This document shows, piece by piece, positions 1 through 64,000 of a DNA stretch of 64,000 nt (positions within the stretch are counted from its first letter, which is position 1; the number at the start of each line of letters is the position of its first letter). This DNA is from Prochlorococcus sp. AG-402-K16. Its GTDB lineage: Bacteria; Cyanobacteriota; Cyanobacteriia; PCC-6307; Cyanobiaceae. The notes under the pieces were generated by a model. That model was not told where the DNA came from. It ran no database searches and saw only the letters and a program-made list of their open reading frames with translations. A program made the position numbers and the translations under genes. The DNA is taken from NCBI GenBank assembly GCA_003216795.1, contig QCIH01000001.1, positions 186,001-250,000 on the forward strand, given 5' to 3'.

Positions 1-4
1 TTAC

Positions 5-17
5 TAGCGCGGGTGCC
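5..17 (+). other. lone tRNA-Pro half-site at window edge
   Basis: TAGCGCGGGTGCC matches the D-stem/anticodon-stem stretch of tRNA-Pro at 20916 but the rest of the tRNA is absent. The same isolated motif recurs at 3577 and 3623, next to integration junctions. I read it as the left-end half-site of an older element (T-3) whose outer end lies off the window. Inference from position and sequence only. Confidence 0.5.
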
Positions 18-197
18 GCTCAATTAGAAATTTTAATAAGTTTTTTGTTTAAACCTTATTATTGCAAATAACTTCAAACTTCAAATAAAATTCTTTAAGC
101 TCAAAAATATTTTCATTACTTAAATATGTAGTAATGTCTCTAAAACTCGACTTTTTTGAAAATGGCATTAATAATAAGAAAAAAAATTTTTTTAATA

Positions 198-1313
198 ATG
201 AACCTCTCCAAGACTTCTGCATTATTAGCATTTTCTTTGGGTTCCTTTTTGCCTCTCTCAGCTAATGAATACAAATTTGAAGAAATCAAATTTGATCAAA
301 CTGAAAAAAAGCAAAATATATATGAACCAAAAGACAAATTAGATGAATATATAATTAAAGCCGCAACTTATTCAACTAAGTTTGTTCCCCTAATGAATAA
401 AGGTGCTGAAGGCAGTGAATATACTGATTTAATGTTTAGTGATGGTAAAAGAATTTTAGCTGATGCAGGATATGACTTTGTAAATTCAACAGCTAATAGT
501 TCGATTCAAAGTATTCCATTTTTTGCTCAAACAACTGTAAATATTTCTGGAGGGACAGAATCAGATACAAGTTTTTCTTTAAATAGTTTGATGAAACTTG
601 GAGAACTGGCAAAAGATAATGAAGGAGATCTTAAGACTCTTGCTTTTTCTCAAGCAAGATTTGCAACTGCAACAAATGCAGAGGGTTCCACTACTAACTT
701 TGGTTTAGGAATTAGACATCGTCCAAATGATGTTTCAATGCTTGGTGCAAATGCTTTCTGGGATTACAGAATGACGGATTATAGTAATGCTCATAGCAGA
801 CTTGGTCTTGGAGGAGAATATCTATGGAAGGATTTTGAACTAAGAAATAACTGGTATATGGCCATAACTAATGAAAAAGATGTAACTATTGGAGGTGTTT
901 CTTATAAAGAGAGAGTAGTTGATGGCTGGGATGTTGAGTTGGGATATAGATTACCAAATAATCCAGAACTAGCATTTTTTGTTAGAGGTTTCAACTGGGA
1001 CTACAGAAATACGCAAGATAATTCAGGATTAGAAGGATCTGTAAGTTGGCAAGCAACACCTCATGTCGGATTAGAAGCTTATGTTTCTAATGAAATATCA
1101 GCTGCATCTACTTCAAGAAATTCTAACCTTCCTGGGACAGATGAAATCTTCTTTGGCTTAAGAATGAACCTTACTTCTAGTCCAGTGACATTTGGCAAAA
1201 AAGATTATAAGAAGAATATGATTACACAAATGACTCAACCTGTAAAACGTAAATATGATGTCCTTTTAGAGAGAAATAAAAATTCCTTTGTTAATAGAGT
1301 GGGAGGTTCTTAA
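198..1313 (+). CDS. inverse autotransporter (intimin/invasin-type) beta-barrel protein
   Basis: Predicted outer-membrane beta-barrel of the inverse autotransporter family. I choose ATG 198 rather than 156 because it gives a clean signal peptide (MNLSKTSALLAFSLGSFLPLSA). Family-like segments follow: GLGIRHRP, LGANAFWDYR, SRLGLGGEYLWKDFELRNNWYM and, after the barrel, PVKRKYDVLLERN, which resembles the helix that follows intimin barrels. In characterised members this barrel anchors a C-terminal passenger of Ig-like domains, but here the protein ends right after the barrel (about 371 residues) with no passenger. The next gene begins 3 bases after the stop and encodes a separate exported protein. 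It lies in the leftmost, partly visible element of the tRNA-Pro array. The family call is confident; the function is not known in this organism. Confidence 0.82.
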   Translation: MNLSKTSALLAFSLGSFLPLSANEYKFEEIKFDQTEKKQNIYEPKDKLDEYIIKAATYSTKFVPLMNKGAEGSEYTDLMFSDGKRILADAGYDFVNSTANSSIQSIPFFAQTTVNISGGTESDTSFSLNSLMKLGELAKDNEGDLKTLAFSQARFATATNAEGSTTNFGLGIRHRPNDVSMLGANAFWDYRMTDYSNAHSRLGLGGEYLWKDFELRNNWYMAITNEKDVTIGGVSYKERVVDGWDVELGYRLPNNPELAFFVRGFNWDYRNTQDNSGLEGSVSWQATPHVGLEAYVSNEISAASTSRNSNLPGTDEIFFGLRMNLTSSPVTFGKKDYKKNMITQMTQPVKRKYDVLLERNKNSFVNRVGGS

Positions 1314-1360
1314 GAATGAGAAGCTACTCATCAACAATGTTCACAAATCAATCAATTCTC

Positions 1361-2284
1361 ATGAAATCTAAAAAAACATTATTTAATTCTCTCCTTTTCG
1401 CATTCGCTTTCATAGGCTCTTTATTTGCTATCGATAAACCACTTAAGGCAAGTGACTCAGGTCCTGTCTGTCCAGACCCTTCCTCTACTACAATAAACAG
1501 TGTTTTTGATGAATCAGATCCCAGTGGAAGTTTTGTTGGACTAACTGGAGGATATGGTGAAGATGGTGGAGGATTTTGTCGTGGAACACCTACTGAATAT
1601 GGCGTAACAGTTTTTAAAATGGGTTTTTGTACGAAAAATCCAGGCAATCCAACTGGTTCTACAATTCTTGAAGGATTAAAACCTGATTACAGTAGTTGCA
1701 CTTGGGCATTTGAAAATACTGCAGGAGAGGAAGCTGATTTTGGAGCTGGAGGTTCAATTGATTTGTCTGAGGTTGCGTCATCAGAGCCTGCCGCTGGAGT
1801 TTACCCTCATGCAGTAATGTTAATTTCTAAGGATTTTAGAATCAAAGGAAAATATGGGCCAATTGGTGGGCAAACATTCTATACAACAGAAACTTTTGAG
1901 GAATCAACAACAGATGTCACTAAATGGAAAACAGTAACCGCCCCTTTGACTTCATTTGTCGGGCCAGAATATTGCAAAGCAACCACAGAAGGAGAGGTAG
2001 TCTTAGGAGGTACAATAAGTGCCTATTTACTAGATACAACAGGAACAATGTTAGTTAGTGATTCAAGTGCAACAGGCACTCCATGTACAGGACAAGAATA
2101 TTTATTAGGTGTTATGAATATGTCTAGCGATTTAATAATTTCTGATACTACTAGTGGTTTAAAGATGACTTTCCTTGTAACTAATAATGGAATGAGTGTA
2201 ATTACAAAAAATAATCCAGGTACTTTTCCGACTGAAATAATAATGGATTCTGGTCCATTTAGCGTTACTTTTGAAACTTTTTAG
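1361..2284 (+). CDS. exported protein of unknown function, paired with the barrel gene
   Basis: The ORF opens at 1316, but ATG 1361 gives the better signal peptide (MKSKKTLFNSLLFAFAFIGSLFA). The mature part is about 280 residues, rich in Gly, Ser and Thr, with several Cys that could form disulfides, and looks beta-rich. I do not recognise a domain. It directly follows the inverse-autotransporter barrel on the same strand, so the two are probably co-transcribed. A cell-surface partner or a separately encoded passenger for that barrel is a guess from context. No repeats, Ig-like motifs or catalytic motifs are visible. Confidence 0.65.
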   Translation: MKSKKTLFNSLLFAFAFIGSLFAIDKPLKASDSGPVCPDPSSTTINSVFDESDPSGSFVGLTGGYGEDGGGFCRGTPTEYGVTVFKMGFCTKNPGNPTGSTILEGLKPDYSSCTWAFENTAGEEADFGAGGSIDLSEVASSEPAAGVYPHAVMLISKDFRIKGKYGPIGGQTFYTTETFEESTTDVTKWKTVTAPLTSFVGPEYCKATTEGEVVLGGTISAYLLDTTGTMLVSDSSATGTPCTGQEYLLGVMNMSSDLIISDTTSGLKMTFLVTNNGMSVITKNNPGTFPTEIIMDSGPFSVTFETF

Positions 2285-2460
2285 ACTCACAATTTTAAAT
2301 AAATAATTTGGGAAAATATGGAGGCCAGCTACTTCAAAAGATTAATTTCGAACGATAAAACATATATTTTTCTAATGACAAAAGTCATTTTCTAACCTGA
2401 AAAGTGATTTTTTATAAAATATTTTTCAATTTGGTTTTTTAGAAACTAGATCTTATGAGG
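2285..2460 (+). promoter_or_regulatory. right end of element T-3, decayed tRNA promoter copy
   Basis: The stretch from about 2379 (AAAGTCATTTTCTAACCTG...GATCTTATGAG) is visibly related to 4561-4653 and, more weakly, to 3376-3443, the sequences just upstream of the other 5' tRNA-Pro fragments. It is probably an old copy of the tRNA upstream/promoter region, carried at the right end of an integrated element. No gene is seen. Confidence 0.5.
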
Positions 2461-2497
2461 AGCGAGGATCAGCTTGGTAGCGCGGGTGCTTTGGGAG
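2461..2497 (+). pseudogene. decayed 5' half of tRNA-Pro (attachment remnant)
   Basis: AGCTTGGTAGCGCGGGTGCTTTGGGAG is identical to the intact tRNA-Pro, while the acceptor/D-arm start (agcgaggatc) has decayed. It breaks off in the 3' side of the anticodon stem. It is the oldest-looking of three 5' halves (2461, 3444, 4654), each marking a junction between successive insertions. Confidence 0.75.
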
Positions 2498-2560
2498 TTA
2501 CCTATTATATAAACCAAAAGTTTCGCAATAACTAGATTAATTAAAAATATTACAGATCAT

Positions 2561-2598
2561 TTAGTGAGACTTAGTGAGAATTTTTTAGTGACGCGGGT
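2561..2598 (+). repeat. T-2 left arm repeat pair plus partial half-site
   Basis: TTAGTGAGA occurs twice with a 10-bp period, followed within 11 bases by GACGCGGGT, which resembles the tRNA D-stem/anticodon-stem half-site AGCGCGGGTGC. The arrangement parallels the left end of T-1 (3548-3588). Confidence 0.55.
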
Positions 2599-2623
2599 AT
2601 TAAATCGTCTTTAGACTTTTTAT

Positions 2624-3269
2624 TTAATTACATCTAGGTTTATTTTTCCAAACAGGAGAATCACAATTAACTTTTATTCCACCAGAAGAAGATTTTTTTT
2701 AGCTTCTTCAATACCATTTAATCTATCCCTCTCTTTTGCTTCTAGAACGATCCCATACATTTGAGGACAAAATTCATCAAGGATTTGTTTTGCTTCTCTT
2801 GCAGGTTCGACTAATTGATTCATGCTTTCAGTGAATCTACCTCCAAAGAAATTAGAATATCTTTTTCCTATATATTCATCTGGGTTCCTAACTTGAAACC
2901 ATCCTTCTCCATCATGAGACCAATCCGCAGAATATTCAGAACAACTAGCAACAACTTTAATTGTTTTGCCTTTCTTTGTTTTTCTAAAGAATAAATCCAG
3001 GTCAAGAAATCTCCATACGCTCCATTCTCATCTTTTGCCTTTATTGCACTCTCTCTTAATCTAATAATTTCTCCAGTATCTCTTGTCCATGTTCTCAATC
3101 CATCTTCTACATCCTTCAATCTTTTAGTATCTAAACCTCTCTGAATTGTTTCAACACATCCAGCGAAGTCAGTTGCCTTTAAACAAAATTGTGCTGTCTC
3201 TTTATCTATTTCAGCATTAACAGCATGTGGTAAAGCTAGTGCTACTAGTGGGAGTAGTAAGCGTTTCAT
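2624..3269 (-). pseudogene. frameshifted small secreted protein of the MKRLLL family
   Basis: Starts MKRLLLPLVALALPHAVNAE, a clear signal peptide shared with the T1 genes. The ORF reads to about 3015 and then changes frame near GDFLTW. In the next frame it continues coherently (FFRKTKKGKTIKVVASCSEYS...WFQVRNPDEYIGKRYS) and shifts again at a poly-A run near 2700 to finish SSSGGIKVNCDSPVW...CN before a TAA at 2624-2626. Two separate shifts, each restoring sensible sequence, indicate a recently broken gene of about 210 codons. Function unknown; the mature part keeps paired Cys. Confidence 0.75.
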
Positions 3270-3330
3270 TTTTAAATATTTTTGAGCAACGCGGGTGTTA
3301 TTAAACTTCCCGCTGAAATCAAGAAAAACA

Positions 3331-3350
3331 TTAGTGACAATTTAGCGAGG
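3331..3350 (+). repeat. T-2 right arm repeat pair (diverged)
   Basis: TTAGTGACA and TTAGCGAGG at 11-bp period match the pair at 2561-2579 with a few changes. They lie about 120 bases before the core at 3472. Confidence 0.45.
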
Positions 3351-3443
3351 AATAGTGAATTATCCTTAAAAATTCCATTTTTTATCAATAATTTTAAAAA
3401 TTGCTCTTTAACAGATGCATGTTATGAACTAAGATCTTATTAG

Positions 3444-3486
3444 CGGGGCGTGGCGCAGCTTGGTAGCGCGGGTGCTTTGGGAGCAC
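3444..3486 (+). pseudogene. 5' half of tRNA-Pro (attachment remnant)
   Basis: Identical to the first 43 bases of tRNA-Pro at 20916, through GTGCTTTGGGAGCAC, then diverging to ATTTTGACAG. The preceding TATGAACTAAGATCTTAT is nearly identical to the stretch before the fragment at 4654, so the tRNA promoter was copied too. It marks the T-2/T-1 junction. Confidence 0.9.
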
Positions 3487-3547
3487 ATTTTGACAGAGTT
3501 CAAAAGCATTGCAAATACTTGATATTACTATTTTCTTAAAACCTTGA

Positions 3548-3635
3548 TAGTGTTCTTCTAGTGTTCCTGTGACAACAGCGCGGGTGCTCTAAGTGGTGCT
3601 ATTTCAGTTTTAATATCAGCACTAGCGCGGGTGCC
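3548..3635 (+). repeat. T-1 left arm repeat pair and two lone half-sites
   Basis: TAGTGTTC at 3548-3555 and 3559-3566 (11-bp period). AGCGCGGGTGCT at 3577-3588 and TAGCGCGGGTGCC at 3623-3635 are exact partial copies of the tRNA D-stem/anticodon-stem region. The rest of 3487-3640 shows no gene. Confidence 0.6.
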
Positions 3636-3838
3636 TTCCAAGCAACCGCTCTTAATAAACAGTTCACCATCAAAACCTAACTTTTTCATGTGCTTCACCC
3701 ATAGAAGTTCATCATGCAGACTGAAATCATCCGATTTCGAATTATTTCTTGTAGACCATAATGGGTGTAAATTTCGATAGTTAAAACATACTTTAAATTT
3801 TTTCTTAATTGGTACTGTTAAAATCTTGTTACATTCAA
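3636..3838 (-). pseudogene. C-terminal remnant of a phage-type HNH endonuclease
   Basis: Read on the minus strand, an open stretch without a plausible start encodes KVCFNYRNLHPLWSTRNNSKSDDF, like the N-L-x-P-L-W...N...K segment that ends many phage HNH nucleases, followed by HDELLWVKHMKKLGFDGELF. The first catalytic half is missing. It overlaps the end of the sulfotransferase-like gene in another frame. This is a motif-level call. Confidence 0.4.
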
Positions 3839-4504
3839 TTGATAAATTTTGTCAGGGTTTTTGTCAATTTTTAATAAATCAATATTTAAGGCATCACAAA
3901 ATGAATGGATGGATGAATTTCTTTTATATTTATAAACAATTAATTTATCAAAAATTTGTGACATAACCGTAAGACGATCTTGCCATTTAAATAACCAAGA
4001 ATCATCTCCTAGATATCTATAACTATTTTTATCATTTTTTTCCTCATCTAAACCCATTTTTTTAAGTTGGCTGGCCCATGAGCTCTTGAATTCTTTCTCT
4101 TCTCTTAGGCAAATAACTACAGAAACCTTGATTGAATATTGAGAAAAAAGATTATACAAAGCTTCATATTCTTCATAATGCCAAAGAAGGCTTAGTCCTT
4201 CATTGCTAAAAAGAACTTTATTGCAGTTCTTGTTTATGCCTATTTCATAAATTAGATCAATCTCATTTTTCACTTTTTCTTTGAGATTTTCTAAACTTCC
4301 AGTGAAGGCATCTTTCACTGGTGAACTACGTTGATCAGCAAGAGTCACTATATTCAATTCATAATGATTAGCGGTATTTCTCCCCATAAAATCAGTTGGA
4401 ATCAATATCCGTTGAGCTTCTAATGCCGCTTGATTTCGCAACAAAAATTCTTGAATCGATTTTGTCCCTGTCTTGTGTTGACCTAAGTGGATAAAAGTTT
4501 CCAT
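3818..4504 (-). CDS. sulfotransferase-family protein
   Basis: The N-terminus FIHLGQHKTGTKSIQ matches the PAPS 5'-phosphosulfate loop of sulfotransferases (HxGxxKTGTxS), and VVICLREEKEFKSSW near residues 130-145 fits the 3'-phosphate binding segment (R..E/D...S). At 228 residues it is slightly short for the family, and its 3' end abuts the HNH remnant, so the C-terminus may be truncated or replaced. It would move sulfate from PAPS to an unknown acceptor, perhaps a surface glycan. It is the only intact gene in element T-1. Confidence 0.7.
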   Translation of the reverse strand: METFIHLGQHKTGTKSIQEFLLRNQAALEAQRILIPTDFMGRNTANHYELNIVTLADQRSSPVKDAFTGSLENLKEKVKNEIDLIYEIGINKNCNKVLFSNEGLSLLWHYEEYEALYNLFSQYSIKVSVVICLREEKEFKSSWASQLKKMGLDEEKNDKNSYRYLGDDSWLFKWQDRLTVMSQIFDKLIVYKYKRNSSIHSFCDALNIDLLKIDKNPDKIYQLNVTRF

Positions 4505-4653
4505 AATTTATATAAATATTTTCTTTTTAACTGATTTTAATACACCTTATGATTTTATTAAAACTCATTTTCCAGTCTCAAAAGTGATATTTTATAAAAA
4601 ATTTAGGAATTTAGTCTTTTATAGATGTCTGTTATGAACTAAGATCTTATGAG

Positions 4654-4695
4654 CGGGGCGTGGCGCAGCTTGGTAGCGCGGGTGCTTTGGGAGCA
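4654..4695 (+). pseudogene. 5' half of tRNA-Pro (attL-side remnant of T0)
   Basis: Identical to tRNA-Pro from CGGGGCG through GTGCTTTGGGAGCA, then TCCACCC. It is preceded by TATGAACTAAGATCTTATGAG as at 3444. It marks the left junction of the large element T0, whose right end supplied the replacement 5' half and promoter now used by the intact tRNA. Confidence 0.9.
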
Positions 4696-4742
4696 TCCAC
4701 CCTTAGAACATAAAGTATTGCAGTAAATAGGATAAGCGTTTT

Positions 4743-4773
4743 CATAATTAACCCTTGTACGCATATGTACGCA
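4743..4773 (+). repeat. T0 left arm repeat pair over the ligase start, with signal-peptide start remnant
   Basis: TGTACGCA at 4756-4763 and 4766-4773 (10-bp period) matches the pair upstream of the T0 recombinase (20727, 20738). The first ligase ATG lies between and within the units. Immediately left, on the minus strand, ATGAAAACGCTTATCC (start at 4745) encodes MKTLILFTAIL, a leftover of the recurrent signal-peptide start. Confidence 0.65.
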
Positions 4774-5487
4774 AATTTATCCAAAACAATCAAAGAATTT
4801 GATGTTTCCTACCGCAAAGGAAGAGCAAAAATATCAGATCAAGAGTTTGACTCATTAGTAAGGAATTTAAAAAGGATTGATCCTAATAATTCCTACTTTC
4901 ACCAAAACAAAGTATTGCCTTCAATGGGCAATGGTAACTATGAGGAGTTCTTAGAAACTCTTCTTCAAGACACCAGATTAATCCTTACACCAAAGCTAGA
5001 TGGCTGCGCTGTTGGTCTTATGTACATCAAAGGAAAGCTAGTTCAAGCAATTACTAGAAAAGGTAAGGACAAAACCGAAGCACTAAAAACAATAAAAAAT
5101 ATTCCTCATAAATTGCCTATTAATATAGACATCCAAATTAGAGGGGAACTATATGGGCATGGATTAAAACCAACCAAGTCTCAAGCATTAGCGGGTGGCC
5201 ATTTAAGAAAAAAAATTCCTACAGGAGAAGGATTATCTTTTTGTAGTTTTGAAATCCTAAATTCAGAACTAAATAAACACACTCAACTAATACAACTTAA
5301 GAAGTTAGGTTTTGAAGTTCCAGAACATAAATTTACTAATTATCTAAGTGAAGTAGATCTATATCGAAAGCTTTGGTTAGAAGGAAAGCTATTTTCTTCA
5401 TATCCAATGGATGGATTTGTATTAACTGTAAATAGTAGAAAATTGCAGAAACAGCTTTATCAATATCAATATGCAATCAAATGTTGA
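4765..5487 (+). CDS. mini NAD-dependent DNA ligase, Ia plus adenylation domain only
   Basis: LigA-like N-terminal half. An Ia-type segment (YRKGRAKISDQEFDSLVRNL) is followed by the nucleotidyltransferase motifs: PKLDG at about 76-80 (the Lys is the expected adenylated residue), IRGEL (motif III), PMDGFVLTVN (motif IV) and the closing YAIK (motif V). The protein stops there at 240 residues; OB-fold, zinc, helix-hairpin-helix and BRCT domains of normal LigA (about 670) are absent. A paralogue is in T3, coupled to the recombinase. Self-adenylation looks feasible; nick sealing without an OB domain is uncertain. A role in integration or replication of the element is inferred from context. Confidence 0.85.
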   Translation: MYANLSKTIKEFDVSYRKGRAKISDQEFDSLVRNLKRIDPNNSYFHQNKVLPSMGNGNYEEFLETLLQDTRLILTPKLDGCAVGLMYIKGKLVQAITRKGKDKTEALKTIKNIPHKLPINIDIQIRGELYGHGLKPTKSQALAGGHLRKKIPTGEGLSFCSFEILNSELNKHTQLIQLKKLGFEVPEHKFTNYLSEVDLYRKLWLEGKLFSSYPMDGFVLTVNSRKLQKQLYQYQYAIKC

Positions 5488-5681
5488 TAGGTGTTGTCAT
5501 AACAAAACCTCACACATGCCGATATATCTCTATTTAAGGGTTGTCACTAGATCTAACTCTTCCTAACATGCCTACAACACTCAGTTGAGAAGAGGCTTCA
5601 TCCTAATCACTAACACCGAGAGTTTATACCTTATCTTCTATACCTTATGAAACCCAACACTCTTACTAAAGGACTAACTCT

Positions 5682-5915
5682 ATGTTTACTAAAAAATGGC
5701 TCACAGCAGCTGAGACCGCCAACATACTTGCTTTTTCAGAAGCAACTCTAAGAAGACTTAGACAAGGAAAAGTCTTTAAAGCGGGAGTACATTACAGAAG
5801 GAAATTTGCGGGAAATCATAATAGTCCAATTCTTTATGACATAGAACTATGTGAAGCTGCTCTAAAAGAGAGAGATGCTAGGGATGCAAGAGAACTAGAA
5901 CTAGCGAGGGGCTAA
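5682..5915 (+). CDS. small HTH DNA-binding protein, excisionase-like
   Basis: 77 residues beginning with a MerR/Xis-like winged HTH: WLTAAETANILAFSEATLRRLRQGKVFKAGVHYRR, then a charged tail. The same layout (HTH, then a hot strand G-V/I-H-Y/W) appears in the T3 gene at 26551, at the equivalent position before a small MTNKK protein and the ATPase genes. Likely recombination-direction factor or early regulator of T0. An upstream promoter must lie in 5490-5680, where no ORF is seen. Confidence 0.7.
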   Translation: MFTKKWLTAAETANILAFSEATLRRLRQGKVFKAGVHYRRKFAGNHNSPILYDIELCEAALKERDARDARELELARG

Positions 5916-5917
5916 TA

Positions 5918-6097
5918 ATGACAAACAAAAAAAATGACTCTCACGCCAATGAGAGCCAAAAAGATTTTGCTACTTTCAATTTACCATTTAATCAAAGTGA
6001 ATTTGCAAAACACTTAATATTAAGTTGGTGCAAAGAGTTAGAGGACGGAACTAAAGACAAATTTAAAAAGATCCAAGGTTGGAGATGGTGGCAATGA
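5918..6097 (+). CDS. small conserved-position protein (MTNKK), 59 aa
   Basis: Starts 2 bases after the preceding stop and ends in an ATGA overlap with the next gene. Sequence MTNKKNDSHANESQKDF...ELEDGTKDKFKKIQGWRWWQ. Its opening MTNKK and its location after the HTH gene match the T3 gene at 26847, which also begins MTNKKTTSG. No domain recognised. It was missed by the ORF track because of its length; the tight operon spacing supports it. Confidence 0.6.
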   Translation: MTNKKNDSHANESQKDFATFNLPFNQSEFAKHLILSWCKELEDGTKDKFKKIQGWRWWQ

Positions 6098-6558
6098 CAA
6101 ATATCAATGGTAAGTGGATACGGAGAGAACATTTTGATACTGAAGAAGATAGAAAAAAGGCAATGAGAGATTGGCATAGAAGGTACTATGAAATCTTTCG
6201 ATCAGATGATCAATTCTGTAATTGGCTTAAATTACCTTGGAATGATAAACCAGTAACACCTAAGTATTTAGAAGAATACGAGCAACAAAAAGCAATTCTT
6301 GAAGAATTTTATAAATATCAAGGTGCTTATGATGGGTTACCTGAGTGCCATAGATTTTATGGAAATGATGGGAAATATCATGAAATTTTCTATGAAGAAC
6401 ACCGAAAAATTATTGCTCATTCTAGAAAAAAATCTGATGAGTTTTTAAGAAAAATTAGAGGAAGCAGAGTAACTCAAGGACATACACCCGCGAAGAGAAA
6501 GCCTAATAGATCAATTACAAATAATCCACCTAGACGGAAGAAGATTTATCGTGACTAA
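6094..6558 (+). CDS. hypothetical protein of the T0 replication operon
   Basis: I start at ATG 6094 (MTNINGKWIRREHF), which overlaps the previous stop as ATGA, rather than at 6079. About 154 residues, highly charged and Tyr/Trp rich (DWHRRYYEIF, WLKLPWNDKP, FYKYQGAYDG), with a basic C-terminal tail (PAKRKPNRS...PPRRKKIYRD) that may bind nucleic acid. Not recognised. It overlaps the VapE-like gene by 8 bases, so the two are probably translated together. Confidence 0.65.
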   Translation: MTNINGKWIRREHFDTEEDRKKAMRDWHRRYYEIFRSDDQFCNWLKLPWNDKPVTPKYLEEYEQQKAILEEFYKYQGAYDGLPECHRFYGNDGKYHEIFYEEHRKIIAHSRKKSDEFLRKIRGSRVTQGHTPAKRKPNRSITNNPPRRKKIYRD

Positions 6559-7843
6559 ATTAACCACAGATCAACCCTTATCAATATCGGTTGGTTTTTT
6601 AAAAGATTTTCCAGAAGGCTTCCAAGGTAATCAACACCAAAAAATTAAAGCGGGTACATTAACAGAAAATTTAGTTGATCATTATGGAAATAAATTAGCT
6701 TTCAATCTTCTTTCTTTAGAACCAGAATTTGATGGTAATTTTATAGATCTTGAATACTGTCAGTTGTTCTATAACTACCTTTCAATAATGGGTTATGAAA
6801 TAGGGAAAGAAGCTGCATTTGATGCATTACTTACAGCTGCAAGAAATAATCAATATCACCCAGTTTGTAGATATTTAGAAAATATAGTTTCTAATCCATC
6901 AATCAAGCCTATTAACTTAGATACTGTTGCAAGTGAATATCTTGGAACAAATTCTGAATTGTACAATAAGATCCTAAAAACCACTCTTCTAGCAGCTGTA
7001 GGAAGAGTTAAAGATAGAGGAATAAAGTTTGATAATTGTTGTGTTCTGGTTGGTAAGCAAGGAACAGGAAAATCTACTTTTTGGAGATTTTTAGCTTCTG
7101 ATCCTTGGTTTTGTGATACATGGCAACCTAGAGAACAAGACTTATTTATGGCAATTCAATCAACATGGATATTTGAAATTGCAGAATTAGATAGGCTTAA
7201 TCCTCATGGTGATAAAGCTGCAAGATTAAAAGCACTTTTATCAAGTTCAGTTGATAAATTTAGACGACCCTATGGGAAGGCTGTTGGTATATTCCCAAGA
7301 CCTTCAATATTAGTTTCATCATGCAATAGGAAAGATTTTTTAAATGATCCGACAGGAAATCGAAGATATTGGGTGATTGATTTAGGAGAAAAACAAATTA
7401 ACAATAATAAGGTTCTTAGAGATAGAGACAGCATTTGGAAAGCAGCTGCGTTGGCATATAAAAGTGGGATGGTTCTAGACCTTCCACAAGAATATGCGAC
7501 TCAAAGTTTCTCTATTAATAATGATTACGAAGCAGAAGATCCATTCCTCGCGAGAATAGAAGAATGGGTAACAAAGCCACACAATAAATTCAGATTTACC
7601 ACCGAGCAAGCTTTGGTGAATAGTGGTTGTAGAAGTGCGGAGAATGTAACACCAAATGACTTGAAGTTATGTGCAGACTGCTTAAGAAAACTTGGTTTTG
7701 ATAAAGGAAATCAATCTAGATATAAAGACCCTATTACAAATAAAAGTGTTAGAGCTAGGTATTGGAGTCACCCAAAATGGACAGAACAGCAGAAGACCCA
7801 ATCACCAAGAAAATCTAATTTTGAACCAAGAGCATTAATCTGA
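6551..7843 (+). CDS. VapE-like P-loop ATPase / replicative helicase
   Basis: 430 residues, GTG start overlapping the upstream gene. Walker A VGKQGTGKST lies at about 168-177, and an acidic Walker B-like stretch WIFEIAELDRL about 35 residues later. VDKFRRPYGK, SSCNRKDFLNDPTGNRRYW and the arginine-rich finger region are typical of the virulence-associated E family (superfamily 3-like phage primase-helicases). There is no primase domain in the protein; a possible primase N-terminal fragment is seen downstream at 8235-8335. Such proteins open replication origins of satellites and integrative elements. Here it is the main replication candidate of T0. Confidence 0.85.
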   Translation: MTKLTTDQPLSISVGFLKDFPEGFQGNQHQKIKAGTLTENLVDHYGNKLAFNLLSLEPEFDGNFIDLEYCQLFYNYLSIMGYEIGKEAAFDALLTAARNNQYHPVCRYLENIVSNPSIKPINLDTVASEYLGTNSELYNKILKTTLLAAVGRVKDRGIKFDNCCVLVGKQGTGKSTFWRFLASDPWFCDTWQPREQDLFMAIQSTWIFEIAELDRLNPHGDKAARLKALLSSSVDKFRRPYGKAVGIFPRPSILVSSCNRKDFLNDPTGNRRYWVIDLGEKQINNNKVLRDRDSIWKAAALAYKSGMVLDLPQEYATQSFSINNDYEAEDPFLARIEEWVTKPHNKFRFTTEQALVNSGCRSAENVTPNDLKLCADCLRKLGFDKGNQSRYKDPITNKSVRARYWSHPKWTEQQKTQSPRKSNFEPRALI

Positions 7844-8388
7844 CTCAAGTGGCTCAATGCACCAAAAAGACATGAGTCAGCGCAAATCCATGTTGGTGCA
7901 ATAGGTTAAAAGGTTTTGTCTCATGTCTCATTGGAAATCTACAAAAAGTGTGTTTTTTATATAAATATCTAATTATTAGATACAGCAAGTTTTCAAAACC
8001 CCGCTGTGACATGAGACAGCTTTTTTATTACGAAATAGATATAAAAAATAAGCTAATTTAAGCAAAAACAAGCCAAATTAAGAAAATTTAAGAGATTTAT
8101 AGCGATTTAGAAGAGATTATGAAAAAACCTATTTGTCTCAATGGATCTCAGGTAAATCCTAACACCTTTTTTAACTAAAATATATTAGTTGCATTTTTTT
8201 ATGGATTACTATCGCCAAATATAAATCGAGTGTAAGAACGTATTGATCAATTACCAAAATGGGTCCTTTGCAGAGTAAATGGGTGGGTAATTTCGGACCC
8301 CAAAAATCTACTAGGTGAAGGGTTAAAAAATTAGACACACTTTTACAATCTCTTACTCATATAAATGGACTAGAATAATTGCATAGCA
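7844..8388 (+). other. non-coding region with AT-rich repeats and a cis-element shared with T3
   Basis: Between the VapE-like gene and the second HTH gene. 8040-8120 has imperfect repeats around TTAAGCAAAAACAAGCCAAATTAAG. At 8269-8310 GGGTGGGTAATTTCGGACCCCAAAAATCTACTAGG is closely similar to 31407-31440 in T3, followed in both by a GACACACTTTTACAATCTC-like tract and then a homologous HTH gene. A short open stretch over 8235-8335 (ERIDQLPKWVLCRVNGWVISDPKNLLG) also looks like a primase N-terminus, so the similarity might reflect a gene remnant. Candidate origin, packaging or control site. Confidence 0.5.
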
Positions 8389-8664
8389 GTGAATCTCACC
8401 AAATGTAAATTTTGTAAGATGAAACCAAAATCATTCGAAATTGAAGCCTTTACTATTAGCTATGCAGCCAAAAAATTAGGTTATAAATCCACCAAAACAA
8501 TCTATCGACTTCTCAAAAGAGATTTATTAGAAGACTATGTTTTTTTAGAAAAATCAGGAAGAGTTTATTTAATATTAGAGCCACCAAATCGTCCAACTTT
8601 AGCCAATAAAATTAGAGAAAATATTCAATATAGAAGAAATAATATTATCATGCGGTGCAAGTAG
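8389..8664 (+). CDS. small HTH protein paired with the conserved cis-element
   Basis: 91 residues (GTG start). The core AFTISYAAKKLGYKSTKTIYRLLKRDLLEDYVFLEKSGRVYLILE is an HTH-17-like winged helix, homologous in position and sequence to the T3 gene at 31570 (LTVSQAAKELGYSSRSTLYNLIKKGYLNNYLWVDDKGRKYLEM). Both genes follow the GTGGGTAATTTCG element by about 80-130 bases, so the protein may bind it. The gene's 3' end runs into a copy of the antisense signal-peptide start (8654-8676), a recombination junction. Confidence 0.7.
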   Translation: MNLTKCKFCKMKPKSFEIEAFTISYAAKKLGYKSTKTIYRLLKRDLLEDYVFLEKSGRVYLILEPPNRPTLANKIRENIQYRRNNIIMRCK

Positions 8665-8676
8665 TAAGCGTTTCAT
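8654..8676 (-). pseudogene. truncated MKRLLLAP signal-peptide start
   Basis: GGTGCAAGTAGTAAGCGTTTCAT is identical to the start of the T1 gene at 22134 (MKRLLLAPL) but joins unrelated sequence after eight codons. One of about ten dispersed copies of this start in the window. Confidence 0.7.
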
Positions 8677-8681
8677 TTTAT

Positions 8682-8907
8682 TTAAAAATCATCAATAATA
8701 CTTAAAGTCAGATAATCATTTATTTGATTTACATTAACTAAATTTCTTGATGTAAAAATTGTGGGGATAAACATACAAGTTATCATCAATGAAGCAAAAG
8801 TTAGTACATATACTTTCGGTTTTAAACTAAAACCTTTAAGCCTTTTATGTAAAAAATCTGAGTTAAATCTTTTTGATTCTTGCCTGTTAAAGATGGCTTT
8901 CTCATTG
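8682..8907 (-). pseudogene. possible small membrane protein or remnant
   Basis: An open minus-strand stretch of about 74 codons without a good start encodes ...HKRLKGFSLKPKVYVLTFASLMITCMFIPTIFTSRNLVNV..., with one convincing transmembrane helix. It ends at a TAA at 8682. On the other strand 8905-8975 has a short open piece (KAEWMEQSGMTYDRESEVN). Both look like leftovers at the boundary between replication module and cargo. The remaining bases to 8992 show nothing. Confidence 0.35.
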
Positions 8908-8992
8908 CAAGACTAAAGCTGAGTGGATGGAACAATCAGGAATGACTTATGACAGGGAATCAGAAGTTAATTAATAAAATCTAACGTATAAC

Positions 8993-9313
8993 TTATTCGC
9001 AGGAACGTTTTCTATGCGAGGAATGATCTGTCAAAGAAGTTATCCATTCCTTGATCAAAAAGAGAGACTCTTTATTTAGGCTGTAGTAGACCCATCTACC
9101 TTCTTGTCTATCAGAGATAAGACCAGCTTCCTTCAAAATTTTTATGTGATATGAAATTCTTGATTGAGATAACTTAGTTAATTTCATAATATCGCAAACA
9201 CAAACTTCTCCATCCATCATTAGGTCAATTATTTCTAGCCTAAAAGGATCAGAAAATGAAACCATCAACTTAGATATATTTTCTTTTTTTACTTTGCTAA
9301 TATCTTTTAACAA
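8993..9313 (-). CDS. arsR: ArsR-family arsenic-responsive repressor
   Basis: 106-residue winged-helix SmtB/ArsR protein. The metalloid-binding motif VCVCDIM sits at the start of the helix before the recognition helix (LTKLSQSRISYHIKILKEAGL), as in ArsR proteins that sense As(III). The wing is RQEGRWVYYSL. Two further Ser/His/Cys residues lie at the C-terminus. It is divergent from gapdh-arsJ, and the intergenic region holds a strong inverted repeat over the promoter, so it likely represses both directions until arsenite is bound. Confidence 0.9.
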   Translation of the reverse strand: MLKDISKVKKENISKLMVSFSDPFRLEIIDLMMDGEVCVCDIMKLTKLSQSRISYHIKILKEAGLISDRQEGRWVYYSLNKESLFLIKEWITSLTDHSSHRKRSCE

Positions 9314-9381
9314 TTTTAAATTAATTAGATTTTCCTAAATATAGCTTAAATAAAAAAGATTTCATTAATCAAAACATCTTG

Positions 9382-9405
9382 ATACATCAAATTATTTTGA
9401 TGTAT
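9382..9405 (+). promoter_or_regulatory. ArsR operator candidate over the gapdh-arsJ promoter
   Basis: Perfect inverted repeat ATACATCAAA-TTAT-TTTGATGTAT. The right arm runs into TATAAT (9403-9408), a good -10 box about 22 bases before the gapdh ATG. A repressor bound here would block the promoter. Size and symmetry fit ArsR/SmtB operators. Confidence 0.75.
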
Positions 9406-9430
9406 AATTTCAATAGAAAATTTCAAAGTT

Positions 9431-10453
9431 ATGAAAATTGGAATTAATGGTTTTGGAAGAATTGGCAGATTAGTTTTCAGAGCATTATGGGATAGAGCTG
9501 ATATAGAAATAACTCACTTAAATGAGATAGCAGGAGATTCGAATGCTGCTGCACATCTACTCGAATTTGATTCAGTCCATGGCAGATGGGTTAAAGATAT
9601 AAAGGTTAAAGAAAAAGAAATAATAATTGATGGAAAGAAATTAGCTTACACATCTTTTAAAAATTACCTTGATGTTCCTTGGGAAAAATCTTCTGTAGAT
9701 ATTATTTTGGAATGTACAGGAAAGAATAAAAAGCCAGAAAAACTAAATCCCTATTTTGAATCTCTAGGGATGAAAAGAGTAATAGTAGCTTGTCCAGTTA
9801 AGGGAATTGTTGCAGGAGCTGAATCACTTAATGTTGTTTATGGCATAAATCAAAGTCTTTATGACCCTTCCAAACATAAATTAGTAACTGCAGCATCCTG
9901 CACTACAAATTGTTTAGCTCCGATAGTAAAGGTAATTAATGAAAATTTTTCAATTAAACATGGTGCTATTACAACTATTCACGATGTCACGAACACTCAA
10001 GTTCCTGTAGATTTTTATAAAAGTGATTTGAGGAGAGCAAGAGGATGTATGCAAAGTTTAATACCTACTACCACTGGGTCTGCTAAAGCTATCGCTGAGA
10101 TCTTTCCAGAATTAAAAGGAAAATTAAATGGACATGCAGTCAGAGTTCCTCTACTTAATGGTTCTTTAACAGATGCAGTTTTTGAATTAAATAAAGAAGT
10201 GAAAACTGAACAAGTAAATATGGCACTTAAGGAAGCTTCAGAAACTTATTTAAAAGGAATTCTTGGCTACGAAGAAAGACCTTTAGTTTCTGCAGATTAT
10301 GTAAATGACTCTAGAAGTTCAATAGTTGATAGTTTATCGACGATGGTTGTTAATTCAAATTTATTAAAGATATACGCTTGGTATGACAACGAGTGGGGTT
10401 ACAGCTGCAGACTTGCAGATCTTACTGAATACGTAATCAAAAAAGAAATTTAA
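9431..10453 (+). CDS. glyceraldehyde-3-phosphate dehydrogenase of the arsenate-detoxification pair
   Basis: 340-residue type I GAPDH. N-terminal Rossmann motif INGFGRIGR, catalytic SCTTNCLAP at about 154-162, HDVTNTQ, and the C-terminal [10 protein letters not shown]. It sits between a divergent arsR and arsJ. In characterised arsJ operons the linked GAPDH uses arsenate in place of phosphate to make the unstable 1-arseno-3-phosphoglycerate, which ArsJ exports. The context therefore points to arsenate resistance rather than central carbon metabolism. Relevant for a phosphate-starved cell whose high-affinity uptake also admits arsenate. Confidence 0.92.
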
Positions 10454-10464
10454 TTTATGTCTTT

Positions 10465-11724
10465 ATGAAGTTATCTAATATTCAACAATATAGTGTTGTA
10501 ACAGCTAACTATTGGGCGTTCACGCTTACTGACGGCGCATTAAGATTATTAGTTGTTGGTCACTTTCATGAGCTAGGTTACACAACTCTACAAATTGCTT
10601 TACTTTTCCTTTTTTATGAGTTTTTTGGAATAATTACTAATTTATATGGTGGTTGGATAGGAGCAAGATATGGTTTAAGGCTTACTTTATGGATTGGGAC
10701 TATCCTTCAAATCATTGCTCTTTTCATGCTTATTCCAGTTAAGGAGGATTGGCCAGTAATATTTAGTGTCGTATACGTTATGGTTGCTCAAGCAGTCAGT
10801 GGGATAGCAAAAGATTTAAACAAAATGAGTGCTAAAAGTGCTGTTAAGACAGTTGTTCCAGAAACAAGTAATGGTAATGATACTGGCCAAAAACAACTTT
10901 TTAAATGGGTTGCTATTTTAACTGGATCTAAAAATGCTCTTAAGGGAGTTGGGTTCTTCTTGGGTGGACTTTTATATAAGTTATTTGGATTCAATAATGC
11001 TGTAGGAATTATGGGTTTTGGACTCTGCATAGCCTTTTTATTGACATTAATTTTGCCTAGAGAAATTGGTAAGATGAAAACCAAACCAGCTTTTAATGAT
11101 CTTTTTTCAAAATCAAATGCAATAAATATTCTTTCAGCAGCAAGATTCTTTCTTTTTGGAGCAAGAGATGTTTGGTTTGTTGTAGCTCTTCCAGTATTCC
11201 TAGATATGGCATTTGGTTGGGACTACATGGAAATAGGATTATTTCTTGGGGCCTGGGTAATAGGTTATGGAATTGTTCAGGCTTCGGCTCCAGCAATTAG
11301 AAAGATGTGGGGCCAGAAAGAAAGTCCAGATCGTAAAGCTATCCAATTTTGGAGTGCCGTATTAATGGTCATACCTTCTTTGATAGGAGTCGCATTATGG
11401 AGAGAAAGTTCTCCATCGATAGCAATAATTTTAGGACTTACTATTTTTGGATTTGTTTTTGCAATGAATTCCTCCACACATTCTTATATGATTTTGGCCT
11501 ACTCTGATAATGAAAAAGTCAGTTTAAATGTTGGCTTCTATTACATGGCAAATGCTGCTGGAAGACTAGTTGGAACATTACTATCTGGCTTACTATTTAT
11601 GATTGGGAGAAATCCGAGTATTGGTCTTCAATATTGTCTTTATTTTTCATCACTTCTAATATTATTATCTTGGATTTCGAGTCTTAAATTACCATCAATC
11701 AAACAAAGCTTATCATCACCATAA
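10465..11724 (+). CDS. arsJ: ArsJ organoarsenical efflux MFS transporter
   Basis: 419-residue, 11-12 helix membrane protein. The opening YWAFTLTDGALRLLVVGHFHELGY is the ArsJ-typical first helix region. Eleven bases after gapdh, same strand, one operon. It is thought to extrude 1-arseno-3-phosphoglycerate made by the adjacent GAPDH, which then breaks down to arsenate outside. Length is normal for ArsJ and no frame damage is seen. Confidence 0.9.
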   Translation: MKLSNIQQYSVVTANYWAFTLTDGALRLLVVGHFHELGYTTLQIALLFLFYEFFGIITNLYGGWIGARYGLRLTLWIGTILQIIALFMLIPVKEDWPVIFSVVYVMVAQAVSGIAKDLNKMSAKSAVKTVVPETSNGNDTGQKQLFKWVAILTGSKNALKGVGFFLGGLLYKLFGFNNAVGIMGFGLCIAFLLTLILPREIGKMKTKPAFNDLFSKSNAINILSAARFFLFGARDVWFVVALPVFLDMAFGWDYMEIGLFLGAWVIGYGIVQASAPAIRKMWGQKESPDRKAIQFWSAVLMVIPSLIGVALWRESSPSIAIILGLTIFGFVFAMNSSTHSYMILAYSDNEKVSLNVGFYYMANAAGRLVGTLLSGLLFMIGRNPSIGLQYCLYFSSLLILLSWISSLKLPSIKQSLSSP

Positions 11725-11754
11725 AAACTAATTTTTAGAAATTAGAGTATTTAA

Positions 11755-12981
11755 ATGGCAAAAATATCCTTAATTGAACTTGCAAAAATTTTTCTAAAAA
11801 TTGGTATTTTCAGTTTTGGAGGACCATATGCTCATATTTCTTTATTCGAAGATGAACTTATAAATAATAAAAAACTAATCTCTACCCAATCTTTTGAAAA
11901 AGGTATTGGTTTATGTCAATTGCTTCCAGGGCCAATATCCACTCAATTAGCAATATATATAGGTCTTAAAATTAATGGTTATCTTGGTGGATTGATATCC
12001 GGTATATGTTTCATTATCCCAGGATTCATTTCGGTATTAGTTCTTAGCTTTTTTTGGCAAATTTATTCTGGATCAAAATTTCTAAGTGATTTAATTTATT
12101 TTAATCCTCCTATTATTGCAGGAATAATTTTTTCATTCTCATTAGTTCTATTAAAAAAAAGATTAAAGTTTGATCGAATATTATTCTCTAGCTCAATATT
12201 ATTTCTACTTATATTTGCCAAATATAATAGTATTCAATTTCCACTAATTACAATACTTACTATTGCAGGATTGATAAATATATTTTTAAAGAAATTCAAA
12301 GATATTTTTTATAGCTTGGTCCCTTTATCTATATTTTCAACAACCTCATTTTTGAGTAGTACACTCTTTTTAGATATTTTTAAGTTCTATAATTTTTTGA
12401 AGGATTCTTTAAACTCAAAATTTTTAATAAATTACCTTAATCTATTTTTATTATTTTTCAAATCGGGACTTTTTATATTTGGAGGCGGATTAGTAATTAT
12501 TCCTTTAATGAGTGATTATGTTATCTCGCAAGGATGGTTAACAAATAATGAATTTATTGATGGCATAATGATTGGCCAGATAACACCTGGTCCTGTCTTA
12601 TTAACTACAAGTTTTATTGGATATAAAGCAGGTTTTTCAATTGGAGGTATTAATGAGGCTTTAAAATATTCATTTATATCAACGTTTGCAATATTTTTAC
12701 CAAGTTTTATTTTGATTTTTGTTTTTGGGAAAGGCTTCATAAAAAACAGATTTAAATCTATTAATTACTTTATCGAAGGAGTAATCAATACAATTCCAGG
12801 AGCAGTTATTTTCTCTGGCTTTAATTTAATTGAAGATAGTTTTTCATCAAAATACTTTTTAATTAGCTCTATTTTTATAGTTTTAATCTCCACACTATTA
12901 TCTTTTTTAAAAGTAGTTCCCACCTACATACTTATTCTTTTTTCTTTAATATTAGGTTTATCAAAATATTTGTTTGCATAA
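11755..12981 (+). CDS. chrA: ChrA-type (CHR family) transporter, long two-domain form
   Basis: 408 residues with two homologous halves, each starting with the family signature: [13 protein letters not shown]-like ([24 protein letters not shown]) near residue 12 and [22 protein letters not shown] near 235. [15 protein letters not shown] and [18 protein letters not shown] are the paired Q-x-x-P-G-P motifs. Known members export chromate by proton coupling; the natural substrate in phosphate-linked picocyanobacterial islands is unclear. It lies 30 bases after arsJ and probably belongs to the same transcript, ending at the hairpin at 12982. Confidence 0.85.
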
Positions 12982-13009
12982 AAAAGGAGGAAATAAATTC
13001 CTCCTTTTA
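12982..13009 (+). terminator. bidirectional terminator between chrA and pstS
   Basis: AAAAGGAGGAA-TAAA-TTCCTCCTTTT is a strong hairpin with A/T tails on both sides. It separates the convergent arsJ-chrA and pstS transcripts. Confidence 0.85.
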
Positions 13010-13025
13010 AATATTGTCTTACGGT

Positions 13026-14021
13026 TTATTTACCGATTCTTTTTACCGCAGCTCTTGACTTCTCAAGAATATCTCCTTTTAAGGGGACAAATCCAAGAGA
13101 TGGAGCTTTATCTTGATACTCATCACTTAACAATGTATTAAAGGCTTGTTTAATAGCTTTAGTATTTCTACCATTACCTTCTTCATAAGCAAGTATCCAT
13201 GTTAATGAAGCTATAGGATATGCTCCTTTTGCTGTTGGATTAGGATTTTTACCAGCAAGATTTTCATCTAAAGTAATACCATTGAGAGCTTTAGCTCCTG
13301 CCTCAACTGTAGGCTTTACATATTCTCCAGAAAGATTCTGAAGTGCTGCAGCTTTCACATTACCTTTAATGTATGACTGGTTAACATAACCAATTGCACC
13401 AGGAGTATTTTGAATAACACCTGCCACACCTGAATTACCTTTTGCTCCAACACCTGCCGGCCATTTTACAGACTTACCTGTGCCCAATGTCCAGGTTTTT
13501 GAAAACGCTTCCATAGAGTTTGTAAAGGCTTTAGTTGTCCCTGATCCATCAGAACGATGGGTCCAAGTCAATTTCCCTGGTTTACAACCTAATTCTTTCC
13601 AATCCTTAATCATTCCCATAGCAACTTGTACTGCTTTCTCTTGGGAAAGTTTCAAATCACATTCGTAGTTATAACCAAATGCAATAGTACCTCCAACCAT
13701 AGGTATCTGAACTAATCCTCTAGTAACTTTTGCTATATCTTTATCTTTCATGGGATCATCAGACGCACCAAAGTTTACAGTCTGATCAATAAATGCTTTT
13801 CTTCCAGAACCCGAACCAACAGCTTGATAATTAACTCTTGGGCCGCCAGTTTTTGCTAGATCAAAAAACCATCGAGTGTAGATTTTGGCAGGAAATGATG
13901 CTCCAGCACCACTTAATCTTGTTCTAGCAGAAACACTTGTACCAGGAACACTTGTACCAGCAGCAATGGCTACTGCAGAAGTAAAGACCAAAGCTTTCTT
14001 AGCTATGTTCATTGATTTCAT
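13026..14021 (-). CDS. pstS: phosphate ABC transporter substrate-binding protein
   Basis: 331 residues with a signal peptide (MNIAKKALVFTSAVAIAAGTSVPG...SA). Phosphate-binding motifs GAGASFP, GSGSGRKAFI and TRSDGSGTTKAF-type (HRSDGSGTTKAF), plus TPGAIGYVNQSY, define PstS/SphX. It delivers periplasmic phosphate to PstCAB, which is not in this window. The gene is divergent from the porin; their shared 340-bp spacer contains Pho-box-like repeats pointing each way. Confidence 0.92.
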   Translation of the reverse strand: MKSMNIAKKALVFTSAVAIAAGTSVPGTSVSARTRLSGAGASFPAKIYTRWFFDLAKTGGPRVNYQAVGSGSGRKAFIDQTVNFGASDDPMKDKDIAKVTRGLVQIPMVGGTIAFGYNYECDLKLSQEKAVQVAMGMIKDWKELGCKPGKLTWTHRSDGSGTTKAFTNSMEAFSKTWTLGTGKSVKWPAGVGAKGNSGVAGVIQNTPGAIGYVNQSYIKGNVKAAALQNLSGEYVKPTVEAGAKALNGITLDENLAGKNPNPTAKGAYPIASLTWILAYEEGNGRNTKAIKQAFNTLLSDEYQDKAPSLGFVPLKGDILEKSRAAVKRIGK

Positions 14022-14242
14022 GAATTAACGAAAGACAACATCTTTATAGCACTTAATTTGAACACAAATTCTATCTAAATTAAAAGTTTATCTTTTAATT
14101 AATTAGTTCTTAACCCTCATTTAAACTAAATCTTGATTAGAGCTTTTTTCGTTTGGTTTTGAAAATATTTAAAAATAAACTTAGGTTGATTTTTAACATT
14201 TATACAAAAAATCATGAAAAATATGTAATTTTTTTTTCTCAA

Positions 14243-14267
14243 TTTAAGGGTAGTTTAAGGTCTATTT
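14243..14267 (-). promoter_or_regulatory. Pho-box-like repeats directed at pstS
   Basis: On the minus strand CCTTAAA occurs at 11-bp period (14254-14260 and 14243-14249). This matches the spacing and CTTAA(A/C)C flavour of cyanobacterial Pho boxes. It lies about 220 bp upstream of pstS, leaving room for a long leader; a further CTTAACCC is at 14109 on the plus strand. Confidence 0.5.
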
Positions 14268-14289
14268 AAATCTTTCTTTTTGACTTTAT

Positions 14290-14317
14290 TTCTTACCCGT
14301 TTCTTAACCTTAATCCG
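14290..14317 (+). promoter_or_regulatory. Pho box upstream of the porin
   Basis: TTCTTACCCGTTTCTTAACCTTAATCC contains CTTACCC and CTTAACC with 11-bp period, the usual PhoB direct-repeat arrangement, 45-70 bp before the porin start. PhoB itself is encoded 3 kb away. Confidence 0.65.
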
Positions 14318-14362
14318 TTCTCATAAATATGGATTTATATCCATTTTTACGTGTTGAGGTTC

Positions 14363-15691
14363 ATGAAACTTTTTCAAAAATTAATTGCTGCTCCTGCCTT
14401 AATTTCTTTGGCATCAGGTTTCGCAATAAACGCAGCTGAGATCAATTCAACAGATCTTAGTGATTATTCAAATTCTAATGATTTAGTATCTTTAGGCGAT
14501 TTTAAATCAGATACTTTATTCCCAGGAGATTGGGCTTACGATTCATTAAAGGATCTTACAAATAGTCCAAAATTCAATGGAAACTCAGTCTCTCGTTTAG
14601 AAGCTGCTGCTGAATTAAGTAATCTAATTGCAGGTGGTGAAGGCTTAATGAACGGCGCTGCAATTGACAGGTTAAGTGATGAGCTTGGTTCTGAGTTGGC
14701 AATTATGAAAGGAAGAGTGGATGGCCTTGAAGCTCGTGTTAATGGAATTGAAGCTGGCAGTTTCTCAGAAACTACTACTTTTAAAGGTGTAGGTGAATTC
14801 TTGATCGGTGCCTCCAGTAATGGTGGTACTGATAGTGATGAAGCTGTTATGGCTCACTATCATTACTCATTCGATTTAAATACATCTTTTACTGGTGAAG
14901 ACAAATTAAACGTTGAGATATCATCAGGGAACCAAATCACTTCTGCAAACAGTGATACTGGGAGGACTGTAGGTGAAGTTCTCGATTTCGGAGAGCCCGC
15001 ATCAGATGCTTTAAGAATCGAAGATATTAACTACACTTTCCCTGTAGGAGAATGGAAATTATCCGTTGGTGAGTCAATGGATGCTTCCAAAAACTGGCCA
15101 AATGCCTGTGCAGTAAACAACATCGTTGATGCATTAGGAGATTGTGGAGCTGCAAACTCTGTTGATCTATCAGGAGATATTTCTTTTAGTGCTGGCAGAA
15201 GTTTTGGAGATGGATGGGATGTAGGTATCGGAGTTTCAGCAAATGATGGTGAAACTACAAAAGGTATGTTCACTAAGGAAGGAGCTGATTACTACGGGGC
15301 TGCTCTCGGATACTCATCAGATAATTATGCTGTAACTCTTGCTTACTCTGATAAAGATAATGCTTCATACTGGGGGGCTACAGCTGCTTATACTCCAGAT
15401 GGGTTCCCAACAATAAGCGGTGGTGTTGAATTTGGAAATCCTGAATCATCTTCAGAAAATACTACTCAATATGTAGTAGGTCTCTCTTCCGATCTTGGTG
15501 AGGGTAACCTATCAGCATCATTGGGAACAAAATCTGGTTACACGGATTCACAAACAGAGCTATACGCTTACGACGTTAGTTACTCTTATCCATTAAACGA
15601 TGCTATGACTATTACTCCATTTGTTTATGTTGTTGAGCAAACCGGTGATGATGATACTGGGATTGGTGTAATTACATCATTCAAATTCTAA
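14363..15691 (+). CDS. SLH-type outer-membrane porin, phosphate-stress linked
   Basis: I choose ATG 14363 (MKLFQKLIAAPALISLASGFAINA, signal peptide) over the GTG at 14351. After the leader is an SLH-like segment (WAYDSLKDLTNS...VSRLEAAAELSNLI), a short coiled coil (RLSDELGSELAIMKGRVDGLEARVNGIE) and then an alternating beta-barrel to the C-terminal F, as in cyanobacterial carbohydrate-selective (OprB-like) porins. It sits between pstS and phoRB with a Pho box in front, so its likely job is phosphate or organophosphate entry during P limitation. Terminator at 15709. Confidence 0.85.
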   Translation: MKLFQKLIAAPALISLASGFAINAAEINSTDLSDYSNSNDLVSLGDFKSDTLFPGDWAYDSLKDLTNSPKFNGNSVSRLEAAAELSNLIAGGEGLMNGAAIDRLSDELGSELAIMKGRVDGLEARVNGIEAGSFSETTTFKGVGEFLIGASSNGGTDSDEAVMAHYHYSFDLNTSFTGEDKLNVEISSGNQITSANSDTGRTVGEVLDFGEPASDALRIEDINYTFPVGEWKLSVGESMDASKNWPNACAVNNIVDALGDCGAANSVDLSGDISFSAGRSFGDGWDVGIGVSANDGETTKGMFTKEGADYYGAALGYSSDNYAVTLAYSDKDNASYWGATAAYTPDGFPTISGGVEFGNPESSSENTTQYVVGLSSDLGEGNLSASLGTKSGYTDSQTELYAYDVSYSYPLNDAMTITPFVYVVEQTGDDDTGIGVITSFKF

Positions 15692-15708
15692 TCAGAATTA
15701 CAATGTTC

Positions 15709-15737
15709 AAAAGACCTCCAGATTGGAGGTCTTTTTT
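15709..15737 (+). terminator. terminator between porin and phoR
   Basis: AAAAGACCTCCAGATTGGAGGTCTTTTTTTTT: a strong stem with a T run, serving the porin and, on the other strand with its A-rich flank, perhaps phoBR. Confidence 0.85.
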
Positions 15738-15744
15738 TTTCATC

Positions 15745-16896
15745 CTATAAATCTGTATTAAGACAAGGAAAGATAGTTTCAAAAATTGCTCCACCATCCT
15801 TATGATTAAAAGCCTTTATAAAACCTTTATTGTTGTTGATTATTTTTTTTGTTATTGAAAGACCTAAACCACTACCACTTTTCTTGAATTTTGTCCTTGA
15901 TGGATCACCTCTATAAAAACGAGAGAAAATATCATTAAATTCATTTTCTTCTAATCCAATACCTTTATCTCTAACTCTTATAACAACAGAGCTATCTCTT
16001 TTAAAAATTTCAATTTGAATTTCTTCATTAGCTGGGGAATAACGAATAGCATTGTCCAAAATATTTATAAAAGCTCTTTTTAAATTTTCAATATCACCAG
16101 ATATAAAATATTTTGTTGGTATCAGTAATTTTATTTTTACATCTTTTTTTTCTGCAAGTGGTTTTATGGTTTGCCAAGATTCCATAACTAAATCTGAAAT
16201 AGATACTTTTTTATTTTCTTGAAAAGCGTCGTTACTTTCTAGCTTAGAAAGTTCTAAAGTTTCTTCGACCATTTTTCTTAATCTTTTAGATTCTTTCTTA
16301 AGTCTTTTAACAAGATATCTATCTTTCTTTGATACTACTGCCTCCAGTCTTTCGCCTATCAAAATAAGAGATGTAAGAGGTGTTTTCAGTTCATGAGACA
16401 CATCATTGATTAATTGATTCTGTCTTTTTTTTATGGATTCAATTGATAATTTACTCTCCAACAATATTAAATAATTTTTTTTCCTTGCTCTAACAATATT
16501 TACAGAAATGGGTTCCCCCGAAAAAATGCAATCTAGGCTGATTGGGAAATCTTTTTTTCTTGAATATAAAATCTTATTTCTTAGTACTTCGAGCTCATTA
16601 ATATCATTAATTGCTTTTCCAATAACATCTTTATATTTAATAAACTTAATGAGAGATAAACCTTTCTGATTGATAAATTTTATTGTTAGATCAGATGACA
16701 AAATCATCCATCCTTGAGATGAATAATCTAACCAAGATAAAATTTGCTGTGGTTTAACTTTATCAAATGGAAAATCAAAAATTTGTTGGTTCTTAGTTAA
16801 TTCAATATTTTTATTATTTTTTGAAAATCCTTTAACCTTGGTTTTCCATTTCTCATAAAAGAAAGTTAATACCTCTTGTAGCGTTTTCATTTTCAT
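15745..16896 (-). CDS. phoR: phosphate-sensing histidine kinase PhoR
   Basis: 383 residues. PAS-like segment at about 50-140 (ILSWLDYSSQGWMILSSDLTIKFINQKGLSLI), H-box NDVSHELKTPLTSL with the phospho-accepting His, N-box NILDNAIRYSP, G1 DKGIGL and G2 GSGLGLSI. No clear transmembrane helix is present at the N-terminus, so it seems soluble or peripherally attached, as in other picocyanobacterial PhoR. Its start overlaps the phoB stop (ATGA), so the pair is translationally coupled. Confidence 0.9.
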   Translation of the reverse strand: MKMKTLQEVLTFFYEKWKTKVKGFSKNNKNIELTKNQQIFDFPFDKVKPQQILSWLDYSSQGWMILSSDLTIKFINQKGLSLIKFIKYKDVIGKAINDINELEVLRNKILYSRKKDFPISLDCIFSGEPISVNIVRARKKNYLILLESKLSIESIKKRQNQLINDVSHELKTPLTSLILIGERLEAVVSKKDRYLVKRLKKESKRLRKMVEETLELSKLESNDAFQENKKVSISDLVMESWQTIKPLAEKKDVKIKLLIPTKYFISGDIENLKRAFINILDNAIRYSPANEEIQIEIFKRDSSVVIRVRDKGIGLEENEFNDIFSRFYRGDPSRTKFKKSGSGLGLSITKKIINNNKGFIKAFNHKDGGAIFETIFPCLNTDL

Positions 16897-17636
16897 CCAA
16901 ACTTATATCCAAAGCCTCTAACAGTTTTAAGAAACTTTGGAGCTGAGGGATCTTCTTCTAATTTCTCTCTGAGCCACCTAACATGCACATCTACAGTTTT
17001 AGTATCACCGATAAAATCAATTTCCCATATTTTTTCAAGTATTAAATCTCTTGACCATACCCTTTTAGGATTTTTCATAAATAATTCTAATAATTTAAAT
17101 TCTTTTGGAGATAATGTTATTTCTCTATCGAAAGAAGTTACTCTGCATTCTTCTAAAAACATTTTTATATGATTAAACTCTATGACGGTTTTTGAGTTTT
17201 CTAAACTTTTTTTATTACGTTTAGATCTTCTTATTAAGGCTCTTGATCTAGCAATTAATTCATTTAAACCAAAAGGTTTTGTTAAATAATCATCTGCACC
17301 AACCTCTAAACCAAGAACCCTGTCTGATTCATTATCTTTAGCACTCAAAATTAGTATGGGTGTATAATTTTCTTCATTTCTTATTTTTCTGCATAACTCT
17401 AATCCATTTAACCCTGGCAACATTAAATCGAGAATTATTAGGTCAACATCATTTTTAGTATTTTCGCCAATAAAATCTGAAGCACTTAAACCGTCTTTAA
17501 AAGTTAAAACTTCAAAACCTTCGCCTTTCAATGATTCACTTACTGTCAGCCTAATACTCTTATCATCCTCTACAAGAAGAATTTTTGAGCCCTGCAAACT
17601 TTTATGATCTTTAATAGTCATTTGAAAACCCAACAA
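16893..17636 (-). CDS. phoB: phosphate regulon response regulator PhoB
   Basis: 247 residues (a start at MTIKDHKSLQ, five codons in, is equally plausible). Receiver domain: ILLVEDDKS, phospho-acceptor in LIILDLMLPG, LSAKD and YLTKPF. C-terminal OmpR-type winged helix: SPKEFKLLELFMKNPKRVWSRDLILEKIW...VDVHVRWLREKLE...TVRGFGYKF. It activates Pho-box promoters, here plausibly pstS and porin. A CCCTTAAACCC tract at 17738-17748 upstream might be an autoregulatory site but is weak. Confidence 0.93.
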   Translation of the reverse strand: MLGFQMTIKDHKSLQGSKILLVEDDKSIRLTVSESLKGEGFEVLTFKDGLSASDFIGENTKNDVDLIILDLMLPGLNGLELCRKIRNEENYTPILILSAKDNESDRVLGLEVGADDYLTKPFGLNELIARSRALIRRSKRNKKSLENSKTVIEFNHIKMFLEECRVTSFDREITLSPKEFKLLELFMKNPKRVWSRDLILEKIWEIDFIGDTKTVDVHVRWLREKLEEDPSAPKFLKTVRGFGYKFG

Positions 17637-17837
17637 ATTAATTTTATATAATCAAATTTATTTGATGTAATTATTTCATAATTAATTTACATTGAATTAT
17701 TATTTTTTTCATTAAATCTTATTTCCTTTTTAATTTTCCCTTAAACCCTTTTATCTAAATTTAGATTGTCTCTTTAATCTTCCTCACACATAATTTTAAA
17801 GAGACAAATTTATTGAATTTAATAATAGATATTAAAA

Positions 17838-18005
17838 CTAATATCCCATAGAAGCATAATAATAATCGTCATCTTCATCTATATTTGTCACTACCCATTC
17901 TGGCGGAAAGTCACCAATTTTTACGTATTGATAAAGCTTATCAACATCTGGATCGTAATAAGTATCATTAATTTTTGGATCTTTGATTACTTTGCTTGGA
18001 TGCAT
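17838..18005 (-). CDS. small acidic hypothetical protein, 55 aa
   Basis: MHPSKVIKDPKINDTYYDPDVDKLYQYVKIGDFPPEWVVTNIDEDDDYYYASMGY. Complete ORF with ATG and TAG, missed by the track because it is short. Acidic, Tyr rich, no membrane segment. About 200 bases upstream of phoB on the same strand. Function unknown. Confidence 0.6.
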   Translation of the reverse strand: MHPSKVIKDPKINDTYYDPDVDKLYQYVKIGDFPPEWVVTNIDEDDDYYYASMGY

Positions 18006-18461
18006 AATAAAAAATATTTCTACTCTTTTTTTATAGATTATTTAGTTTAAAGCAGCTTTAAATCTCATTTAAATATTTTCATTTGATCTAGTTGACCCAA
18101 GACTAATTTAACTTGTAATTAGTCATGATTGTTTTAATTAATTTAATCAAAAATATTTTTAACTTCCACTTAATAAAATTGCCTTATTGGATTCTGTGGA
18201 GTAAAGCCTGTAAAGGTAACTGAATTTTCTCCGGTAAAAGGCTCCAAACCAAATACTCGAGATCGATGGATTAAGAAAGTTTTTCAACTAGGACTTAAAG
18301 GTAAGTGAGAATAATTAAAGTGAAAAGAGTAGAAAGTAAGTTACAAGATTCAGTAAAAGAATCTTCTATTAGATAAAAAAAGGAAGTGGAGGAGCTTTCT
18401 TATTAGTGAAGTAATCACAATTAGGACTAACTCTTTTTAAGTTGTCTAAGTATTAAGCGTT
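18006..18461. other. gene-poor junction with ligase and other remnants
   Basis: On the plus strand 18187-18309 is open for ...GFCGVKPVKVTEFSPVKGSKPNTRDRWIKKVFQLGLKGK and ends TGA, a probable remnant or short gene without a clear start. On the minus strand 18368-18442 encodes NLKRVSPNCDYFTNKKAPPLP, matching residues 32-55 of the T3 mini-ligase (RNLLRIDPNCDYFTNKKSLPLP), so it is a fragment of a third ligase. Confidence 0.6.
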
Positions 18462-19259
18462 TCATTTATTTCCATTTAATACGGATTTGACATCACTTTG
18501 AAAGTTTTCTGCATTTTCAATCTCTTGAGATCGTATATCACCCTTCCCAAAAAATGCCCAACGAGGGTGTGGAATTTCAAGTGCTCGTTGCGTATTTTTT
18601 CTATTATCTATTCGATCAAACCATGCTTTTAAATTAGGTAGACCATCAATAGGGACATTTGCCCAATAATAAGTTCTTGCCCAAGGATAAGTAGCAATAT
18701 CAGCAATTGTAAATTCGTTACTGACGATAAATTCATGTGATGCAAGTTGTTTATCAAGCACTTCAAATAAACGACGACTTTCATCTACATAACGCTTTAT
18801 AGAAAACTGATTATTCTCGCCATTTAAAGCAGCAATCCTTTGAAAATACATCGCTTGACCCATCATTGGACCTATTCCACCAACTTGAAACATCAACCAT
18901 TGCATTGTTATAGATTTTTCATTGGCATTCCTAGGTAAGAACTTATTATATTTTTCGGCGAGATACCATAAAATTGCTCCACTCTCGAAAACTCGGAAAT
19001 CATTATTTGAACGATCAATAATAGAAGGGATTCTTCCATTGGGATTTATATTTTTGATGTAATCTTTATCCTTCTGTTCGTTCTTAGAAAAATCAACATA
19101 CGTAAGATCATATTCAATGCCTGCTTCCTCAAGAAAGATTACTGGTTTCCATCCATTCATAGTTGGAGCAGTATAAAGATGTATATCTTTTTGAGAAGTT
19201 TCCTCTACTTTTTTTGCAGGTTCTTTCATTAAAAATCTTCTCATCATAAGAGTTTGCAT
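18462..19259 (-). CDS. glutathione S-transferase family protein
   Basis: Thioredoxin-fold N-domain (HLYTAPTMNGWKPVIFLEEAGIEYDLTYVDF...PNGRIPSIIDR...VFESGAILWYLAEKY) and an all-helical C-domain (NEFTIADIATYPWARTY), typical of Ure2p/YfcG-like GSTs. Probably handles glutathione-dependent redox or detoxification chemistry. The true start is unclear. Just upstream in another frame lies a signal-peptide start (19317) whose downstream codons read through the GST N-terminus out of frame, and the GST stop TGA overlaps another ATGAAACGC start (18465). So the gene appears inserted between two signal-peptide modules. Confidence 0.85.
   Translation of the reverse strand: MQTLMMRRFLMKEPAKKVEETSQKDIHLYTAPTMNGWKPVIFLEEAGIEYDLTYVDFSKNEQKDKDYIKNINPNGRIPSIIDRSNNDFRVFESGAILWYLAEKYNKFLPRNANEKSITMQWLMFQVGGIGPMMGQAMYFQRIAALNGENNQFSIKRYVDESRRLFEVLDKQLASHEFIVSNEFTIADIATYPWARTYYWANVPIDGLPNLKAWFDRIDNRKNTQRALEIPHPRWAFFGKGDIRSQEIENAENFQSDVKSVLNGNK
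18463..18465 (-). other. relic MKRLIL start codon overlapping the GST stop
   Basis: ATGAAACGCTTAATACTTAG begins exactly at the GST stop (ATGA overlap) and would encode MKRLILRQLKKS before a stop; the ligase fragment follows in another frame. The coupling is the same as between the genes of T1. Confidence 0.55.
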
Positions 19260-19317
19260 TAACTATAGTTGGTAATGAGAGGACTGCTAATAAAGGAATT
19301 AAAAATCTTTTTCTCAC
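19215..19317 (-). pseudogene. signal-peptide module fused out of frame to GST
   Basis: MRKRFLIPLLAVLSLPTIVNANSYDEKIFNER resembles the opening of the T1 gene at 21445 (MKRLLLPLIAALALPTAVNANFYDEQTFKRR). It then runs into the GST coding sequence in the wrong frame. Either an abortive fusion or a leader that supplies promoter and ribosome binding for GST. Confidence 0.6.
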
Positions 19318-19346
19318 AAAAAAAAGGAGCTAATTGCCCTTTATTG

Positions 19347-19362
19347 TAGATCGACTGTCAAT
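19347..19362 (-). promoter_or_regulatory. shared TTGACA promoter-like element before the GST leader
   Basis: TAGATCGACTGTCAAT (minus: ATTGACAGTCGATCTA) recurs before the T1 operon (22570-22585) and in diverged form before the T4 gene at 37126. The TTGACA is a good -35 candidate. Confidence 0.45.
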
Positions 19363-19364
19363 AA

Positions 19365-20702
19365 TTAAACCGCTTGAAGTTCTCTAGCTTTTATAAATGC
19401 TTTTTTAGTAGTTGTAGTTTTAGCATAATCATACGATTCAAGATGTGTTCTTAATGTATGCCCCATTGCATCAGCAACACTTCCCGCATCAATTCCTAAT
19501 TGATGACCTCTTAATGAATAAGAATGTCTAAAGCTATAACAACCAAGACTTTCACCCCTTTTAGCCATTAATGCTTTAAGAGAAATCCAACCCGCTTTCT
19601 GTTTTAACCATTTACCCATCTGATCACCAACACCCTCAACAGTTTTGCAATCTGGCATACATTGATAGGGAAGTTCTAATAGACCCGCTTTGTACAATCT
19701 GACTACTTCTTCATAATGAACATTGCCATCATTATCAACTAAATAAAGAGGTTCTAATATTCTTGGTTTTGTTACGCCCTGACCCGATCTTTTTTCATAC
19801 ATACACCAAAGTTCATCTTTTCTCTTTTTATAAACCAAGTGTCTTAACTCAATAGGTCGTAAACCAAAAACAGCACAAAGCTTCATTGCATTAACCCATT
19901 TTTTAGCAGCGATTATGTGATGCGGTTGCCCTATTTCTGTTGGTAGAGAATTTATTAAATTAACAAACTCTTGATCTTCTATTGATGCTTTTTTATTTTT
20001 AGCTTTTTTAGCTTTTTCAGATGGTCTTCCAATGTATTCTCTTAAGTCATCTGGTGGAAGCCAATGATTAGGATAAGTTTTCTTAGTAACGCAATATTTT
20101 AAAAAAGAAGCAAGATTTCTCACTCTTTGTTCTCTAGCTCTACCACCAAGTTCATAAGTTAATGGTTTTGGTGCAATATTATTTCTTGCCATAAAGTCAG
20201 TAACCTTTTCAATTCCATTTTTTGCACAAATTTCTAATAATTTATCTGCATTTATTGGAGCATCTTTGGTTTTTAATAAGTTAACTGCATAATCAATGAC
20301 AGGTTCATACTCTTTAGTCCAAGTTATATCTTTAATACCAGTTCCCATCTCTTTTTTATATTTTTCAAAATCTTCTTTAGCACCAACCCAATCATGAGAA
20401 TAAGTTAATTTAGGAGCTAATCCCGCACATACAGCAACAGCAGAATCAAAATCACCGCCATTATTAGCCATCTCTACATAGATATTCCTAACCCGCGTAA
20501 TAATATCTCCCATGTCTTGGGCAGAGTAAGAAAAAGGAATATTATTTTTCATAAGCTGTGCAGATCTCATCCCTTCACCAGTTCTGACCTCTAATCTTGC
20601 AAGTCCTCTATGTTCTCTAACAGTCCAACCCTTTGCAGTAGAAGACCTAATGGCCATCTTAAAACCATTTACCCATGCTTCATTATTTTTAAGTTTGGGC
20701 AT
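19365..20702 (-). CDS. tyrosine recombinase (integrase) of T0
   Basis: Start taken at MPKLKNNEAW (20702), not the upstream 20753, because the arm repeats lie in between. About 445 residues. C-terminal catalytic domain: first Arg in AVFGLRPIELRHL, second box CYSFRHSYSLRGH (Tyr replaces the usual His before xxR), AMGHTLRTHLESYDYAK with the Tyr nucleophile. A long N-terminal region probably holds arm- and core-binding domains. It sits 213 bases from the intact tRNA-Pro and reads away from it. Related to the T3 recombinase in the GLRPxELRHLV...LWxMYEK region. Confidence 0.92.
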   Translation of the reverse strand: MPKLKNNEAWVNGFKMAIRSSTAKGWTVREHRGLARLEVRTGEGMRSAQLMKNNIPFSYSAQDMGDIITRVRNIYVEMANNGGDFDSAVAVCAGLAPKLTYSHDWVGAKEDFEKYKKEMGTGIKDITWTKEYEPVIDYAVNLLKTKDAPINADKLLEICAKNGIEKVTDFMARNNIAPKPLTYELGGRAREQRVRNLASFLKYCVTKKTYPNHWLPPDDLREYIGRPSEKAKKAKNKKASIEDQEFVNLINSLPTEIGQPHHIIAAKKWVNAMKLCAVFGLRPIELRHLVYKKRKDELWCMYEKRSGQGVTKPRILEPLYLVDNDGNVHYEEVVRLYKAGLLELPYQCMPDCKTVEGVGDQMGKWLKQKAGWISLKALMAKRGESLGCYSFRHSYSLRGHQLGIDAGSVADAMGHTLRTHLESYDYAKTTTTKKAFIKARELQAV

Positions 20703-20707
20703 TAATT

Positions 20708-20746
20708 TGCGTACATATATGCACAATGTACGCAACTTGTACGCAA
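20708..20746 (-). repeat. T0 right arm repeats upstream of the recombinase
   Basis: TGTACGCAA at 20727-20735 and 20738-20746 (11-bp period), plus an inverted TGCGTACA at 20708-20715. The same repeat is at 4756-4773. It lies just before the recombinase start, so the protein may autoregulate as well as recombine here. Confidence 0.7.
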
Positions 20747-20915
20747 AATGCAACCTAAGAGTGTCTTCGGGTTATAACAAAGGTTGACTAGATATTGCAC
20801 TAAATCCATTGACACTATTATAATCTAAGTAAGTAAAACGCTTGTTATTACTGCAAAAATTCTTTTTGTGACTATGTTTACTAACATCCCTGTAATAGAT
20901 TAGAATGATGTTTAG
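20747..20915 (+). promoter_or_regulatory. region before tRNA-Pro with promoter and a signal-peptide relic
   Basis: On the plus strand AAACGCTTGTTATTACTGC (20836-20854) repeats the KRLLLL signal-peptide start without an ATG. TAATAGATTAGAATGATG just before the tRNA provides a -10-like TAGAAT. The upstream region differs from those before the older 5' tRNA halves, consistent with having been supplied by T0. Confidence 0.5.
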
Positions 20916-20989
20916 CGGGGCGTGGCGCAGCTTGGTAGCGCGGGTGCTTTGGGAGCACTAGGTCGCAGGTTCGAATCCTGTCGCCCCGA
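20916..20989 (+). tRNA. tRNA-Pro (TGG anticodon), intact integration target
   Basis: 74 nt. Acceptor CGGGGCG/CGCCCCG with discriminator A, D-arm GCGCAGCTTGGTAGCGC, anticodon stem-loop GGTGC-TTTGGGA-GCACT (TGG), T-arm CAGGTTCGAATCCTG. No encoded CCA. It is the only complete copy; seven partial copies flank it. Its 5' part came with T0 and its 3' part with T1. Confidence 0.97.
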
Positions 20990-21012
20990 CTCAATCAAAT
21001 CCAAGTCATACT

Positions 21013-21040
21013 AGCGAGTTACCCAGACTCGCTTTTTTAT
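21013..21040 (+). terminator. tRNA-Pro terminator
   Basis: AGCGAGT-TACCCAG-ACTCGCTTTTTT. Diverged copies follow the tRNA fragments at 34028 and 38454, so T1, T4 and T5 share one left-end type, while T2 and T3 lack it. Confidence 0.85.
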
Positions 21041-21065
21041 TATTTGTTGTCTCATATTAAGAAAA

Positions 21066-21086
21066 GGTAGCTAGAGGGGTAGCTAG
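21066..21086 (+). repeat. T1 left arm repeat pair
   Basis: GGTAGCTAG at 21066-21074 and 21078-21086, 12-bp period, 77 bases after the tRNA end. Same sequence at the T1 right end. Confidence 0.75.
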
Positions 21087-21130
21087 CAAACAGTTCATGC
21101 GGTCATCACTTACTTATCTAGTGCCTTCTA

Positions 21131-21445
21131 TTAATAGATACTATATTGTTCCCCACATGCTTTGACAATTGTTTTTAACTGAGCTCTGATACCAAATAAA
21201 TCAACATTAGGGTTAGTTTGATATTTTTGAAAGATTGTAAAATAATTTTTTAGTTCATTATTTGCTCTTACAAATCTTTCGCACATCATTTCATAATCTT
21301 CTAATTCTTGGAATTTAGTTCCAGTAGAAAACTCATCAACAAAAATAGGCCATCTTCGTTTAAATGTTTGCTCATCATAAAAATTTGCATTAACAGCAGT
21401 AGGTAAAGCGAGAGCAGCTATTAGAGGGAGTAATAAGCGTTTCAT
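21131..21445 (-). CDS. small secreted protein, MKRLLL family
   Basis: 104 residues. Signal peptide MKRLLLPLIAALALPTAVNA, mature part NFYDEQTFKRRWPIFVDEF..., charged, three Cys, likely helical. Its ATG touches the stop of the upstream gene at 21445. Function unknown. The first 30 codons are near-identical in style to those at 3269 and 19317, with unrelated mature parts, as expected for leader swapping. Confidence 0.75.
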   Translation of the reverse strand: MKRLLLPLIAALALPTAVNANFYDEQTFKRRWPIFVDEFSTGTKFQELEDYEMMCERFVRANNELKNYFTIFQKYQTNPNVDLFGIRAQLKTIVKACGEQYSIY

Positions 21446-21753
21446 TAGTAATAAAAACGTTTAGTAACAGATTCTTTTTCCCCTAATTTCGCTCTTTCTA
21501 TTGGACTATAAAGTTTACCTTCTTTAGCTCCCACAAATTCCCATCCCAAAATTTGTCTTGTTTCTTTCTCATTCACACAATACTTGGAAGGAAATGTCCC
21601 TTTACTCCCTCCCCATATTGACTTTATTTCAATTCTATTTTTTTTCCACTTTTCACACGCTTTTTTTGCTTCGCTAAATGAAGGGTATTTATTTGATGAA
21701 CAACTTGCTAAAAGTATTGGTGGCAAAAATAGTGAGAGTAGTAAGCGTTTCAT
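21445..21753 (-). CDS. small lipoprotein, MKRLLL family
   Basis: 102 residues. MKRLLLSLFLPPILLASCSSNKYPS has a lipobox (LLASC), so the product should be anchored to a membrane as a lipoprotein. The mature part SFSEAKKACEKWKK...YCVNEKETRQILGWEF has two more Cys and a WEF motif; unrecognised. Directly abutted by the neighbours on both sides. Confidence 0.75.
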   Translation of the reverse strand: MKRLLLSLFLPPILLASCSSNKYPSFSEAKKACEKWKKNRIEIKSIWGGSKGTFPSKYCVNEKETRQILGWEFVGAKEGKLYSPIERAKLGEKESVTKRFYY

Positions 21754-22134
21754 TTAATTCCAGCCATAACAATATTTCTTTCTTATTTCTAAATCTGAAG
21801 TAATACAAGTTTCAAATGCTCTTTTAACAAAAAACTTTTTTTCTTTTTTACTTAATTTTCTAAAGCTACATTTTGTACCTGCTGTACTAGGAAAATAAGA
21901 ATATTTATCATTAGGTTTTTCTGGGAAAAGATAAGTTTCAGGGAATTTATATTTTTCATTTCCATAATCTTCGAACTTCATAACCCTGCCAGCTTTAAAT
22001 GAAATTAAATGTTTTGGTTCATTATCTGCACAGCGTACTTCTATCCCTTCATTAAAAAATGGATAAATATATACACCTGCATTAGCTGAAGGAATTAAGC
22101 CTAATAGAAGTGGTGCAAGTAGTAAGCGTTTCAT
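21754..22134 (-). CDS. small secreted protein, MKRLLL family
   Basis: 126 residues. Signal peptide MKRLLLAPLLLGLIPSANA, then VYIYPFFNEGIEVRCADNEPKHLISF... with four Cys, probably periplasmic. The DNA at its start (GGTGCAAGTAGTAAGCGTTTCAT) is duplicated exactly at 8654. Unrecognised function. Confidence 0.75.
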   Translation of the reverse strand: MKRLLLAPLLLGLIPSANAGVYIYPFFNEGIEVRCADNEPKHLISFKAGRVMKFEDYGNEKYKFPETYLFPEKPNDKYSYFPSTAGTKCSFRKLSKKEKKFFVKRAFETCITSDLEIRKKYCYGWN

Positions 22135-22136
22135 TT

Positions 22137-22541
22137 TTAACTCATATTAAATAAATTAAATTTACGATCTTTAATTATTAATATAAAAATTGGAGTTGTT
22201 ACCAGTAGATGCAAAGGTTGGTATCCCTCTAGCCAAAAACTTATTGCTAATTCGAGGCCAATAAAAAAAGAGTGAATTATTATAAATTTTTTATTGGTTA
22301 ATTTAGCTGGTTTAATAATATGAGAAATTTTGTATCCTAAAATCGCGGCAGGTATATTTAGTAAAGTAAATAAAATAGTAACTTTTTCTTGAGGAATAAC
22401 GCCATCCCACATGTCTTGAATGGACCATTTAAGAAATAGGATAGAAAATAATGAAAACAATATATATTCTGCAAACAAATCAGCTAAAGCTCCAATAGGA
22501 ACGAAACCAATAAGTCTTAATTTATTTTTAAAATCATCCAC
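22137..22541 (-). CDS. multi-spanning membrane protein, first gene of the T1 operon
   Basis: 134 residues with about four hydrophobic segments (IGALADLFAEYILFSLFSILFL, VTILFTLLNIPAAILGY, FIIIHSFFIGLELAISFW, LHLLVTTPIFILII). No family recognised. It is the only T1 gene without the MKRLLL leader, and it follows the TTGACAGTCGATCTA promoter-like element. Confidence 0.7.
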   Translation of the reverse strand: MDDFKNKLRLIGFVPIGALADLFAEYILFSLFSILFLKWSIQDMWDGVIPQEKVTILFTLLNIPAAILGYKISHIIKPAKLTNKKFIIIHSFFIGLELAISFWLEGYQPLHLLVTTPIFILIIKDRKFNLFNMS

Positions 22542-22569
22542 AACTAAGAAGGCATTTATTTCTACATTT

Positions 22570-22587
22570 TAGATCGACTGTCAATTA
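22570..22587 (-). promoter_or_regulatory. shared TTGACA promoter-like element of the T1 operon
   Basis: TAGATCGACTGTCAATTA, identical over 16 bases to 19347-19362 upstream of the GST leader. Confidence 0.45.
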
Positions 22588-22609
22588 TTTTTTTGATTAC
22601 TATAAGATG

Positions 22610-22648
22610 GCACTCGGTTGCTTGTGGGGTAGCTAGAGGGGTAGCTAA
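22610..22648 (+). repeat. T1 right end: half-site plus arm repeat pair
   Basis: GCACTCGGTTGC (22610-22621) is a diverged copy of tRNA bases GCACTAGGTCGC. GGTAGCTAG then appears at 22628-22636 and, with its last base changed, at 22640-22648. The half-site is 162 bases from the core at 22773, as in T2 and T4. Confidence 0.7.
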
Positions 22649-22772
22649 GTGACGAACTCATGCGAATTAATGCGATCGCAGGGCATGATTTTGAGTCTCA
22701 AATACGTTCCAAGACAATAGAAAACCCTAGTTATAATCTATATTCTTATCTTTTTCTCAAAGTTACATACAA

Positions 22773-22818
22773 GTGCTTTGGGAGCACTAGGTCGCAGGTT
22801 CGAATCCTGTCGCCCCGA
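22773..22818 (+). pseudogene. 3' half of tRNA-Pro (T1/T2 junction)
   Basis: GTGCTTTGGGAGCAC through CGCCCCGA, identical to the intact tRNA from the anticodon stem onward; the 5' flank is unrelated. Confidence 0.95.
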
Positions 22819-22848
22819 TTGACTTCTCACGATTCTTAAATAGTCCTT

Positions 22849-22867
22849 GGGCGATCCCTGGGCGATC
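22849..22867 (+). repeat. T2 left arm repeat pair
   Basis: GGGCGATC CCT GGGCGATC, 30 bases after the tRNA fragment. The rest of 22819-23026 shows no gene. Confidence 0.75.
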
Positions 22868-23026
22868 ATTTGCTATACCTTGCATAGCTTTGCATACTGC
22901 ATCGCCCGCTAAAACAACTAAATAAGCAATATTAAACAGACTATTGCTCCAATACTAAAAATTAAGATCTACCCTTGCGAGTTAATAGTCTTTCAAAATA
23001 ATCATTTTTTCATTTTAAATAGGTTT

Positions 23027-23359
23027 TTATTTATTAAATTTAAAACCCGAACCACAAGAACTTTTTGTCGCGCCTTTTGGAGTACTAATCAAGAATCCTC
23101 CTCCGGATAAATCCTGATAATGATCAAGTGATAGTTCATCTAGTAAACTTTTTTGAGATTCTGGAGCGTAGACAGTTAAGCCATCAGTTCTTGCAATCGG
23201 AATTCCTGATTTTTCCCAGATATTAACTCTCAGAAACATCCATCCATCATCAAGAATATCAGGTTGCAAATATAGGAATATTTCTCCAGGTGTACCACGA
23301 TAAATTGATTGCCTGAGCAATTCATTTGAAGCAGCCTTGGTAATAGTTAAAGAACTCAA
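23027..23359 (-). CDS. IscA/HesB-like protein with reduced cysteine set
   Basis: 110 residues with the A-type iron-sulfur carrier outline: LTITKAASNELLRQ, a central beta region (LTVYAPESQKSLLDELSLDHYQDLSGGGFLIS) and a C-terminal SSCGSGFKF. True A-type carriers have three Cys (one central, CxC at the end). Here only the terminal one is kept, so cluster transfer as in IscA is doubtful. Divergent from the CobW-like gene across a region with a Zur/Fur-like site. Confidence 0.7.
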   Translation of the reverse strand: MSSLTITKAASNELLRQSIYRGTPGEIFLYLQPDILDDGWMFLRVNIWEKSGIPIARTDGLTVYAPESQKSLLDELSLDHYQDLSGGGFLISTPKGATKSSCGSGFKFNK

Positions 23360-23497
23360 TTTTCAAATACACTTAGTACATAGATTAATTATTTTTTAAT
23401 TCAATAACAAGCATTCCATAGTGTTCTCACTTTATTAGCTGCGTAATTTCTCTGAATTTTTTATTTCCTCTCATAAGAAATATCTAAAAACAAAAAC

Positions 23498-23522
23498 AAA
23501 AATGATTTTCATTTTCATTTTG
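23498..23522 (+). promoter_or_regulatory. Zur/Fur-like site upstream of the CobW-like gene
   Basis: AAAATGATTTTCATTTTCATTTTGG contains TGA-N9-TCA (TGATTTTCATTTTCA), the outline of Fur-family operators. The same 20-base stretch occurs at 39493, before a metallothionein-like gene. Which regulator binds is not shown. Confidence 0.5.
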
Positions 23523-23552
23523 GTGTAAATTTTATACATCAGGTAGTTTTTT

Positions 23553-24335
23553 ATGAGTCAAACTTGGATAATATCAGGGCCTCCAGGATGCGGTAAGACA
23601 AGTTGGATACTTAATACTTTTAAGAATCACTCTGGAAATTGTGGTTATGTACGTCTTGGCGGATATTCAGAAATTAATTTAGAGCAAGCAATAAATTCAA
23701 AAATTGATTTTGCTTTTTTGAAAGATCAAATTCCTAATTTATTAGATTTGTCAAGTTCAAAATTGCCCTTAGAGGTAGAGAAAGAGAATATTTTGATTAT
23801 TATTGAATTTCCTCAATTTTTCATACCTAAATTTCAGGGTATTAGTGGTATTGATTTGAGAGTTATAAAAGAGCTTGAAATATATAATCTTCAACCAAAT
23901 AAATATTTGCATTTTGGCAGAGATCTAGAATTACCAATAAAGGATACTTTAGATTTTAAAGCAATTGAATCATGTAGTATTGACCTCAAAAAAAATATTT
24001 GGGATCCTGCAAGTTTAAATACTTTTTGGTTCGAATTAGTGAACGGTGCTTATGGAGACGTATATAGAGCAAAAGCATTAATGAACTTACCAGATGGTCG
24101 TTATATCTTGTTTAACTGGATATTGACTCAGAAAGGTTCTCAATATCAAACCTTAAATCAAGTTGCTCCTCTTAATGGAAGACCAGAAAGACACTCTGAA
24201 ATTGTCATACAGGGGAAAAACTTAAACTTCCAATTAATAAAATCAACTATCAATAATTGCCTTCTTAGTGATGCTGTTCTAGAGCATCATCAAGCCACAC
24301 TTAGAAATTCACAATTACAAACTTCTCGAAATTAA
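23553..24335 (+). CDS. CobW-like P-loop GTPase (metallochaperone family)
   Basis: 260 residues. Walker A SGPPGCGKTSW at the N-terminus; LIIIEFPQFF sits where CobW/COG0523 proteins have ExPxG-type sequence; the C-terminal GDVYRAKALMNLPDGRYILFNW is a CobW_C signature. The internal metal-binding CxCC motif of zinc chaperones is missing, and the protein is shorter than usual (over 300). COG0523 members often serve zinc allocation under zinc shortage and are Zur controlled, which fits the upstream site. It abuts the phosphoesterase gene by 6 bases. Confidence 0.75.
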   Translation: MSQTWIISGPPGCGKTSWILNTFKNHSGNCGYVRLGGYSEINLEQAINSKIDFAFLKDQIPNLLDLSSSKLPLEVEKENILIIIEFPQFFIPKFQGISGIDLRVIKELEIYNLQPNKYLHFGRDLELPIKDTLDFKAIESCSIDLKKNIWDPASLNTFWFELVNGAYGDVYRAKALMNLPDGRYILFNWILTQKGSQYQTLNQVAPLNGRPERHSEIVIQGKNLNFQLIKSTINNCLLSDAVLEHHQATLRNSQLQTSRN

Positions 24336-24341
24336 TTAAAA

Positions 24342-25157
24342 ATGAATCAAGCTGTTATTTCATGTTTACATGCAAATCTACCTGCAGTAGAAGCCGTATT
24401 AAAAGATATTGAATTACAAGGGATTACGAATATTACCTGCCTTGGAGATTTAGTAGGTTATGGTCCTCAACCTAATGAGGTTATTGAGTTAATCAAAGAG
24501 AAAAAAATTGCCACTTGTCAGGGTTGTTGGGACGAAGATGTAGTTGATGGATTAGATGCCTGCGATTGTAGTTACCCTTCTCAGATCGCTGAAAGGAGAG
24601 GTCATTTCGCTCATCAATGGACTACGGGAAAATTAACAAAAGAAAATAAGGATTTTTTAGCTAATTTACCCTATTCAATTCGTAAAGATAAATGTCTTTT
24701 TGTTCATGGTAGTCCTAATAGTCAACATGAATATCTGCTGCCCGATATGGATGCATTCGCAGCTCTTGAGAGAGTTGAAAATGCCAAAGCTGAGATTCTA
24801 TTTTGTGGACATACTCATCAACCTTATATACGTGAACTAGCAAATGGTTCAATTGCCGTAAAGGTCAAAAACAGTGGTTCGAAAGATATTCAAAAGAAAG
24901 AAATGAATTTGCCGATGCGAAGAATAGTAAATGCAGGTTCAGTGGGAGAGCCACGGCATGGAGGAACTAAAGCTACTTATGTGGTTTATAACGACATCAC
25001 TAATGACGTAAAAATTAGAGAAGTTGAATATGATATCGAACTTACCTGCAAAGCAATAATAAATGCTGGTCTTCCTCCGATTTTTGCATGGCGTTTAAAA
25101 AACGGATTTGAATTTGCCGAACGAGCTGAAGATGCTTCTCATGTTTGTGAAAGATGA
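24342..25157 (+). CDS. metallophosphoesterase (YfcE/serine-threonine phosphatase type)
   Basis: 271 residues. Calcineurin-like motifs: S-x-H at the start (ISCLHANLPAVEAVL, Cys where Asp is usual), LGDLVGYGPQPNEV, HGSPNSQHEYL, FCGHTHQPY and NAGSVGEPRHGG. Probably a two-metal phosphodiesterase. It overlaps the next gene by 4 bases and follows the CobW-like gene, so a single operon. Substrate unknown. Confidence 0.85.
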   Translation: MNQAVISCLHANLPAVEAVLKDIELQGITNITCLGDLVGYGPQPNEVIELIKEKKIATCQGCWDEDVVDGLDACDCSYPSQIAERRGHFAHQWTTGKLTKENKDFLANLPYSIRKDKCLFVHGSPNSQHEYLLPDMDAFAALERVENAKAEILFCGHTHQPYIRELANGSIAVKVKNSGSKDIQKKEMNLPMRRIVNAGSVGEPRHGGTKATYVVYNDITNDVKIREVEYDIELTCKAIINAGLPPIFAWRLKNGFEFAERAEDASHVCER

Positions 25158-25876
25158 TAGAACGCTGGGCACTTATAAGTGGGTTAAAAGGGGATCTAGA
25201 TACTTATGAACTTATTCAAAAAGATTTAAAAAAAACTCCTGGGAACATAACCCTCTTTGTTTTGGGGGATATGATAGGCCCTGAAAAAAACTGTAATAAA
25301 CTTCTACACAGATTAATTAATCCAAAAAGTAATGATTTACAACCATGGTGCATATATGGTTGGTGGGAAGAACAAATCCTCTTAGAAAGTGGTTACCGTG
25401 GCAATCAAAGAGCTGAAGCTTTGAGAATAAATAAAGGTGAAGAAGTGGTCAAATCTCTAATAAATGCTGTTGATAAATCATTTCTTGATTGGATAGCAGC
25501 ACTTCAATTTGGATTTGTTGAACTTGATTGTGGTTTAATTCACGGGAGCTCAAAAGATGTTGGCGACGATTTAACATTAGATACCCCGCCATTAACACTC
25601 CTGGATAGACTTACACGTCTTCAAGTAAACAGATTATTTACTGCGAGAAGTACACAACAATTTCATTTGGAATTAACAGAGGGGATTCTTAATTCGGAAG
25701 TACACGATTTAACCGGAAATCATAAGAAGGAGCAGAAGGTTCCTCAAAAAGCTGTCATTGGTGTTGGAGCAGGCAAAAATTATACTCTCTATGATGTAGG
25801 GACTGATAATACTCAATTCGTAAGGGCTGGATATCAATCAGAAAAGAAAAAAAATGGATTTGGATTACATTTTTAA
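25154..25876 (+). CDS. degenerate metallophosphoesterase-like protein
   Basis: 240 residues aligned in outline with the preceding gene (WALISGLKGDLDTYELIQKDL, LFVLGDMIGPEKNCNKLL, GLIHGSSKDVGDD) but lacking the GHTHxP motif and several metal ligands. Likely a paralogue that lost catalysis, perhaps a partner subunit. ATGA overlap with the upstream gene. Confidence 0.65.
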   Translation: MIERWALISGLKGDLDTYELIQKDLKKTPGNITLFVLGDMIGPEKNCNKLLHRLINPKSNDLQPWCIYGWWEEQILLESGYRGNQRAEALRINKGEEVVKSLINAVDKSFLDWIAALQFGFVELDCGLIHGSSKDVGDDLTLDTPPLTLLDRLTRLQVNRLFTARSTQQFHLELTEGILNSEVHDLTGNHKKEQKVPQKAVIGVGAGKNYTLYDVGTDNTQFVRAGYQSEKKKNGFGLHF

Positions 25877-25877
25877 A

Positions 25878-25911
25878 CACTAGGTCGCAAGCGGGCGATC
25901 CTCGGGCGATC
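25878..25911 (+). repeat. T2 right end: half-site plus arm repeat pair
   Basis: CACTAGGTCGCA (exact tRNA-Pro match) at 25878-25889, then GGGCGATC at 25893-25900 and 25904-25911. The half-site lies 164 bases before the core at 26042. Nothing else is seen up to 26041. Confidence 0.75.
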
Positions 25912-26041
25912 AAATGCTTAACTTTGCAACACTTTGCTGCATATAAGACAATTCTTGAGACTCATTTTGATAACAAATATTTGAAACTAAAGTCATAGCC
26001 TCACTTCGTTCTCATGGGTACTGTCGCAATTTGCTGATCGA

Positions 26042-26087
26042 GTGCTTTGGGAGCACTAGGTCGCAGGTTCGAATCCTGTCGCCCCGA
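26042..26087 (+). pseudogene. 3' half of tRNA-Pro (T2/T3 junction)
   Basis: GTGCTTTGGGAGCAC...CGCCCCGA, identical to the intact gene's 3' part. Confidence 0.95.
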
Positions 26088-26117
26088 TTGGGATTACAAA
26101 GATTGCTAATATTGCTC

Positions 26118-26136
26118 GTGGGAAAAATGTGGGAAA
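26118..26136 (+). repeat. T3 left arm repeat pair
   Basis: GTGGGAAA at 26118-26125 and 26129-26136, 31 bases after the tRNA fragment. 26137-26408 shows no convincing gene. Confidence 0.75.
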
Positions 26137-26408
26137 GAATATGGACAATAACGGACTAAAACTATTTAATTCTTAGGTTTTCCCACATCTTTCGGCTTGT
26201 GTGAGTTTTTCTTGTTGCAATAGCTCTAGTTCGTGTAATCATTAGTGGTATCAGGCGAATGCAGTAGAACAAAAACACACCTTGTTTCTAGTCTGGCTTT
26301 CCTTGTTAGCTCTATAACGTACGAGCTAGGTGTATTTAACTTCCTTTTAATTGATTGCCTAACAACAGACCCACATTTAATAAAGGTAAAAAAGTCACTC
26401 GTTCTAAT

Positions 26409-26597
26409 ATGACTAGACACGACTCTTACGGTTGTGCCTTAGATTTATTAGCCTTCGAAGAAGGTGGTATGACTATGAAAGCCGAAAAAGATTGGGAAGA
26501 TACTGTTGCTATTGCCTATCGGGAACTAAAGGGAAATAAATCACTAAGGAATGACCTTAAGAAACAATACGGACACGAAAAGTCCTTTAACTCTTAA
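26409..26597 (+). CDS. small hypothetical protein at the left of T3
   Basis: I start at the internal ATG 26409 (MTRHDSYGCALDLLAFEEGGMTMKAEKDWEDTVAIAYRELKGNKSLRNDLKKQ), since the upstream MPNNRPTFNKGKK is less likely. About 62 residues, charged, no domain. It overlaps the start of the HTH ORF. Confidence 0.45.
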   Translation: MTRHDSYGCALDLLAFEEGGMTMKAEKDWEDTVAIAYRELKGNKSLRNDLKKQYGHEKSFNS

Positions 26598-26835
26598 AAA
26601 CAGAGTATTTACGGAGAAAGCACAAGAACTATTAGGCGTTGGTAGAACTTTCCTTATGGAAAAGAAAGCTAATGGCGAATTTATAGTAGGTATTCATTGG
26701 GTTTATTCTTCAGGACGACCAAAAAGTCGCATTTTGTGGGATATTCCAGCAATACAGAAGTGGCAAGAAGAAAAGTCTATAGAGCACTTAGAAGCAGCTA
26801 CTAAAACTGCTGAAAATATAGAAGTTTTTGCGTAG
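26551..26835 (+). CDS. small HTH protein, excisionase-like
   Basis: 94 residues; the core LTLKNRVFTEKAQELLGVGRTFLMEKKANGEFIVGIHWVYSSGRPKSRILWDIPAIQKWQEEK matches the fold outline of the T0 gene at 5682 (HTH, then VGIHW/AGVHY, then an aromatic strand). Probable recombination-direction factor or early regulator. The real start may be later than 26551 given the overlap. Confidence 0.65.
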   Translation: MTLRNNTDTKSPLTLKNRVFTEKAQELLGVGRTFLMEKKANGEFIVGIHWVYSSGRPKSRILWDIPAIQKWQEEKSIEHLEAATKTAENIEVFA

Positions 26836-26846
26836 GGGGTAGAAAA

Positions 26847-27215
26847 ATGACAAATAAAAAAACCACCTCTGGCAAAGGTGGCTCTAATAACGAAAGTAGT
26901 CCTAATATAGCCCCTACTTGGGACTTTAAAAGAGTACAGGAAGAAAGTCAGGCACTTTTTGACACATATAAAAATATGCTCGAAAAGCCAGAAGCAAAGG
27001 AGCTTTTACTGCGTGAGTTATGCGAACAAAGGGCAGTAATGTACCAACTTATAGAAGCGTTTTCTATTAATAGAGAAGTTAGTTCTGGAGCAGCTAATAA
27101 CGCATCTAAAGCGGTTAAGTTGTACGAAGAATTGCTAAATCTAACAAGATCACAAGGCAAGAATTTTTCCAAAAGAATAGAAAAATTAGAAGATTACGAA
27201 AGCAGGGGGCTTTGA
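26847..27215 (+). CDS. small helical protein (MTNKK), 122 aa
   Basis: MTNKKTTSGKGGSNNESS... then a helical region (FDTYKNMLEKPEAKELLLRELCEQRAVMYQLIEAFSINREV...KAVKLYEELLNLTRSQ). Positional equivalent of the 59-residue T0 gene. A weak resemblance to phage small terminase or packaging adaptors in size and helicity cannot be confirmed by eye. Confidence 0.6.
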   Translation: MTNKKTTSGKGGSNNESSPNIAPTWDFKRVQEESQALFDTYKNMLEKPEAKELLLRELCEQRAVMYQLIEAFSINREVSSGAANNASKAVKLYEELLNLTRSQGKNFSKRIEKLEDYESRGL

Positions 27216-27219
27216 TGAT

Positions 27220-27807
27220 ATGCAAAGCTCAAAAAGAAATAACCCCTGTCCTGTCTGCGGTAGGACAAAAGACAGCGATTGCCGTTGGGATAATGACGTA
27301 ATTTTTTGCCATTGCGGAAGTAGTTTTGCACCGCCTAGCCATTTAAAAATTGGCGATATTATCCGTCTTGACGGTAAAGATTGGGCATTAGTAAAAACTA
27401 ACTCTGGGCATACTGGTCTATGTCATGTATTTAAACCGCATAGACATATAGAGAAAACTTACACACCTACACCAAGACAAAAGCAACAAGGCCAAGATAG
27501 AGAACAATATTTATTTAAAGAATCAGTTAAAGCGGTCGAAGAATATATAAAGCTAGCTAACGCTGCATTAGAGGTAATTAACTACGAATATTGCAATTTA
27601 AAGCAAATTAAGGAATCAAAAGCATTAATTAATAGAGCTTTTGACGAAGGTAAGGAACTAAGAGAAGTGCTAGTAGGTGTTAGACGGTTTAACAAAAATA
27701 TTGAGGAATTTATTGAATTATTTGACGAAAAATATCGCCCTATTAAATACCAAAAAAAAGCATCTGACGAATTTTGTTGGAATCACTTAGGAGAAATAGA
27801 CGAATGA
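27220..27807 (+). CDS. zinc-ribbon protein, primase-type finger
   Basis: 195 residues. N-terminal CPVCGR...DCRW...FCHCGSSF is a zinc ribbon like those at the start of phage/plasmid primases. A small beta segment (IIRLDGKDWALVKTNSGHTGLCHVF) and a long helical C-terminus follow. It overlaps the RecA-like gene start as ATGA. Plausible DNA-recognition subunit of the T3 replication module; no primase catalytic motif is visible. Confidence 0.65.
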   Translation: MQSSKRNNPCPVCGRTKDSDCRWDNDVIFCHCGSSFAPPSHLKIGDIIRLDGKDWALVKTNSGHTGLCHVFKPHRHIEKTYTPTPRQKQQGQDREQYLFKESVKAVEEYIKLANAALEVINYEYCNLKQIKESKALINRAFDEGKELREVLVGVRRFNKNIEEFIELFDEKYRPIKYQKKASDEFCWNHLGEIDE

Positions 27808-29099
27808 GCTACTTAGATCGTGCCCATCTTCCCCCAGAAGAAAAACTAGCAGCTTTAAAAAGTGCTTATGCAGAACACTTAGACCCTGTAAAACCTGACC
27901 CAATGGCAGAAAAGCTATTGCAGTTAGACGAAGAAGTCGACAAGTTTTTCTTGCCTGACTCAATAATTAAGCCTACTGACCGATACATATATATAAGAGA
28001 CTTTTCTAAAGCTATCGGTATTAAGTTAACCGAAAAGGAAATCCACCAAAAATTATGGCAGGGTCGTAAACGGTTCGAAGGTGTTGCAGAAGGTTTTGAC
28101 CCGCACGTTCCTATAGAAGTACCAAAGGTCGATTGGGCTTGGGACGGTTTATGGCGTAGCAGTACTCAAAACTTATTAGTGTCATTGCCTAAATGTGGCA
28201 AAACTACATTGGCAATAGATGCAATCGCACATTGGCATAGAGGTAATTCAGAATTTTTAGGTCATAGATTTATTGGAAAATGTCCACCGTTAATAATTGT
28301 TGGAACTGATATGGCTCTCTCTGATTGGTCGCCTTTACTATGTCGTTTTGGTCTGGCTAAAAAGATAGATGACGACCACATAGACCTATTAGACCCAATA
28401 GTTAAATTATTTACTGCGGATACACCTATTCATTTAGATAGGGACGGACTAGAAAACTTAGTTAATTTAGCTGCGGAAAATGTAGGGGCTTTATGGTTAT
28501 TCGATAGTTATTCGAAGTTAACAGCACCGTTAGGATTACAGGAATCTAGTGCGGAAATAAGTTACCCAATGCAAGACTTAAACGAATATTTAAGTCCATA
28601 TAAAGCAACGCAAGTGATTATCCACCATAGCGGAAAGCAAAAGGGTGCTAGTCCTGTAATGGCTTCCAGAGGTAGCACTTCTTTAACTGCTGCGGTTAGT
28701 CAGATTATTAGCCTTAAATGGTTTAACAGAGAAGAAGATCGAAACGACAAAAGGATATTAATAGAAACAGAAGGACGGTCGACAGATGTTTCTTTATTAA
28801 TAAGCCAAGAATCGCAGGGCTTTATTTTGGAAGGAACTGTAGAAGAAGAAATAGAAAAGCAAAAATATAACGAAAAATTAGAAAATTTAACTGATAATCA
28901 ATACGAAGTATTAGAGCTTATAACGACCAGTAGTAAAGAAGGCATAGAAATAACTACTAAAGACTTAAAAGAACAACTAGGTCTAAGTAGTAAAACAGCC
29001 TTAAGAACGTGCAGGGCTTTAGTTAAAAAGTCCTTTATTCTGGAACGTGTAGGTAGTAACGATAAGGGAAAAATATCATTTTTTAAGTTAAAACCTTAA
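27804..29099 (+). CDS. RecA-like (RepA/AAA_25) ATPase with C-terminal winged helix
   Basis: Start at ATG 27804 (MSYLDRAHLPPEEK), overlapping the upstream stop; 431 residues. Walker A variant LVSLPKCGKTTLA at about 125-137, a strand LIIVGTDM, Walker B ALWLFDSY, and IIHHSGK as in RepA-type helicase-loader ATPases. The last 70 residues (LTDNQYEVLELITTSS...LGLSSKTALRTCRALVKKSFI) form a winged helix. Likely replication initiator or helicase of T3, functionally replacing the VapE-like protein of T0. Confidence 0.82.
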   Translation: MSYLDRAHLPPEEKLAALKSAYAEHLDPVKPDPMAEKLLQLDEEVDKFFLPDSIIKPTDRYIYIRDFSKAIGIKLTEKEIHQKLWQGRKRFEGVAEGFDPHVPIEVPKVDWAWDGLWRSSTQNLLVSLPKCGKTTLAIDAIAHWHRGNSEFLGHRFIGKCPPLIIVGTDMALSDWSPLLCRFGLAKKIDDDHIDLLDPIVKLFTADTPIHLDRDGLENLVNLAAENVGALWLFDSYSKLTAPLGLQESSAEISYPMQDLNEYLSPYKATQVIIHHSGKQKGASPVMASRGSTSLTAAVSQIISLKWFNREEDRNDKRILIETEGRSTDVSLLISQESQGFILEGTVEEEIEKQKYNEKLENLTDNQYEVLELITTSSKEGIEITTKDLKEQLGLSSKTALRTCRALVKKSFILERVGSNDKGKISFFKLKP

Positions 29100-29457
29100 G
29101 TGGGTGTCCCTAGTGGGTCGGGGGTTTTGTGTCCCTAGTGTCTTTAGCTTAACGATATTACTAAGGACGCTATACCCACAAAGGGCGTGGGACACTAAGG
29201 GCATACCTTAACTAATGGCACTAAAGACGCTAAAGACATCTAAGTAATAACTAGCATCTTTAATTATGTTAAGAAACTGTAATAATTAAATAGGTGCAAA
29301 TAAGCTGCAATTAGTGCAATTTAGACGCTTTTAGTGGACATTTAATGTTAATAAGAATTAAATACAGACATCTACGAACAAGTCGCTAATTACACCTAAT
29401 AAATATCAACAATTAGCAAGAAATTAGGCTCAAAATTATATAAGTTACATAAATATT
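29100..29457 (+). other. non-coding repeat-rich region before the capsid gene
   Basis: Contains GTGTCCCTAGTG-type repeats (29104-29140), a partly inverted GGGACACTAAGGGC at 29188, tandem CTAAAGACG/CTAAAGACA near 29222-29240 and TTAGACGC/TTAGTG tracts. No ORF. Its place between the replication and capsid genes suits an origin or packaging site; this is inference. Confidence 0.4.
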
Positions 29458-29592
29458 ATGCGTAGACCGCATAAGACAGATAAAGACTTATCTAACAGAC
29501 CTAAACCCTCTGAAGATGCGTTGCAATCTGCACAATATAGACGCTACTTGCGTGACCAATTAGAAAAACAACTCGGACATTATCGAGACTAA
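29458..29592 (+). CDS. small ORF coupled to the capsid gene, 44 aa
   Basis: MRRPHKTDKDLSNRPKPSEDALQSAQYRRYLRDQLEKQLGHYRD, basic and helical, ending 2 bases before the capsid-fusion ATG. Missed by the track because of size. Could be a small head or scaffold component; no homology recognised. Confidence 0.5.
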   Translation: MRRPHKTDKDLSNRPKPSEDALQSAQYRRYLRDQLEKQLGHYRD

Positions 29593-29594
29593 TT

Positions 29595-31226
29595 ATGGAA
29601 ACAATTAACGAAGTAACTCTGCAAAGACGCTATCTATCTCTAATTGATGAGACAGAAGAAGATCAGGCAGACACTTTAAAGTTTTCTTTTTCTAGTGAAA
29701 AGCCTGTAAGTCGCTATGCCTTTGACGAAGTTTTAGACCATAGCGAAGCAAGCGTAGACATGACCCGACTTAATGCGGGTGCTCCTTTATTGTTTAACCA
29801 CAATCCAGACAAGCCTATAGGTGTAGTCCAAAGAGCTTGGTTAGATGATCGCAAAGGATATGCACGAATTAAGTGGGGCACTTCCCAATTAGCGGAAGAA
29901 GTACGCAAGGACGTAGAAAACGGAATCCTTAAATCAATTTCGGTCGGTTATCGAATTAACGAAACAGACACCGAAGAAAAGTACGGAATCGTAAGGGCTA
30001 CAAGTTGGACACCTTATGAGCTCTCGGTTGTAACTATCCCCGCAGATCATTCGATCGGAATAGGGCGGTCGTTAGTAGAGCAAAAACCAGAAAAACAACC
30101 AAAAAAGGAATTTTTAACTCAAAAAACAATGTCACAAGCAATTTCGACTATTAATGACGGTTGGACAGAGTACGAAAGAGAATCTAGTCAATTTTCTATA
30201 GTTCGTGCTTTACAGGCAAGTGTTAGCGGTAATTGGTCTAATGCAGGACGTGAGAGAGAAGTTCAGCAAGAACTAGCTCGTCTTAATGGCAGAGAATCAC
30301 AAGGAATCTTTGTACCAGAAAACGGTTGGGCAAAGAGAGACTATACAAAAGGGTCATCTACTCAAGGCCAAAAGTTAATTGGTACAGATCATTTAGCAGA
30401 CCGTTTTGTAGATGTTCTTAGAGCAAGATTAGTAGTCGCAGAAATGGGAGCTACTATGTTGCCTGGACTTGTTAGTGATGTCTCAATTCCTAGAAGAACT
30501 GCGGGCGGAACTGCGTACTTTGTAGCGGAAGCGGGTAACGTAACCGAGTCGACAGGTACATTCGACAATATTTCTATGTCGCCAAAAGTAATGGGGGCAT
30601 TTAGTCAGTTTTCTTATTTAATGCAGCTACAAGCTACACCAGAAATAGAAGAACTTATTAGACAAGACTTTATTGCTTTACTTGCACAAAAATTAGACCA
30701 AGTTGCTATTAATGGCGGTGGTTCTAACGAGCCTAACGGAATACTACAAACTAGCGGAATTGGCAGCGTAGTTATCGGTACAAATGGCGGGGCGATCACA
30801 TTAGATAAGATGCTCGACCTTAAGCAAACAGTTGCAGTAGATAACGCAGACCTTCCAACTGCGGGCTTCCTAACTAATACAAAAGTAGAGAACGCTTTAA
30901 GCAAATTAAAAGACGGAAATAGCCAATACTTATTAAGTCCTTACGGTGGCGAAATAGGTCAGCAACAACTAGCTAATAGAACATTTATGGTTAGCAACAA
31001 CGTGCCAAGCAACCTTACAAAAGGAAGCTCTAGCGGTGTATGTTCAGCAGCTATTTACGGTAACTTCTCTGACTTATTAATAGGTATGTTTGGAAGTCTT
31101 GAACTACTTGTAGATCCTTACACACAATTCCAATCTGGCGGTGTAGGCATTAGAGCTTTACAAGGTGTCGATATTGCAGTTCGTCACGCTGAATCCTTCG
31201 GAGCAATCCTAGACATAACTACATAA
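29595..31226 (+). CDS. prohead protease (S78) fused to HK97-type major capsid protein
   Basis: 543 residues. N-terminal 160: HK97 prohead protease outline with LLFNHNP (catalytic His about 69), GILKSISVGYRI (catalytic Ser in the SVGY motif, about 116) and SWTPYELSVVTIPAD. Then a short helical scaffold-like linker (EREVQQELARLNGRE) and an HK97-fold coat: VSIPRRTAGGTAYFVAEAGNVTESTGTFDNISMSPK, SYLMQLQATPEIEELIRQDF, GSNEPNGILQT, LTNTKVENALSKLKD, FMVSNNVP and YGNFSDLLIGMFGSLELLVDPYT. The protease would release the coat by self-cleavage. No portal, terminase, head-tail or tail gene is in T3, so packaging must use a helper or another route. Confidence 0.93.
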   Translation: METINEVTLQRRYLSLIDETEEDQADTLKFSFSSEKPVSRYAFDEVLDHSEASVDMTRLNAGAPLLFNHNPDKPIGVVQRAWLDDRKGYARIKWGTSQLAEEVRKDVENGILKSISVGYRINETDTEEKYGIVRATSWTPYELSVVTIPADHSIGIGRSLVEQKPEKQPKKEFLTQKTMSQAISTINDGWTEYERESSQFSIVRALQASVSGNWSNAGREREVQQELARLNGRESQGIFVPENGWAKRDYTKGSSTQGQKLIGTDHLADRFVDVLRARLVVAEMGATMLPGLVSDVSIPRRTAGGTAYFVAEAGNVTESTGTFDNISMSPKVMGAFSQFSYLMQLQATPEIEELIRQDFIALLAQKLDQVAINGGGSNEPNGILQTSGIGSVVIGTNGGAITLDKMLDLKQTVAVDNADLPTAGFLTNTKVENALSKLKDGNSQYLLSPYGGEIGQQQLANRTFMVSNNVPSNLTKGSSSGVCSAAIYGNFSDLLIGMFGSLELLVDPYTQFQSGGVGIRALQGVDIAVRHAESFGAILDITT

Positions 31227-31569
31227 GTAGTTAACCAGAGGGGTTAACGTATTGGGTGTTTTGTTTCTTCGCACCCTTCTTCCATAGTTCGATCGGGCAG
31301 TAGAACGAATATGTTAATCCCTCTATAAATCCCATTCTCAATAAGAATCTATAGGCCATATTTTGACACCCTATATATGGAAAATAGGTTCTTTTTCTCT
31401 GTCTGTGTGTGGGTAATTTCGAGCCCCAAAATTTTTCTAGGCACAGCGTCCATATCTAGTGGACACTTTCAATTCTCAATAAGGCAAAATAAGCAAAAAT
31501 AAGGGCATATTATACCGCATAAATCCAGTTAGCAACTACTTTCTTATGTATCTCTAAATTGGTGTAAAA
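31227..31569 (+). other. non-coding region with the conserved cis-element shared with T0
   Basis: 31407-31440 TGTGTGGGTAATTTCGAGCCCCAAAATTTTTCTAGG closely matches T0 8269-8310, and the following GGACACTTTCAATTCTC matches 8333-8355. Then AATAAGGCAAAATAAGCAAAAATAAGGGC gives three near-repeats, echoing the AT repeats at 8040-8100. A homologous HTH gene follows. Candidate packaging (cos-like), origin or operator site. Confidence 0.5.
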
Positions 31570-31803
31570 ATGAAACCAGTTAATGTAAAACTTACAGTTA
31601 GTCAGGCAGCAAAAGAGTTAGGTTACAGTTCCAGATCGACACTTTATAACCTGATAAAAAAAGGCTATTTAAATAATTATTTATGGGTAGATGATAAGGG
31701 CAGAAAATACTTAGAAATGAACCCTGTAGGTCGTAGATCACTTAAGGCTTACTTGCCCGCAATTATTAAATGGCGATCGGATTGCGTACACCTAAAAAAA
31801 TAA
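31570..31803 (+). CDS. small HTH protein paired with the conserved cis-element
   Basis: 77 residues: LTVSQAAKELGYSSRSTLYNLIKKGYLNNYLWVDDKGRKYLEM, homologous to the T0 gene at 8389. A basic tail follows. It probably binds the neighbouring conserved element or acts as regulator/excisionase. The gene is convergent with the mini-ligase. Confidence 0.7.
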   Translation: MKPVNVKLTVSQAAKELGYSSRSTLYNLIKKGYLNNYLWVDDKGRKYLEMNPVGRRSLKAYLPAIIKWRSDCVHLKK

Positions 31804-31880
31804 CGTCCACTATATGAGAAGTTGACGCTAAAAAATTATCGTGCTTTCAGATGACCCACGAATATAGATAAAAAAAGAAC

Positions 31881-32636
31881 CTAGTACTTTATTGCCATAG
31901 CCCAATGTGGGTATGTTCCGTAAGATTTTTCTCTAATAAGTTGTAATTTTCTGCTATTTATTTTGACTACTATTCCGTCTGTTGGATAGTTTGCAAATAG
32001 CTTTTTATCTAGCCATTGCTTTCTATACATTTCTAGTTGAGTTGTAAAGTTAAGCGTTTTATATTCTGGAATCGTAAAGCCTAATTTTTTTAAATATTTA
32101 AGCGAATCGTGTTGGTTAAGTTTTCCGTTAATTATCTGGAAAGCACAAAAGCTAAGATGATCGCTTTTAGAATCAGCAGCCCTAAGATAACCGCCCGCCT
32201 GTCTTTGAGAATAACTAGGTCGTTCATATTCTGACGGATTAAAAAGTTCGCCCCTTATCTGGGTAACACCTGTAATTTTTATCTTAGTTGGTACGTCTGG
32301 AATAGCTGCAATTTTATTAGTTAAGTCTTGCCCTTTTCTACTAATAGCTTTTTCTAATAGGCCATCACGATATTGCAAAGCGATCGCACAACCGTCTATT
32401 TTTGGTTCGACTATTAATCTAGTATCGGGCAATAAACCTTCTATAAATTCTTCTATCTGATCTTTAGGTAGAGAAGGTAAAGGCAAAGATTTTTTATTCG
32501 TAAAGTAATCGCAATTAGGGTCTATTCGTAATAAGTTGCGTTCTAACTGGTCGAATTGTTTATCTGTAATCAGGGCATTTCCTGACCGATAATTTTCGTC
32601 ATACCATTTAATTCGTTCTTCTAAGTATGTCGTCAT
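31881..32636 (-). CDS. mini NAD-dependent DNA ligase coupled to the recombinase
   Basis: 251 residues, same two-domain layout as the T0 copy. Ia segment YRSGNALITDKQFDQLERNL; VEPKIDGCAIAL with Lys about 79; QIRGELF; PTDGIVVKINSRKL; closing HWAMAIKY. Domains after motif V are absent. Its ATG overlaps the recombinase stop (ATGA), so the two are translated together. That coupling is the best hint that the ligase acts in the element's integration, excision or circle repair. Confidence 0.87.
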   Translation of the reverse strand: MTTYLEERIKWYDENYRSGNALITDKQFDQLERNLLRIDPNCDYFTNKKSLPLPSLPKDQIEEFIEGLLPDTRLIVEPKIDGCAIALQYRDGLLEKAISRKGQDLTNKIAAIPDVPTKIKITGVTQIRGELFNPSEYERPSYSQRQAGGYLRAADSKSDHLSFCAFQIINGKLNQHDSLKYLKKLGFTIPEYKTLNFTTQLEMYRKQWLDKKLFANYPTDGIVVKINSRKLQLIREKSYGTYPHWAMAIKY

Positions 32637-33814
32637 GCTGCTAACTGTTTTGCAAACTTGTCGCTTATTCCATCTGGAATAAATCTTGCGTAATTTTGTT
32701 GATGCACTTCGGAAGTATGACCCATAACAAAACTAATATCTTTTATAGATAGTCCTAACTCTGTAGACCGTTCGTGGGCTACTTTTGCGAACCTATGTCT
32801 AAAGGCATAAGGCACGAGTTCTTCTTTTAGTTTTTCTGCTTGTTTTTTAAATTTAAGCCAAGTTTTATTACGTCTTAATCTTGTACCTAATGCTTCCCCG
32901 CCTTTTCCGTCTTGTCCTAAAGGTGGCAGTTCTTCTTCCAAAGATACACGTTCTAATAAATTCCAATCAATGCAACCCTGTCCGTCTTTTACATATAAAG
33001 GAGCTAATTTTCTAGGTTCTGTCTTTTGACCTTTAACACCGCCCATAGACTTTTCATACATATTCCATAGTTCGCCATCTTTAACGACTAGATGTCTTAG
33101 TTCCTCTGGTCTAAGTCCATAAACTGCTAGTAATTGATACGCAAATTGCCATTTTTTGTCCGTTTCTGACGCTATTAGCTCCAATATCTGCGAATCTGTC
33201 AGGGCGTAGCCTATTCTTTTCTTTTTTAATGTTTCTGTAATTCTTACAGGTGCATAGATATTAGATAATTTTCCCCTTAAAACTGCATAATCTAGGAATT
33301 TTTGTAATGCTCGTCTTGCTATCTGTCTCGATCTACTACCTTGTTCCCATTGCTTAAGTGCTTTAAGCATTAAATCTTCGCCATCAATAGGCTTTTTTTT
33401 ACTGGTTAATAGTTCCTTAGTTTTAGTTAATACAGGCTTGTAAGATTTTTCCCAAGTAGTCTTACTAACTGTTGGTAGAAACTCTCTAAAGTCTTTAATA
33501 GTTTCGTCTAGGTTTATATCTGATTTAGAGCTAGCAGTATTAACAACCTCGCAAGACTTAGCCAAAGAAAATTTGCCTGTATCTGAATAAAAGTTCTTAT
33601 ATATTTCTATGATTCTGCGGGCTGCATTAAATAGACCTTTTTTGTCCCATTCATATTCCAATATTCTTGATTGCTTTTTACCTTCGTGTAAAACTTCTAA
33701 CTTTACGCTTCCTCTACTTTCCGATATATACCAAGCAGCCCCAGAGTGCATTTCTGCCCGCATAGCCTGTCTAGCAGCTTTAACCCAATCGTTCTTATGT
33801 GTAGTAACTGGCAT
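32633..33814 (-). CDS. tyrosine recombinase (integrase) of T3
   Basis: I start at MPVTTHKNDW (33814); the ORF to 33868 would overlap the arm repeats. About 393 residues. Catalytic residues: AVYGLRPEELRHL (Arg I), PYAFRHRFAK (Tyr in place of the usual His, then Arg II), VMGHTSEVHQQNYARF (His and Tyr nucleophile). The long N-terminal part has an arm-binding-like beta segment (SGAAWYISESRGSVKLEVLHEGKK). It reads away from the tRNA fragment, as in T0. Confidence 0.92.
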   Translation of the reverse strand: MPVTTHKNDWVKAARQAMRAEMHSGAAWYISESRGSVKLEVLHEGKKQSRILEYEWDKKGLFNAARRIIEIYKNFYSDTGKFSLAKSCEVVNTASSKSDINLDETIKDFREFLPTVSKTTWEKSYKPVLTKTKELLTSKKKPIDGEDLMLKALKQWEQGSRSRQIARRALQKFLDYAVLRGKLSNIYAPVRITETLKKKRIGYALTDSQILELIASETDKKWQFAYQLLAVYGLRPEELRHLVVKDGELWNMYEKSMGGVKGQKTEPRKLAPLYVKDGQGCIDWNLLERVSLEEELPPLGQDGKGGEALGTRLRRNKTWLKFKKQAEKLKEELVPYAFRHRFAKVAHERSTELGLSIKDISFVMGHTSEVHQQNYARFIPDGISDKFAKQLAA

Positions 33815-33861
33815 GAGCACTAGGTCATTTAATATATCTATTGTGGGAAAAACGTGGGAAA
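33815..33861 (+). repeat. T3 right end: half-site plus arm repeat pair
   Basis: GAGCACTAGGTC (33815-33826, exact tRNA-Pro match) touches the recombinase start codon. GTGGGAAA follows at 33843-33850 and 33854-33861. The half-site-to-core distance is 146 bases, slightly shorter than the 162-164 of T1, T2 and T4. Confidence 0.75.
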
Positions 33862-33964
33862 AAGTCAACCTCTAGTGAACATTTACGAACAATACAAAAC
33901 AGTAGAATATTGCTACTACTGTTGTTATGACTAAAAAGTCTAAATATAGCTTAATTTGACCAGT

Positions 33965-34009
33965 TGCTTTGGGAGCACTAGGTCGCAGGTTCGAATCCTG
34001 TCGCCCCGA
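33965..34009 (+). pseudogene. 3' half of tRNA-Pro (T3/T4 junction)
   Basis: TGCTTTGGGAGCAC...CGCCCCGA; identical to the intact tRNA except that the first core base is T (33964) instead of G. Confidence 0.95.
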
Positions 34010-34027
34010 CTCTTAAAAACCAAGTCA

Positions 34028-34058
34028 TACTAGAGAGTTACCCAAACTCTCTTTTTTT
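34028..34058 (+). terminator. tRNA-type terminator at the T4 left end
   Basis: AGAGAGTT-ACCCAA-ACTCTCTTTTTTT, a relative of the tRNA-Pro terminator at 21013. Confidence 0.8.
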
Positions 34059-34082
34059 ATGTTTATGTCTCAAAGTGAGAAA

Positions 34083-34102
34083 GGGGAGCTGTAGGGGGAG
34101 CT
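34083..34102 (+). repeat. T4 left arm repeat pair
   Basis: GGGGAGCT at 34083-34090 and 34095-34102, 12-bp period. Confidence 0.75.
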
Positions 34103-34131
34103 CACAGGATGTACTTTGATGTAAATTGTGC

Positions 34132-34380
34132 CTAGAAATAGCTCCTGAAGATACTTGTTTTCTTCCACCCTTCATCCAGTAGTTGTTTGTATTCCTTACG
34201 AGCTGCTTCGATAGTTTCAACTCTGCTTCCTTTCATAACTGGTTTACTACTTCTCTTATAAACACACCCATAGGAAATCATCATTGCATCAATACTAGGA
34301 CTAGGGTTTGATACATCTTCAAATGGTTCAAATACTTTTATTCTTGATCTGTCTTTATTTATAAGAGTAAATTTTTCCAT
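34132..34380 (-). CDS. DUF1651-like small protein
   Basis: 82 residues. C-terminal signature ETIEAARKEYKQLLDEGWKKT, the A-R...Y..L...GW pattern of the cyanobacterial DUF1651 family. The same ending is in the T5 gene at 38820 (EEARKEYQQLITAGW). Function unknown; such genes are common in picocyanobacterial islands. Confidence 0.7.
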   Translation of the reverse strand: MEKFTLINKDRSRIKVFEPFEDVSNPSPSIDAMMISYGCVYKRSSKPVMKGSRVETIEAARKEYKQLLDEGWKKTSIFRSYF

Positions 34381-34382
34381 TA

Positions 34383-34496
34383 CTACTTATATGTATTGAG
34401 TAATGCTATGTAAATTCCCAACAATATGAATATTGACATGCCTACACCGATAGCTTCATTTGGTTGATTATTCCAAAGCTCCTGAAAATATCCCAT
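34383..34496 (-). CDS. single-span membrane peptide, 37 aa
   Basis: MGYFQELWNNQPNEAIGVGMSIFILLGIYIALLNTYK: one hydrophobic helix after a short polar head. It is immediately upstream of the DUF1651-like gene on the same strand. Unrecognised. Confidence 0.55.
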   Translation of the reverse strand: MGYFQELWNNQPNEAIGVGMSIFILLGIYIALLNTYK

Positions 34497-34539
34497 AAAA
34501 AAATTCACTCTCTAGTAAAGAATACTAAAGGAAATAATT

Positions 34540-34668
34540 ATGGAACGAATAGAAAAGTATTACGAAGAAATTGGAAAAATAATAAAAGATTTAACTTTCT
34601 CTTATGTGGACAAACAAGGTGAGCTTTGGGATGATAGAAAAAAGAATGGGAGAAAATTTGATTACTAA
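34540..34668 (+). CDS. possible small protein, 42 aa
   Basis: MERIEKYYEEIGKIIKDLTFSYVDKQGELWDDRKKNGRKFDY. It has an AAAGGAA ribosome site at 34526-34532. It overlaps the next ORF in another frame, so one of the two may be spurious, or a frameshift may have split one gene. Confidence 0.4.
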   Translation: MERIEKYYEEIGKIIKDLTFSYVDKQGELWDDRKKNGRKFDY

Positions 34669-34840
34669 AGTGGATGATACTTCTTGGCAGAAAGAGTTCT
34701 TGGAGATGAAGTTACATTCAACCTCAGATGTAAGACTTCTAATGCAAGGTGCAAAAGGATTCAGAGAGGCTTGGCACTTAGGTACTTTGCATGAAGAATA
34801 CAAAATCATGAAACGTAGAGAGCACCAACAACAGCAGTAA
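34604..34840 (+). CDS. hypothetical protein, 78 aa
   Basis: MWTNKVSFGMIEKRMGENLITKVDDTSWQKEFLEMKLHSTSDVRLLMQGAKGFREAWHLGTLHEEYKIMKRREHQQQQ. Alternative start at 34631. Helical, charged, Gln-rich end. Unrecognised. Confidence 0.5.
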   Translation: MWTNKVSFGMIEKRMGENLITKVDDTSWQKEFLEMKLHSTSDVRLLMQGAKGFREAWHLGTLHEEYKIMKRREHQQQQ

Positions 34841-34916
34841 CTAAATAACGAATACCAAAATACAAAAAGCCAAATTAAGTATCAAACTTAAGGTTTTAGA
34901 AGTAAATTTCATAAAC

Positions 34917-34947
34917 AAAAAAAGGGCGGCAGATTCGCCCTAAATAA
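34917..34947 (+). terminator. hairpin GGGCG/CGCCC
   Basis: AAAAAAAGGGCGGCAGATTCGCCCTAAAT: a GC stem in an A/T context that could end transcription from either side. 34948-35220 has two related AT(C)CCCCATCA(C/T)CCAG(G)CTC stretches (34962 and 35071), the second followed by a run of T; a small RNA cannot be excluded but I see no certain one. Confidence 0.5.
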
Positions 34948-35220
34948 AAAAGCTTGATAATCCCCATCACCCAGCTCTTTTAAAAATCCTAGCACTATAT
35001 ATGGTGTTTGTAAGTATTAAAAATTACCTATCAATGGGGTTGTTTGTTCCTTTTTAATTTGTCATGATAGAGATCCCCATCATCCAGGCTCGCAAGGGTC
35101 TTTTTTTTTGCCTGTAAAAACGATTCAAAAAGCAACATATACATATAACAGTCTCTCTAGATACACAAAAAATCTATCACAAAGTATTAGGATAATTTTA
35201 CTAAAGGTAAGGTATTCAAT

Positions 35221-35475
35221 ATGTCTCTAAAGAATCAAACTAATGATATTTATCCATGGGATTATCAAATAGGAGATGATAATTTCCAATTAGAACCTTG
35301 GATTCTAGAGAAAGGGAAAGAATTTGTGTCTATTGAGAAAAATATAGATAACAAAGGTTTTTTTTACTTACAAAAGAATAATGAGAAACGTCTTTCTCTT
35401 AACTCTTTACAAATAAAATCAACTTATAATCAATTGATGAATTTTGGTTATAAGTTACGAATAAGCAATCTCTAA
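35221..35475 (+). CDS. hypothetical protein, 84 aa
   Basis: MSLKNQTNDIYPWDYQIGDDNFQLEPWILEKGKEFVSIEKNIDNKGFFYLQKNN..., ending TYNQLMNFGYKLRI, a distant echo of the DUF1651 tail. Preceded by a purine-rich ribosome site (AAAGGTAAGG). Unrecognised. Confidence 0.6.
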   Translation: MSLKNQTNDIYPWDYQIGDDNFQLEPWILEKGKEFVSIEKNIDNKGFFYLQKNNEKRLSLNSLQIKSTYNQLMNFGYKLRISNL

Positions 35476-35525
35476 TTTTCTTTTGATTTATAGTAATAAT
35501 CTTCAGAATCGCGAAGTAATAATAA

Positions 35526-35813
35526 CTAATTATTTCTATTAAATTTATTGTATTTTTTATTGTTGGGTCTGTCTCTTTTCTCAGCTTCGTTGACCCTTAT
35601 CTCTCTTCCCATCCATTCAACATCTTGAAGATCATCAATAGCTTTTTTTTCCGAATTATAATCATTTAAATCTACGAAAGCGAAACCTCTTTTTCTTCCT
35701 GTTTCTCTATCTAAAGGTAAATAACATTTTTTAACTACTCCATAATTACTAAAAAGTTGTTCAAGATCTGCAACCTCAGTTTCCCAAGATAAATTTCCAA
35801 TAAAAATAGTCAT
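35526..35813 (-). CDS. RRM-type RNA-binding protein
   Basis: 95 residues, one RRM: RNP2 IFIGNLSW at the N-terminus and RNP1 RKRGFAFVDL at about 45-54, then a short basic/Asn-rich tail. Typical of cyanobacterial Rbp proteins linked to cold or stress and to mRNA localisation. Complete. Confidence 0.93.
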   Translation of the reverse strand: MTIFIGNLSWETEVADLEQLFSNYGVVKKCYLPLDRETGRKRGFAFVDLNDYNSEKKAIDDLQDVEWMGREIRVNEAEKRDRPNNKKYNKFNRNN

Positions 35814-35942
35814 TTCATTAATTCTTTATGAAGGTCAAATAGATGCTTAGGACTAGTGAAGTTATCTCCAATCAAATGCTTCCATTGTTCTTACTCTAAC
35901 TCTTTATTCGCTATGCAACGAGTAGAAAAACTTACATATATA

Positions 35943-36284
35943 TTACAAACCCATTGCTCTTCTCAGCTTTGCAGCCTCATCTAAACCTTCCATAATTGTA
36001 AATGTAGAATTTTCAGTAGCTTCTTTTCTTAGCTTTGAAAGTTCTCTATATTCTTCAGATTCATAAGCTTCGACCGCATCTTTCATGGAAGGGAATTCAC
36101 AAATAACGGCTAAATCAGCATCTTCTGTCCTCTCTTTTCCTTGAGGCTCTGTATCTTTTGCAAAGACTTGGCCTCCAACCTCTTTCAGCCATGGTTCAAC
36201 TTTATTTACATATTTATCAAATAAATCTTGATTAATTATTTTTGCAGTCGATATCCAATAACCTTTAGCTCCTCTTTTATTCAT
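35943..36284 (-). CDS. DUF1330-like protein
   Basis: 113 residues: KGYWISTAKIINQDLFDKYVNKVEPWLKEVGGQVFAKD...LAVICEFPSMKDAVEAYESEEYRELSKLRKEATENSTFTIMEGLD. This is the ferredoxin-like DUF1330 pattern (Y-W-I-x-x, F-P-S-x-x-x-A...Y-x-S-x-E-Y). No known activity. Confidence 0.85.
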   Translation of the reverse strand: MNKRGAKGYWISTAKIINQDLFDKYVNKVEPWLKEVGGQVFAKDTEPQGKERTEDADLAVICEFPSMKDAVEAYESEEYRELSKLRKEATENSTFTIMEGLDEAAKLRRAMGL

Positions 36285-36310
36285 TTATTTATCTATGTAT
36301 TTCAAATAGA

Positions 36311-36445
36311 CTACATCATTTCGTGTTGATCAAATTTATTTTTTAACTTTGCTGCTTTATGGATTAATCCAACTGCTTCTTTTCTTCCTGTCGCTTGTTG
36401 CGCCTGGCGCATTAATTCAGCATATTTTTTGTTTAGTTTTTTCAT
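36311..36445 (-). CDS. small helical protein, 44 aa
   Basis: MKKLNKKYAELMRQAQQATGRKEAVGLIHKAAKLKNKFDQHEMM. Fully helical, basic, complete with ATG and stop. It was too short for the track. Unrecognised. Confidence 0.65.
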   Translation of the reverse strand: MKKLNKKYAELMRQAQQATGRKEAVGLIHKAAKLKNKFDQHEMM

Positions 36446-36672
36446 TTGTTTGTTTGTTTAGTGTCAAAAACGCAGGCTTAATAAGTGATTGTCATTTTTT
36501 GAATTAGCTCTATTGAATAGATCAACACAACTTGTTTATCAGAAAGTATTTGACTCTTGCAGGTGGGATTCTTTTTCAAAAATTCTTTAGCTGGTCAATA
36601 TTGCTTAGTCTTATCTCTACCTGAGATTAATTAACAATAACACAAGAACAAAAATAGCTATTTGAAAGATGC

Positions 36673-36966
36673 TTAACTCTCTAAATACCTGCAAATAAAT
36701 TCAAAGTTTTCGTAGTCCATAGTTATTGTCTTAAACCTATCTGTTTCTATTTTTCTATTCCCAAAATTCTGCAATTCAACTTTAATAGATGGATGTTTTA
36801 TTGAGTACGATGGAGTAAAGCCAATACGCTTTGCACGTTTATGCAAATCCTTTTTAAGTCGGGGATCACAGCCACAGAACAAGATAGTTGGCCTAGAAGA
36901 ATTACCTATGGAAGCATCAGTAATTCTTTGTTCTAAATCGGATGCAATATTTTCGAGAACTTTCAT
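36673..36966 (-). CDS. hypothetical protein, 97 aa
   Basis: MKVLENIASDLEQRITDASIGNSSRPTILFCGCDPRLKKDLHKRAKRIGFTPSYSIKHPSIKVELQNF... An alpha/beta protein with FCGCD and a basic helix. Probably second gene of a transcript starting at 37126. Unrecognised. Confidence 0.6.
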   Translation of the reverse strand: MKVLENIASDLEQRITDASIGNSSRPTILFCGCDPRLKKDLHKRAKRIGFTPSYSIKHPSIKVELQNFGNRKIETDRFKTITMDYENFEFICRYLES

Positions 36967-36994
36967 TTAAATTTTTTTACTTCGAGAGACATAA

Positions 36995-37126
36995 TTAATA
37001 ACCAATATTATTTCTAGGGTTAGTTATGTAAATTATTAAATTTAGAACGTAATTAGCAGGCAAGTTTAATGGTTTCAAAAGTAGCAAAGCAATTCCTTGA
37101 GTTAAGTTAAATCCTTTTTCTTCCAT
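36995..37126 (-). CDS. small membrane-associated peptide, 43 aa
   Basis: MEEKGFNLTQGIALLLLKPLNLPANYVLNLIIYITNPRNNIGY. Moderately hydrophobic. It is preceded at 37161-37176 by TAGATTGTCAATTAAT, the diverged third copy of the TTGACA element seen before T1 and GST. Confidence 0.5.
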   Translation of the reverse strand: MEEKGFNLTQGIALLLLKPLNLPANYVLNLIIYITNPRNNIGY

Positions 37127-37261
37127 AAATAAAAGAAGGGGTTCATTTATACATTGTAAATAGATTGTCAATTAATAAATTGGTCAAACGGTCTTGAATC
37201 AACAACTTAGTAACTTAATTAAATTATTAAAAACTAGTATTTATTTAGTAACTTATCGGAT

Positions 37262-37402
37262 ATGAAAATAATTTTAAAAAGTGAAACTTCACTAGGTCTA
37301 GAATCCTACGAAGAACTAGGTTTTAATTCCGAAGAGGAACTTGAATTAGAAATTTCTAAACTTACTAAATTTAGACCTGAATTTGATACTAATTTGGAAT
37401 AA
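37262..37402 (+). CDS. small acidic protein, 46 aa
   Basis: MKIILKSETSLGLESYEELGFNSEEELELEISKLTKFRPEFDTNLE. Complete short ORF; acidic. Unrecognised. Confidence 0.5.
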   Translation: MKIILKSETSLGLESYEELGFNSEEELELEISKLTKFRPEFDTNLE

Positions 37403-37562
37403 GTTGATAGCGGTTCAAAAAGTAAAGGTTTAATTTAATATTATCTATTTTTTTATTATTGGTTTTAATTTGATTCTCCCAAGTTAATTGCTCAACAACC
37501 ATTAAAAAAGTCAGCCTGTATCCCTACTAGCTGACTTTCATGACGATGTAAGTTTTGAAAAA

Positions 37563-37670
37563 CTATACGAATGTATTTGATGTTGTGATGCTTAAAACAA
37601 CTGCAACAAAGAATATGTAAGGAACCACCTTGAGGGGTACATATCCTTGTTTTTTAGATATAAAATCCAT
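37563..37670 (-). CDS. single-span membrane peptide after Hli, 35 aa
   Basis: MDFISKKQGYVPLKVVPYIFFVAVVLSITTSNTFV. It starts directly at the hli stop with no gap, so it is translated from the same message. One transmembrane helix. Possibly a partner of the Hli protein in the thylakoid membrane; that is inference. Confidence 0.6.
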   Translation of the reverse strand: MDFISKKQGYVPLKVVPYIFFVAVVLSITTSNTFV

Positions 37671-37805
37671 TTATACAAATCCCGGAATAATTTGTCCAGT
37701 TGTTAGGTATGCGCCAATAAGAGCAATAAAGCCAATCATCGCGAATCTACCATTGAGCTTCTCAGCTACAATTTTTTCCTTCTCAACTGTTTTTGTTTCG
37801 TTCAT
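37671..37805 (-). CDS. hli: high-light-inducible protein (Hli)
   Basis: 44 residues: MNETKTVEKEKIVAEKLNGRFAMIGFIALIGAYLTTGQIIPGFV. The single chlorophyll-binding helix ELNGRxAMIGF is intact. Hli proteins bind chlorophyll and carotenoid and protect photosystem assembly under stress. Island-borne copies of this short type are widespread in Prochlorococcus and its phages. Too short for the ORF track. Confidence 0.93.
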   Translation of the reverse strand: MNETKTVEKEKIVAEKLNGRFAMIGFIALIGAYLTTGQIIPGFV

Positions 37806-38020
37806 TTGTTTGGTTGGTTGTTTAGCTAAGATGCTTCCTAATGCAATCTTTAAACAAATCTAATAATAGAAAAATATAAATGTGAGTATAATTACTTACT
37901 CTCATACCCTCCATAAGCTGTACTTATTAGGCTTTTTTAGATTTTCTCAATTTTAAAGGAACAATTATTCAATAAAAGTTAAAAAGAGAATTAATAGCTA
38001 TTAATAAATAAAGGATATTA

Positions 38021-38170
38021 ATGAAACAAAAAATCAATATAAATTTTTTAGAAAAATACATATCTCATTTTGTAAATGATATTGAATATAAAAGGATTAC
38101 AAAAAAATTAGAGGAATATGATTTAATGGCTGACGTTGATGATCAAAGATTTCATCACTTTTGCTCTTAA
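38021..38170 (+). CDS. small hypothetical protein, 49 aa
   Basis: MKQKININFLEKYISHFVNDIEYKRITKKLEEYDLMADVDDQRFHHFCS, with an AAAGGA ribosome site 9 bases before ATG. Complete; unrecognised. Confidence 0.55.
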   Translation: MKQKININFLEKYISHFVNDIEYKRITKKLEEYDLMADVDDQRFHHFCS

Positions 38171-38226
38171 ATTTAAGTGTATGGTCCAGAGTTAAAAACA
38201 TTATTTCTGCGACCTAGTTAACATGA

Positions 38227-38264
38227 GGCACTAGGTCGCTCAGGGGGGAGCTAAAGGGGGAGCT
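38227..38264 (+). repeat. T4 right end: half-site plus arm repeat pair
   Basis: GGCACTAGGTCGC (38227-38239), then GGGGAGCT at 38245-38252 and 38257-38264. The half-site lies 163 bases before the core at 38392. Confidence 0.75.
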
Positions 38265-38391
38265 GAGGCTACATATTTTGTATATAGAACTATATACTTT
38301 GTACAATATTGAGACTCAAACTCGTTCCGCTCTCTTGGTTATAACCTAGTCATAGCTTAGTTTTGATTTATAATCTCAAATAAAAGATCGA

Positions 38392-38437
38392 GTGCTTTGG
38401 GAGCACTAGGTCGCAGGTTCGAATCCTGTCGCCCCGA
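38392..38437 (+). pseudogene. 3' half of tRNA-Pro (T4/T5 junction)
   Basis: GTGCTTTGGGAGCAC...CGCCCCGA. The last (rightmost) tRNA fragment I can find in the window. Confidence 0.95.
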
Positions 38438-38453
38438 CTCTTAAAAACCAATT

Positions 38454-38482
38454 CATACTAGAGAGTTTCCTAGACTCTCTTT
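38454..38482 (+). terminator. tRNA-type terminator at the T5 left end
   Basis: GAGAGTT-TCCTAG-ACTCTCTTTTTT, related to those at 21013 and 34028. Confidence 0.75.
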
Positions 38483-38510
38483 TTTATTGTTTACATTCTT
38501 AAATGAGAAA

Positions 38511-38532
38511 GAGGCTCTAGGGGAGGCTCTAG
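38511..38532 (+). repeat. T5 left arm repeat pair
   Basis: GAGGCTCTAG at 38511-38520 and 38523-38532, 12-bp period. No matching right-end pair with a tRNA fragment was found; a diverged copy of this left-end sequence lies at 39757. Confidence 0.6.
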
Positions 38533-38556
38533 AATCTTCGAAGATCCAAAAAAGGC

Positions 38557-38820
38557 TTACCATTTAGGTTCAGTCACTTGCCATCCTGCTGTGATTAATT
38601 GTTGATACTCTTTCCTGGCTTCTTCTATTTTTATCTCTTTTCTTGTTTTCATAAGTGGTGGAGATTCGCCATTAGAACCAACAACAATTCCAGAATCTAC
38701 AAACATATACTCAAAAAACTTATCTGTATTATTTTTATTCTTGATAAATCTTCTTACCTCAGTCAAGTTAGGGCATATTAACCATGCTTCCTCAGTTACT
38801 TGCTTAGAATATTTATCCAT
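38557..38820 (-). CDS. DUF1651-like small protein
   Basis: 87 residues: EEAWLICPNLTEVRRFIKNKNN...MKTRKEIKIEEARKEYQQLITAGWQVTEPKW. Shares the AR-x-x-Y/W-x-x-L...GW tail with the T4 gene at 34380. Function unknown. Confidence 0.7.
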   Translation of the reverse strand: MDKYSKQVTEEAWLICPNLTEVRRFIKNKNNTDKFFEYMFVDSGIVVGSNGESPPLMKTRKEIKIEEARKEYQQLITAGWQVTEPKW

Positions 38821-38831
38821 ACAGTTCTCTT

Positions 38832-39080
38832 TTACTTAGTTAGGATTTGATCAAGATATTTTGCATATAAAACATTATTCATTTGTTGACTCATTGGAAG
38901 ATAAGTCAAATACATTAGTATTTCTTTCTCATCGTTTTTAGTGATCATATATTGAGAATTTTGTTTCCTAATCCATAATTTACATTCAGAAAATGAGGGA
39001 TAATTTGGTTCTTTATCAATAATCCAATCCGCTAGTCCGTTAAATAATTTTTCTTTAACTTCCTTGTTCAAATCAAACAC
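38832..39080 (-). CDS. hypothetical protein, 82 aa
   Basis: MFDLNKEVKEKLFNGLADWIIDKEPNYPSFSECKLWIRKQNSQYMITKNDEKEILMYLTYLPMSQQMNNVLYAKYLDQILTK. Eleven bases upstream of the DUF1651-like gene, likely co-transcribed. Unrecognised. Confidence 0.6.
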   Translation of the reverse strand: MFDLNKEVKEKLFNGLADWIIDKEPNYPSFSECKLWIRKQNSQYMITKNDEKEILMYLTYLPMSQQMNNVLYAKYLDQILTK

Positions 39081-39171
39081 AAAATAAATATAGTTCCAAT
39101 ACTAAAATTTTTGTTCCAAACCTGCGAGTTAATCTTTAACTAAAAGGTTTAAAGCTCCTAAGGTTGTTGTA

Positions 39172-39384
39172 TTAACAGCAAGAACAATCACCCTCTGATT
39201 GCGGATGAACTGAAGTTAAAGCATCTGCGATATCTCTCAACATATCAGCGACATATTCTGGAGGGCATCCAAATTTATGTACATAAGCAATGCTTTGTTT
39301 TGCCATCTCCGTATATGCTGGCAAGATCATGCTATCAAGCTGTTCCTTTGTGGGTTGCCACTTTAATTCATAATGATCTGACAT
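39172..39384 (-). CDS. hypothetical protein with CSCC tail, 70 aa
   Basis: MSDHYELKWQPTKEQLDSMILPAYTEMAKQSIAYVHKFGCPPEYVADMLRDIADALTSVHPQSEGDCSCC. Helical, with a terminal CxCC that could bind metal or be modified. Divergent from the metallothionein-like gene, with a Zur/Fur-like site in between. Confidence 0.65.
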   Translation of the reverse strand: MSDHYELKWQPTKEQLDSMILPAYTEMAKQSIAYVHKFGCPPEYVADMLRDIADALTSVHPQSEGDCSCC

Positions 39385-39491
39385 TATTTTTGGATATAAT
39401 TACTTTCAACTTAGTGGTTGATAGGATTAATAACAATGAAACTATTTACTTTTAAATGTATAAATTAGTAATTAGAAATAAAGCTCATTTA

Positions 39492-39516
39492 AAAATGATT
39501 TTCATTTTCATAAATA
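39492..39516 (+). promoter_or_regulatory. Zur/Fur-like site before the metallothionein-like gene
   Basis: AAAAATGATTTTCATTTTCATAAAT shares 20 bases with the site at 23498 in T2 and has the TGA-N9-TCA outline. Intergenic, about 90 bases before ATG 39601. Confidence 0.5.
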
Positions 39517-39600
39517 GTTTTAGTTTTTGCTAGAATATATTGAACCAATGGACTTTTAGCAAAAATATCTTTATATTTATCGAAGATAATTTATCTTGTT

Positions 39601-39714
39601 ATGTTTACTTCTTTTTTTAAAAATATTTATCTAAATAATTTATCTATTTCTGACAATAAAGTATGTAGTGGGTGTGGCTGCAGCTGTCCTTGCGAATGTA
39701 AAGATTGCGAATAA
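39601..39714 (+). CDS. metallothionein-like Cys-rich peptide, 37 aa, perhaps truncated
   Basis: MFTSFFKNIYLNNLSISDNKVCSGCGCSCPCECKDCE: seven Cys in CxxCxCxCxCxCxxC spacing, dense enough for a zinc/copper thiolate cluster. The TAA stop is followed in frame by CSTCGGN and a second TAA (39739), so a nonsense change may have shortened a longer Cys-rich protein. Unlike cyanobacterial SmtA in layout. Metal binding is inferred from composition. Confidence 0.65.
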   Translation: MFTSFFKNIYLNNLSISDNKVCSGCGCSCPCECKDCE

Positions 39715-40090
39715 TGCTCAACTTGTGGCGGTAATTAAATATATTAACTTTGAAATGGAGGGGGCGCTAGTATCTTCGAACATCTCCAAAAGGTGCTTGA
39801 TTTATAGCAGAGGTGTAAGTAGTAAGCACTTCATTTAAAAGTAATTATCAGGAAGATCTTTCCCATAATTCATAAAATATAAAAATTCTGTTCTTAAGCA
39901 AACCATACTTCAACTGTAAAATCGTCCGCAAGTTTTGGATGCTCATGTAAATATTCACCAATTACTAGATTGGCTAAGTGTTTAATAATATTAAAGTCTT
40001 TTTTTCTTTAAAAAATGTTGAAAAACAAAAAGTATGTTTGTAAATCACAAATTTTCTATTTATATTTAACTTAATTAATAAATACCTAAA
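39715..40090. other. remnant-rich gap before the secretion locus
   Basis: 39757-39800 is a diverged copy of the T5 left end (GGGGGCGCTAGTATCTTCGAACATC versus GGGGAGGCTCTAGAATCTTCGAAGATC). 39811-39834 on the minus strand is a truncated signal-peptide start (MKCLLLTPLL then stop). 39894-40007 on the minus strand is open without ATG for KDFNIIKHLANLVIGEYLHEHPKLADDFTVEVWFA, perhaps a decayed small gene. Confidence 0.55.
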
Positions 40091-40309
40091 TTGACAAATT
40101 CTGAACAATCACCAATTTTAACTTTCAATGACAAAAAATATGATATAAATTCTTTACCAGACAAGGCAAAAGATCTCATTAGAGCTACTCAAGTAGCTGA
40201 AACACAAGTAAAAATGCACGAAGATAACTTAAAATTAATTAGCATTGCCAGACAGACAATTACTTCTCAACTGAAAAATGAGCTTGAAAATGTTACTCCA
40301 CTAGAGTAA
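40091..40309 (+). CDS. DUF6447-like small protein
   Basis: 72 residues with a TTG start: ILTFNDKKYDINSLPDKAKDLIRATQVAETQVKMHEDNLKLISIARQTITSQLKNEL. The F-N/D-x-K-x-Y-D-x-x-S-L-P opening plus coiled helix is the pattern of a small cyanobacterial family (DUF6447) often seen beside secreted-protein genes. Convergent with hlyD, 3 bases apart. Function unknown. Confidence 0.65.
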   Translation: MTNSEQSPILTFNDKKYDINSLPDKAKDLIRATQVAETQVKMHEDNLKLISIARQTITSQLKNELENVTPLE

Positions 40310-40312
40310 GAA

Positions 40313-41743
40313 TTATTTTTGTTGAGCTAAAGGATCAAAAATATCGCTAATAATATTGAACACAGATGCAATTATTGGTTTATCCCTTAATTTAATCTTG
40401 CTACTTACTGCCATTCCAGATCTTAACTCATCAAAACTAAACTTTCCTTTAATTTCTGACGCTATAAGCTTTATTTCTGCAATATATGTTCTTCGATTAA
40501 CTCCAGATGTGGTGTCAGTTGAGACCGTGGGTGAAATACTAAAAACTTCAGCGATAATTCCTCCAAAGTCGTCTGAGGGGAAAGCGTCAACTTCAACTAT
40601 AGCTTCCATTCCAACTTGAATCGGGGCACTAACTTTTGAAGGAATCGATGCTCTTGCTATTAATTCATTATCAGGAACAACAGTAATAACAACATCATTT
40701 GCCATTATTCTTTCCCCTGGACTTTGATATTTTATGTTTTGTATAAATCCCTTTACTGGGGATACTATTTTAAATCTATTATTTTTTGCCTCAAGTTCTA
40801 AAATGAGAGTAGAGAGTTGTTCTAATTGCTCTGAGTTTTGAAAAAGAATATTATCTTTTTCTAATAGATTTGCATTATAATTTTTTTCTAACTGGTTTAA
40901 TTCTAAATTAGTTTGCATGTACTGAACATCAGATATGGCGCCAGCCTTATTCAATAATTCATATTTTTCAAGAAGAATTTTTTTAAAGTTTATTTCCTCA
41001 CTTAACTGTCCTAATTTTAGATCATAAGATTCAAAAAGGTTTCTCCTTTGATTTTGCGCATATTCAAGTCTTTTTCTAGCACCATTCAGCCTGGCTTTAG
41101 TTTCATCATCTTCATAAATTAATAACAAAGTATCTTTTTCCACATACTGATTAGTTTTAACAAAAAGCTCTGTGATTTTTCCAGGGTCCATTGCACTTAT
41201 CTTAACTTCAGGCGTAATCGTTGTTAATTCTCCTGTAAGAATAATTGTTTCTTCAATGGTAGTAAAAATAGACCAAATTATAATTGATATAGAACCTGTA
41301 CTTAATGTCCAAATAAAGATTCTAGACCAAACCGGAGGTGGAGGTAGAAGCGTAACATCTGCATTAATATTTTCTGAATTACCGAAATTACTTAAAACAC
41401 TCGATACTCTATCTTTAATGAAAACTTTGGGGTTTTTTATAAAAAATTTTATTTTTTTTAAACGAGTTTTTTTAAATAAAAAATCCTTGTATGAATTCAG
41501 TAATTGGTAAAATCTTTGCTTTTTTATAATTAAATTGCTCTTTTTATAGTAAAAATCAATAAAAGAATATTTTTGCTTATTTAAATTAGAAATCAAAGAT
41601 CTGCTTAATTTAAATTTCCCAATAATTTTGAATTTTCTTATTGAGATTAAGTTATGTAATTTTTTGTTTTTAAAAAAAAAAGAAACTTTTTTCTTAATTT
41701 GTTTTTTCCTTAAAATTTTTTTAATTTTTTTATAAAAATTCAT
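40313..41743 (-). CDS. type I secretion membrane-fusion (HlyD-family) protein
   Basis: 476 residues. A long basic N-terminal cytoplasmic tail (about 130 residues, unusual for HlyD) precedes the membrane anchor WSRIFIWTLSTGSISIIIWSIFTTI. Then lipoyl-like half PGKITELFVKTNQYVEKDTLLLIYE, a coiled-coil hairpin (NGARKRLEYAQNQRR...LEKNYNANLLEKDNILFQN), second lipoyl half VKGFIQNIKYQSPGERI and beta-barrel LIARASIPSK...GMEAIVEV...LRSGMAVSSKIKL. Partner of the ABC exporter 6 bases upstream; it bridges to an outer-membrane TolC not in the window. Confidence 0.92.
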   Translation of the reverse strand: MNFYKKIKKILRKKQIKKKVSFFFKNKKLHNLISIRKFKIIGKFKLSRSLISNLNKQKYSFIDFYYKKSNLIIKKQRFYQLLNSYKDFLFKKTRLKKIKFFIKNPKVFIKDRVSSVLSNFGNSENINADVTLLPPPPVWSRIFIWTLSTGSISIIIWSIFTTIEETIILTGELTTITPEVKISAMDPGKITELFVKTNQYVEKDTLLLIYEDDETKARLNGARKRLEYAQNQRRNLFESYDLKLGQLSEEINFKKILLEKYELLNKAGAISDVQYMQTNLELNQLEKNYNANLLEKDNILFQNSEQLEQLSTLILELEAKNNRFKIVSPVKGFIQNIKYQSPGERIMANDVVITVVPDNELIARASIPSKVSAPIQVGMEAIVEVDAFPSDDFGGIIAEVFSISPTVSTDTTSGVNRRTYIAEIKLIASEIKGKFSFDELRSGMAVSSKIKLRDKPIIASVFNIISDIFDPLAQQK

Positions 41744-41749
41744 TAAATT

Positions 41750-44680
41750 TTATTCATTAAACTGGGAATTATAAAGTGCATAATATCTTCCTTTTTGCTT
41801 CATAAGTTCTAAATGGCTTCCTTCTGAATCAACTTTACCATTGTGCATAACTATTATTTTATCAGCTTCAACAATGGTAGATAACCTATGAGTTATCATA
41901 ACCATTGTTTTATCTTTAAATTCCTCTCTCATATTGCTAACCACTTGTTTTTCAGTATCAACATCAAGTGCTGACGTTGCCTCGTCAAGGACGACTAAGT
42001 TAGGCCTCTCTAACAACATCCTAGCTAGAGCTACTCTTTGCCGCTGCCCACCCGATAAACCTGAACCCTTCTCCCCAATAGGGGTACCATATCCAAATGG
42101 TAAAGTCATTATAAATTCATGAGCGCAAGCCGCCTTCGCAGCATCAACTACCTTTTCAGCAGAAATCTCAGGATCTCCTAACGCGATATTACTAAAAACT
42201 GTACCCTCAAAAAGCATACAATCTTGAGGAACAAAACCAATTTGTCTTCTCAAACTATATAAATCTACTTTTGTAATATCAAAGTCATCAATCAAAAGTT
42301 TACCTGAAGTTGGCCTATATAGCCTAGGAATCATTTTTAACAATGAGCTTTTGCCGCAACCACTTTGTCCAACTAGGCCTACAAAAGAGCCATTCTTAAT
42401 TTCAATATCTACTGAATTCAATACTGGACTTGCAGTTGTACTATATGCAAATCCAACATTAATTGCCTTTATAGAACCTTTTACTTCTGGCATTTCTATG
42501 TTTTTATCTTCATTTTCTAATACTTCTAAGGGTTGATTTACAATATCTCCAACTCTCTGAAGAGAAAGTGACATTTCTTGAAATTGTTGCCATGATCCTG
42601 ACAACCTAAGCATAGGTTGTGTTACGTAACCACTAATAATTCTAAAAGCGATCAGTTGACCTAAGGTCAACTCATTTTTAATAACTAACCAAGAACCGAT
42701 TCCGATAACAGCTATATTATTTAATTTATTAATTAATTGACCAGCATTTGTGCTACTAGTGTTCGCGAGTATAGCTTTAAAACCTTGATTTATTGATTTT
42801 AAGTGCTTGTCTTCCCATTGCCTTCTTGCATTATATTCAGCATTTTGAAGTTTTATAGTATGAATGCCTCCTAAAATTTCCACTAAAAATGCATTAGTTC
42901 TTGCTTGAGCCTCTGCTCTCAATCTAATTAGTTTTTGAGTTATTGGAGTAACTCCAACAGTCACAATAAATAATAATGGTACAGAAAGAAAAACAATCAT
43001 TGTCAGTAAAGGACTGTAGAAAACCATAACAGTGAAATAAAGTACTGAAAATATTGCGTCTAGAACTACTGTAAGAGCAGTTCCTGTTAAAAATCTTCTT
43101 ATATTTTCTAACTCGTTCAACCTACTTGATAATTCTCCTACTGGTCTAGAATCGAAAAAGCGGGCATTAAGCCTTAACATTCTGGATAATATTGCGGAGC
43201 CAATACCAATATCAATCCGATTTGAAATTTCAACAAATTGGAAAGTCCTTAAACTACTAAATGCGATCTCGAGCAAACTAAAAACTACCATTAAAACTAC
43301 CAAAGGAGATAAGGCCTCTGTAGCCCCTTTAGCTAAAACCCTATCTATTATTTGTTGAAATAAAAGCGGAGTCGCCAACTGAAATAATTGATTAAGAAAA
43401 CTTGCTGCAAAAACTTCAACAAGTTGTGTTCTAAATTTTTGTATATAAGGGAAAAGCCATGCAAGGTTAAAACGATTTTTTGGTGTATTCAAACCAACCT
43501 CTAATGTAATTATTTTATTTTCTTTTTCAAAAAAAATATTTGCTTCTTGAGAATTTAAAAATTTCATCCCTTTAATGGGATCATATAAAGTAATAAATTT
43601 TGAGTTACTTTTTAAAATTAAATTACAGATACCTTCATCATTAATCCATATAGAAGGGGCTGGTATTAATAAGGGATTTTTTCTATTTATACTTACAATT
43701 TTCACATTAAGGCCAAATCTATCAAGTAAATTTACAGTATTGTTGATCCAAGATTTTCTTTGTTCTTCGATTATTTTTGAGGCCCGACGAATCGTTTCTG
43801 AACGAGTAGGCATATCAAAGAACTTTATAATCATAGAAATTATTGCAAAATAGCTTTCCTCTCTGTTACTAGCATTTATTAATTCAAAATCTAAATTATT
43901 ATTTTGAAAACTTTTTGATTTATTAGTATCATATTTTATTTTCTCTTTATTTCCATCTTTAGAGCTCAATGATTTTGTTATTTTATTTAGTTGATCTGTT
44001 GTTTCTATATTTGTTTCGATAGTTTTATCTTGTAAATTTATATCTGACAAAGAATTTTCATCATCTAATTTAACTATTGATATTCTTCTATGATTTTCAG
44101 AAAAAAATTTTTTATATATTTCTCCGTTAATATATTGCCCATAATTAAATCCACTATGAGGTTTATCTAAATAAATAATCTTATCAGTTTTTCTTATCTT
44201 AGATATATCTTGAGAAATATTAAATATTTTCCCTAAATCATTAAATAAATAATTTTTATTCAAAAGGAATTCTTTAAAATTGGTCTGATTTAAAAGAAGT
44301 TTGAATAAGAAAATTAGTTCAAAATTACAAACCTGATTTTTAAATAAATCAAAAATTTTAATGAGTTTTTCTTCTGATAAATCTTCAATATTTAGAAGAT
44401 AATATTCACAATTAGTGTTCGCTCTTACCTCACCTTTAATGTTTGAATTTAACAAATTTGTAAAGCCAATAAAAAAAGGTGCTTCAAATAAACCCAGAGT
44501 CTGAGATTTAAATATTTTTTCGTTGTCAATTAATCTTATTGTACCTTTAGTTAAGAATATTAAATTATTTTTTGAAGCTTCTGAAGAATATATTAAAGAT
44601 CCTATGTCAGATTTTTTGAAAGTTAGATTATCTTGAGAAATAGACAATAATTTACTATATTGTTCTTGATTAAATTTCAT
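41750..44680 (-). CDS. type I secretion ABC exporter with CNB-like and C39-like N-terminus
   Basis: 976 residues. 1-120 resembles a cyclic-nucleotide-binding fold (SLIYSSEASKNNLIFLTKGTIRLIDN...). About 270-400 is a C39-peptidase-like region (SYFAIISMIIKFFDMPTRSETIRRA...KFITLYDPIKGMKFLNSQEANIFFEK) without the catalytic Cys, i.e. a docking rather than cleaving domain. Six-helix ABC core about 410-700, then the NBD: Walker A GLVGQSGCGKSS, signature LSGGQRQR, Walker B LVVLDEATSALD, H-loop MITHRL. It overlaps the isomerase gene by 4 bases. Confidence 0.93.
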   Translation of the reverse strand: MKFNQEQYSKLLSISQDNLTFKKSDIGSLIYSSEASKNNLIFLTKGTIRLIDNEKIFKSQTLGLFEAPFFIGFTNLLNSNIKGEVRANTNCEYYLLNIEDLSEEKLIKIFDLFKNQVCNFELIFLFKLLLNQTNFKEFLLNKNYLFNDLGKIFNISQDISKIRKTDKIIYLDKPHSGFNYGQYINGEIYKKFFSENHRRISIVKLDDENSLSDINLQDKTIETNIETTDQLNKITKSLSSKDGNKEKIKYDTNKSKSFQNNNLDFELINASNREESYFAIISMIIKFFDMPTRSETIRRASKIIEEQRKSWINNTVNLLDRFGLNVKIVSINRKNPLLIPAPSIWINDEGICNLILKSNSKFITLYDPIKGMKFLNSQEANIFFEKENKIITLEVGLNTPKNRFNLAWLFPYIQKFRTQLVEVFAASFLNQLFQLATPLLFQQIIDRVLAKGATEALSPLVVLMVVFSLLEIAFSSLRTFQFVEISNRIDIGIGSAILSRMLRLNARFFDSRPVGELSSRLNELENIRRFLTGTALTVVLDAIFSVLYFTVMVFYSPLLTMIVFLSVPLLFIVTVGVTPITQKLIRLRAEAQARTNAFLVEILGGIHTIKLQNAEYNARRQWEDKHLKSINQGFKAILANTSSTNAGQLINKLNNIAVIGIGSWLVIKNELTLGQLIAFRIISGYVTQPMLRLSGSWQQFQEMSLSLQRVGDIVNQPLEVLENEDKNIEMPEVKGSIKAINVGFAYSTTASPVLNSVDIEIKNGSFVGLVGQSGCGKSSLLKMIPRLYRPTSGKLLIDDFDITKVDLYSLRRQIGFVPQDCMLFEGTVFSNIALGDPEISAEKVVDAAKAACAHEFIMTLPFGYGTPIGEKGSGLSGGQRQRVALARMLLERPNLVVLDEATSALDVDTEKQVVSNMREEFKDKTMVMITHRLSTIVEADKIIVMHNGKVDSEGSHLELMKQKGRYYALYNSQFNE

Positions 44681-45405
44681 TCGCCTAAGAAATTATTAAT
44701 CATTTCTTTATTAATTTGCAGAGAAAGTTGCCTCACCTTTGAATTTAAAAGCATTTTACCTAATACCTCTTTGGTTGATTGATTTAGTTCACTATCAAAC
44801 CTATATTCTAATCTTAAAATAACAAACCACTCATCAATAGGAAAGGGTTTGAAAAGCTGTTTAGGAGTAGCAGTTCTTAATCTTGAAGAAATCTCAGGAT
44901 GAGGTACTGTTAAATCGCAAGGCCCCAAAATTCCCTGAGTTTTCGCTTCAGGACCTTCGCTATATTTCTCAGCAGCATCTCCAAAACTCATTTCTCCTGA
45001 TTCTATTGAATAGTAAAGATGTTGAGCAAGATTTTCATCCGCAATCCTCAAACAACTATATAACGTTCTATCTAATCGATCTTTAAATCTTAAAAAAAGA
45101 GCCTCAGCATTACTCGATATTAATTGATCTACAATATTTCTTCTTTTAAATCTAAACTGAGCATATTCAGAAAGTGATTCTATATCGGTCGATAATAAAT
45201 TAGATTTTTGCCAATTAATTAAAGTTTCCTTATCTTTAATATCCAATTCTTTCATTAGACCTTCGATAGCTTCTTTATCAGAAATTTTCGAATTCGAGTT
45301 TAAATTGAATTCATTAATAAAACGCAATTCCGCCTGAAATGCTGCATAGGGTGTAAGTAAGTTGCCCATTGCCAAGAGTTTCATGATTGATTTTGGGTCT
45401 TGCAT
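44677..45405 (-). CDS. PpiC/parvulin-type peptidyl-prolyl isomerase
   Basis: 242 residues, no signal peptide. N-terminal helical half (FKRRNIVDQLISSNAEALFLRFKDRLDRTLYSCLRI) and a parvulin-like region about 110-200: LAQHLYYSIESGEMSFGDAAEKYSEGPEAKTQGILGP...LFKPFPIDEWFVILRLE. First gene of the isomerase-exporter-adaptor operon; it may keep the giant substrate secretion-competent in the cytoplasm. Such isomerases are often fused or linked to cyanobacterial T1SS exporters. Confidence 0.82.
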   Translation of the reverse strand: MQDPKSIMKLLAMGNLLTPYAAFQAELRFINEFNLNSNSKISDKEAIEGLMKELDIKDKETLINWQKSNLLSTDIESLSEYAQFRFKRRNIVDQLISSNAEALFLRFKDRLDRTLYSCLRIADENLAQHLYYSIESGEMSFGDAAEKYSEGPEAKTQGILGPCDLTVPHPEISSRLRTATPKQLFKPFPIDEWFVILRLEYRFDSELNQSTKEVLGKMLLNSKVRQLSLQINKEMINNFLGE

Positions 45406-45672
45406 TTTTGTTGTTTATTATTTAAAAATTTCTTTAGGGCTTTAATATAATCTAAAGATTCTAATTTACAAAATTAATCTTGTATGAATAGATACCAAAA
45501 AAAGAATTATTAAAACTAAGTTAGCTTCAATTACTTTTAATCAAATTAATTTATTTTGTAATATGAATAATGCATTTTTTTAGTACTAACTAATAAATAA
45601 GTTATCAATCAAAATAAATTTTGTATTTTAATTTCGAATAAATTTTTATTACTAAAAGTATTAATAATTAAA
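45406..45672. other. AT-rich gap between giant protein and secretion operon
   Basis: Nearly pure A/T with no ORF. It should hold the terminator of the giant gene and the promoter of the secretion operon (minus strand); I see no clear hairpin. Confidence 0.5.
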
Positions 45673-48600
45673 TTAATGAAAATCCTTTTTTGTAATTAAT
45701 AAATTATCGCAGCAATCAATAATATGGGCAAACATTAAAATATCAGTTAAACAAAGCTCGTCTTTATTATGGTCCTTAACCAATTTTTTTAAATTTTTAC
45801 ATATGGTATTAGAATAATTTTCTTGTTGGTCAATATATTGAAAAAGGTTACTTTCTAACCAACTTTCCCAATCTATATCAAAAGATTCAATTTTTAAAAA
45901 ATCTTTCTGTATTTTCTGAATTTGATCGATAAAAATACCTGGTTTTGAAGAGAGAAGTAAAGCCTTATAAAGCAACGATTTTCTATTTAAATCAAACCCT
46001 TTAATAAATTTAAAATTTGTAGTTTTTTCTTCCTTATTAAGAAGTTTAAGATTTTTAGCTTCTCTGACAATTATGTAACTTTTTCCAATAGATGTTTCAA
46101 AAATCCACTTACCACTAAAATTGGGATTTCTTCTTCGTAAATTCAATTTATAGTCAATATCAATATTTTTAGCTATTGGTGTTATGCTTCTCTCTCCGAT
46201 AATTGGCAACAAAAGCACCCCAAGTATTGATAAAAACTGATTATTGTTATAATAATCAAATAAATAATCAATATTATCCTTTAAATCATTAATATTTCTT
46301 TTGAAATTTTCAAGAATATTTAATTTCTTATTATCAAAATCATTTGGTTTGGTATTAGTAATGTCCGTGATTTTTATATCATCAAATTCTGTTTCTCCAG
46401 TTGATCCATTTTTATCCAATGGAGATTCGGTTCTGAATTTTGTATCTTTCCCAGACGAATAAATTAGGTTTTTAAAATTTCCAAAACTGATAGGTAAAGA
46501 AAAATTTGATAGGAAATTAGCATTATTTTGAACTTGTGGATTTTCAGGTATTGAAGAATTATTTTCAACTTGTGGATTTTCAGGTATTGAAGAATTATTT
46601 TGAACTTGTGGATTTTCAGGTATTGAAGAATTATTTTCTACATTATTTAAAGAATTAGTCTCTTCTAATGAAGTGGTTTCAATAGGTATTAAAGGATCCC
46701 CGATAACATACAAATCACTATCAGTATCAAAAAAACCTTGGTCAACTAATAACATAGAAATAACATCAATAGTTTTATTTCCATCTTTGTCGATTAGGTA
46801 AGCTGAACCATCTATCGAACTCATTAGTTGATCTGAAATATTTAAATTTTCAAAATCTTCAGATCTTTTCAATGAACCAATTAAAATCTCATTTCCTTCT
46901 GAATAATCATAAAAGTTATAGCTTAGATCTTTTAACCATGCTTCAAAATCACCGTCAATTTCTGAGTCATAACTAATAACTTGAGATTTGAAAAGATGAG
47001 ATTCATTACTAGCAGTCGTTTTAATCAACTCATTAATATTTAAACCTCCATCCTCAAGATTTATATCAACATAAGCACCTAATTTATCATTAGTATCTAT
47101 TGAAAATTCTAACTTTCCTACTGGCGAATTAACATAAGAAGATGATCCTAGAATATTTTTGGATGCTTGGATGATTTCCTCGTTTACTTCTTCTTGTTTA
47201 GCATCTAATAAAAGTAGTTCATCTTCAGCAATAGAATCTAACAAAACAACAGGCATATTTTTTTGAGAATTATTTAATATGGCTGCAGATCCTTTTGCGA
47301 TTTTATCTATAAGATTATCTCTATTTGTTTCATTTTTATTCAATCTTTGAAAGATTCTAATTAAATCATTTTCTTCTTCCAACAGATTTTGGTTAGATTC
47401 AAATCTATTAAAAATATTTTTAATATCCTCAGAATCTAGTCTATTTATCAAATCCAACCCGTTTACTATTTCCTCTGTATTACTGTTATTGATAATATTT
47501 ATCCTTAATATACCCTTAACTTTTGCAGTCAAATCTCCCTGAGCGAAAGAACTATCTTTTGCTACGACTTTAATCCTATGGTTGCCAATTGGCAGCTGAC
47601 TGTAATCAGAAAATTCATCGGAAAAAATAATATTACCACTTCTATTATCAAACTTTATAAAATCAATTAATTCCTTAGGAATTTTAACTTCAAAATTTAA
47701 TTCATCGCTAGGATCAAGGTCTACTAAGTTATCAGATAACTTAAATAATACATTATTAGAAAATTCATCATCAGTTGCTAAGTTAGTATCTATGCTAATA
47801 GGCTTTGAAGGGAGAAAAATTGGTCTTGAGTTTAAAATAGGAATCCAAAATTTTGACACGGAAGAATCTTCAACTCCGAACAAATTATTAACATCATCTA
47901 AAACTCGAGTTGAAGACCATATTTCTATTGGAACTCCATATTTATAATTAGTAGATAATGAAGATGGTATTTCTGAAAAAATATTGGGATCAATAGATAG
48001 ATGAAGTCCTTCCAAATTACTGCTATAGTTTATATTTTTATTTTTTAGCTTAGAAATATTTATTATATGTTTAATAGTGTCGTCATTCTCTCTTATAGAA
48101 TTTACAAACTCTTCTGAATTAAAATCAGTAGCCGTAATTTTGCTATTAAAAGACTTCACCTTTAAATTAATAAATACTTCATCTCCTTTTGGATCATTTA
48201 GTTCTGGAGAATTTATATTTAACGCATTTCCCAAATCGATACTTATATTTTTATTAAAAGCATTACCAAGATTATTTTCATTTAATGGATTTTTATCTTT
48301 AGTTGAAGTTAATACAGTTATTTCTGGTTTAGGGATAAAATCAGCTTGGAAAAAAGGAGATATGATTTCTAGTCCAAAATTATCAACTGCTTTCACGGCG
48401 AATTTAGGGTTAATATTTTTCAACAAACCTTTAGGAGGGTCTATTTTTAATTTTATGTTTCCTTCAGAATCTGATTGCAACGAAATAGAATCAGAATTGT
48501 TACCAAATTCTTCAAAATAATTATTATTTTCAAAGAATAAACTTAAGTCCAACTTGTCATTATGAATTATATCGGGATCATCAAATAAATTAATAATTCC

Positions 48601-51600
48601 TGAAAGATTATTACTTTTTTCAGTAAATTTTTTATTTAACAGATTTTGAATTGACTTTACACCCGCAATATTTAATGTAGGAGCTTCATTTAAATCTTTA
48701 ATATTTAGAAGAAAGCTACCGACAACACTTTCACCTGATTGATCAGTTGCTTTAATATAAATCTTATGTAAACCAACATTTTGATTATCTGGAGCTAATA
48801 TTTCAACATCTGCTCCTTCTTGATTAGTTACTGAATGAACAACACTATTTTGTTCAGTTAGTATTACTGCATTTCTTGTTGTTAACCCATCCCTAAAATC
48901 TCCAATACCTGGAGTAAGAGATACCATTACTTTTAAATCAGGCGATTTTAAAATAGCTTCAAAAGATAAAAGCTCCTCACTTTTTATATCTCCTACACTT
49001 CCTCCAATGCCTAAATCCGGAGCAGAACCAGCCTCAACTCTAAATCCATTTCTTTGCGAAACTATCTTATTAAAAAGAGGTAATTCTTCAGAAATTTTTA
49101 TTGATTGAGAAACTATTTCTAATGAATTGCTAATAGTTAAATCTAAATCTAGTCCCACTAAACCTTTAATATCGTCTAATCTATTATCTGTTGCTTCAAG
49201 CACTACTTTTAATTTTGTATTAGCATTTAGATTTGATAAATCTTTTACGTCTACCTTCTTACTAAATTCACCATCATTATCTTGTATAAAGAAAACTGGT
49301 TCTATTAAAAATTTATCTTTAGCATCTGCTTTAGATGTTGTTTTGTATGAAAGATTAATCCAATCAGGATTATCTAGAATAGTTTCTTTATTATCTTCTA
49401 TTTTAGCAATCTCTGTCAGTTCATAACTTAGAGAATCTCCATATGGATAATCCTCATCATCGAACAGTAAGTTCGGATTTAAAGTGGCATAAGAATTTTG
49501 AACTATATTAGGCACATTATCAATTACTTCTGCAAAAGATGATAAATCAGGATTTTCCACTAAGACTGGCGCGTCATTAATATTTTGGATATTTATTTTT
49601 AAACGATATGTGATAATTTTCCCTGATTGATCAAATGCATTAAAGTCTAATTTGATTTCCCCTATGTCATTTATGGTGGGCTTCCCTTTTAAAACCCCAC
49701 CAGTAATTCCACTTTCTTTATCTAATGTAAGCCAACTTGGTAAAACTGGTAATATTTCATCAATTGTATCGGCAAGATCAGGATCGGTAAATAAATTTCG
49801 TAAATCTAAGTTAAGATCTGTTTTTTCAGGTAGTAAATCTATTTCTTCTTCCCATAAAGAGTTTGAAATCTTAGTTGCTTCTACTCTGTTAACACTAGGT
49901 GGTTCGTTAATATTTAATACATTGAGAGATAGTTTTATAATGGTACTTGCACCAAATTGATCAATTGCTCTAAGGAATATCTTTTGGTTGCCAATTATTT
50001 GTTTTGTTTCCGGTTTAAAAACTAATAAAGAATCATTTATTCTACATAAATTCGCCAATTCATTCTCCCAATTAGTGCCATTTTTACTCACTTGAAAAGT
50101 AAGAGAATCTCCATGTTTTAAATCAACATCATCAAACATATTGTTTAAACTAATTAAAAAAGATTCATTAAGATTAATAGATCGTTCAAACTCTTTATTA
50201 TTCTCAACTGAGATATCAATCCATCCTCCTGGAATATTTAGAAAGATAGGTTTTTGATTAATATTTCCAATTTCTAATTTAACTTCTTGCTCTATAAAAC
50301 TTCCTAAAGGATCATTTGCTTTAATCTTTAAAGTGTAAATACCAACCTGATCATTAGTAGCATTAGAAGTTAAAATCCCATCATCATTTAAGCTAAGCCA
50401 AGAAGGAAGATCACTAAATCTTCCTTCTCCGTCCTTAAATTGTACAGAAATAGACAATTCCTTATTTTCATTATCAACATCTATGAACCTATTTCTTAAG
50501 TTCCAATAAAATTTCTCTCCTTCATCAGCTTTCTCCAGATCATCAAAATCAACAATTAAAGGAGCATCATTTACAGGAGTTAAAATTGTACGAACTATAA
50601 GATTTTGAGTAGACTTTTCTTCTAAATTCTCATCTCCTATACTAATTGCTTTAATACTAAATTCGAATTGCCCATTTTCATTATTTGGGAATGAAACATA
50701 TAGATCTTCCCATTTATTATAAGGAAGTCTTAATGAAGAATTTAATGTCCCGGCTTTACTAAAATTAAGCGGCGAAGAATATGTTTTTTGTCCTTCTGAA
50801 TCAGTTAAAAGTTTTATAATTTTTGAGTTTTCGGGTAAATTACTAACCTCCAAAAATAATGTCTGGCCAATGCCCATGTCTCTATGTTTTGCAGAAACAA
50901 CTCCTCCAAAATTATTTAATATTGGTATTGGTGTATCTTCATAACCTTGAATAGAGCCTGAAACTTGAAGAAGAGGTACTTTTACAATTATTTTTTCTAA
51001 ATTAGCTTTAATAATAATTTCTTCTGAATTGCCCATTATAATAGAATCGCCATCTATTGATTTTGGGGTAAGTTTTAATTTCAAATCATCAACAATCTCG
51101 TCTAAATAAATATATAAATTTTCTAAATATTCATTTCTTATTTCTACACTGCCATCTTCTAAAAATTTATGTGGCGTATTAAATATTATCTGATTTGGGA
51201 AAGTAGTTATCTCATTAGATTCATTTAAAGCATTTATTATAATTCTATATTTTTCTGATGAATCATTATCATCACTTGAAACATCTAAGCCAAGATTACT
51301 TAAATTAACCCAACCATTAGTATTAATATCAATCTTCTCAGTGGTTGGATTTTGAATTATGATTTTCGGAACATCCGCAATTGGAACAATTTCTATTATT
51401 GATTTGGTAAAATCAGTTTCAGCAGAATTACCACTGCCGAAAGGATCACTTACAACGCAAAAATCAAAGGAGAAATTACCTGAAATGTTTGGATTTGGTT
51501 TAACTAACAAATCATCTAAAGTCTCAAATTGAATTTCAGGAGAACTTGAATCATATCTTTGATTTTTTGAACTATCAAAAATATATATATTGGAACTAAT

Positions 51601-54600
51601 ATTTTTTAATTTATAGCTGAGTTTGTCAGTTTTACTATTTGGAATTATTTCAAATAACTTTAACAGTTCAATACCTTCTGAATCTTCTTCAATAGTTGGT
51701 TGAGTAAAGATTACATTTGCAGGTAAAGCATTTTTATGAAAAGGTAACTCTATATTGGTTTTAGGACTTTTAGATTCATCCCCGTTTGAGATCTCTCTAC
51801 TTATTCTTGTAACAGCAATATTAAATAATTCATTATTAAAAGATTTATCGTATATTTCTAAAAATGGTAAGTCCTCACTTCTAATTCTAAAAACATTTTT
51901 ATCATTTGCAAAATTATTACTTAAAGGAGTCCAATTATTATCATTAAAATTTCTTAATAATAAACCTTTTGGAATTTCTAATTCATATCTAATTTCTTCA
52001 GATCCGTCCAAATCAAAAAGTCCATTATTGTAATCAGATACTTCAATTATTTTACTTAAGTATAATTTTGATCCTTGAATAAGAGCTTCAGAATTATTTT
52101 TTCTATTTATGGGCAACGGGGCATCGGCAATAGCATTTACAAAAAGAACGTTTTTACCTTGTGTTTCTGCAGTTTGATCTGTAAATCTTTCTGTAGAGAT
52201 AGCTTTCCAATCAAGCGCAATTTGACCAGAAAAGTTTTGGGATGGATTTATAAAATATTTGCTTAACTTATCTAATTCAATTTTATAAAAACCATTTTGA
52301 CTATTCAGAATTGTTTTCTTTTCATTCAAATCAACTTCATAAATCTGAAATTCAAAAGAATCTTTTATCTCTAAGTGTAATTTCTCAGAACCATCATTAT
52401 CCATTAATTTTGCTATTGAAACCATATTCATCAAGCTAGCGCTTTGATCCTCATTTATTGTTTGATTTTTAACTCTGAACAAGGGTTTTGTAGGTTGACT
52501 TTCTACTTTTAGGCCGTAATAGATGATTGATGAGTTAATTAGTGAACCATCGGGTTGTAATTGACTTACTAAAAAATTAAGGTTTGCACTCCCGCTCCAG
52601 AAAGGAGGCGGGAACAAAATTAGTTCATCGCCATTTTTACTTAAATCAGACCAAGTAAATAACCAATCACCTCTTGAATCTTTTACACCTATAGAAGGTT
52701 TTATTTCAGGAGGTAAGCCTGATAACCTCACCAAAGTCAACTCATCAAGACCTTCTTCAATCCAATTAGTACTTTCAGGAGATTTTAGAGTGAATTTTAT
52801 AGAGCTTCCATTTTCCTGGATATTTATGTATTCATTATTCTCTTTAAAATTATCAACTTCAAGTTGAATAATGCTTTGTTGACTTGGATTAACTTTTAAT
52901 CCAACATCAAACATATTATATTTATCTGTAGAATCTTTTTTTGATGCTTTAACTGTTCCTATAATCTGATTACCTGAATTCCAATTAGGCTGATTTTCAA
53001 TTATTTCATATGACTTTAAGTCGATATTGTTAACAAATTCACTCAATTTATAGATTTCATCATTACTACTCTTAGCATCCCCATCATCAAACCAAAGTAG
53101 AATATCATCCCATTTTTCATCACTAGAATTAATCTCTAAATTAAAATCAGTATCTAGACTTCTTAACGCTGACACCCCACTTAAATATGTTCTTAATCCA
53201 TTCTCTGACTGAAAATATTCAGAGAAAAATTCGGTTATAGAATTTATCTGAACATCTCCATTCAAATCATTTGATGCATTATTAAATGCTAGAAAAGCTG
53301 TATTTTTGCCTCCAAGATTTGCACTTGATCTGATCCAACCTGTAGACAGAGCCTCAGAATTTGGAAGCATCTCAAACTTTAAATCAATAGCTTCATCAAT
53401 AGATATTAAATCCAACTTACCATCATCAAAGTCTATTAAAAGAGGATCAATGGTCAGCAAGTTTTTTGTTAAAAAAGGTTTATTACTGGGATCATCAAAT
53501 TGAGTTAAAGAAATTGTGTCAGTATTGAATTTAGATCTAGAATCTCCTCCTAGCTGACCAGAAATAAGTGAGGAGATAGATAGACCTAATAAATGATTAT
53601 TTTCTAAAGGAGGAGTATTTTTATCGTTAGCAACTAAATATAAATTATTTCTATTAATAAAACTAAATTGATTTATGTCTTCAGGATTATTCTCTTGAAA
53701 TTTGGGAATATTAAATAAAGCGATTGTACCAAACTTATCTTTTGCTCCAATAGATCTATATTCATTATTAATTTTTTCTGCTAATGAATATCCACTAGGT
53801 ATATTTGAAATCGAAAGAGTTATCGTTTCATTTGGATTGCGAAAACCATTAGAATTTGTACCTCTTCTTAAACCTATAGACAATTTTCCCGAATTAGGAT
53901 CAAAATTTAATTCATTATCGAATTCTGGTAAATTAGCTATTTGAATAACATTCCAGCTAAATTCAGATTTATTACTGGAAATAGCAAATTTCCTAGAAAT
54001 ATCTTCAGAAAAATTATTGTTAAAACTTATATCCTCAATACTCCTTGAAGAGGAAATTATTTCTAAATCACCTTTAAGTTCGCCATTAAAAGAATCATTT
54101 GTATTTATATAAAAATCGATCTGATCAGAGAAGTTGTTTAGGCTATTATCAAAGATAAATTGGAATTTATTATTATTTTCATTTAAATCAATAATCTGTT
54201 CATATCTTGGATTTATTACATTATTTATATTCTCAATAAAAGCTCCTTTGGGAAGTGTCATTGAAATCATTAAAGATTTCGCTGCAGGGTCAATATTGGA
54301 AAATAACGACATTTTGGATGTCTTTCCAGCCTGCTGAATTCCTTCTGGAATTTGAAAATCAAATAGTGCCTGATTATCTAAAAATGCTGTTGGTTTAAGT
54401 TTGCGGAAAATGATCGGGGTTTGCAATTCTGAGCCATTAGTTTCCCTACTTATGGCACTTAGAGATATTTGAAACTCATCAAAAATATTTTGGTTTGTCC
54501 TTATAATTGAATCTTTCCATTCCTCTGATGTCATTAAAATTCCATTAGCTGTCGGCATACCAATAATTTGAGATAAATTATTAGTTAGAAATAGATCTTC

Positions 54601-57600
54601 TCTTTCATTAGGAAAATTTATTAAATAAAAAATCTCTTCGTCTAAATCAGGACTAGAAGCATTAAAAAGAGAATCTAAATTTGTGAATGAGAAAGAATCT
54701 AAAATTTTAATTTTTTCATCAAAAAAAGTCCAACTAGCAAGATTTGGTAAAGGATTAATATTAAAATCTTTTTTAAAAAGTTCACTTTCAGTTTTAACAT
54801 TTGTTTCACCGAGGAAACTCTCAATTTTTATGTTTATTTCAAATGTTCCTTTTGAATATGGGTTTCTAGTCTTAATGGAATGATTCTTTAAAAATAAATT
54901 TAATTCACTAAGAGTACCGTTATAAATCCATTCAGTAGAGTTGTTATTTTCAAATTCCTTAGTTTTAATTTCTCCATTTAAATTAATTAAGTCTAGTTTC
55001 TCTTGATTATTACTAATGAATAATTTAAATTTTTCTCCAATAACAGGCTCATGTTGAATATTAAATATATTTGCTAAAGGTAAGAAATCACCCTCATCAA
55101 GAGATAGTTCTTCTGGATTAACAACTATATTAGGGGCGTTTAACGTTCTTTTTAATTGAAAAACCAAATCAAAACTTACTTGTTTTTCATAATTATCACT
55201 AGCTAGCAGCCTTGCATTATATGATTTAATTCCATCAGAAGTATCTAGTCCTAAGTCTGTAGTGTTTCCATTAAAAATAAGATTAGACGAATCAAATTCA
55301 AAAAGTTCATTTCTATTAATTATTTGCCCATCAATTTCAAGTTTATAAGCAAGCCGTTCATTTGGGTCAATCCCAATATCAGGATCATTAAATATATCAA
55401 AAGGTATATCAATACTGAAATCAGATTGTTCATTTAAATCAAAAGTTACTGTATCTAGATATCCATTTTGATTATTAAGACTCTCCACATTTATAAGCTC
55501 TGCGCCACTATATTTAAATTTGCTTTTTAATAATTCCGAGTCTCTAAAATTTAATGTTGGATTATTATTTTTATACTTAACCTTTATTGGTACTGTACCT
55601 GAAGCTTCTAATCCATTTCTATCTGTAGCCGACACAAAAATATAATTATCTCCGATATTTTGTCCTATAGGTTTTAAAGTTAATTTATGTTCTTCAGGTT
55701 GATAACTCAACCAATAATTTTCATTAAAAGTAATTGGCTTTAAAGATCCACTACCATCATCTTCCCAAACTCTAAAAGTTAACTTTTCATCAGGATCAAA
55801 TCCTAAGTCAAAGTCATTAAACCATTTATCAATGTCAAAAGATACTTCATCGCCTAAGTCTAATTCTAAAGGATCACCAAAATTAGGCATATTTTGAGTT
55901 ATAAATGGACTATCATTTATATTTAAAACTTTAAGAGAGGATGATTGCTCAACACTTAAACCCTCATTATCAGAAGCCCTAACAGTAAAATTCTTTGTTC
56001 CTATGGATGAATAGTCTGTAATAATACTTATATTTCCAGTATCTTTATCTATTGATAATATTTTACTTATTTCATTATCACTACCTTTAACAACAAGTTC
56101 ATAAGATAATGATTCATTCTCATCTACCAAAGTATCCTTATCAAAAAAAGAATTTGATGTAAGTGTATAGTTGAATGTCATTCCCTGTTCAATATCTGGG
56201 AAATTTATTGGCTTAATTATTTCCGGAGAATCATTTATATTGATTACTTGAAACTCAATTTCCTGTGAAACAGGATTATTCACTCCATCAGAGGCGGAAA
56301 CAACTACTTTGTGGTAACCAACATCATTATTATTAGGTGATCCAGAAAGAAATTTATCATCACTAATTGATAACCACTGAGGCGCTGAAACAACTTCGTA
56401 AATCAGATTTGAATCATCCTCATCAGAAAATAATAAAGATAAATCTTGAAGATAATTATCTCCTTGCTTGATATTTACCTTTAATGGATTATTATTTTCA
56501 CCCTCAAAGGATAACGGTATAGGTGAATCATTAACTGACTCTACATTTATAACTAAGTTTCTTTGAATGTAATTTTGATCTTGCGAAGAAACAGTTAAAA
56601 AATGAGTTCCTATATGATTTTGTTCAGGAGTACTTTGTATAACAAGAGCTTTGGGACTATTAATATCCAAAAAGATTACGTCATCCTTGTTTGCCTTTAT
56701 ATTTTTTACAGCAGGTAAGCTATTTAATTTTAAATTAAACTTTGGTAAATCATTAATATCAATATTTCTTAAGGGGATTCTTGCAAAAGTACTATAAGTA
56801 TTATCAGAATGAGTGTCCCCAAGTACTATACCTTGAGATGCTACTGGTAAGGACCCTGCTTGTAGGCCAGTTAAAGAAGAAAAACCATCTGAATCTTGCG
56901 CAATCGAAATGTCTCCTAAATCTTGAAAGATAGGGAATTTATTAATACCAAATACATTATCAAATGTAAATAATTGCTGATCTATAATTATGTCATTATT
57001 ATTCCATGCCAGGTCAAGATTTGCCCCTATAAAACCTTTACCATGACTTCTAAAATCATAAATATTTAACTCCAACCAATATAAATTTTCATCATTTTCA
57101 TCCTTTAAAATTTTTTGTTCAACTACTGGATTGCCTTGATTAACAATTTCTGGGGTGGGATCAACAAGATTTAAATTTAACCAACTATTGTCAAATGAAT
57201 CTGAATTGAAATCTTCAATTAAGAAATTTGCTAATAGTTTTTCTCCTAAAAAATTTGGATTATAGTTTTCAACCAAAAGAAAACTTGTATTATCTTCAGC
57301 AACATAATTAACATCAAATTCATAAGAATTATAATTAATAGAATTATCTTGATTTGAAATCTCTTGATTCCAAATAAATTTGTCTAACCTCAAAAGATTA
57401 GTAATTGAAGAAGGTAAATTTGAAGATGAAAAAATTACAGTATCATCTCCTGATATAAAATCATAAATATTATTTGAATTTAATTGACTGATATTTAAAG
57501 TATCGTTATTGGGAGTAAATCTAACAATTTCAATATCTTCTAATATGTCGATATTATCGATATCGATACTAGTAAAGATATTCTTTTTATTAATAATTAA

Positions 57601-58167
57601 AGGATCATTAAATATTTCATTTTCCAGTAGTGGTGAGTTGTCAATATTTAGAGATTCATAATTAAATTTATCAAATATTTGTAAGCCACTAATATGGTCA
57701 ACTTTATAGCCAAGATTATCAACATTTAAATCTTCAAATTTTGAGTAATCCAAGATATCGATACTACTAATATCTCCCTTATAGATATCATTTCCTTTAG
57801 TAGGTATAAAGTAATTTCCTATAGTTTCAGGAAAACTGTTATTCCTGGAAATATTGAAACTATCATCTCCATGTGAACCTACAAAGTTAGTTTGGGATTC
57901 CCAATTTATATGACCTAAGTTTTTATTAATATTAATATATTGATTTTTATAAGAAAAATTATCTAAATCAATATTTAAATCATCGTTATTAAAGGATAAA
58001 TCATTATTAGCGATGCTAATAGAATATGACTTTTCAGCATCAGAAATATTTAAATTTAAATTTGATATTAATTCAGGTTTTTTTAAAGAAACATCGGGTA
58101 ATAATGTATCAAAGTTAAAATCATGATACTTTTTTATATCTATAGCATTTTGATCGTCTTCATACAT
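45673..58167 (-). CDS. giant cadherin-like cell-surface / secreted protein, 4164 aa
   Basis: One unbroken 12.5-kb ORF. N-terminal 350 residues contain RTX-flavoured patches (GSHGDDSFNIS, GNDIYKG, FISGDDTVIF). Residues about 540-900, 2300-2700 and 3000 onward have tandem cadherin-like/He_PIG-type units ending in V-x-x-x-N-D-S/A-P (ESVNDSP, VININDSP, LNINDSP, TPVNDAP, NINDAP, DLNEAP), each with DxD calcium-type motifs. Near the C-terminus are three 12-residue repeats NNSSIPENPQV(Q/E), a hydrophobic helix FLSILGVLLLPIIG and a basic RRRNPNFSGKW domain. No N-terminal signal peptide. With the T1SS genes next door it is the probable substrate, acting as adhesin, motility or defence layer. Confidence 0.9.
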   Translation of the reverse strand: MYEDDQNAIDIKKYHDFNFDTLLPDVSLKKPELISNLNLNISDAEKSYSISIANNDLSFNNDDLNIDLDNFSYKNQYININKNLGHINWESQTNFVGSHGDDSFNISRNNSFPETIGNYFIPTKGNDIYKGDISSIDILDYSKFEDLNVDNLGYKVDHISGLQIFDKFNYESLNIDNSPLLENEIFNDPLIINKKNIFTSIDIDNIDILEDIEIVRFTPNNDTLNISQLNSNNIYDFISGDDTVIFSSSNLPSSITNLLRLDKFIWNQEISNQDNSINYNSYEFDVNYVAEDNTSFLLVENYNPNFLGEKLLANFLIEDFNSDSFDNSWLNLNLVDPTPEIVNQGNPVVEQKILKDENDENLYWLELNIYDFRSHGKGFIGANLDLAWNNNDIIIDQQLFTFDNVFGINKFPIFQDLGDISIAQDSDGFSSLTGLQAGSLPVASQGIVLGDTHSDNTYSTFARIPLRNIDINDLPKFNLKLNSLPAVKNIKANKDDVIFLDINSPKALVIQSTPEQNHIGTHFLTVSSQDQNYIQRNLVINVESVNDSPIPLSFEGENNNPLKVNIKQGDNYLQDLSLLFSDEDDSNLIYEVVSAPQWLSISDDKFLSGSPNNNDVGYHKVVVSASDGVNNPVSQEIEFQVININDSPEIIKPINFPDIEQGMTFNYTLTSNSFFDKDTLVDENESLSYELVVKGSDNEISKILSIDKDTGNISIITDYSSIGTKNFTVRASDNEGLSVEQSSSLKVLNINDSPFITQNMPNFGDPLELDLGDEVSFDIDKWFNDFDLGFDPDEKLTFRVWEDDGSGSLKPITFNENYWLSYQPEEHKLTLKPIGQNIGDNYIFVSATDRNGLEASGTVPIKVKYKNNNPTLNFRDSELLKSKFKYSGAELINVESLNNQNGYLDTVTFDLNEQSDFSIDIPFDIFNDPDIGIDPNERLAYKLEIDGQIINRNELFEFDSSNLIFNGNTTDLGLDTSDGIKSYNARLLASDNYEKQVSFDLVFQLKRTLNAPNIVVNPEELSLDEGDFLPLANIFNIQHEPVIGEKFKLFISNNQEKLDLINLNGEIKTKEFENNNSTEWIYNGTLSELNLFLKNHSIKTRNPYSKGTFEINIKIESFLGETNVKTESELFKKDFNINPLPNLASWTFFDEKIKILDSFSFTNLDSLFNASSPDLDEEIFYLINFPNEREDLFLTNNLSQIIGMPTANGILMTSEEWKDSIIRTNQNIFDEFQISLSAISRETNGSELQTPIIFRKLKPTAFLDNQALFDFQIPEGIQQAGKTSKMSLFSNIDPAAKSLMISMTLPKGAFIENINNVINPRYEQIIDLNENNNKFQFIFDNSLNNFSDQIDFYINTNDSFNGELKGDLEIISSSRSIEDISFNNNFSEDISRKFAISSNKSEFSWNVIQIANLPEFDNELNFDPNSGKLSIGLRRGTNSNGFRNPNETITLSISNIPSGYSLAEKINNEYRSIGAKDKFGTIALFNIPKFQENNPEDINQFSFINRNNLYLVANDKNTPPLENNHLLGLSISSLISGQLGGDSRSKFNTDTISLTQFDDPSNKPFLTKNLLTIDPLLIDFDDGKLDLISIDEAIDLKFEMLPNSEALSTGWIRSSANLGGKNTAFLAFNNASNDLNGDVQINSITEFFSEYFQSENGLRTYLSGVSALRSLDTDFNLEINSSDEKWDDILLWFDDGDAKSSNDEIYKLSEFVNNIDLKSYEIIENQPNWNSGNQIIGTVKASKKDSTDKYNMFDVGLKVNPSQQSIIQLEVDNFKENNEYINIQENGSSIKFTLKSPESTNWIEEGLDELTLVRLSGLPPEIKPSIGVKDSRGDWLFTWSDLSKNGDELILFPPPFWSGSANLNFLVSQLQPDGSLINSSIIYYGLKVESQPTKPLFRVKNQTINEDQSASLMNMVSIAKLMDNDGSEKLHLEIKDSFEFQIYEVDLNEKKTILNSQNGFYKIELDKLSKYFINPSQNFSGQIALDWKAISTERFTDQTAETQGKNVLFVNAIADAPLPINRKNNSEALIQGSKLYLSKIIEVSDYNNGLFDLDGSEEIRYELEIPKGLLLRNFNDNNWTPLSNNFANDKNVFRIRSEDLPFLEIYDKSFNNELFNIAVTRISREISNGDESKSPKTNIELPFHKNALPANVIFTQPTIEEDSEGIELLKLFEIIPNSKTDKLSYKLKNISSNIYIFDSSKNQRYDSSSPEIQFETLDDLLVKPNPNISGNFSFDFCVVSDPFGSGNSAETDFTKSIIEIVPIADVPKIIIQNPTTEKIDINTNGWVNLSNLGLDVSSDDNDSSEKYRIIINALNESNEITTFPNQIIFNTPHKFLEDGSVEIRNEYLENLYIYLDEIVDDLKLKLTPKSIDGDSIIMGNSEEIIIKANLEKIIVKVPLLQVSGSIQGYEDTPIPILNNFGGVVSAKHRDMGIGQTLFLEVSNLPENSKIIKLLTDSEGQKTYSSPLNFSKAGTLNSSLRLPYNKWEDLYVSFPNNENGQFEFSIKAISIGDENLEEKSTQNLIVRTILTPVNDAPLIVDFDDLEKADEGEKFYWNLRNRFIDVDNENKELSISVQFKDGEGRFSDLPSWLSLNDDGILTSNATNDQVGIYTLKIKANDPLGSFIEQEVKLEIGNINQKPIFLNIPGGWIDISVENNKEFERSINLNESFLISLNNMFDDVDLKHGDSLTFQVSKNGTNWENELANLCRINDSLLVFKPETKQIIGNQKIFLRAIDQFGASTIIKLSLNVLNINEPPSVNRVEATKISNSLWEEEIDLLPEKTDLNLDLRNLFTDPDLADTIDEILPVLPSWLTLDKESGITGGVLKGKPTINDIGEIKLDFNAFDQSGKIITYRLKINIQNINDAPVLVENPDLSSFAEVIDNVPNIVQNSYATLNPNLLFDDEDYPYGDSLSYELTEIAKIEDNKETILDNPDWINLSYKTTSKADAKDKFLIEPVFFIQDNDGEFSKKVDVKDLSNLNANTKLKVVLEATDNRLDDIKGLVGLDLDLTISNSLEIVSQSIKISEELPLFNKIVSQRNGFRVEAGSAPDLGIGGSVGDIKSEELLSFEAILKSPDLKVMVSLTPGIGDFRDGLTTRNAVILTEQNSVVHSVTNQEGADVEILAPDNQNVGLHKIYIKATDQSGESVVGSFLLNIKDLNEAPTLNIAGVKSIQNLLNKKFTEKSNNLSGIINLFDDPDIIHNDKLDLSLFFENNNYFEEFGNNSDSISLQSDSEGNIKLKIDPPKGLLKNINPKFAVKAVDNFGLEIISPFFQADFIPKPEITVLTSTKDKNPLNENNLGNAFNKNISIDLGNALNINSPELNDPKGDEVFINLKVKSFNSKITATDFNSEEFVNSIRENDDTIKHIINISKLKNKNINYSSNLEGLHLSIDPNIFSEIPSSLSTNYKYGVPIEIWSSTRVLDDVNNLFGVEDSSVSKFWIPILNSRPIFLPSKPISIDTNLATDDEFSNNVLFKLSDNLVDLDPSDELNFEVKIPKELIDFIKFDNRSGNIIFSDEFSDYSQLPIGNHRIKVVAKDSSFAQGDLTAKVKGILRINIINNSNTEEIVNGLDLINRLDSEDIKNIFNRFESNQNLLEEENDLIRIFQRLNKNETNRDNLIDKIAKGSAAILNNSQKNMPVVLLDSIAEDELLLLDAKQEEVNEEIIQASKNILGSSSYVNSPVGKLEFSIDTNDKLGAYVDINLEDGGLNINELIKTTASNESHLFKSQVISYDSEIDGDFEAWLKDLSYNFYDYSEGNEILIGSLKRSEDFENLNISDQLMSSIDGSAYLIDKDGNKTIDVISMLLVDQGFFDTDSDLYVIGDPLIPIETTSLEETNSLNNVENNSSIPENPQVQNNSSIPENPQVENNSSIPENPQVQNNANFLSNFSLPISFGNFKNLIYSSGKDTKFRTESPLDKNGSTGETEFDDIKITDITNTKPNDFDNKKLNILENFKRNINDLKDNIDYLFDYYNNNQFLSILGVLLLPIIGERSITPIAKNIDIDYKLNLRRRNPNFSGKWIFETSIGKSYIIVREAKNLKLLNKEEKTTNFKFIKGFDLNRKSLLYKALLLSSKPGIFIDQIQKIQKDFLKIESFDIDWESWLESNLFQYIDQQENYSNTICKNLKKLVKDHNKDELCLTDILMFAHIIDCCDNLLITKKDFH
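46524..46638 (-). repeat. 36-bp tandem repeat inside the giant gene
   Basis: Three copies encoding NNSSIPENPQV(Q/E), with almost no synonymous change, forming a flexible linker before the C-terminal hydrophobic segment. Likely copy-number variable. Confidence 0.85.
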
Positions 58168-58171
58168 AGGT

Positions 58172-58206
58172 AAAAAAAAATCTCGCTAAATGAATAACGA
58201 GATTTA
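58172..58206 (-). terminator. terminator after the 584-aa dockerin-like gene
   Basis: Minus strand: AATCTCG...CGAGATT stem (58179-58185 with 58198-58204) followed by T9. It lies between the upstream gene's stop (58226) and the giant gene's ATG, separating their transcripts. Confidence 0.75.
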
Positions 58207-58225
58207 TTAGTTTCAGAAGAAAAAA

Positions 58226-59980
58226 TTAAAAACCAGAAACCATGTCTGCTATTGCAATAGGTCCACCTATAGTGCCAACTAGAGCCAAATGAGCAGTTTC
58301 AACATCGTCTTGATGATCAAAAGAGCTATTTGCGTAAGTAATAGAATCGTTTAATCCTGCAAAAGCGGTTAAATTAGCTGTGTCAGCTTTAACGTTAACA
58401 ACTTCAGAATCAATAGTGGACCATGTAGTAACTCTTGAATCAGCTGTGGATAATAAATCAGTTTTTTCAATTGAACCATGTATTGTTGAATTCCATTCTG
58501 CTGAAAGAACAGCTAGATCATCTGTATCAATATTGCCGTCGAAATCTGCATCAACATCATCAAAATCACTAGCAGAATCAAAAGCTAGTTTACCGGCATT
58601 TAGGAATGCTAAATCCTTTAAGGAAACTCTTCCATCGAAGTTAAGATCGCCTTGAAATGTAACTACGTTTTTAGTAACTTTTGAAATATCATTAGTTCCA
58701 TTTAAGTCATCATTATTTTGTCCATCTAACCTGAAGAAGTCTAAATCTGAAAGTTTAGTTCCAGCAGAAACTGTATCTTTGATAGTTACATCAAATTTAA
58801 GCTTAAATTTATCAGCTGGAGTAGTATCAAAGCCAGTTCCATCAACAGTTGATAATTGAGTTTCAAAACCTTCAATTAGGTTAGGGGTCATATTTGATGA
58901 ACCTTCTAAATAAGTACTAACAAAAGTATTATCTAAACCGGATTTTAGTGAGATCTGAGATGATGCGACATCTACAAGTTTTACCTTATCTAACATCTCG
59001 GAATATGTTCCTACATTAGTCCAATAAGTTTCAGCAGTAACAGTACTTCCTGATCTAACTAGGAAAGTAGTTTCATCGGAACCAATATGTCTTTGTGTAT
59101 AGATGTTTGTACCAAAATCTTCAAATTGAGATTTTGCTTCGTGTAAGGTAACTTTATTTAAAGCTAGTTCAGAAACATTATCTGTTTCCTCAGCTGTTGT
59201 AACATCTGCCTCTTCTAGAGAAAGGATATCAGCAGTATTTGAACCAGCCCGATCAGAAACAACAGTATCATAAATGTTTGTTATTGCTGAAAGATTTAAT
59301 TCACCTTGCTTAGCAGTAAGTGTGTCAGATATTTCTTCAGTTACAAGCAGTCCAGTATCAAGATCAATTATAGTATTATCTTCCTGAATTTCATAGAGCA
59401 TATCAGTGTAACCAACATGCGCGGGGTTTTCAGCGTCATAAAGTACATTAACTGTTTTAGTAAAGGAAGAGTCTAATAAGTTCTCAATCTCAGCATCACT
59501 ATTAATAGTTACATCTTCAAGAGTAAATAATTCTGTCCATTCATCAGCTCCTGCATCAGAACTGGCAACACCTGTGCCTCCACTTACCTTGTCTAAAACA
59601 GCTCCAGTGAATCTTATTTTATCTCCTGATAAGAAATCGTATGAAACACCAGTTGTAAAATCAGTACCCGCTGTAAATTTGGTACCAGCAAAATCTTTGA
59701 AGAGTGATTGTCCGCCTGAAACACTGTCAAAACCAAGTGTTACATCTATAGTTTCAAGGTTAATGATTGAGCTGTCTGCAGCATCATTTACCTTTACATA
59801 ATATTTGATTTTATAGTCAGCACCACCTCCTACTCCAAGGTCAGTATCCCATTTGGTAGTGGTACCATGATCACCAATAAGTATGCCCGAAATAGCATCA
59901 GTATGTGAACCATGACCATCTTGGTTATAAATCTCATATTTATATTCAAGAGCGTTACTTGTAAAGGTGAAAGCAGCCAT
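58226..59980 (-). CDS. secreted protein with two dockerin-like calcium loops, 584 aa
   Basis: MAAFTFTSNALEYKYEIYNQDGHGSH..., no signal peptide, acidic, Thr/Asp rich, no Cys visible, as is usual for type I substrates. Near the C-terminus are two EF-hand-like dockerin loops, GDLNFDGRVSLKDLAFLNAGK and ADFDGNIDTDDLAVLSAEWN. A segment IYTQRHIGSDETTFLVRSGSTVTAETYWTNVG is closely mirrored in the next gene (LWTQRVVGSNAKTFLIRNGSTVSGRSWWSNIG), so the C-terminal halves are paralogous. Probably exported by the adjacent T1SS and part of the same surface structure. Confidence 0.78.
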   Translation of the reverse strand: MAAFTFTSNALEYKYEIYNQDGHGSHTDAISGILIGDHGTTTKWDTDLGVGGGADYKIKYYVKVNDAADSSIINLETIDVTLGFDSVSGGQSLFKDFAGTKFTAGTDFTTGVSYDFLSGDKIRFTGAVLDKVSGGTGVASSDAGADEWTELFTLEDVTINSDAEIENLLDSSFTKTVNVLYDAENPAHVGYTDMLYEIQEDNTIIDLDTGLLVTEEISDTLTAKQGELNLSAITNIYDTVVSDRAGSNTADILSLEEADVTTAEETDNVSELALNKVTLHEAKSQFEDFGTNIYTQRHIGSDETTFLVRSGSTVTAETYWTNVGTYSEMLDKVKLVDVASSQISLKSGLDNTFVSTYLEGSSNMTPNLIEGFETQLSTVDGTGFDTTPADKFKLKFDVTIKDTVSAGTKLSDLDFFRLDGQNNDDLNGTNDISKVTKNVVTFQGDLNFDGRVSLKDLAFLNAGKLAFDSASDFDDVDADFDGNIDTDDLAVLSAEWNSTIHGSIEKTDLLSTADSRVTTWSTIDSEVVNVKADTANLTAFAGLNDSITYANSSFDHQDDVETAHLALVGTIGGPIAIADMVSGF

Positions 59981-60279
59981 GAAAAATTTTATCTGTTATA
60001 TGTATACGATTAATATAGCACCTTAAATCAGATAATTTTTAGATTTTTTTTTAGGTTTAATTTTTAAGATATTTTTTTTGTATTAGCATGAACAAAAATT
60101 ATTTAGTGTATTCTAAAAGCCAAGTCTACGACTGCGATATCTAAATTCATTAAAAAACAAATAAGCAAATATTTTGTATAGTAATTTACATTTTAAATAT
60201 ATGAAAATCTTGACAATATTTTACATTGATTTTGTATGTCTTAAATTCTGTATAATGCTATACCAAATTCAAGTGTTAA
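59981..60279. other. AT-rich spacer between the two dockerin-like genes
   Basis: No ORF. It contains poly-T/poly-A tracts near 60040-60080 and TATAAT-like boxes (minus-strand promoter of the 584-aa gene likely within 59990-60060). Nothing else recognised. Confidence 0.5.
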
Positions 60280-63045
60280 TTAAAGAGAATTGTCGTTTGA
60301 AGCATTAAAGGATGGAGGCAACAATCCACTATCTAATAAATCTTGATGTTCTAAATATGCAGAGTTATCAAAATTTATTATGGTGTCTAATTCTGTGATA
60401 GAACCAACCCGAAGGCCTGTAGTTTCTTCTTGAATATTTTCTGGAACTTGCCACTTTGTTTCATTCCAGGAAACATCATGGTCAACAGAATTATGAATTG
60501 ATTTCATAAAATCCTGCTCTAAGACAGCAATATCACTAATCGATATTTCTCCATCAAAATTTGCATCTACGTCTTTTGATGCAATAAAAGAATTTTGATC
60601 GGCATATAATTTACCTGCATTTAAATATGCCAAATCAGATAGAGAAACCCTACCATCATAATTTAAATCTCCTTGGTAGGTGATTATGTTTCTCGAAAGA
60701 AGATTACCGTTATTTTCTATAGCTTCATTATTTTTAAAATCATCTCCATCGATTGAGTAAAAACTTTCAGCAGCTATAGATTCTCCAACCTGCCCATTAA
60801 CTTTTACATCTAATTCAATCGAAAATGATTCGGATGTAGTGTCATCCCAAGAACTTGCTTTCCCATCATTGGATACTGAAGTTACACTATATCCTGCTAC
60901 TGTATTTTCTCCTGATTCTGATAAATTTAACCTCTGTCCATAATTAATTAGGGTAAGTTGATTAGCTGAATCTAAGTTCTCAGCAATTATTGAATCTAAC
61001 TCAGTTTCAAAGTTTCCAATATTAGACCACCAAGACCTTCCGCTAACAGTTGATCCATTTCTTATTAAAAAAGTCTTTGCATTAGAACCAACAACTCTTT
61101 GAGTCCAGAGAGTTGTGCCATGTTCAACCAAATTAGCAAAAGTTTGATAGGTATATATCTCATTAGTTCTATCTATTTCAATAGAAAGATTAGATTCGTC
61201 AAAACCTAATTCATTTAAAGAACCTATATATGCATTGTCTAAGTCTCCATTATTGTCAGTATCTTGATAATTAGATAGAACAGTATCAAAGTCATTGGAA
61301 ATAAAATTCAAATCAAGAGTTTCACCATTTTCAGTACCTCTCTCCACATTTTGATCAAAAGATAAGTTTTTAATTCTAAAAAGCTCGACATAATTAGTAT
61401 TAATTCTTTCGGTAGCAGATAATTCACTTCCAATAGAACCAGAGACTCTAAATCCCTCTTTTAGTTTGTCGCCATACATGCCATTAAAAACCTGGCTATC
61501 TAGATGTGAGTATGATTTTGCAAAATTTACATTATCTCCAAACTCAATATTTGAATTATTAAAATCTTTAAAAACACCATCAGCTAAATTAACTGTTAAA
61601 TCAAAAGATTCTAGATTCCATAAAGTATCGTAATTTGTTGTTTTTGCTTCGATTAATAAATCATATTTCTTTTGACTGTAGATCTCATCAAATACTGTTT
61701 GTTCTCCAGAGTCATCCAAAGTCCACAAGTTGACGCCATTAACTTGTTCACCGGTTTCAGAATCAAGAAGTTTATAGCTATATCTCAAAATAGCCACATC
61801 ATTATCTATTTCTTTCTCATTAACAGGATAGGTGGTTTCTCCTAAATTATAGATTTGAACATTTCCAGCATCATTTATACCTCCATTTAAAGAACTTACC
61901 GCAAGAGTATTTCCATCTTCGGAAAAACTTAGTGATGATCCAAAGTTCTCATTTACTTCTGAACCTCCCAAATCAAAACCCGATTGTCTCCATAAATTTG
62001 CATTCTGATCAAAATTAAAAACTCTGACTTGACCTGAATCTATATTATTTGAAAAATCATGTTTAATTGAACCAACGCCTAAATATTCCCCATTGTTTGA
62101 TAAATCTAATGAATAAGAACTTAAATCTCCAATCTTGCTTCCATCTATATCGTTACCTTTCTTGATCCAATTATCATTTAATGAATCATATTCATAAACT
62201 CTTACGTGGCCAGAATTGATTAAACTATTGCCATCATTTTTCATCGCACCAATTGCGATAAGAGAGCCATCTAATTCATTATTTGGGGAGGCTATGCTTA
62301 TTACAGTTCCAGATTCATCAGTATTTTCTTCTCCAACAATGTTATTTCCTAACTTTGTCCATTGATTATTATTTAAATAGTAAGAAGAAACGAAACCTTT
62401 TTTATCAACTGATCCCTTTTCTGGAGAACCAATCGCAATTAAATCATTATTTAAATCTACTGAATATCCAAGATTTTCATTTGATATATTTCCATAAAAT
62501 GGGTCACTAATTTCTTCCCATTCGCCTGAAGAGTCACTAAAGCCAAAAACATTTACTGATCCTGCATCTTTCTCTCCGTTCAACAAATCATAATGTGGAT
62601 CACCAACCGCAATACGTAATCCATCATTAGAAAGATTAATTGACCAACCAAATGAATCGTTATTTTCACTCCCAGTTATTTGATTTCCTAATGGTTGCCA
62701 GCTATTATTCTGAAATCCGTAAATACTTACAAAACCATTACTATTTTCATCTCCAGGTGATCCAACTGCTAGTACTTCTCCATTCTCTGATAAATCAATC
62801 GAATAACCAAAATTCTCATTGAAAGATAACCCTGAAATAGTCTCTCCTAATTGAACATTATTTGGATCAGCAAGATTGTATACTTTTACATTTCCTGAAT
62901 TAATTAAACCTGAAATATCATCATTACTGTAAGGAGAACTGACTGCTAGGGTATTTGAATTATTTGCATAGGAAATATCCCAGCCAAAATTCTCACTTTT
63001 GACTGAATTTTCAATTTCTTCTGTTTTATTCCAAATTGAAGCCAA
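60280..63045 (-). CDS. secreted FG-GAP-like propeller protein with dockerin-like end, 921 aa
   Basis: The N-terminal 400 residues hold about seven repeats of the type G-x-S-I-D-L-S-x-x-G-x-x-L-A-V-G-S-P...G-x-V-x-V-Y (e.g. FGYSIDLSENGEVLAVGSP, FGWSINLSNDGLRIAVGDP), an FG-GAP-like beta-propeller. The C-terminal half is paralogous to the 584-aa protein and ends with calcium loops GDLNYDGRVSLSDLAYLNAGK and ANFDGEISISDIAVLEQDF. No signal peptide, so type I secretion is likely. Adhesive or structural role by family; ligand unknown. Confidence 0.82.
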   Translation of the reverse strand: MASIWNKTEEIENSVKSENFGWDISYANNSNTLAVSSPYSNDDISGLINSGNVKVYNLADPNNVQLGETISGLSFNENFGYSIDLSENGEVLAVGSPGDENSNGFVSIYGFQNNSWQPLGNQITGSENNDSFGWSINLSNDGLRIAVGDPHYDLLNGEKDAGSVNVFGFSDSSGEWEEISDPFYGNISNENLGYSVDLNNDLIAIGSPEKGSVDKKGFVSSYYLNNNQWTKLGNNIVGEENTDESGTVISIASPNNELDGSLIAIGAMKNDGNSLINSGHVRVYEYDSLNDNWIKKGNDIDGSKIGDLSSYSLDLSNNGEYLGVGSIKHDFSNNIDSGQVRVFNFDQNANLWRQSGFDLGGSEVNENFGSSLSFSEDGNTLAVSSLNGGINDAGNVQIYNLGETTYPVNEKEIDNDVAILRYSYKLLDSETGEQVNGVNLWTLDDSGEQTVFDEIYSQKKYDLLIEAKTTNYDTLWNLESFDLTVNLADGVFKDFNNSNIEFGDNVNFAKSYSHLDSQVFNGMYGDKLKEGFRVSGSIGSELSATERINTNYVELFRIKNLSFDQNVERGTENGETLDLNFISNDFDTVLSNYQDTDNNGDLDNAYIGSLNELGFDESNLSIEIDRTNEIYTYQTFANLVEHGTTLWTQRVVGSNAKTFLIRNGSTVSGRSWWSNIGNFETELDSIIAENLDSANQLTLINYGQRLNLSESGENTVAGYSVTSVSNDGKASSWDDTTSESFSIELDVKVNGQVGESIAAESFYSIDGDDFKNNEAIENNGNLLSRNIITYQGDLNYDGRVSLSDLAYLNAGKLYADQNSFIASKDVDANFDGEISISDIAVLEQDFMKSIHNSVDHDVSWNETKWQVPENIQEETTGLRVGSITELDTIINFDNSAYLEHQDLLDSGLLPPSFNASNDNSL

Positions 63046-63133
63046 ATATTATCCCGACTAAGACTAAAATAAGCCTTTTTTTTAAAGAAGTAAATCAAAT
63101 CTAGGATATATGTAAAAAAGGTTACCTACTTTC

Positions 63134-64000
63134 CTAAGTCTCACAAAAGTTAATAGTTTTGTATTGTGCTTCCAATGCTCCTAAGTTCTTAGCTTTTTCC
63201 CAATCATTGCAAGCATTATTTAACTTTTCTAATTTAAAAAAAATCTCACCTCTTTTCAAAAAAGCTCTTCTTTTATCTTTCTCAGATTTTGAATTCACTA
63301 TAATTTTGTTTAAAGCATTAATAGCTGCATTTTTGTTTCCTAAAAAATCAAAGGCTAAAGCTCTTGCAAAAAAAATTCTCGAATCATAAGTTTTCCACTT
63401 ACTTTTAAGTAGTGCACATGAAATTTCTAAATTTCTTAAGGCCTCATCATTATTCGAAATTTGACTAGAAATTTTTGTTAATTCATCAAGCATTTTTAGG
63501 TAATTATTAAAAATATTGGGGACTTTGATATCTGACTTGCAATTTTCTAATTCTTCATTTTGTTCATAAAAATCTTGGTTGTTTTGTATTTTATCCTTGA
63601 GATTTGAATTTAAATTACTTAAATTATTTACTTTATTTCCTTCTCCTTGAAAATCTCTAGAATAATGAGATGGAATTTTCCTTAATTTTGGTTTATTTAG
63701 ATATTCATTTAAGAATTCTTCGGCAAGCAATGACGAAATCGCAAAATTTAATCCTTCTGTTTCTTTAAAGACAAAAGAATTAATACCTATTACACATCCA
63801 CTTTTATCTAAAAGAGGTCCACCCGAATTGCCTTGATTTATTGCAGCATCAGTTTGAATAAGTTTCCCATCATTTCTAATAGCGCTAATTATTCCCCTTG
63901 TAATTGAAAAACCTAATCCTCTAGGAGAACCAATAGCTACAACTTCTCTTCCAACTGCTGTATTTTCTAAATTTATTTTGAGCACATTACCTTTTATAAA
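63134..64000 (-). CDS. HtrA/DegP-like serine protease with TPR-like tail, partial
   Basis: The frame is open to the window edge (GNVLKINLENTAVGREVVAIGSPRGLGFSITRGIISAI), so the N-terminus, including catalytic His and probably Asp, lies outside. The catalytic Ser is in TDAAINQGNSGGPLLD, followed by GINSFVFKETEGLNFAIS. Instead of PDZ domains it has a linker and TPR-like helices (ALAFDFLGNKNAAINALNKII...RRAFLKRGEIFFKLEKLNNACNDWEKAKNLG). Likely a periplasmic or surface quality-control protease; a link with maturation of the neighbouring giant proteins is possible. Confidence 0.85.
   Translation of the reverse strand, partial: FIKGNVLKINLENTAVGREVVAIGSPRGLGFSITRGIISAIRNDGKLIQTDAAINQGNSGGPLLDKSGCVIGINSFVFKETEGLNFAISSLLAEEFLNEYLNKPKLRKIPSHYSRDFQGEGNKVNNLSNLNSNLKDKIQNNQDFYEQNEELENCKSDIKVPNIFNNYLKMLDELTKISSQISNNDEALRNLEISCALLKSKWKTYDSRIFFARALAFDFLGNKNAAINALNKIIVNSKSEKDKRRAFLKRGEIFFKLEKLNNACNDWEKAKNLGALEAQYKTINFCET

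Follow-up and report, generated by a model that had tools for sequence, protein, structure and literature searches.

Tycheposons and Prochlorococcus phage satellites are reportedly integrative elements that are flanked by tRNAs and carry a tyrosine recombinase and, in some cases, capsid genes (Hackl et al. 2023). In the textbook scheme, both tyrosine and serine recombination conserve the phosphodiester energy and leave no nick; a DNA ligase beside an integrase is therefore surprising, and the original prediction that such a neighbour is unexpected can be upheld. Ligases made up of a nucleotidyltransferase (NTase) domain, with the OB domain provided in trans or absent, are known from the kinetoplastid editing ligases and from truncated T4 Rnl2. 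To our knowledge, the characterised NAD+ ligases depend on an OB domain to carry out steps 2-3 of the ligation reaction. Here we describe a predicted minimal NAD+ ligase of Prochlorococcus that is encoded directly behind an integrase.

A recombinase-ligase pair in a capsid-bearing element

The window (i.e. the whole stretch of 64,000 nt that was analysed, to which all coordinates refer) contains the following features at and around the ligase gene:

20916-20990, forward strand: intact tRNA-Pro(TGG), target of tandem elements (ARAGORN and repeats)
26041-26090, forward strand: the element's proximal att, a tRNA-Pro 3'-half repeat (repeat search)
27774-29099, forward strand: AAA_25 (RepA-like) ATPase with a winged-helix C-terminus (PF13481, 1.9e-10)
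29595-31226, forward strand: HK97-type major capsid protein and prohead protease region (PF05065, 5.9e-39; PF04586, 3.3e-9)
31570-31803, forward strand: AlpA-like HTH protein, convergent with the ligase (PF12728, 4.9e-6)
31881-32636, reverse strand: mini NAD+-ligase, 251 aa (PF01653, 8.5e-24; catalytic residues; AlphaFold model)
32633-33868, reverse strand: tyrosine recombinase, 411 aa (TTG start) or 393 aa (ATG start at 33814; PHROG integrase, 2.3e-17)
33963-34012, forward strand: the element's distal att, a tRNA-Pro(TGG) 3'-half repeat (direct repeat of 50 nt with 92% identity to the reference copy)

Repeats of 50 nt that correspond to the 3' half of tRNA-Pro(TGG) begin at 22772, 26041 and 33963. 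The last two enclose an ~8-kb segment (26041-34012) with the ATPase, the HK97 capsid-protease region and the AlpA-like HTH gene, whose position is kept in related satellites; the ligase and the recombinase read inward from the distal repeat, and this pair closes the element. The HK97 capsid is its sole named structural gene, and it does not comprise a complete phage genome. With tRNA-derived direct repeats at both ends and an integrase at one end, the element is, judged by its anatomy, a phage-satellite or tycheposon-like island. Copies of the 5' half of tRNA-Pro are found at 2459-2497, 3445-3483 and 4655-4693, all to the left of the intact tRNA; the three 5'-halves on the left and the three 3'-halves on the right share the core GTGCTTTGGGAG in the anticodon arm, and according to this layout elements are stacked on both flanks of one tRNA-Pro.

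It had been claimed from the letters that the integrase stop and the ligase start share ATGA and that the ligase keeps its adenylation motifs, ends at motif V and lacks the OB, zinc, HhH and BRCT domains; both claims are borne out. The two reading frames share four nucleotides, ATGA, and the alignment to PF01653 (NAD ligase adenylation domain) nearly reaches the end of the profile. The protein consists of domain Ia and the NTase domain only, and no OB, Zn, HhH or BRCT domain is found within its 251 aa; its C-terminus lies one residue past the motif V lysine (WAMAIKY). NTase motifs I, III, IIIa, IV and V are all present with complete motif residues (K79-x-D-G, R100, E130, F163, D220-G-x-V-x-K225 and K250), and in domain Ia the residues Y16, D25, F28 and D29 align with the NMN-site positions of LigA, F28 being Tyr in LigA. 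The AlphaFold model (pLDDT 87; predicted helical N-terminus) retrieves LigA adenylation domains as top matches in a structure search (E 5e-18). The NCBIfam LigA/LigB equivalog cut-offs are missed (88.7 bits versus 444; 76 versus 498), the OB profile PF03120 has no match in the genome itself (92.5% complete), and no OB reading frame was found in any mini-ligase locus. The recombinase reaches Pfam profiles below threshold only; its Arg, Arg-His and Tyr motif residues are visible in the sequence.

The ligase follows integrases of two classes

For the linkage survey we considered 28 non-core mini-ligase copies (loci L001 and L007-L033) that had been detected in a set of 200 genomes of the genus; the genomes were sampled one per species and many are incomplete, the loci were picked by score, and element boundaries outside the window were traced in part. 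Linkage proved to be conserved in this co-occurrence check on other genomes: an integrase lies directly upstream on the same strand in 14 of the 28 copies. Ten of these integrases are tyrosine recombinases (two of them fragments) and four are serine recombinases (one frameshifted), the latter being large integrases with Resolvase and Recombinase domains. In the reverse search all five full-length serine integrases were followed by a ligase, one of the five with an internal stop, and 30 tyrosine-recombinase loci had an intact ligase in eight cases, a truncated one in three and none adjacent in 19. As 19 of 30 same-family recombinase loci do without the gene and some copies are truncated, the ligase is dispensable.

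In nearly all pairs the ligase ATG is found at, or a few bases from, the integrase stop (ATGA or TAATGA), even though the integrases are not related to each other at their 3' ends. Across 13 pairs, ligase identity shows no correlation with recombinase identity (Mantel r=0.15, p=0.20), e.g. the ligases of L040 and L041 are 99% identical and their recombinases 39%. The mini-ligases form a single clade apart from LigA (support 98/99), in which serine-linked copies are interleaved with tyrosine-linked ones. The integrase is swapped and the ligase retained. A ligase dedicated to a tyrosine recombinase, as the original prediction had it, is ruled out by the serine-integrase versions and the missing co-divergence, as well as by the tyrosine-recombinase loci without a ligase.

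All catalytic and NMN-site residues are kept in the tabulated integrase-linked copies (15 tyrosine, 4 serine), save for an F163C exchange beside a recombinase fragment. Among integrase-linked pairs, including pairs across the integrase classes, dN/dS is 0.03-0.20 (Nei-Gojobori; the values are approximate because dS is near 1 in some pairs), and these ligases are under strong purifying selection with a dN/dS of about 0.1. The sequences thus support a real, conserved, integrase-linked minimal NAD ligase with complete catalytic residues. As several truncated fragments end near codon 55, a programmed frameshift was suspected there; it is ruled out, as the fragments trace back to one stop codon and to replacement alleles of at least two unrelated kinds.

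Further ligase copies in the window

The left half of the window contains two further traces of the family and a second recombinase:

4655-4693, forward strand: att that precedes the T0 ligase, a tRNA-Pro 5'-half repeat (repeat search)
4765-5487, forward strand: second mini-ligase (T0), motif IV Lys changed to Thr, ~70 bp downstream of the tRNA-Pro 5'-half (profile match, alignment)
18375-18452, reverse strand: mini-ligase fragment (residues 31-56), downstream of YR2 (62% identity, E 1.7e-5)
19365-20753, reverse strand: second tyrosine recombinase, YR2, beside the intact tRNA-Pro (PHROG integrase, 6.5e-6)

The copy at 4765 had been taken as intact. Its reading frame is open, but with the motif IV exchange and a deletion of ~7 aa ahead of motif V it is not catalytically intact. 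The fragment announced at 18368 is real, its position being 18375-18452 on the reverse strand. YR2 is 28% identical to the recombinase at 32633-33868, and two more full-length mini-ligase copies are present elsewhere in the same genome, outside the window. The left half looks like a second, 16-kb element made up of the tRNA-Pro 5'-half (4655), the T0 ligase, YR2 and the intact tRNA. By gene names read off the sequences by eye, segment 4655-20990 contains the mini-ligase, a VapE-like helicase, arsR/gap/transporter-like, pstS-like and porin-like genes, a phoR/phoB-like two-component pair and the tyrosine recombinase; its phosphate-acquisition cluster looks like the cargo of an integrative element. 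In other genera, a ligase is located just downstream of the tRNA-Pro end in L098 and L099 and adjoins the recombinase in L096. In an excised circle either layout, with the ligase at the tRNA end or by the recombinase, would place both near att. Further to the right, at 40313-58167, a 4164-aa protein with Ig-like repeats is encoded beside a type I secretion-like ABC transporter, an HlyD-family protein and a rotamase; it is probably a giant secreted or surface protein with its own export system.

Proposed role

We tentatively favour, at a little below even confidence, a minimal, catalytically competent NAD+ ligase that would serve the DNA of the element and be co-expressed with the integrase, rather than a recombinase cofactor. 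Satellite and tycheposon-like elements would carry it as part of an integration/excision operon, and stop-start coupling on the integrase mRNA would probably secure its translation, so that, on this proposal, it would be made when the integrase is made. It would probably charge itself with AMP from NAD+ and seal nicks in the element's own DNA, which excision or integration could leave at att or close to it and which could also arise in the freed circle during replication and recombination; DNA may be bound via its own NTase surface or via a partner in trans. An enzyme that serves DNA and not one particular recombinase would allow tyrosine and serine integrases to be exchanged ahead of it. Indeed, the ligase is retained with two unrelated recombination chemistries and does not co-diverge with the recombinase, and element DNA is therefore a likelier target than one particular recombinase.

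Judged by its sequence and neighbourhood, nick sealing in the element's DNA appears to be the most plausible role. Self-adenylation is very likely, sealing itself is about an even bet because the OB fold is missing and no OB partner was found, and the site of action is weakly indicated. Against this explanation stand the OB requirement of the characterised enzymes, the nick-free canonical recombination, the dispensability of the gene and the ATP-dependent ligases of the host (see below).

Viral and host relatives and alternative explanations

The ligase might also be a replicative or repair enzyme of the element or phage, sealing Okazaki fragments or gaps and following the integrase merely as part of an early-expressed operon, with no tie to recombination. 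We consider this rather unlikely, although its viral and host relatives speak for it. In IMG/VR, 39 contigs carry a complete mini-ligase (239-289 aa) within replication/recombination modules. A gpZ-like gene (PHROG minor tail) precedes it in 35 of them (L105-L140), where the ligase mostly closes a helicase/VRR_NUC/VapE-like primase module, and no integrase was found in the fetched flanks of these module-borne copies. In the other four (L101-L104) a small gene comes after the ligase, belonging to one family throughout; in L101, the member tested, it is a RusA Holliday-junction resolvase with 1-nt overlap. RusA-type resolvases leave nicks. These viral neighbours process or resolve DNA junctions, which fits the sealing of recombination or replication nicks alike. 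The pairing with the gpZ-like gene is unexplained; as a general ligase partner this gene is ruled out, having no homologue in the Prochlorococcus loci. Nor did plasmids show a mini form among the matches listed, those plasmid entries being full LigA by annotation or unannotated.

On the host side, the window belongs to a Prochlorococcus genome of the high-light (HL) type, the 25 relatives found in GTDB contigs all being Prochlorococcus, and in an order-level sample all 59 genomes of the genus with at least 85% completeness contain at least one mini-ligase. HL Prochlorococcus, a clade label that we read from members such as MIT 9302 (L053) and from the loss pattern, has two near-universal core positions (core copies A and B) without an integrase neighbour. 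Core copy A (L061:2975-3931 and orthologues) abuts a conserved hydrophobic ORF of 68 aa, for which a Pfam search gave no match. The LigA OB domain was detected in 141/141 sampled genomes of other genera versus 1/59 of the genus, and a LigA query in 14 HL genomes returned mini-ligases only. Canonical LigA thus appears to be lost in HL Prochlorococcus (58 of 59 sampled genomes), and a host clade without LigA would suit a replicative function. An ATP-dependent ligase of ~444 aa occurs in 24/24 HL genomes tested and is absent from the LigA-bearing relatives tested, the HL hosts having one or two ATP-dependent ligases each. G352, the sole LigA-bearing genome of the 59, gave no ATP-ligase match. The loss of LigA conflicts with a published statement that the species also possesses a replicative NAD-dependent enzyme (PMC6698739); mini-ligases may have been counted as such.

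What argues against a purely replicative enzyme is that in the satellites the AAA ATPase and VapE-like genes are encoded on the strand opposite to the ligase, which yet stays with the integrase of either class, and that capsid-less cargo-type elements likewise retain the integrase-ligase pair. The ligase is present in 9/14 capsid-bearing versus about 5/17 capsid-less elements, a trend we do not use because the sample is biased by the way in which the loci were found.

The missing OB domain makes ligation steps 2-3 doubtful, and the protein may have given up ligation and act as an adenylyltransferase, with NAD+ as the AMP source and protein or 5' ends as acceptors, or may sense NAD+, and in this way regulate the integrase or the host. 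HL core copy B speaks for this reading, since it keeps motif I but not R100, D220 or the Lys of motif V; overall the reading is improbable, as none of the integrase-linked copies has lost motif IV or V, both of which transfer to DNA requires. Still less probable is accessory cargo. Other satellites keep anti-helper, counter-defence or superinfection genes in the slot behind the integrase, and in ligase-free elements of the same family this slot holds an HTH/Xis-like gene (in several cases an HTH gene 24-30 bp downstream) or unrelated genes, which, like the dispensability of the ligase, is what cargo would predict; yet one ligase lineage is kept behind two integrase classes, and the PADLOC defence library gave no match, which speaks against an anti-phage defence gene. 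Truncated copies exist (window 18375; L177-L179, L058, L059), but a functionless remnant kept by hitch-hiking is hardly credible, since the selection test contradicts it for the integrase-linked copies that are intact, as do their complete active sites.

Comparison with known systems

If active, the nick-sealing enzyme that we favour would rank among the very small NAD+ ligases found in nature and would break the rule that sealing needs an OB fold. As it is coupled to integrases of two unrelated classes, one may ask whether site-specific integration of satellites in the ocean's most abundant phototroph leaves nicks that need sealing, and the presence of the family as core genes in a clade without LigA raises the question of a host role. 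A far-reaching version, which we regard as unlikely, would be a recombination-ligation module: the smallest natural NAD+ ligase, OB-less, would work with two unrelated integrase chemistries (or a host OB protein) to seal excision/integration nicks, a step missing from the textbook, and the family would have been kept as HL core genes after the loss of LigA. The literature searched contained neither an OB-less NAD+ ligase type nor a coupling to exchangeable integrases; the original tycheposon paper lay beyond that search and may list the gene, in which case the novelty drops.

With the adenylation fragment of LigA (Ia and NTase, PF01653) the mini-ligase has the fold, the motif set and the NMN-site residues in common. 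Bacterial LigA, however, extends into OB, Zn, HhH and BRCT domains, whereas the mini-ligase naturally stops at motif V and scores below the curated LigA cut-offs. The heterodimeric NAD+ ligase of T5-type phages (LigA and LigB subunits; PR1 phage, PDB 9hu3/9i5i) likewise has a short Ia and is 28% identical to the mini-ligase over the whole length; its subunit A possesses an OB fold (PF03120, 3.8e-22 in BF23) and its subunit B HhH/BRCT domains, but the mini-ligase loci have neither. A C-terminal LigA profile, searched against these loci as well, matched only full LigA and BF23 ligB, and a T5-type split ligase with its missing subunit nearby is ruled out, since no reading frame for an OB or C-terminal domain was found at the mini-ligase loci. 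Kinetoplastid editing ligases and truncated T4 Rnl2 resemble the mini-ligase in having an NTase domain without an OB fold; unlike it, they are ATP-dependent RNA ligases without the NAD+ domain Ia. As to the element itself, its tRNA flanks, tyrosine recombinase and capsid gene are those described for tycheposons, which sometimes carry capsid genes, and the elements in which the ligase follows a serine integrase differ from these as a variant of the satellite.
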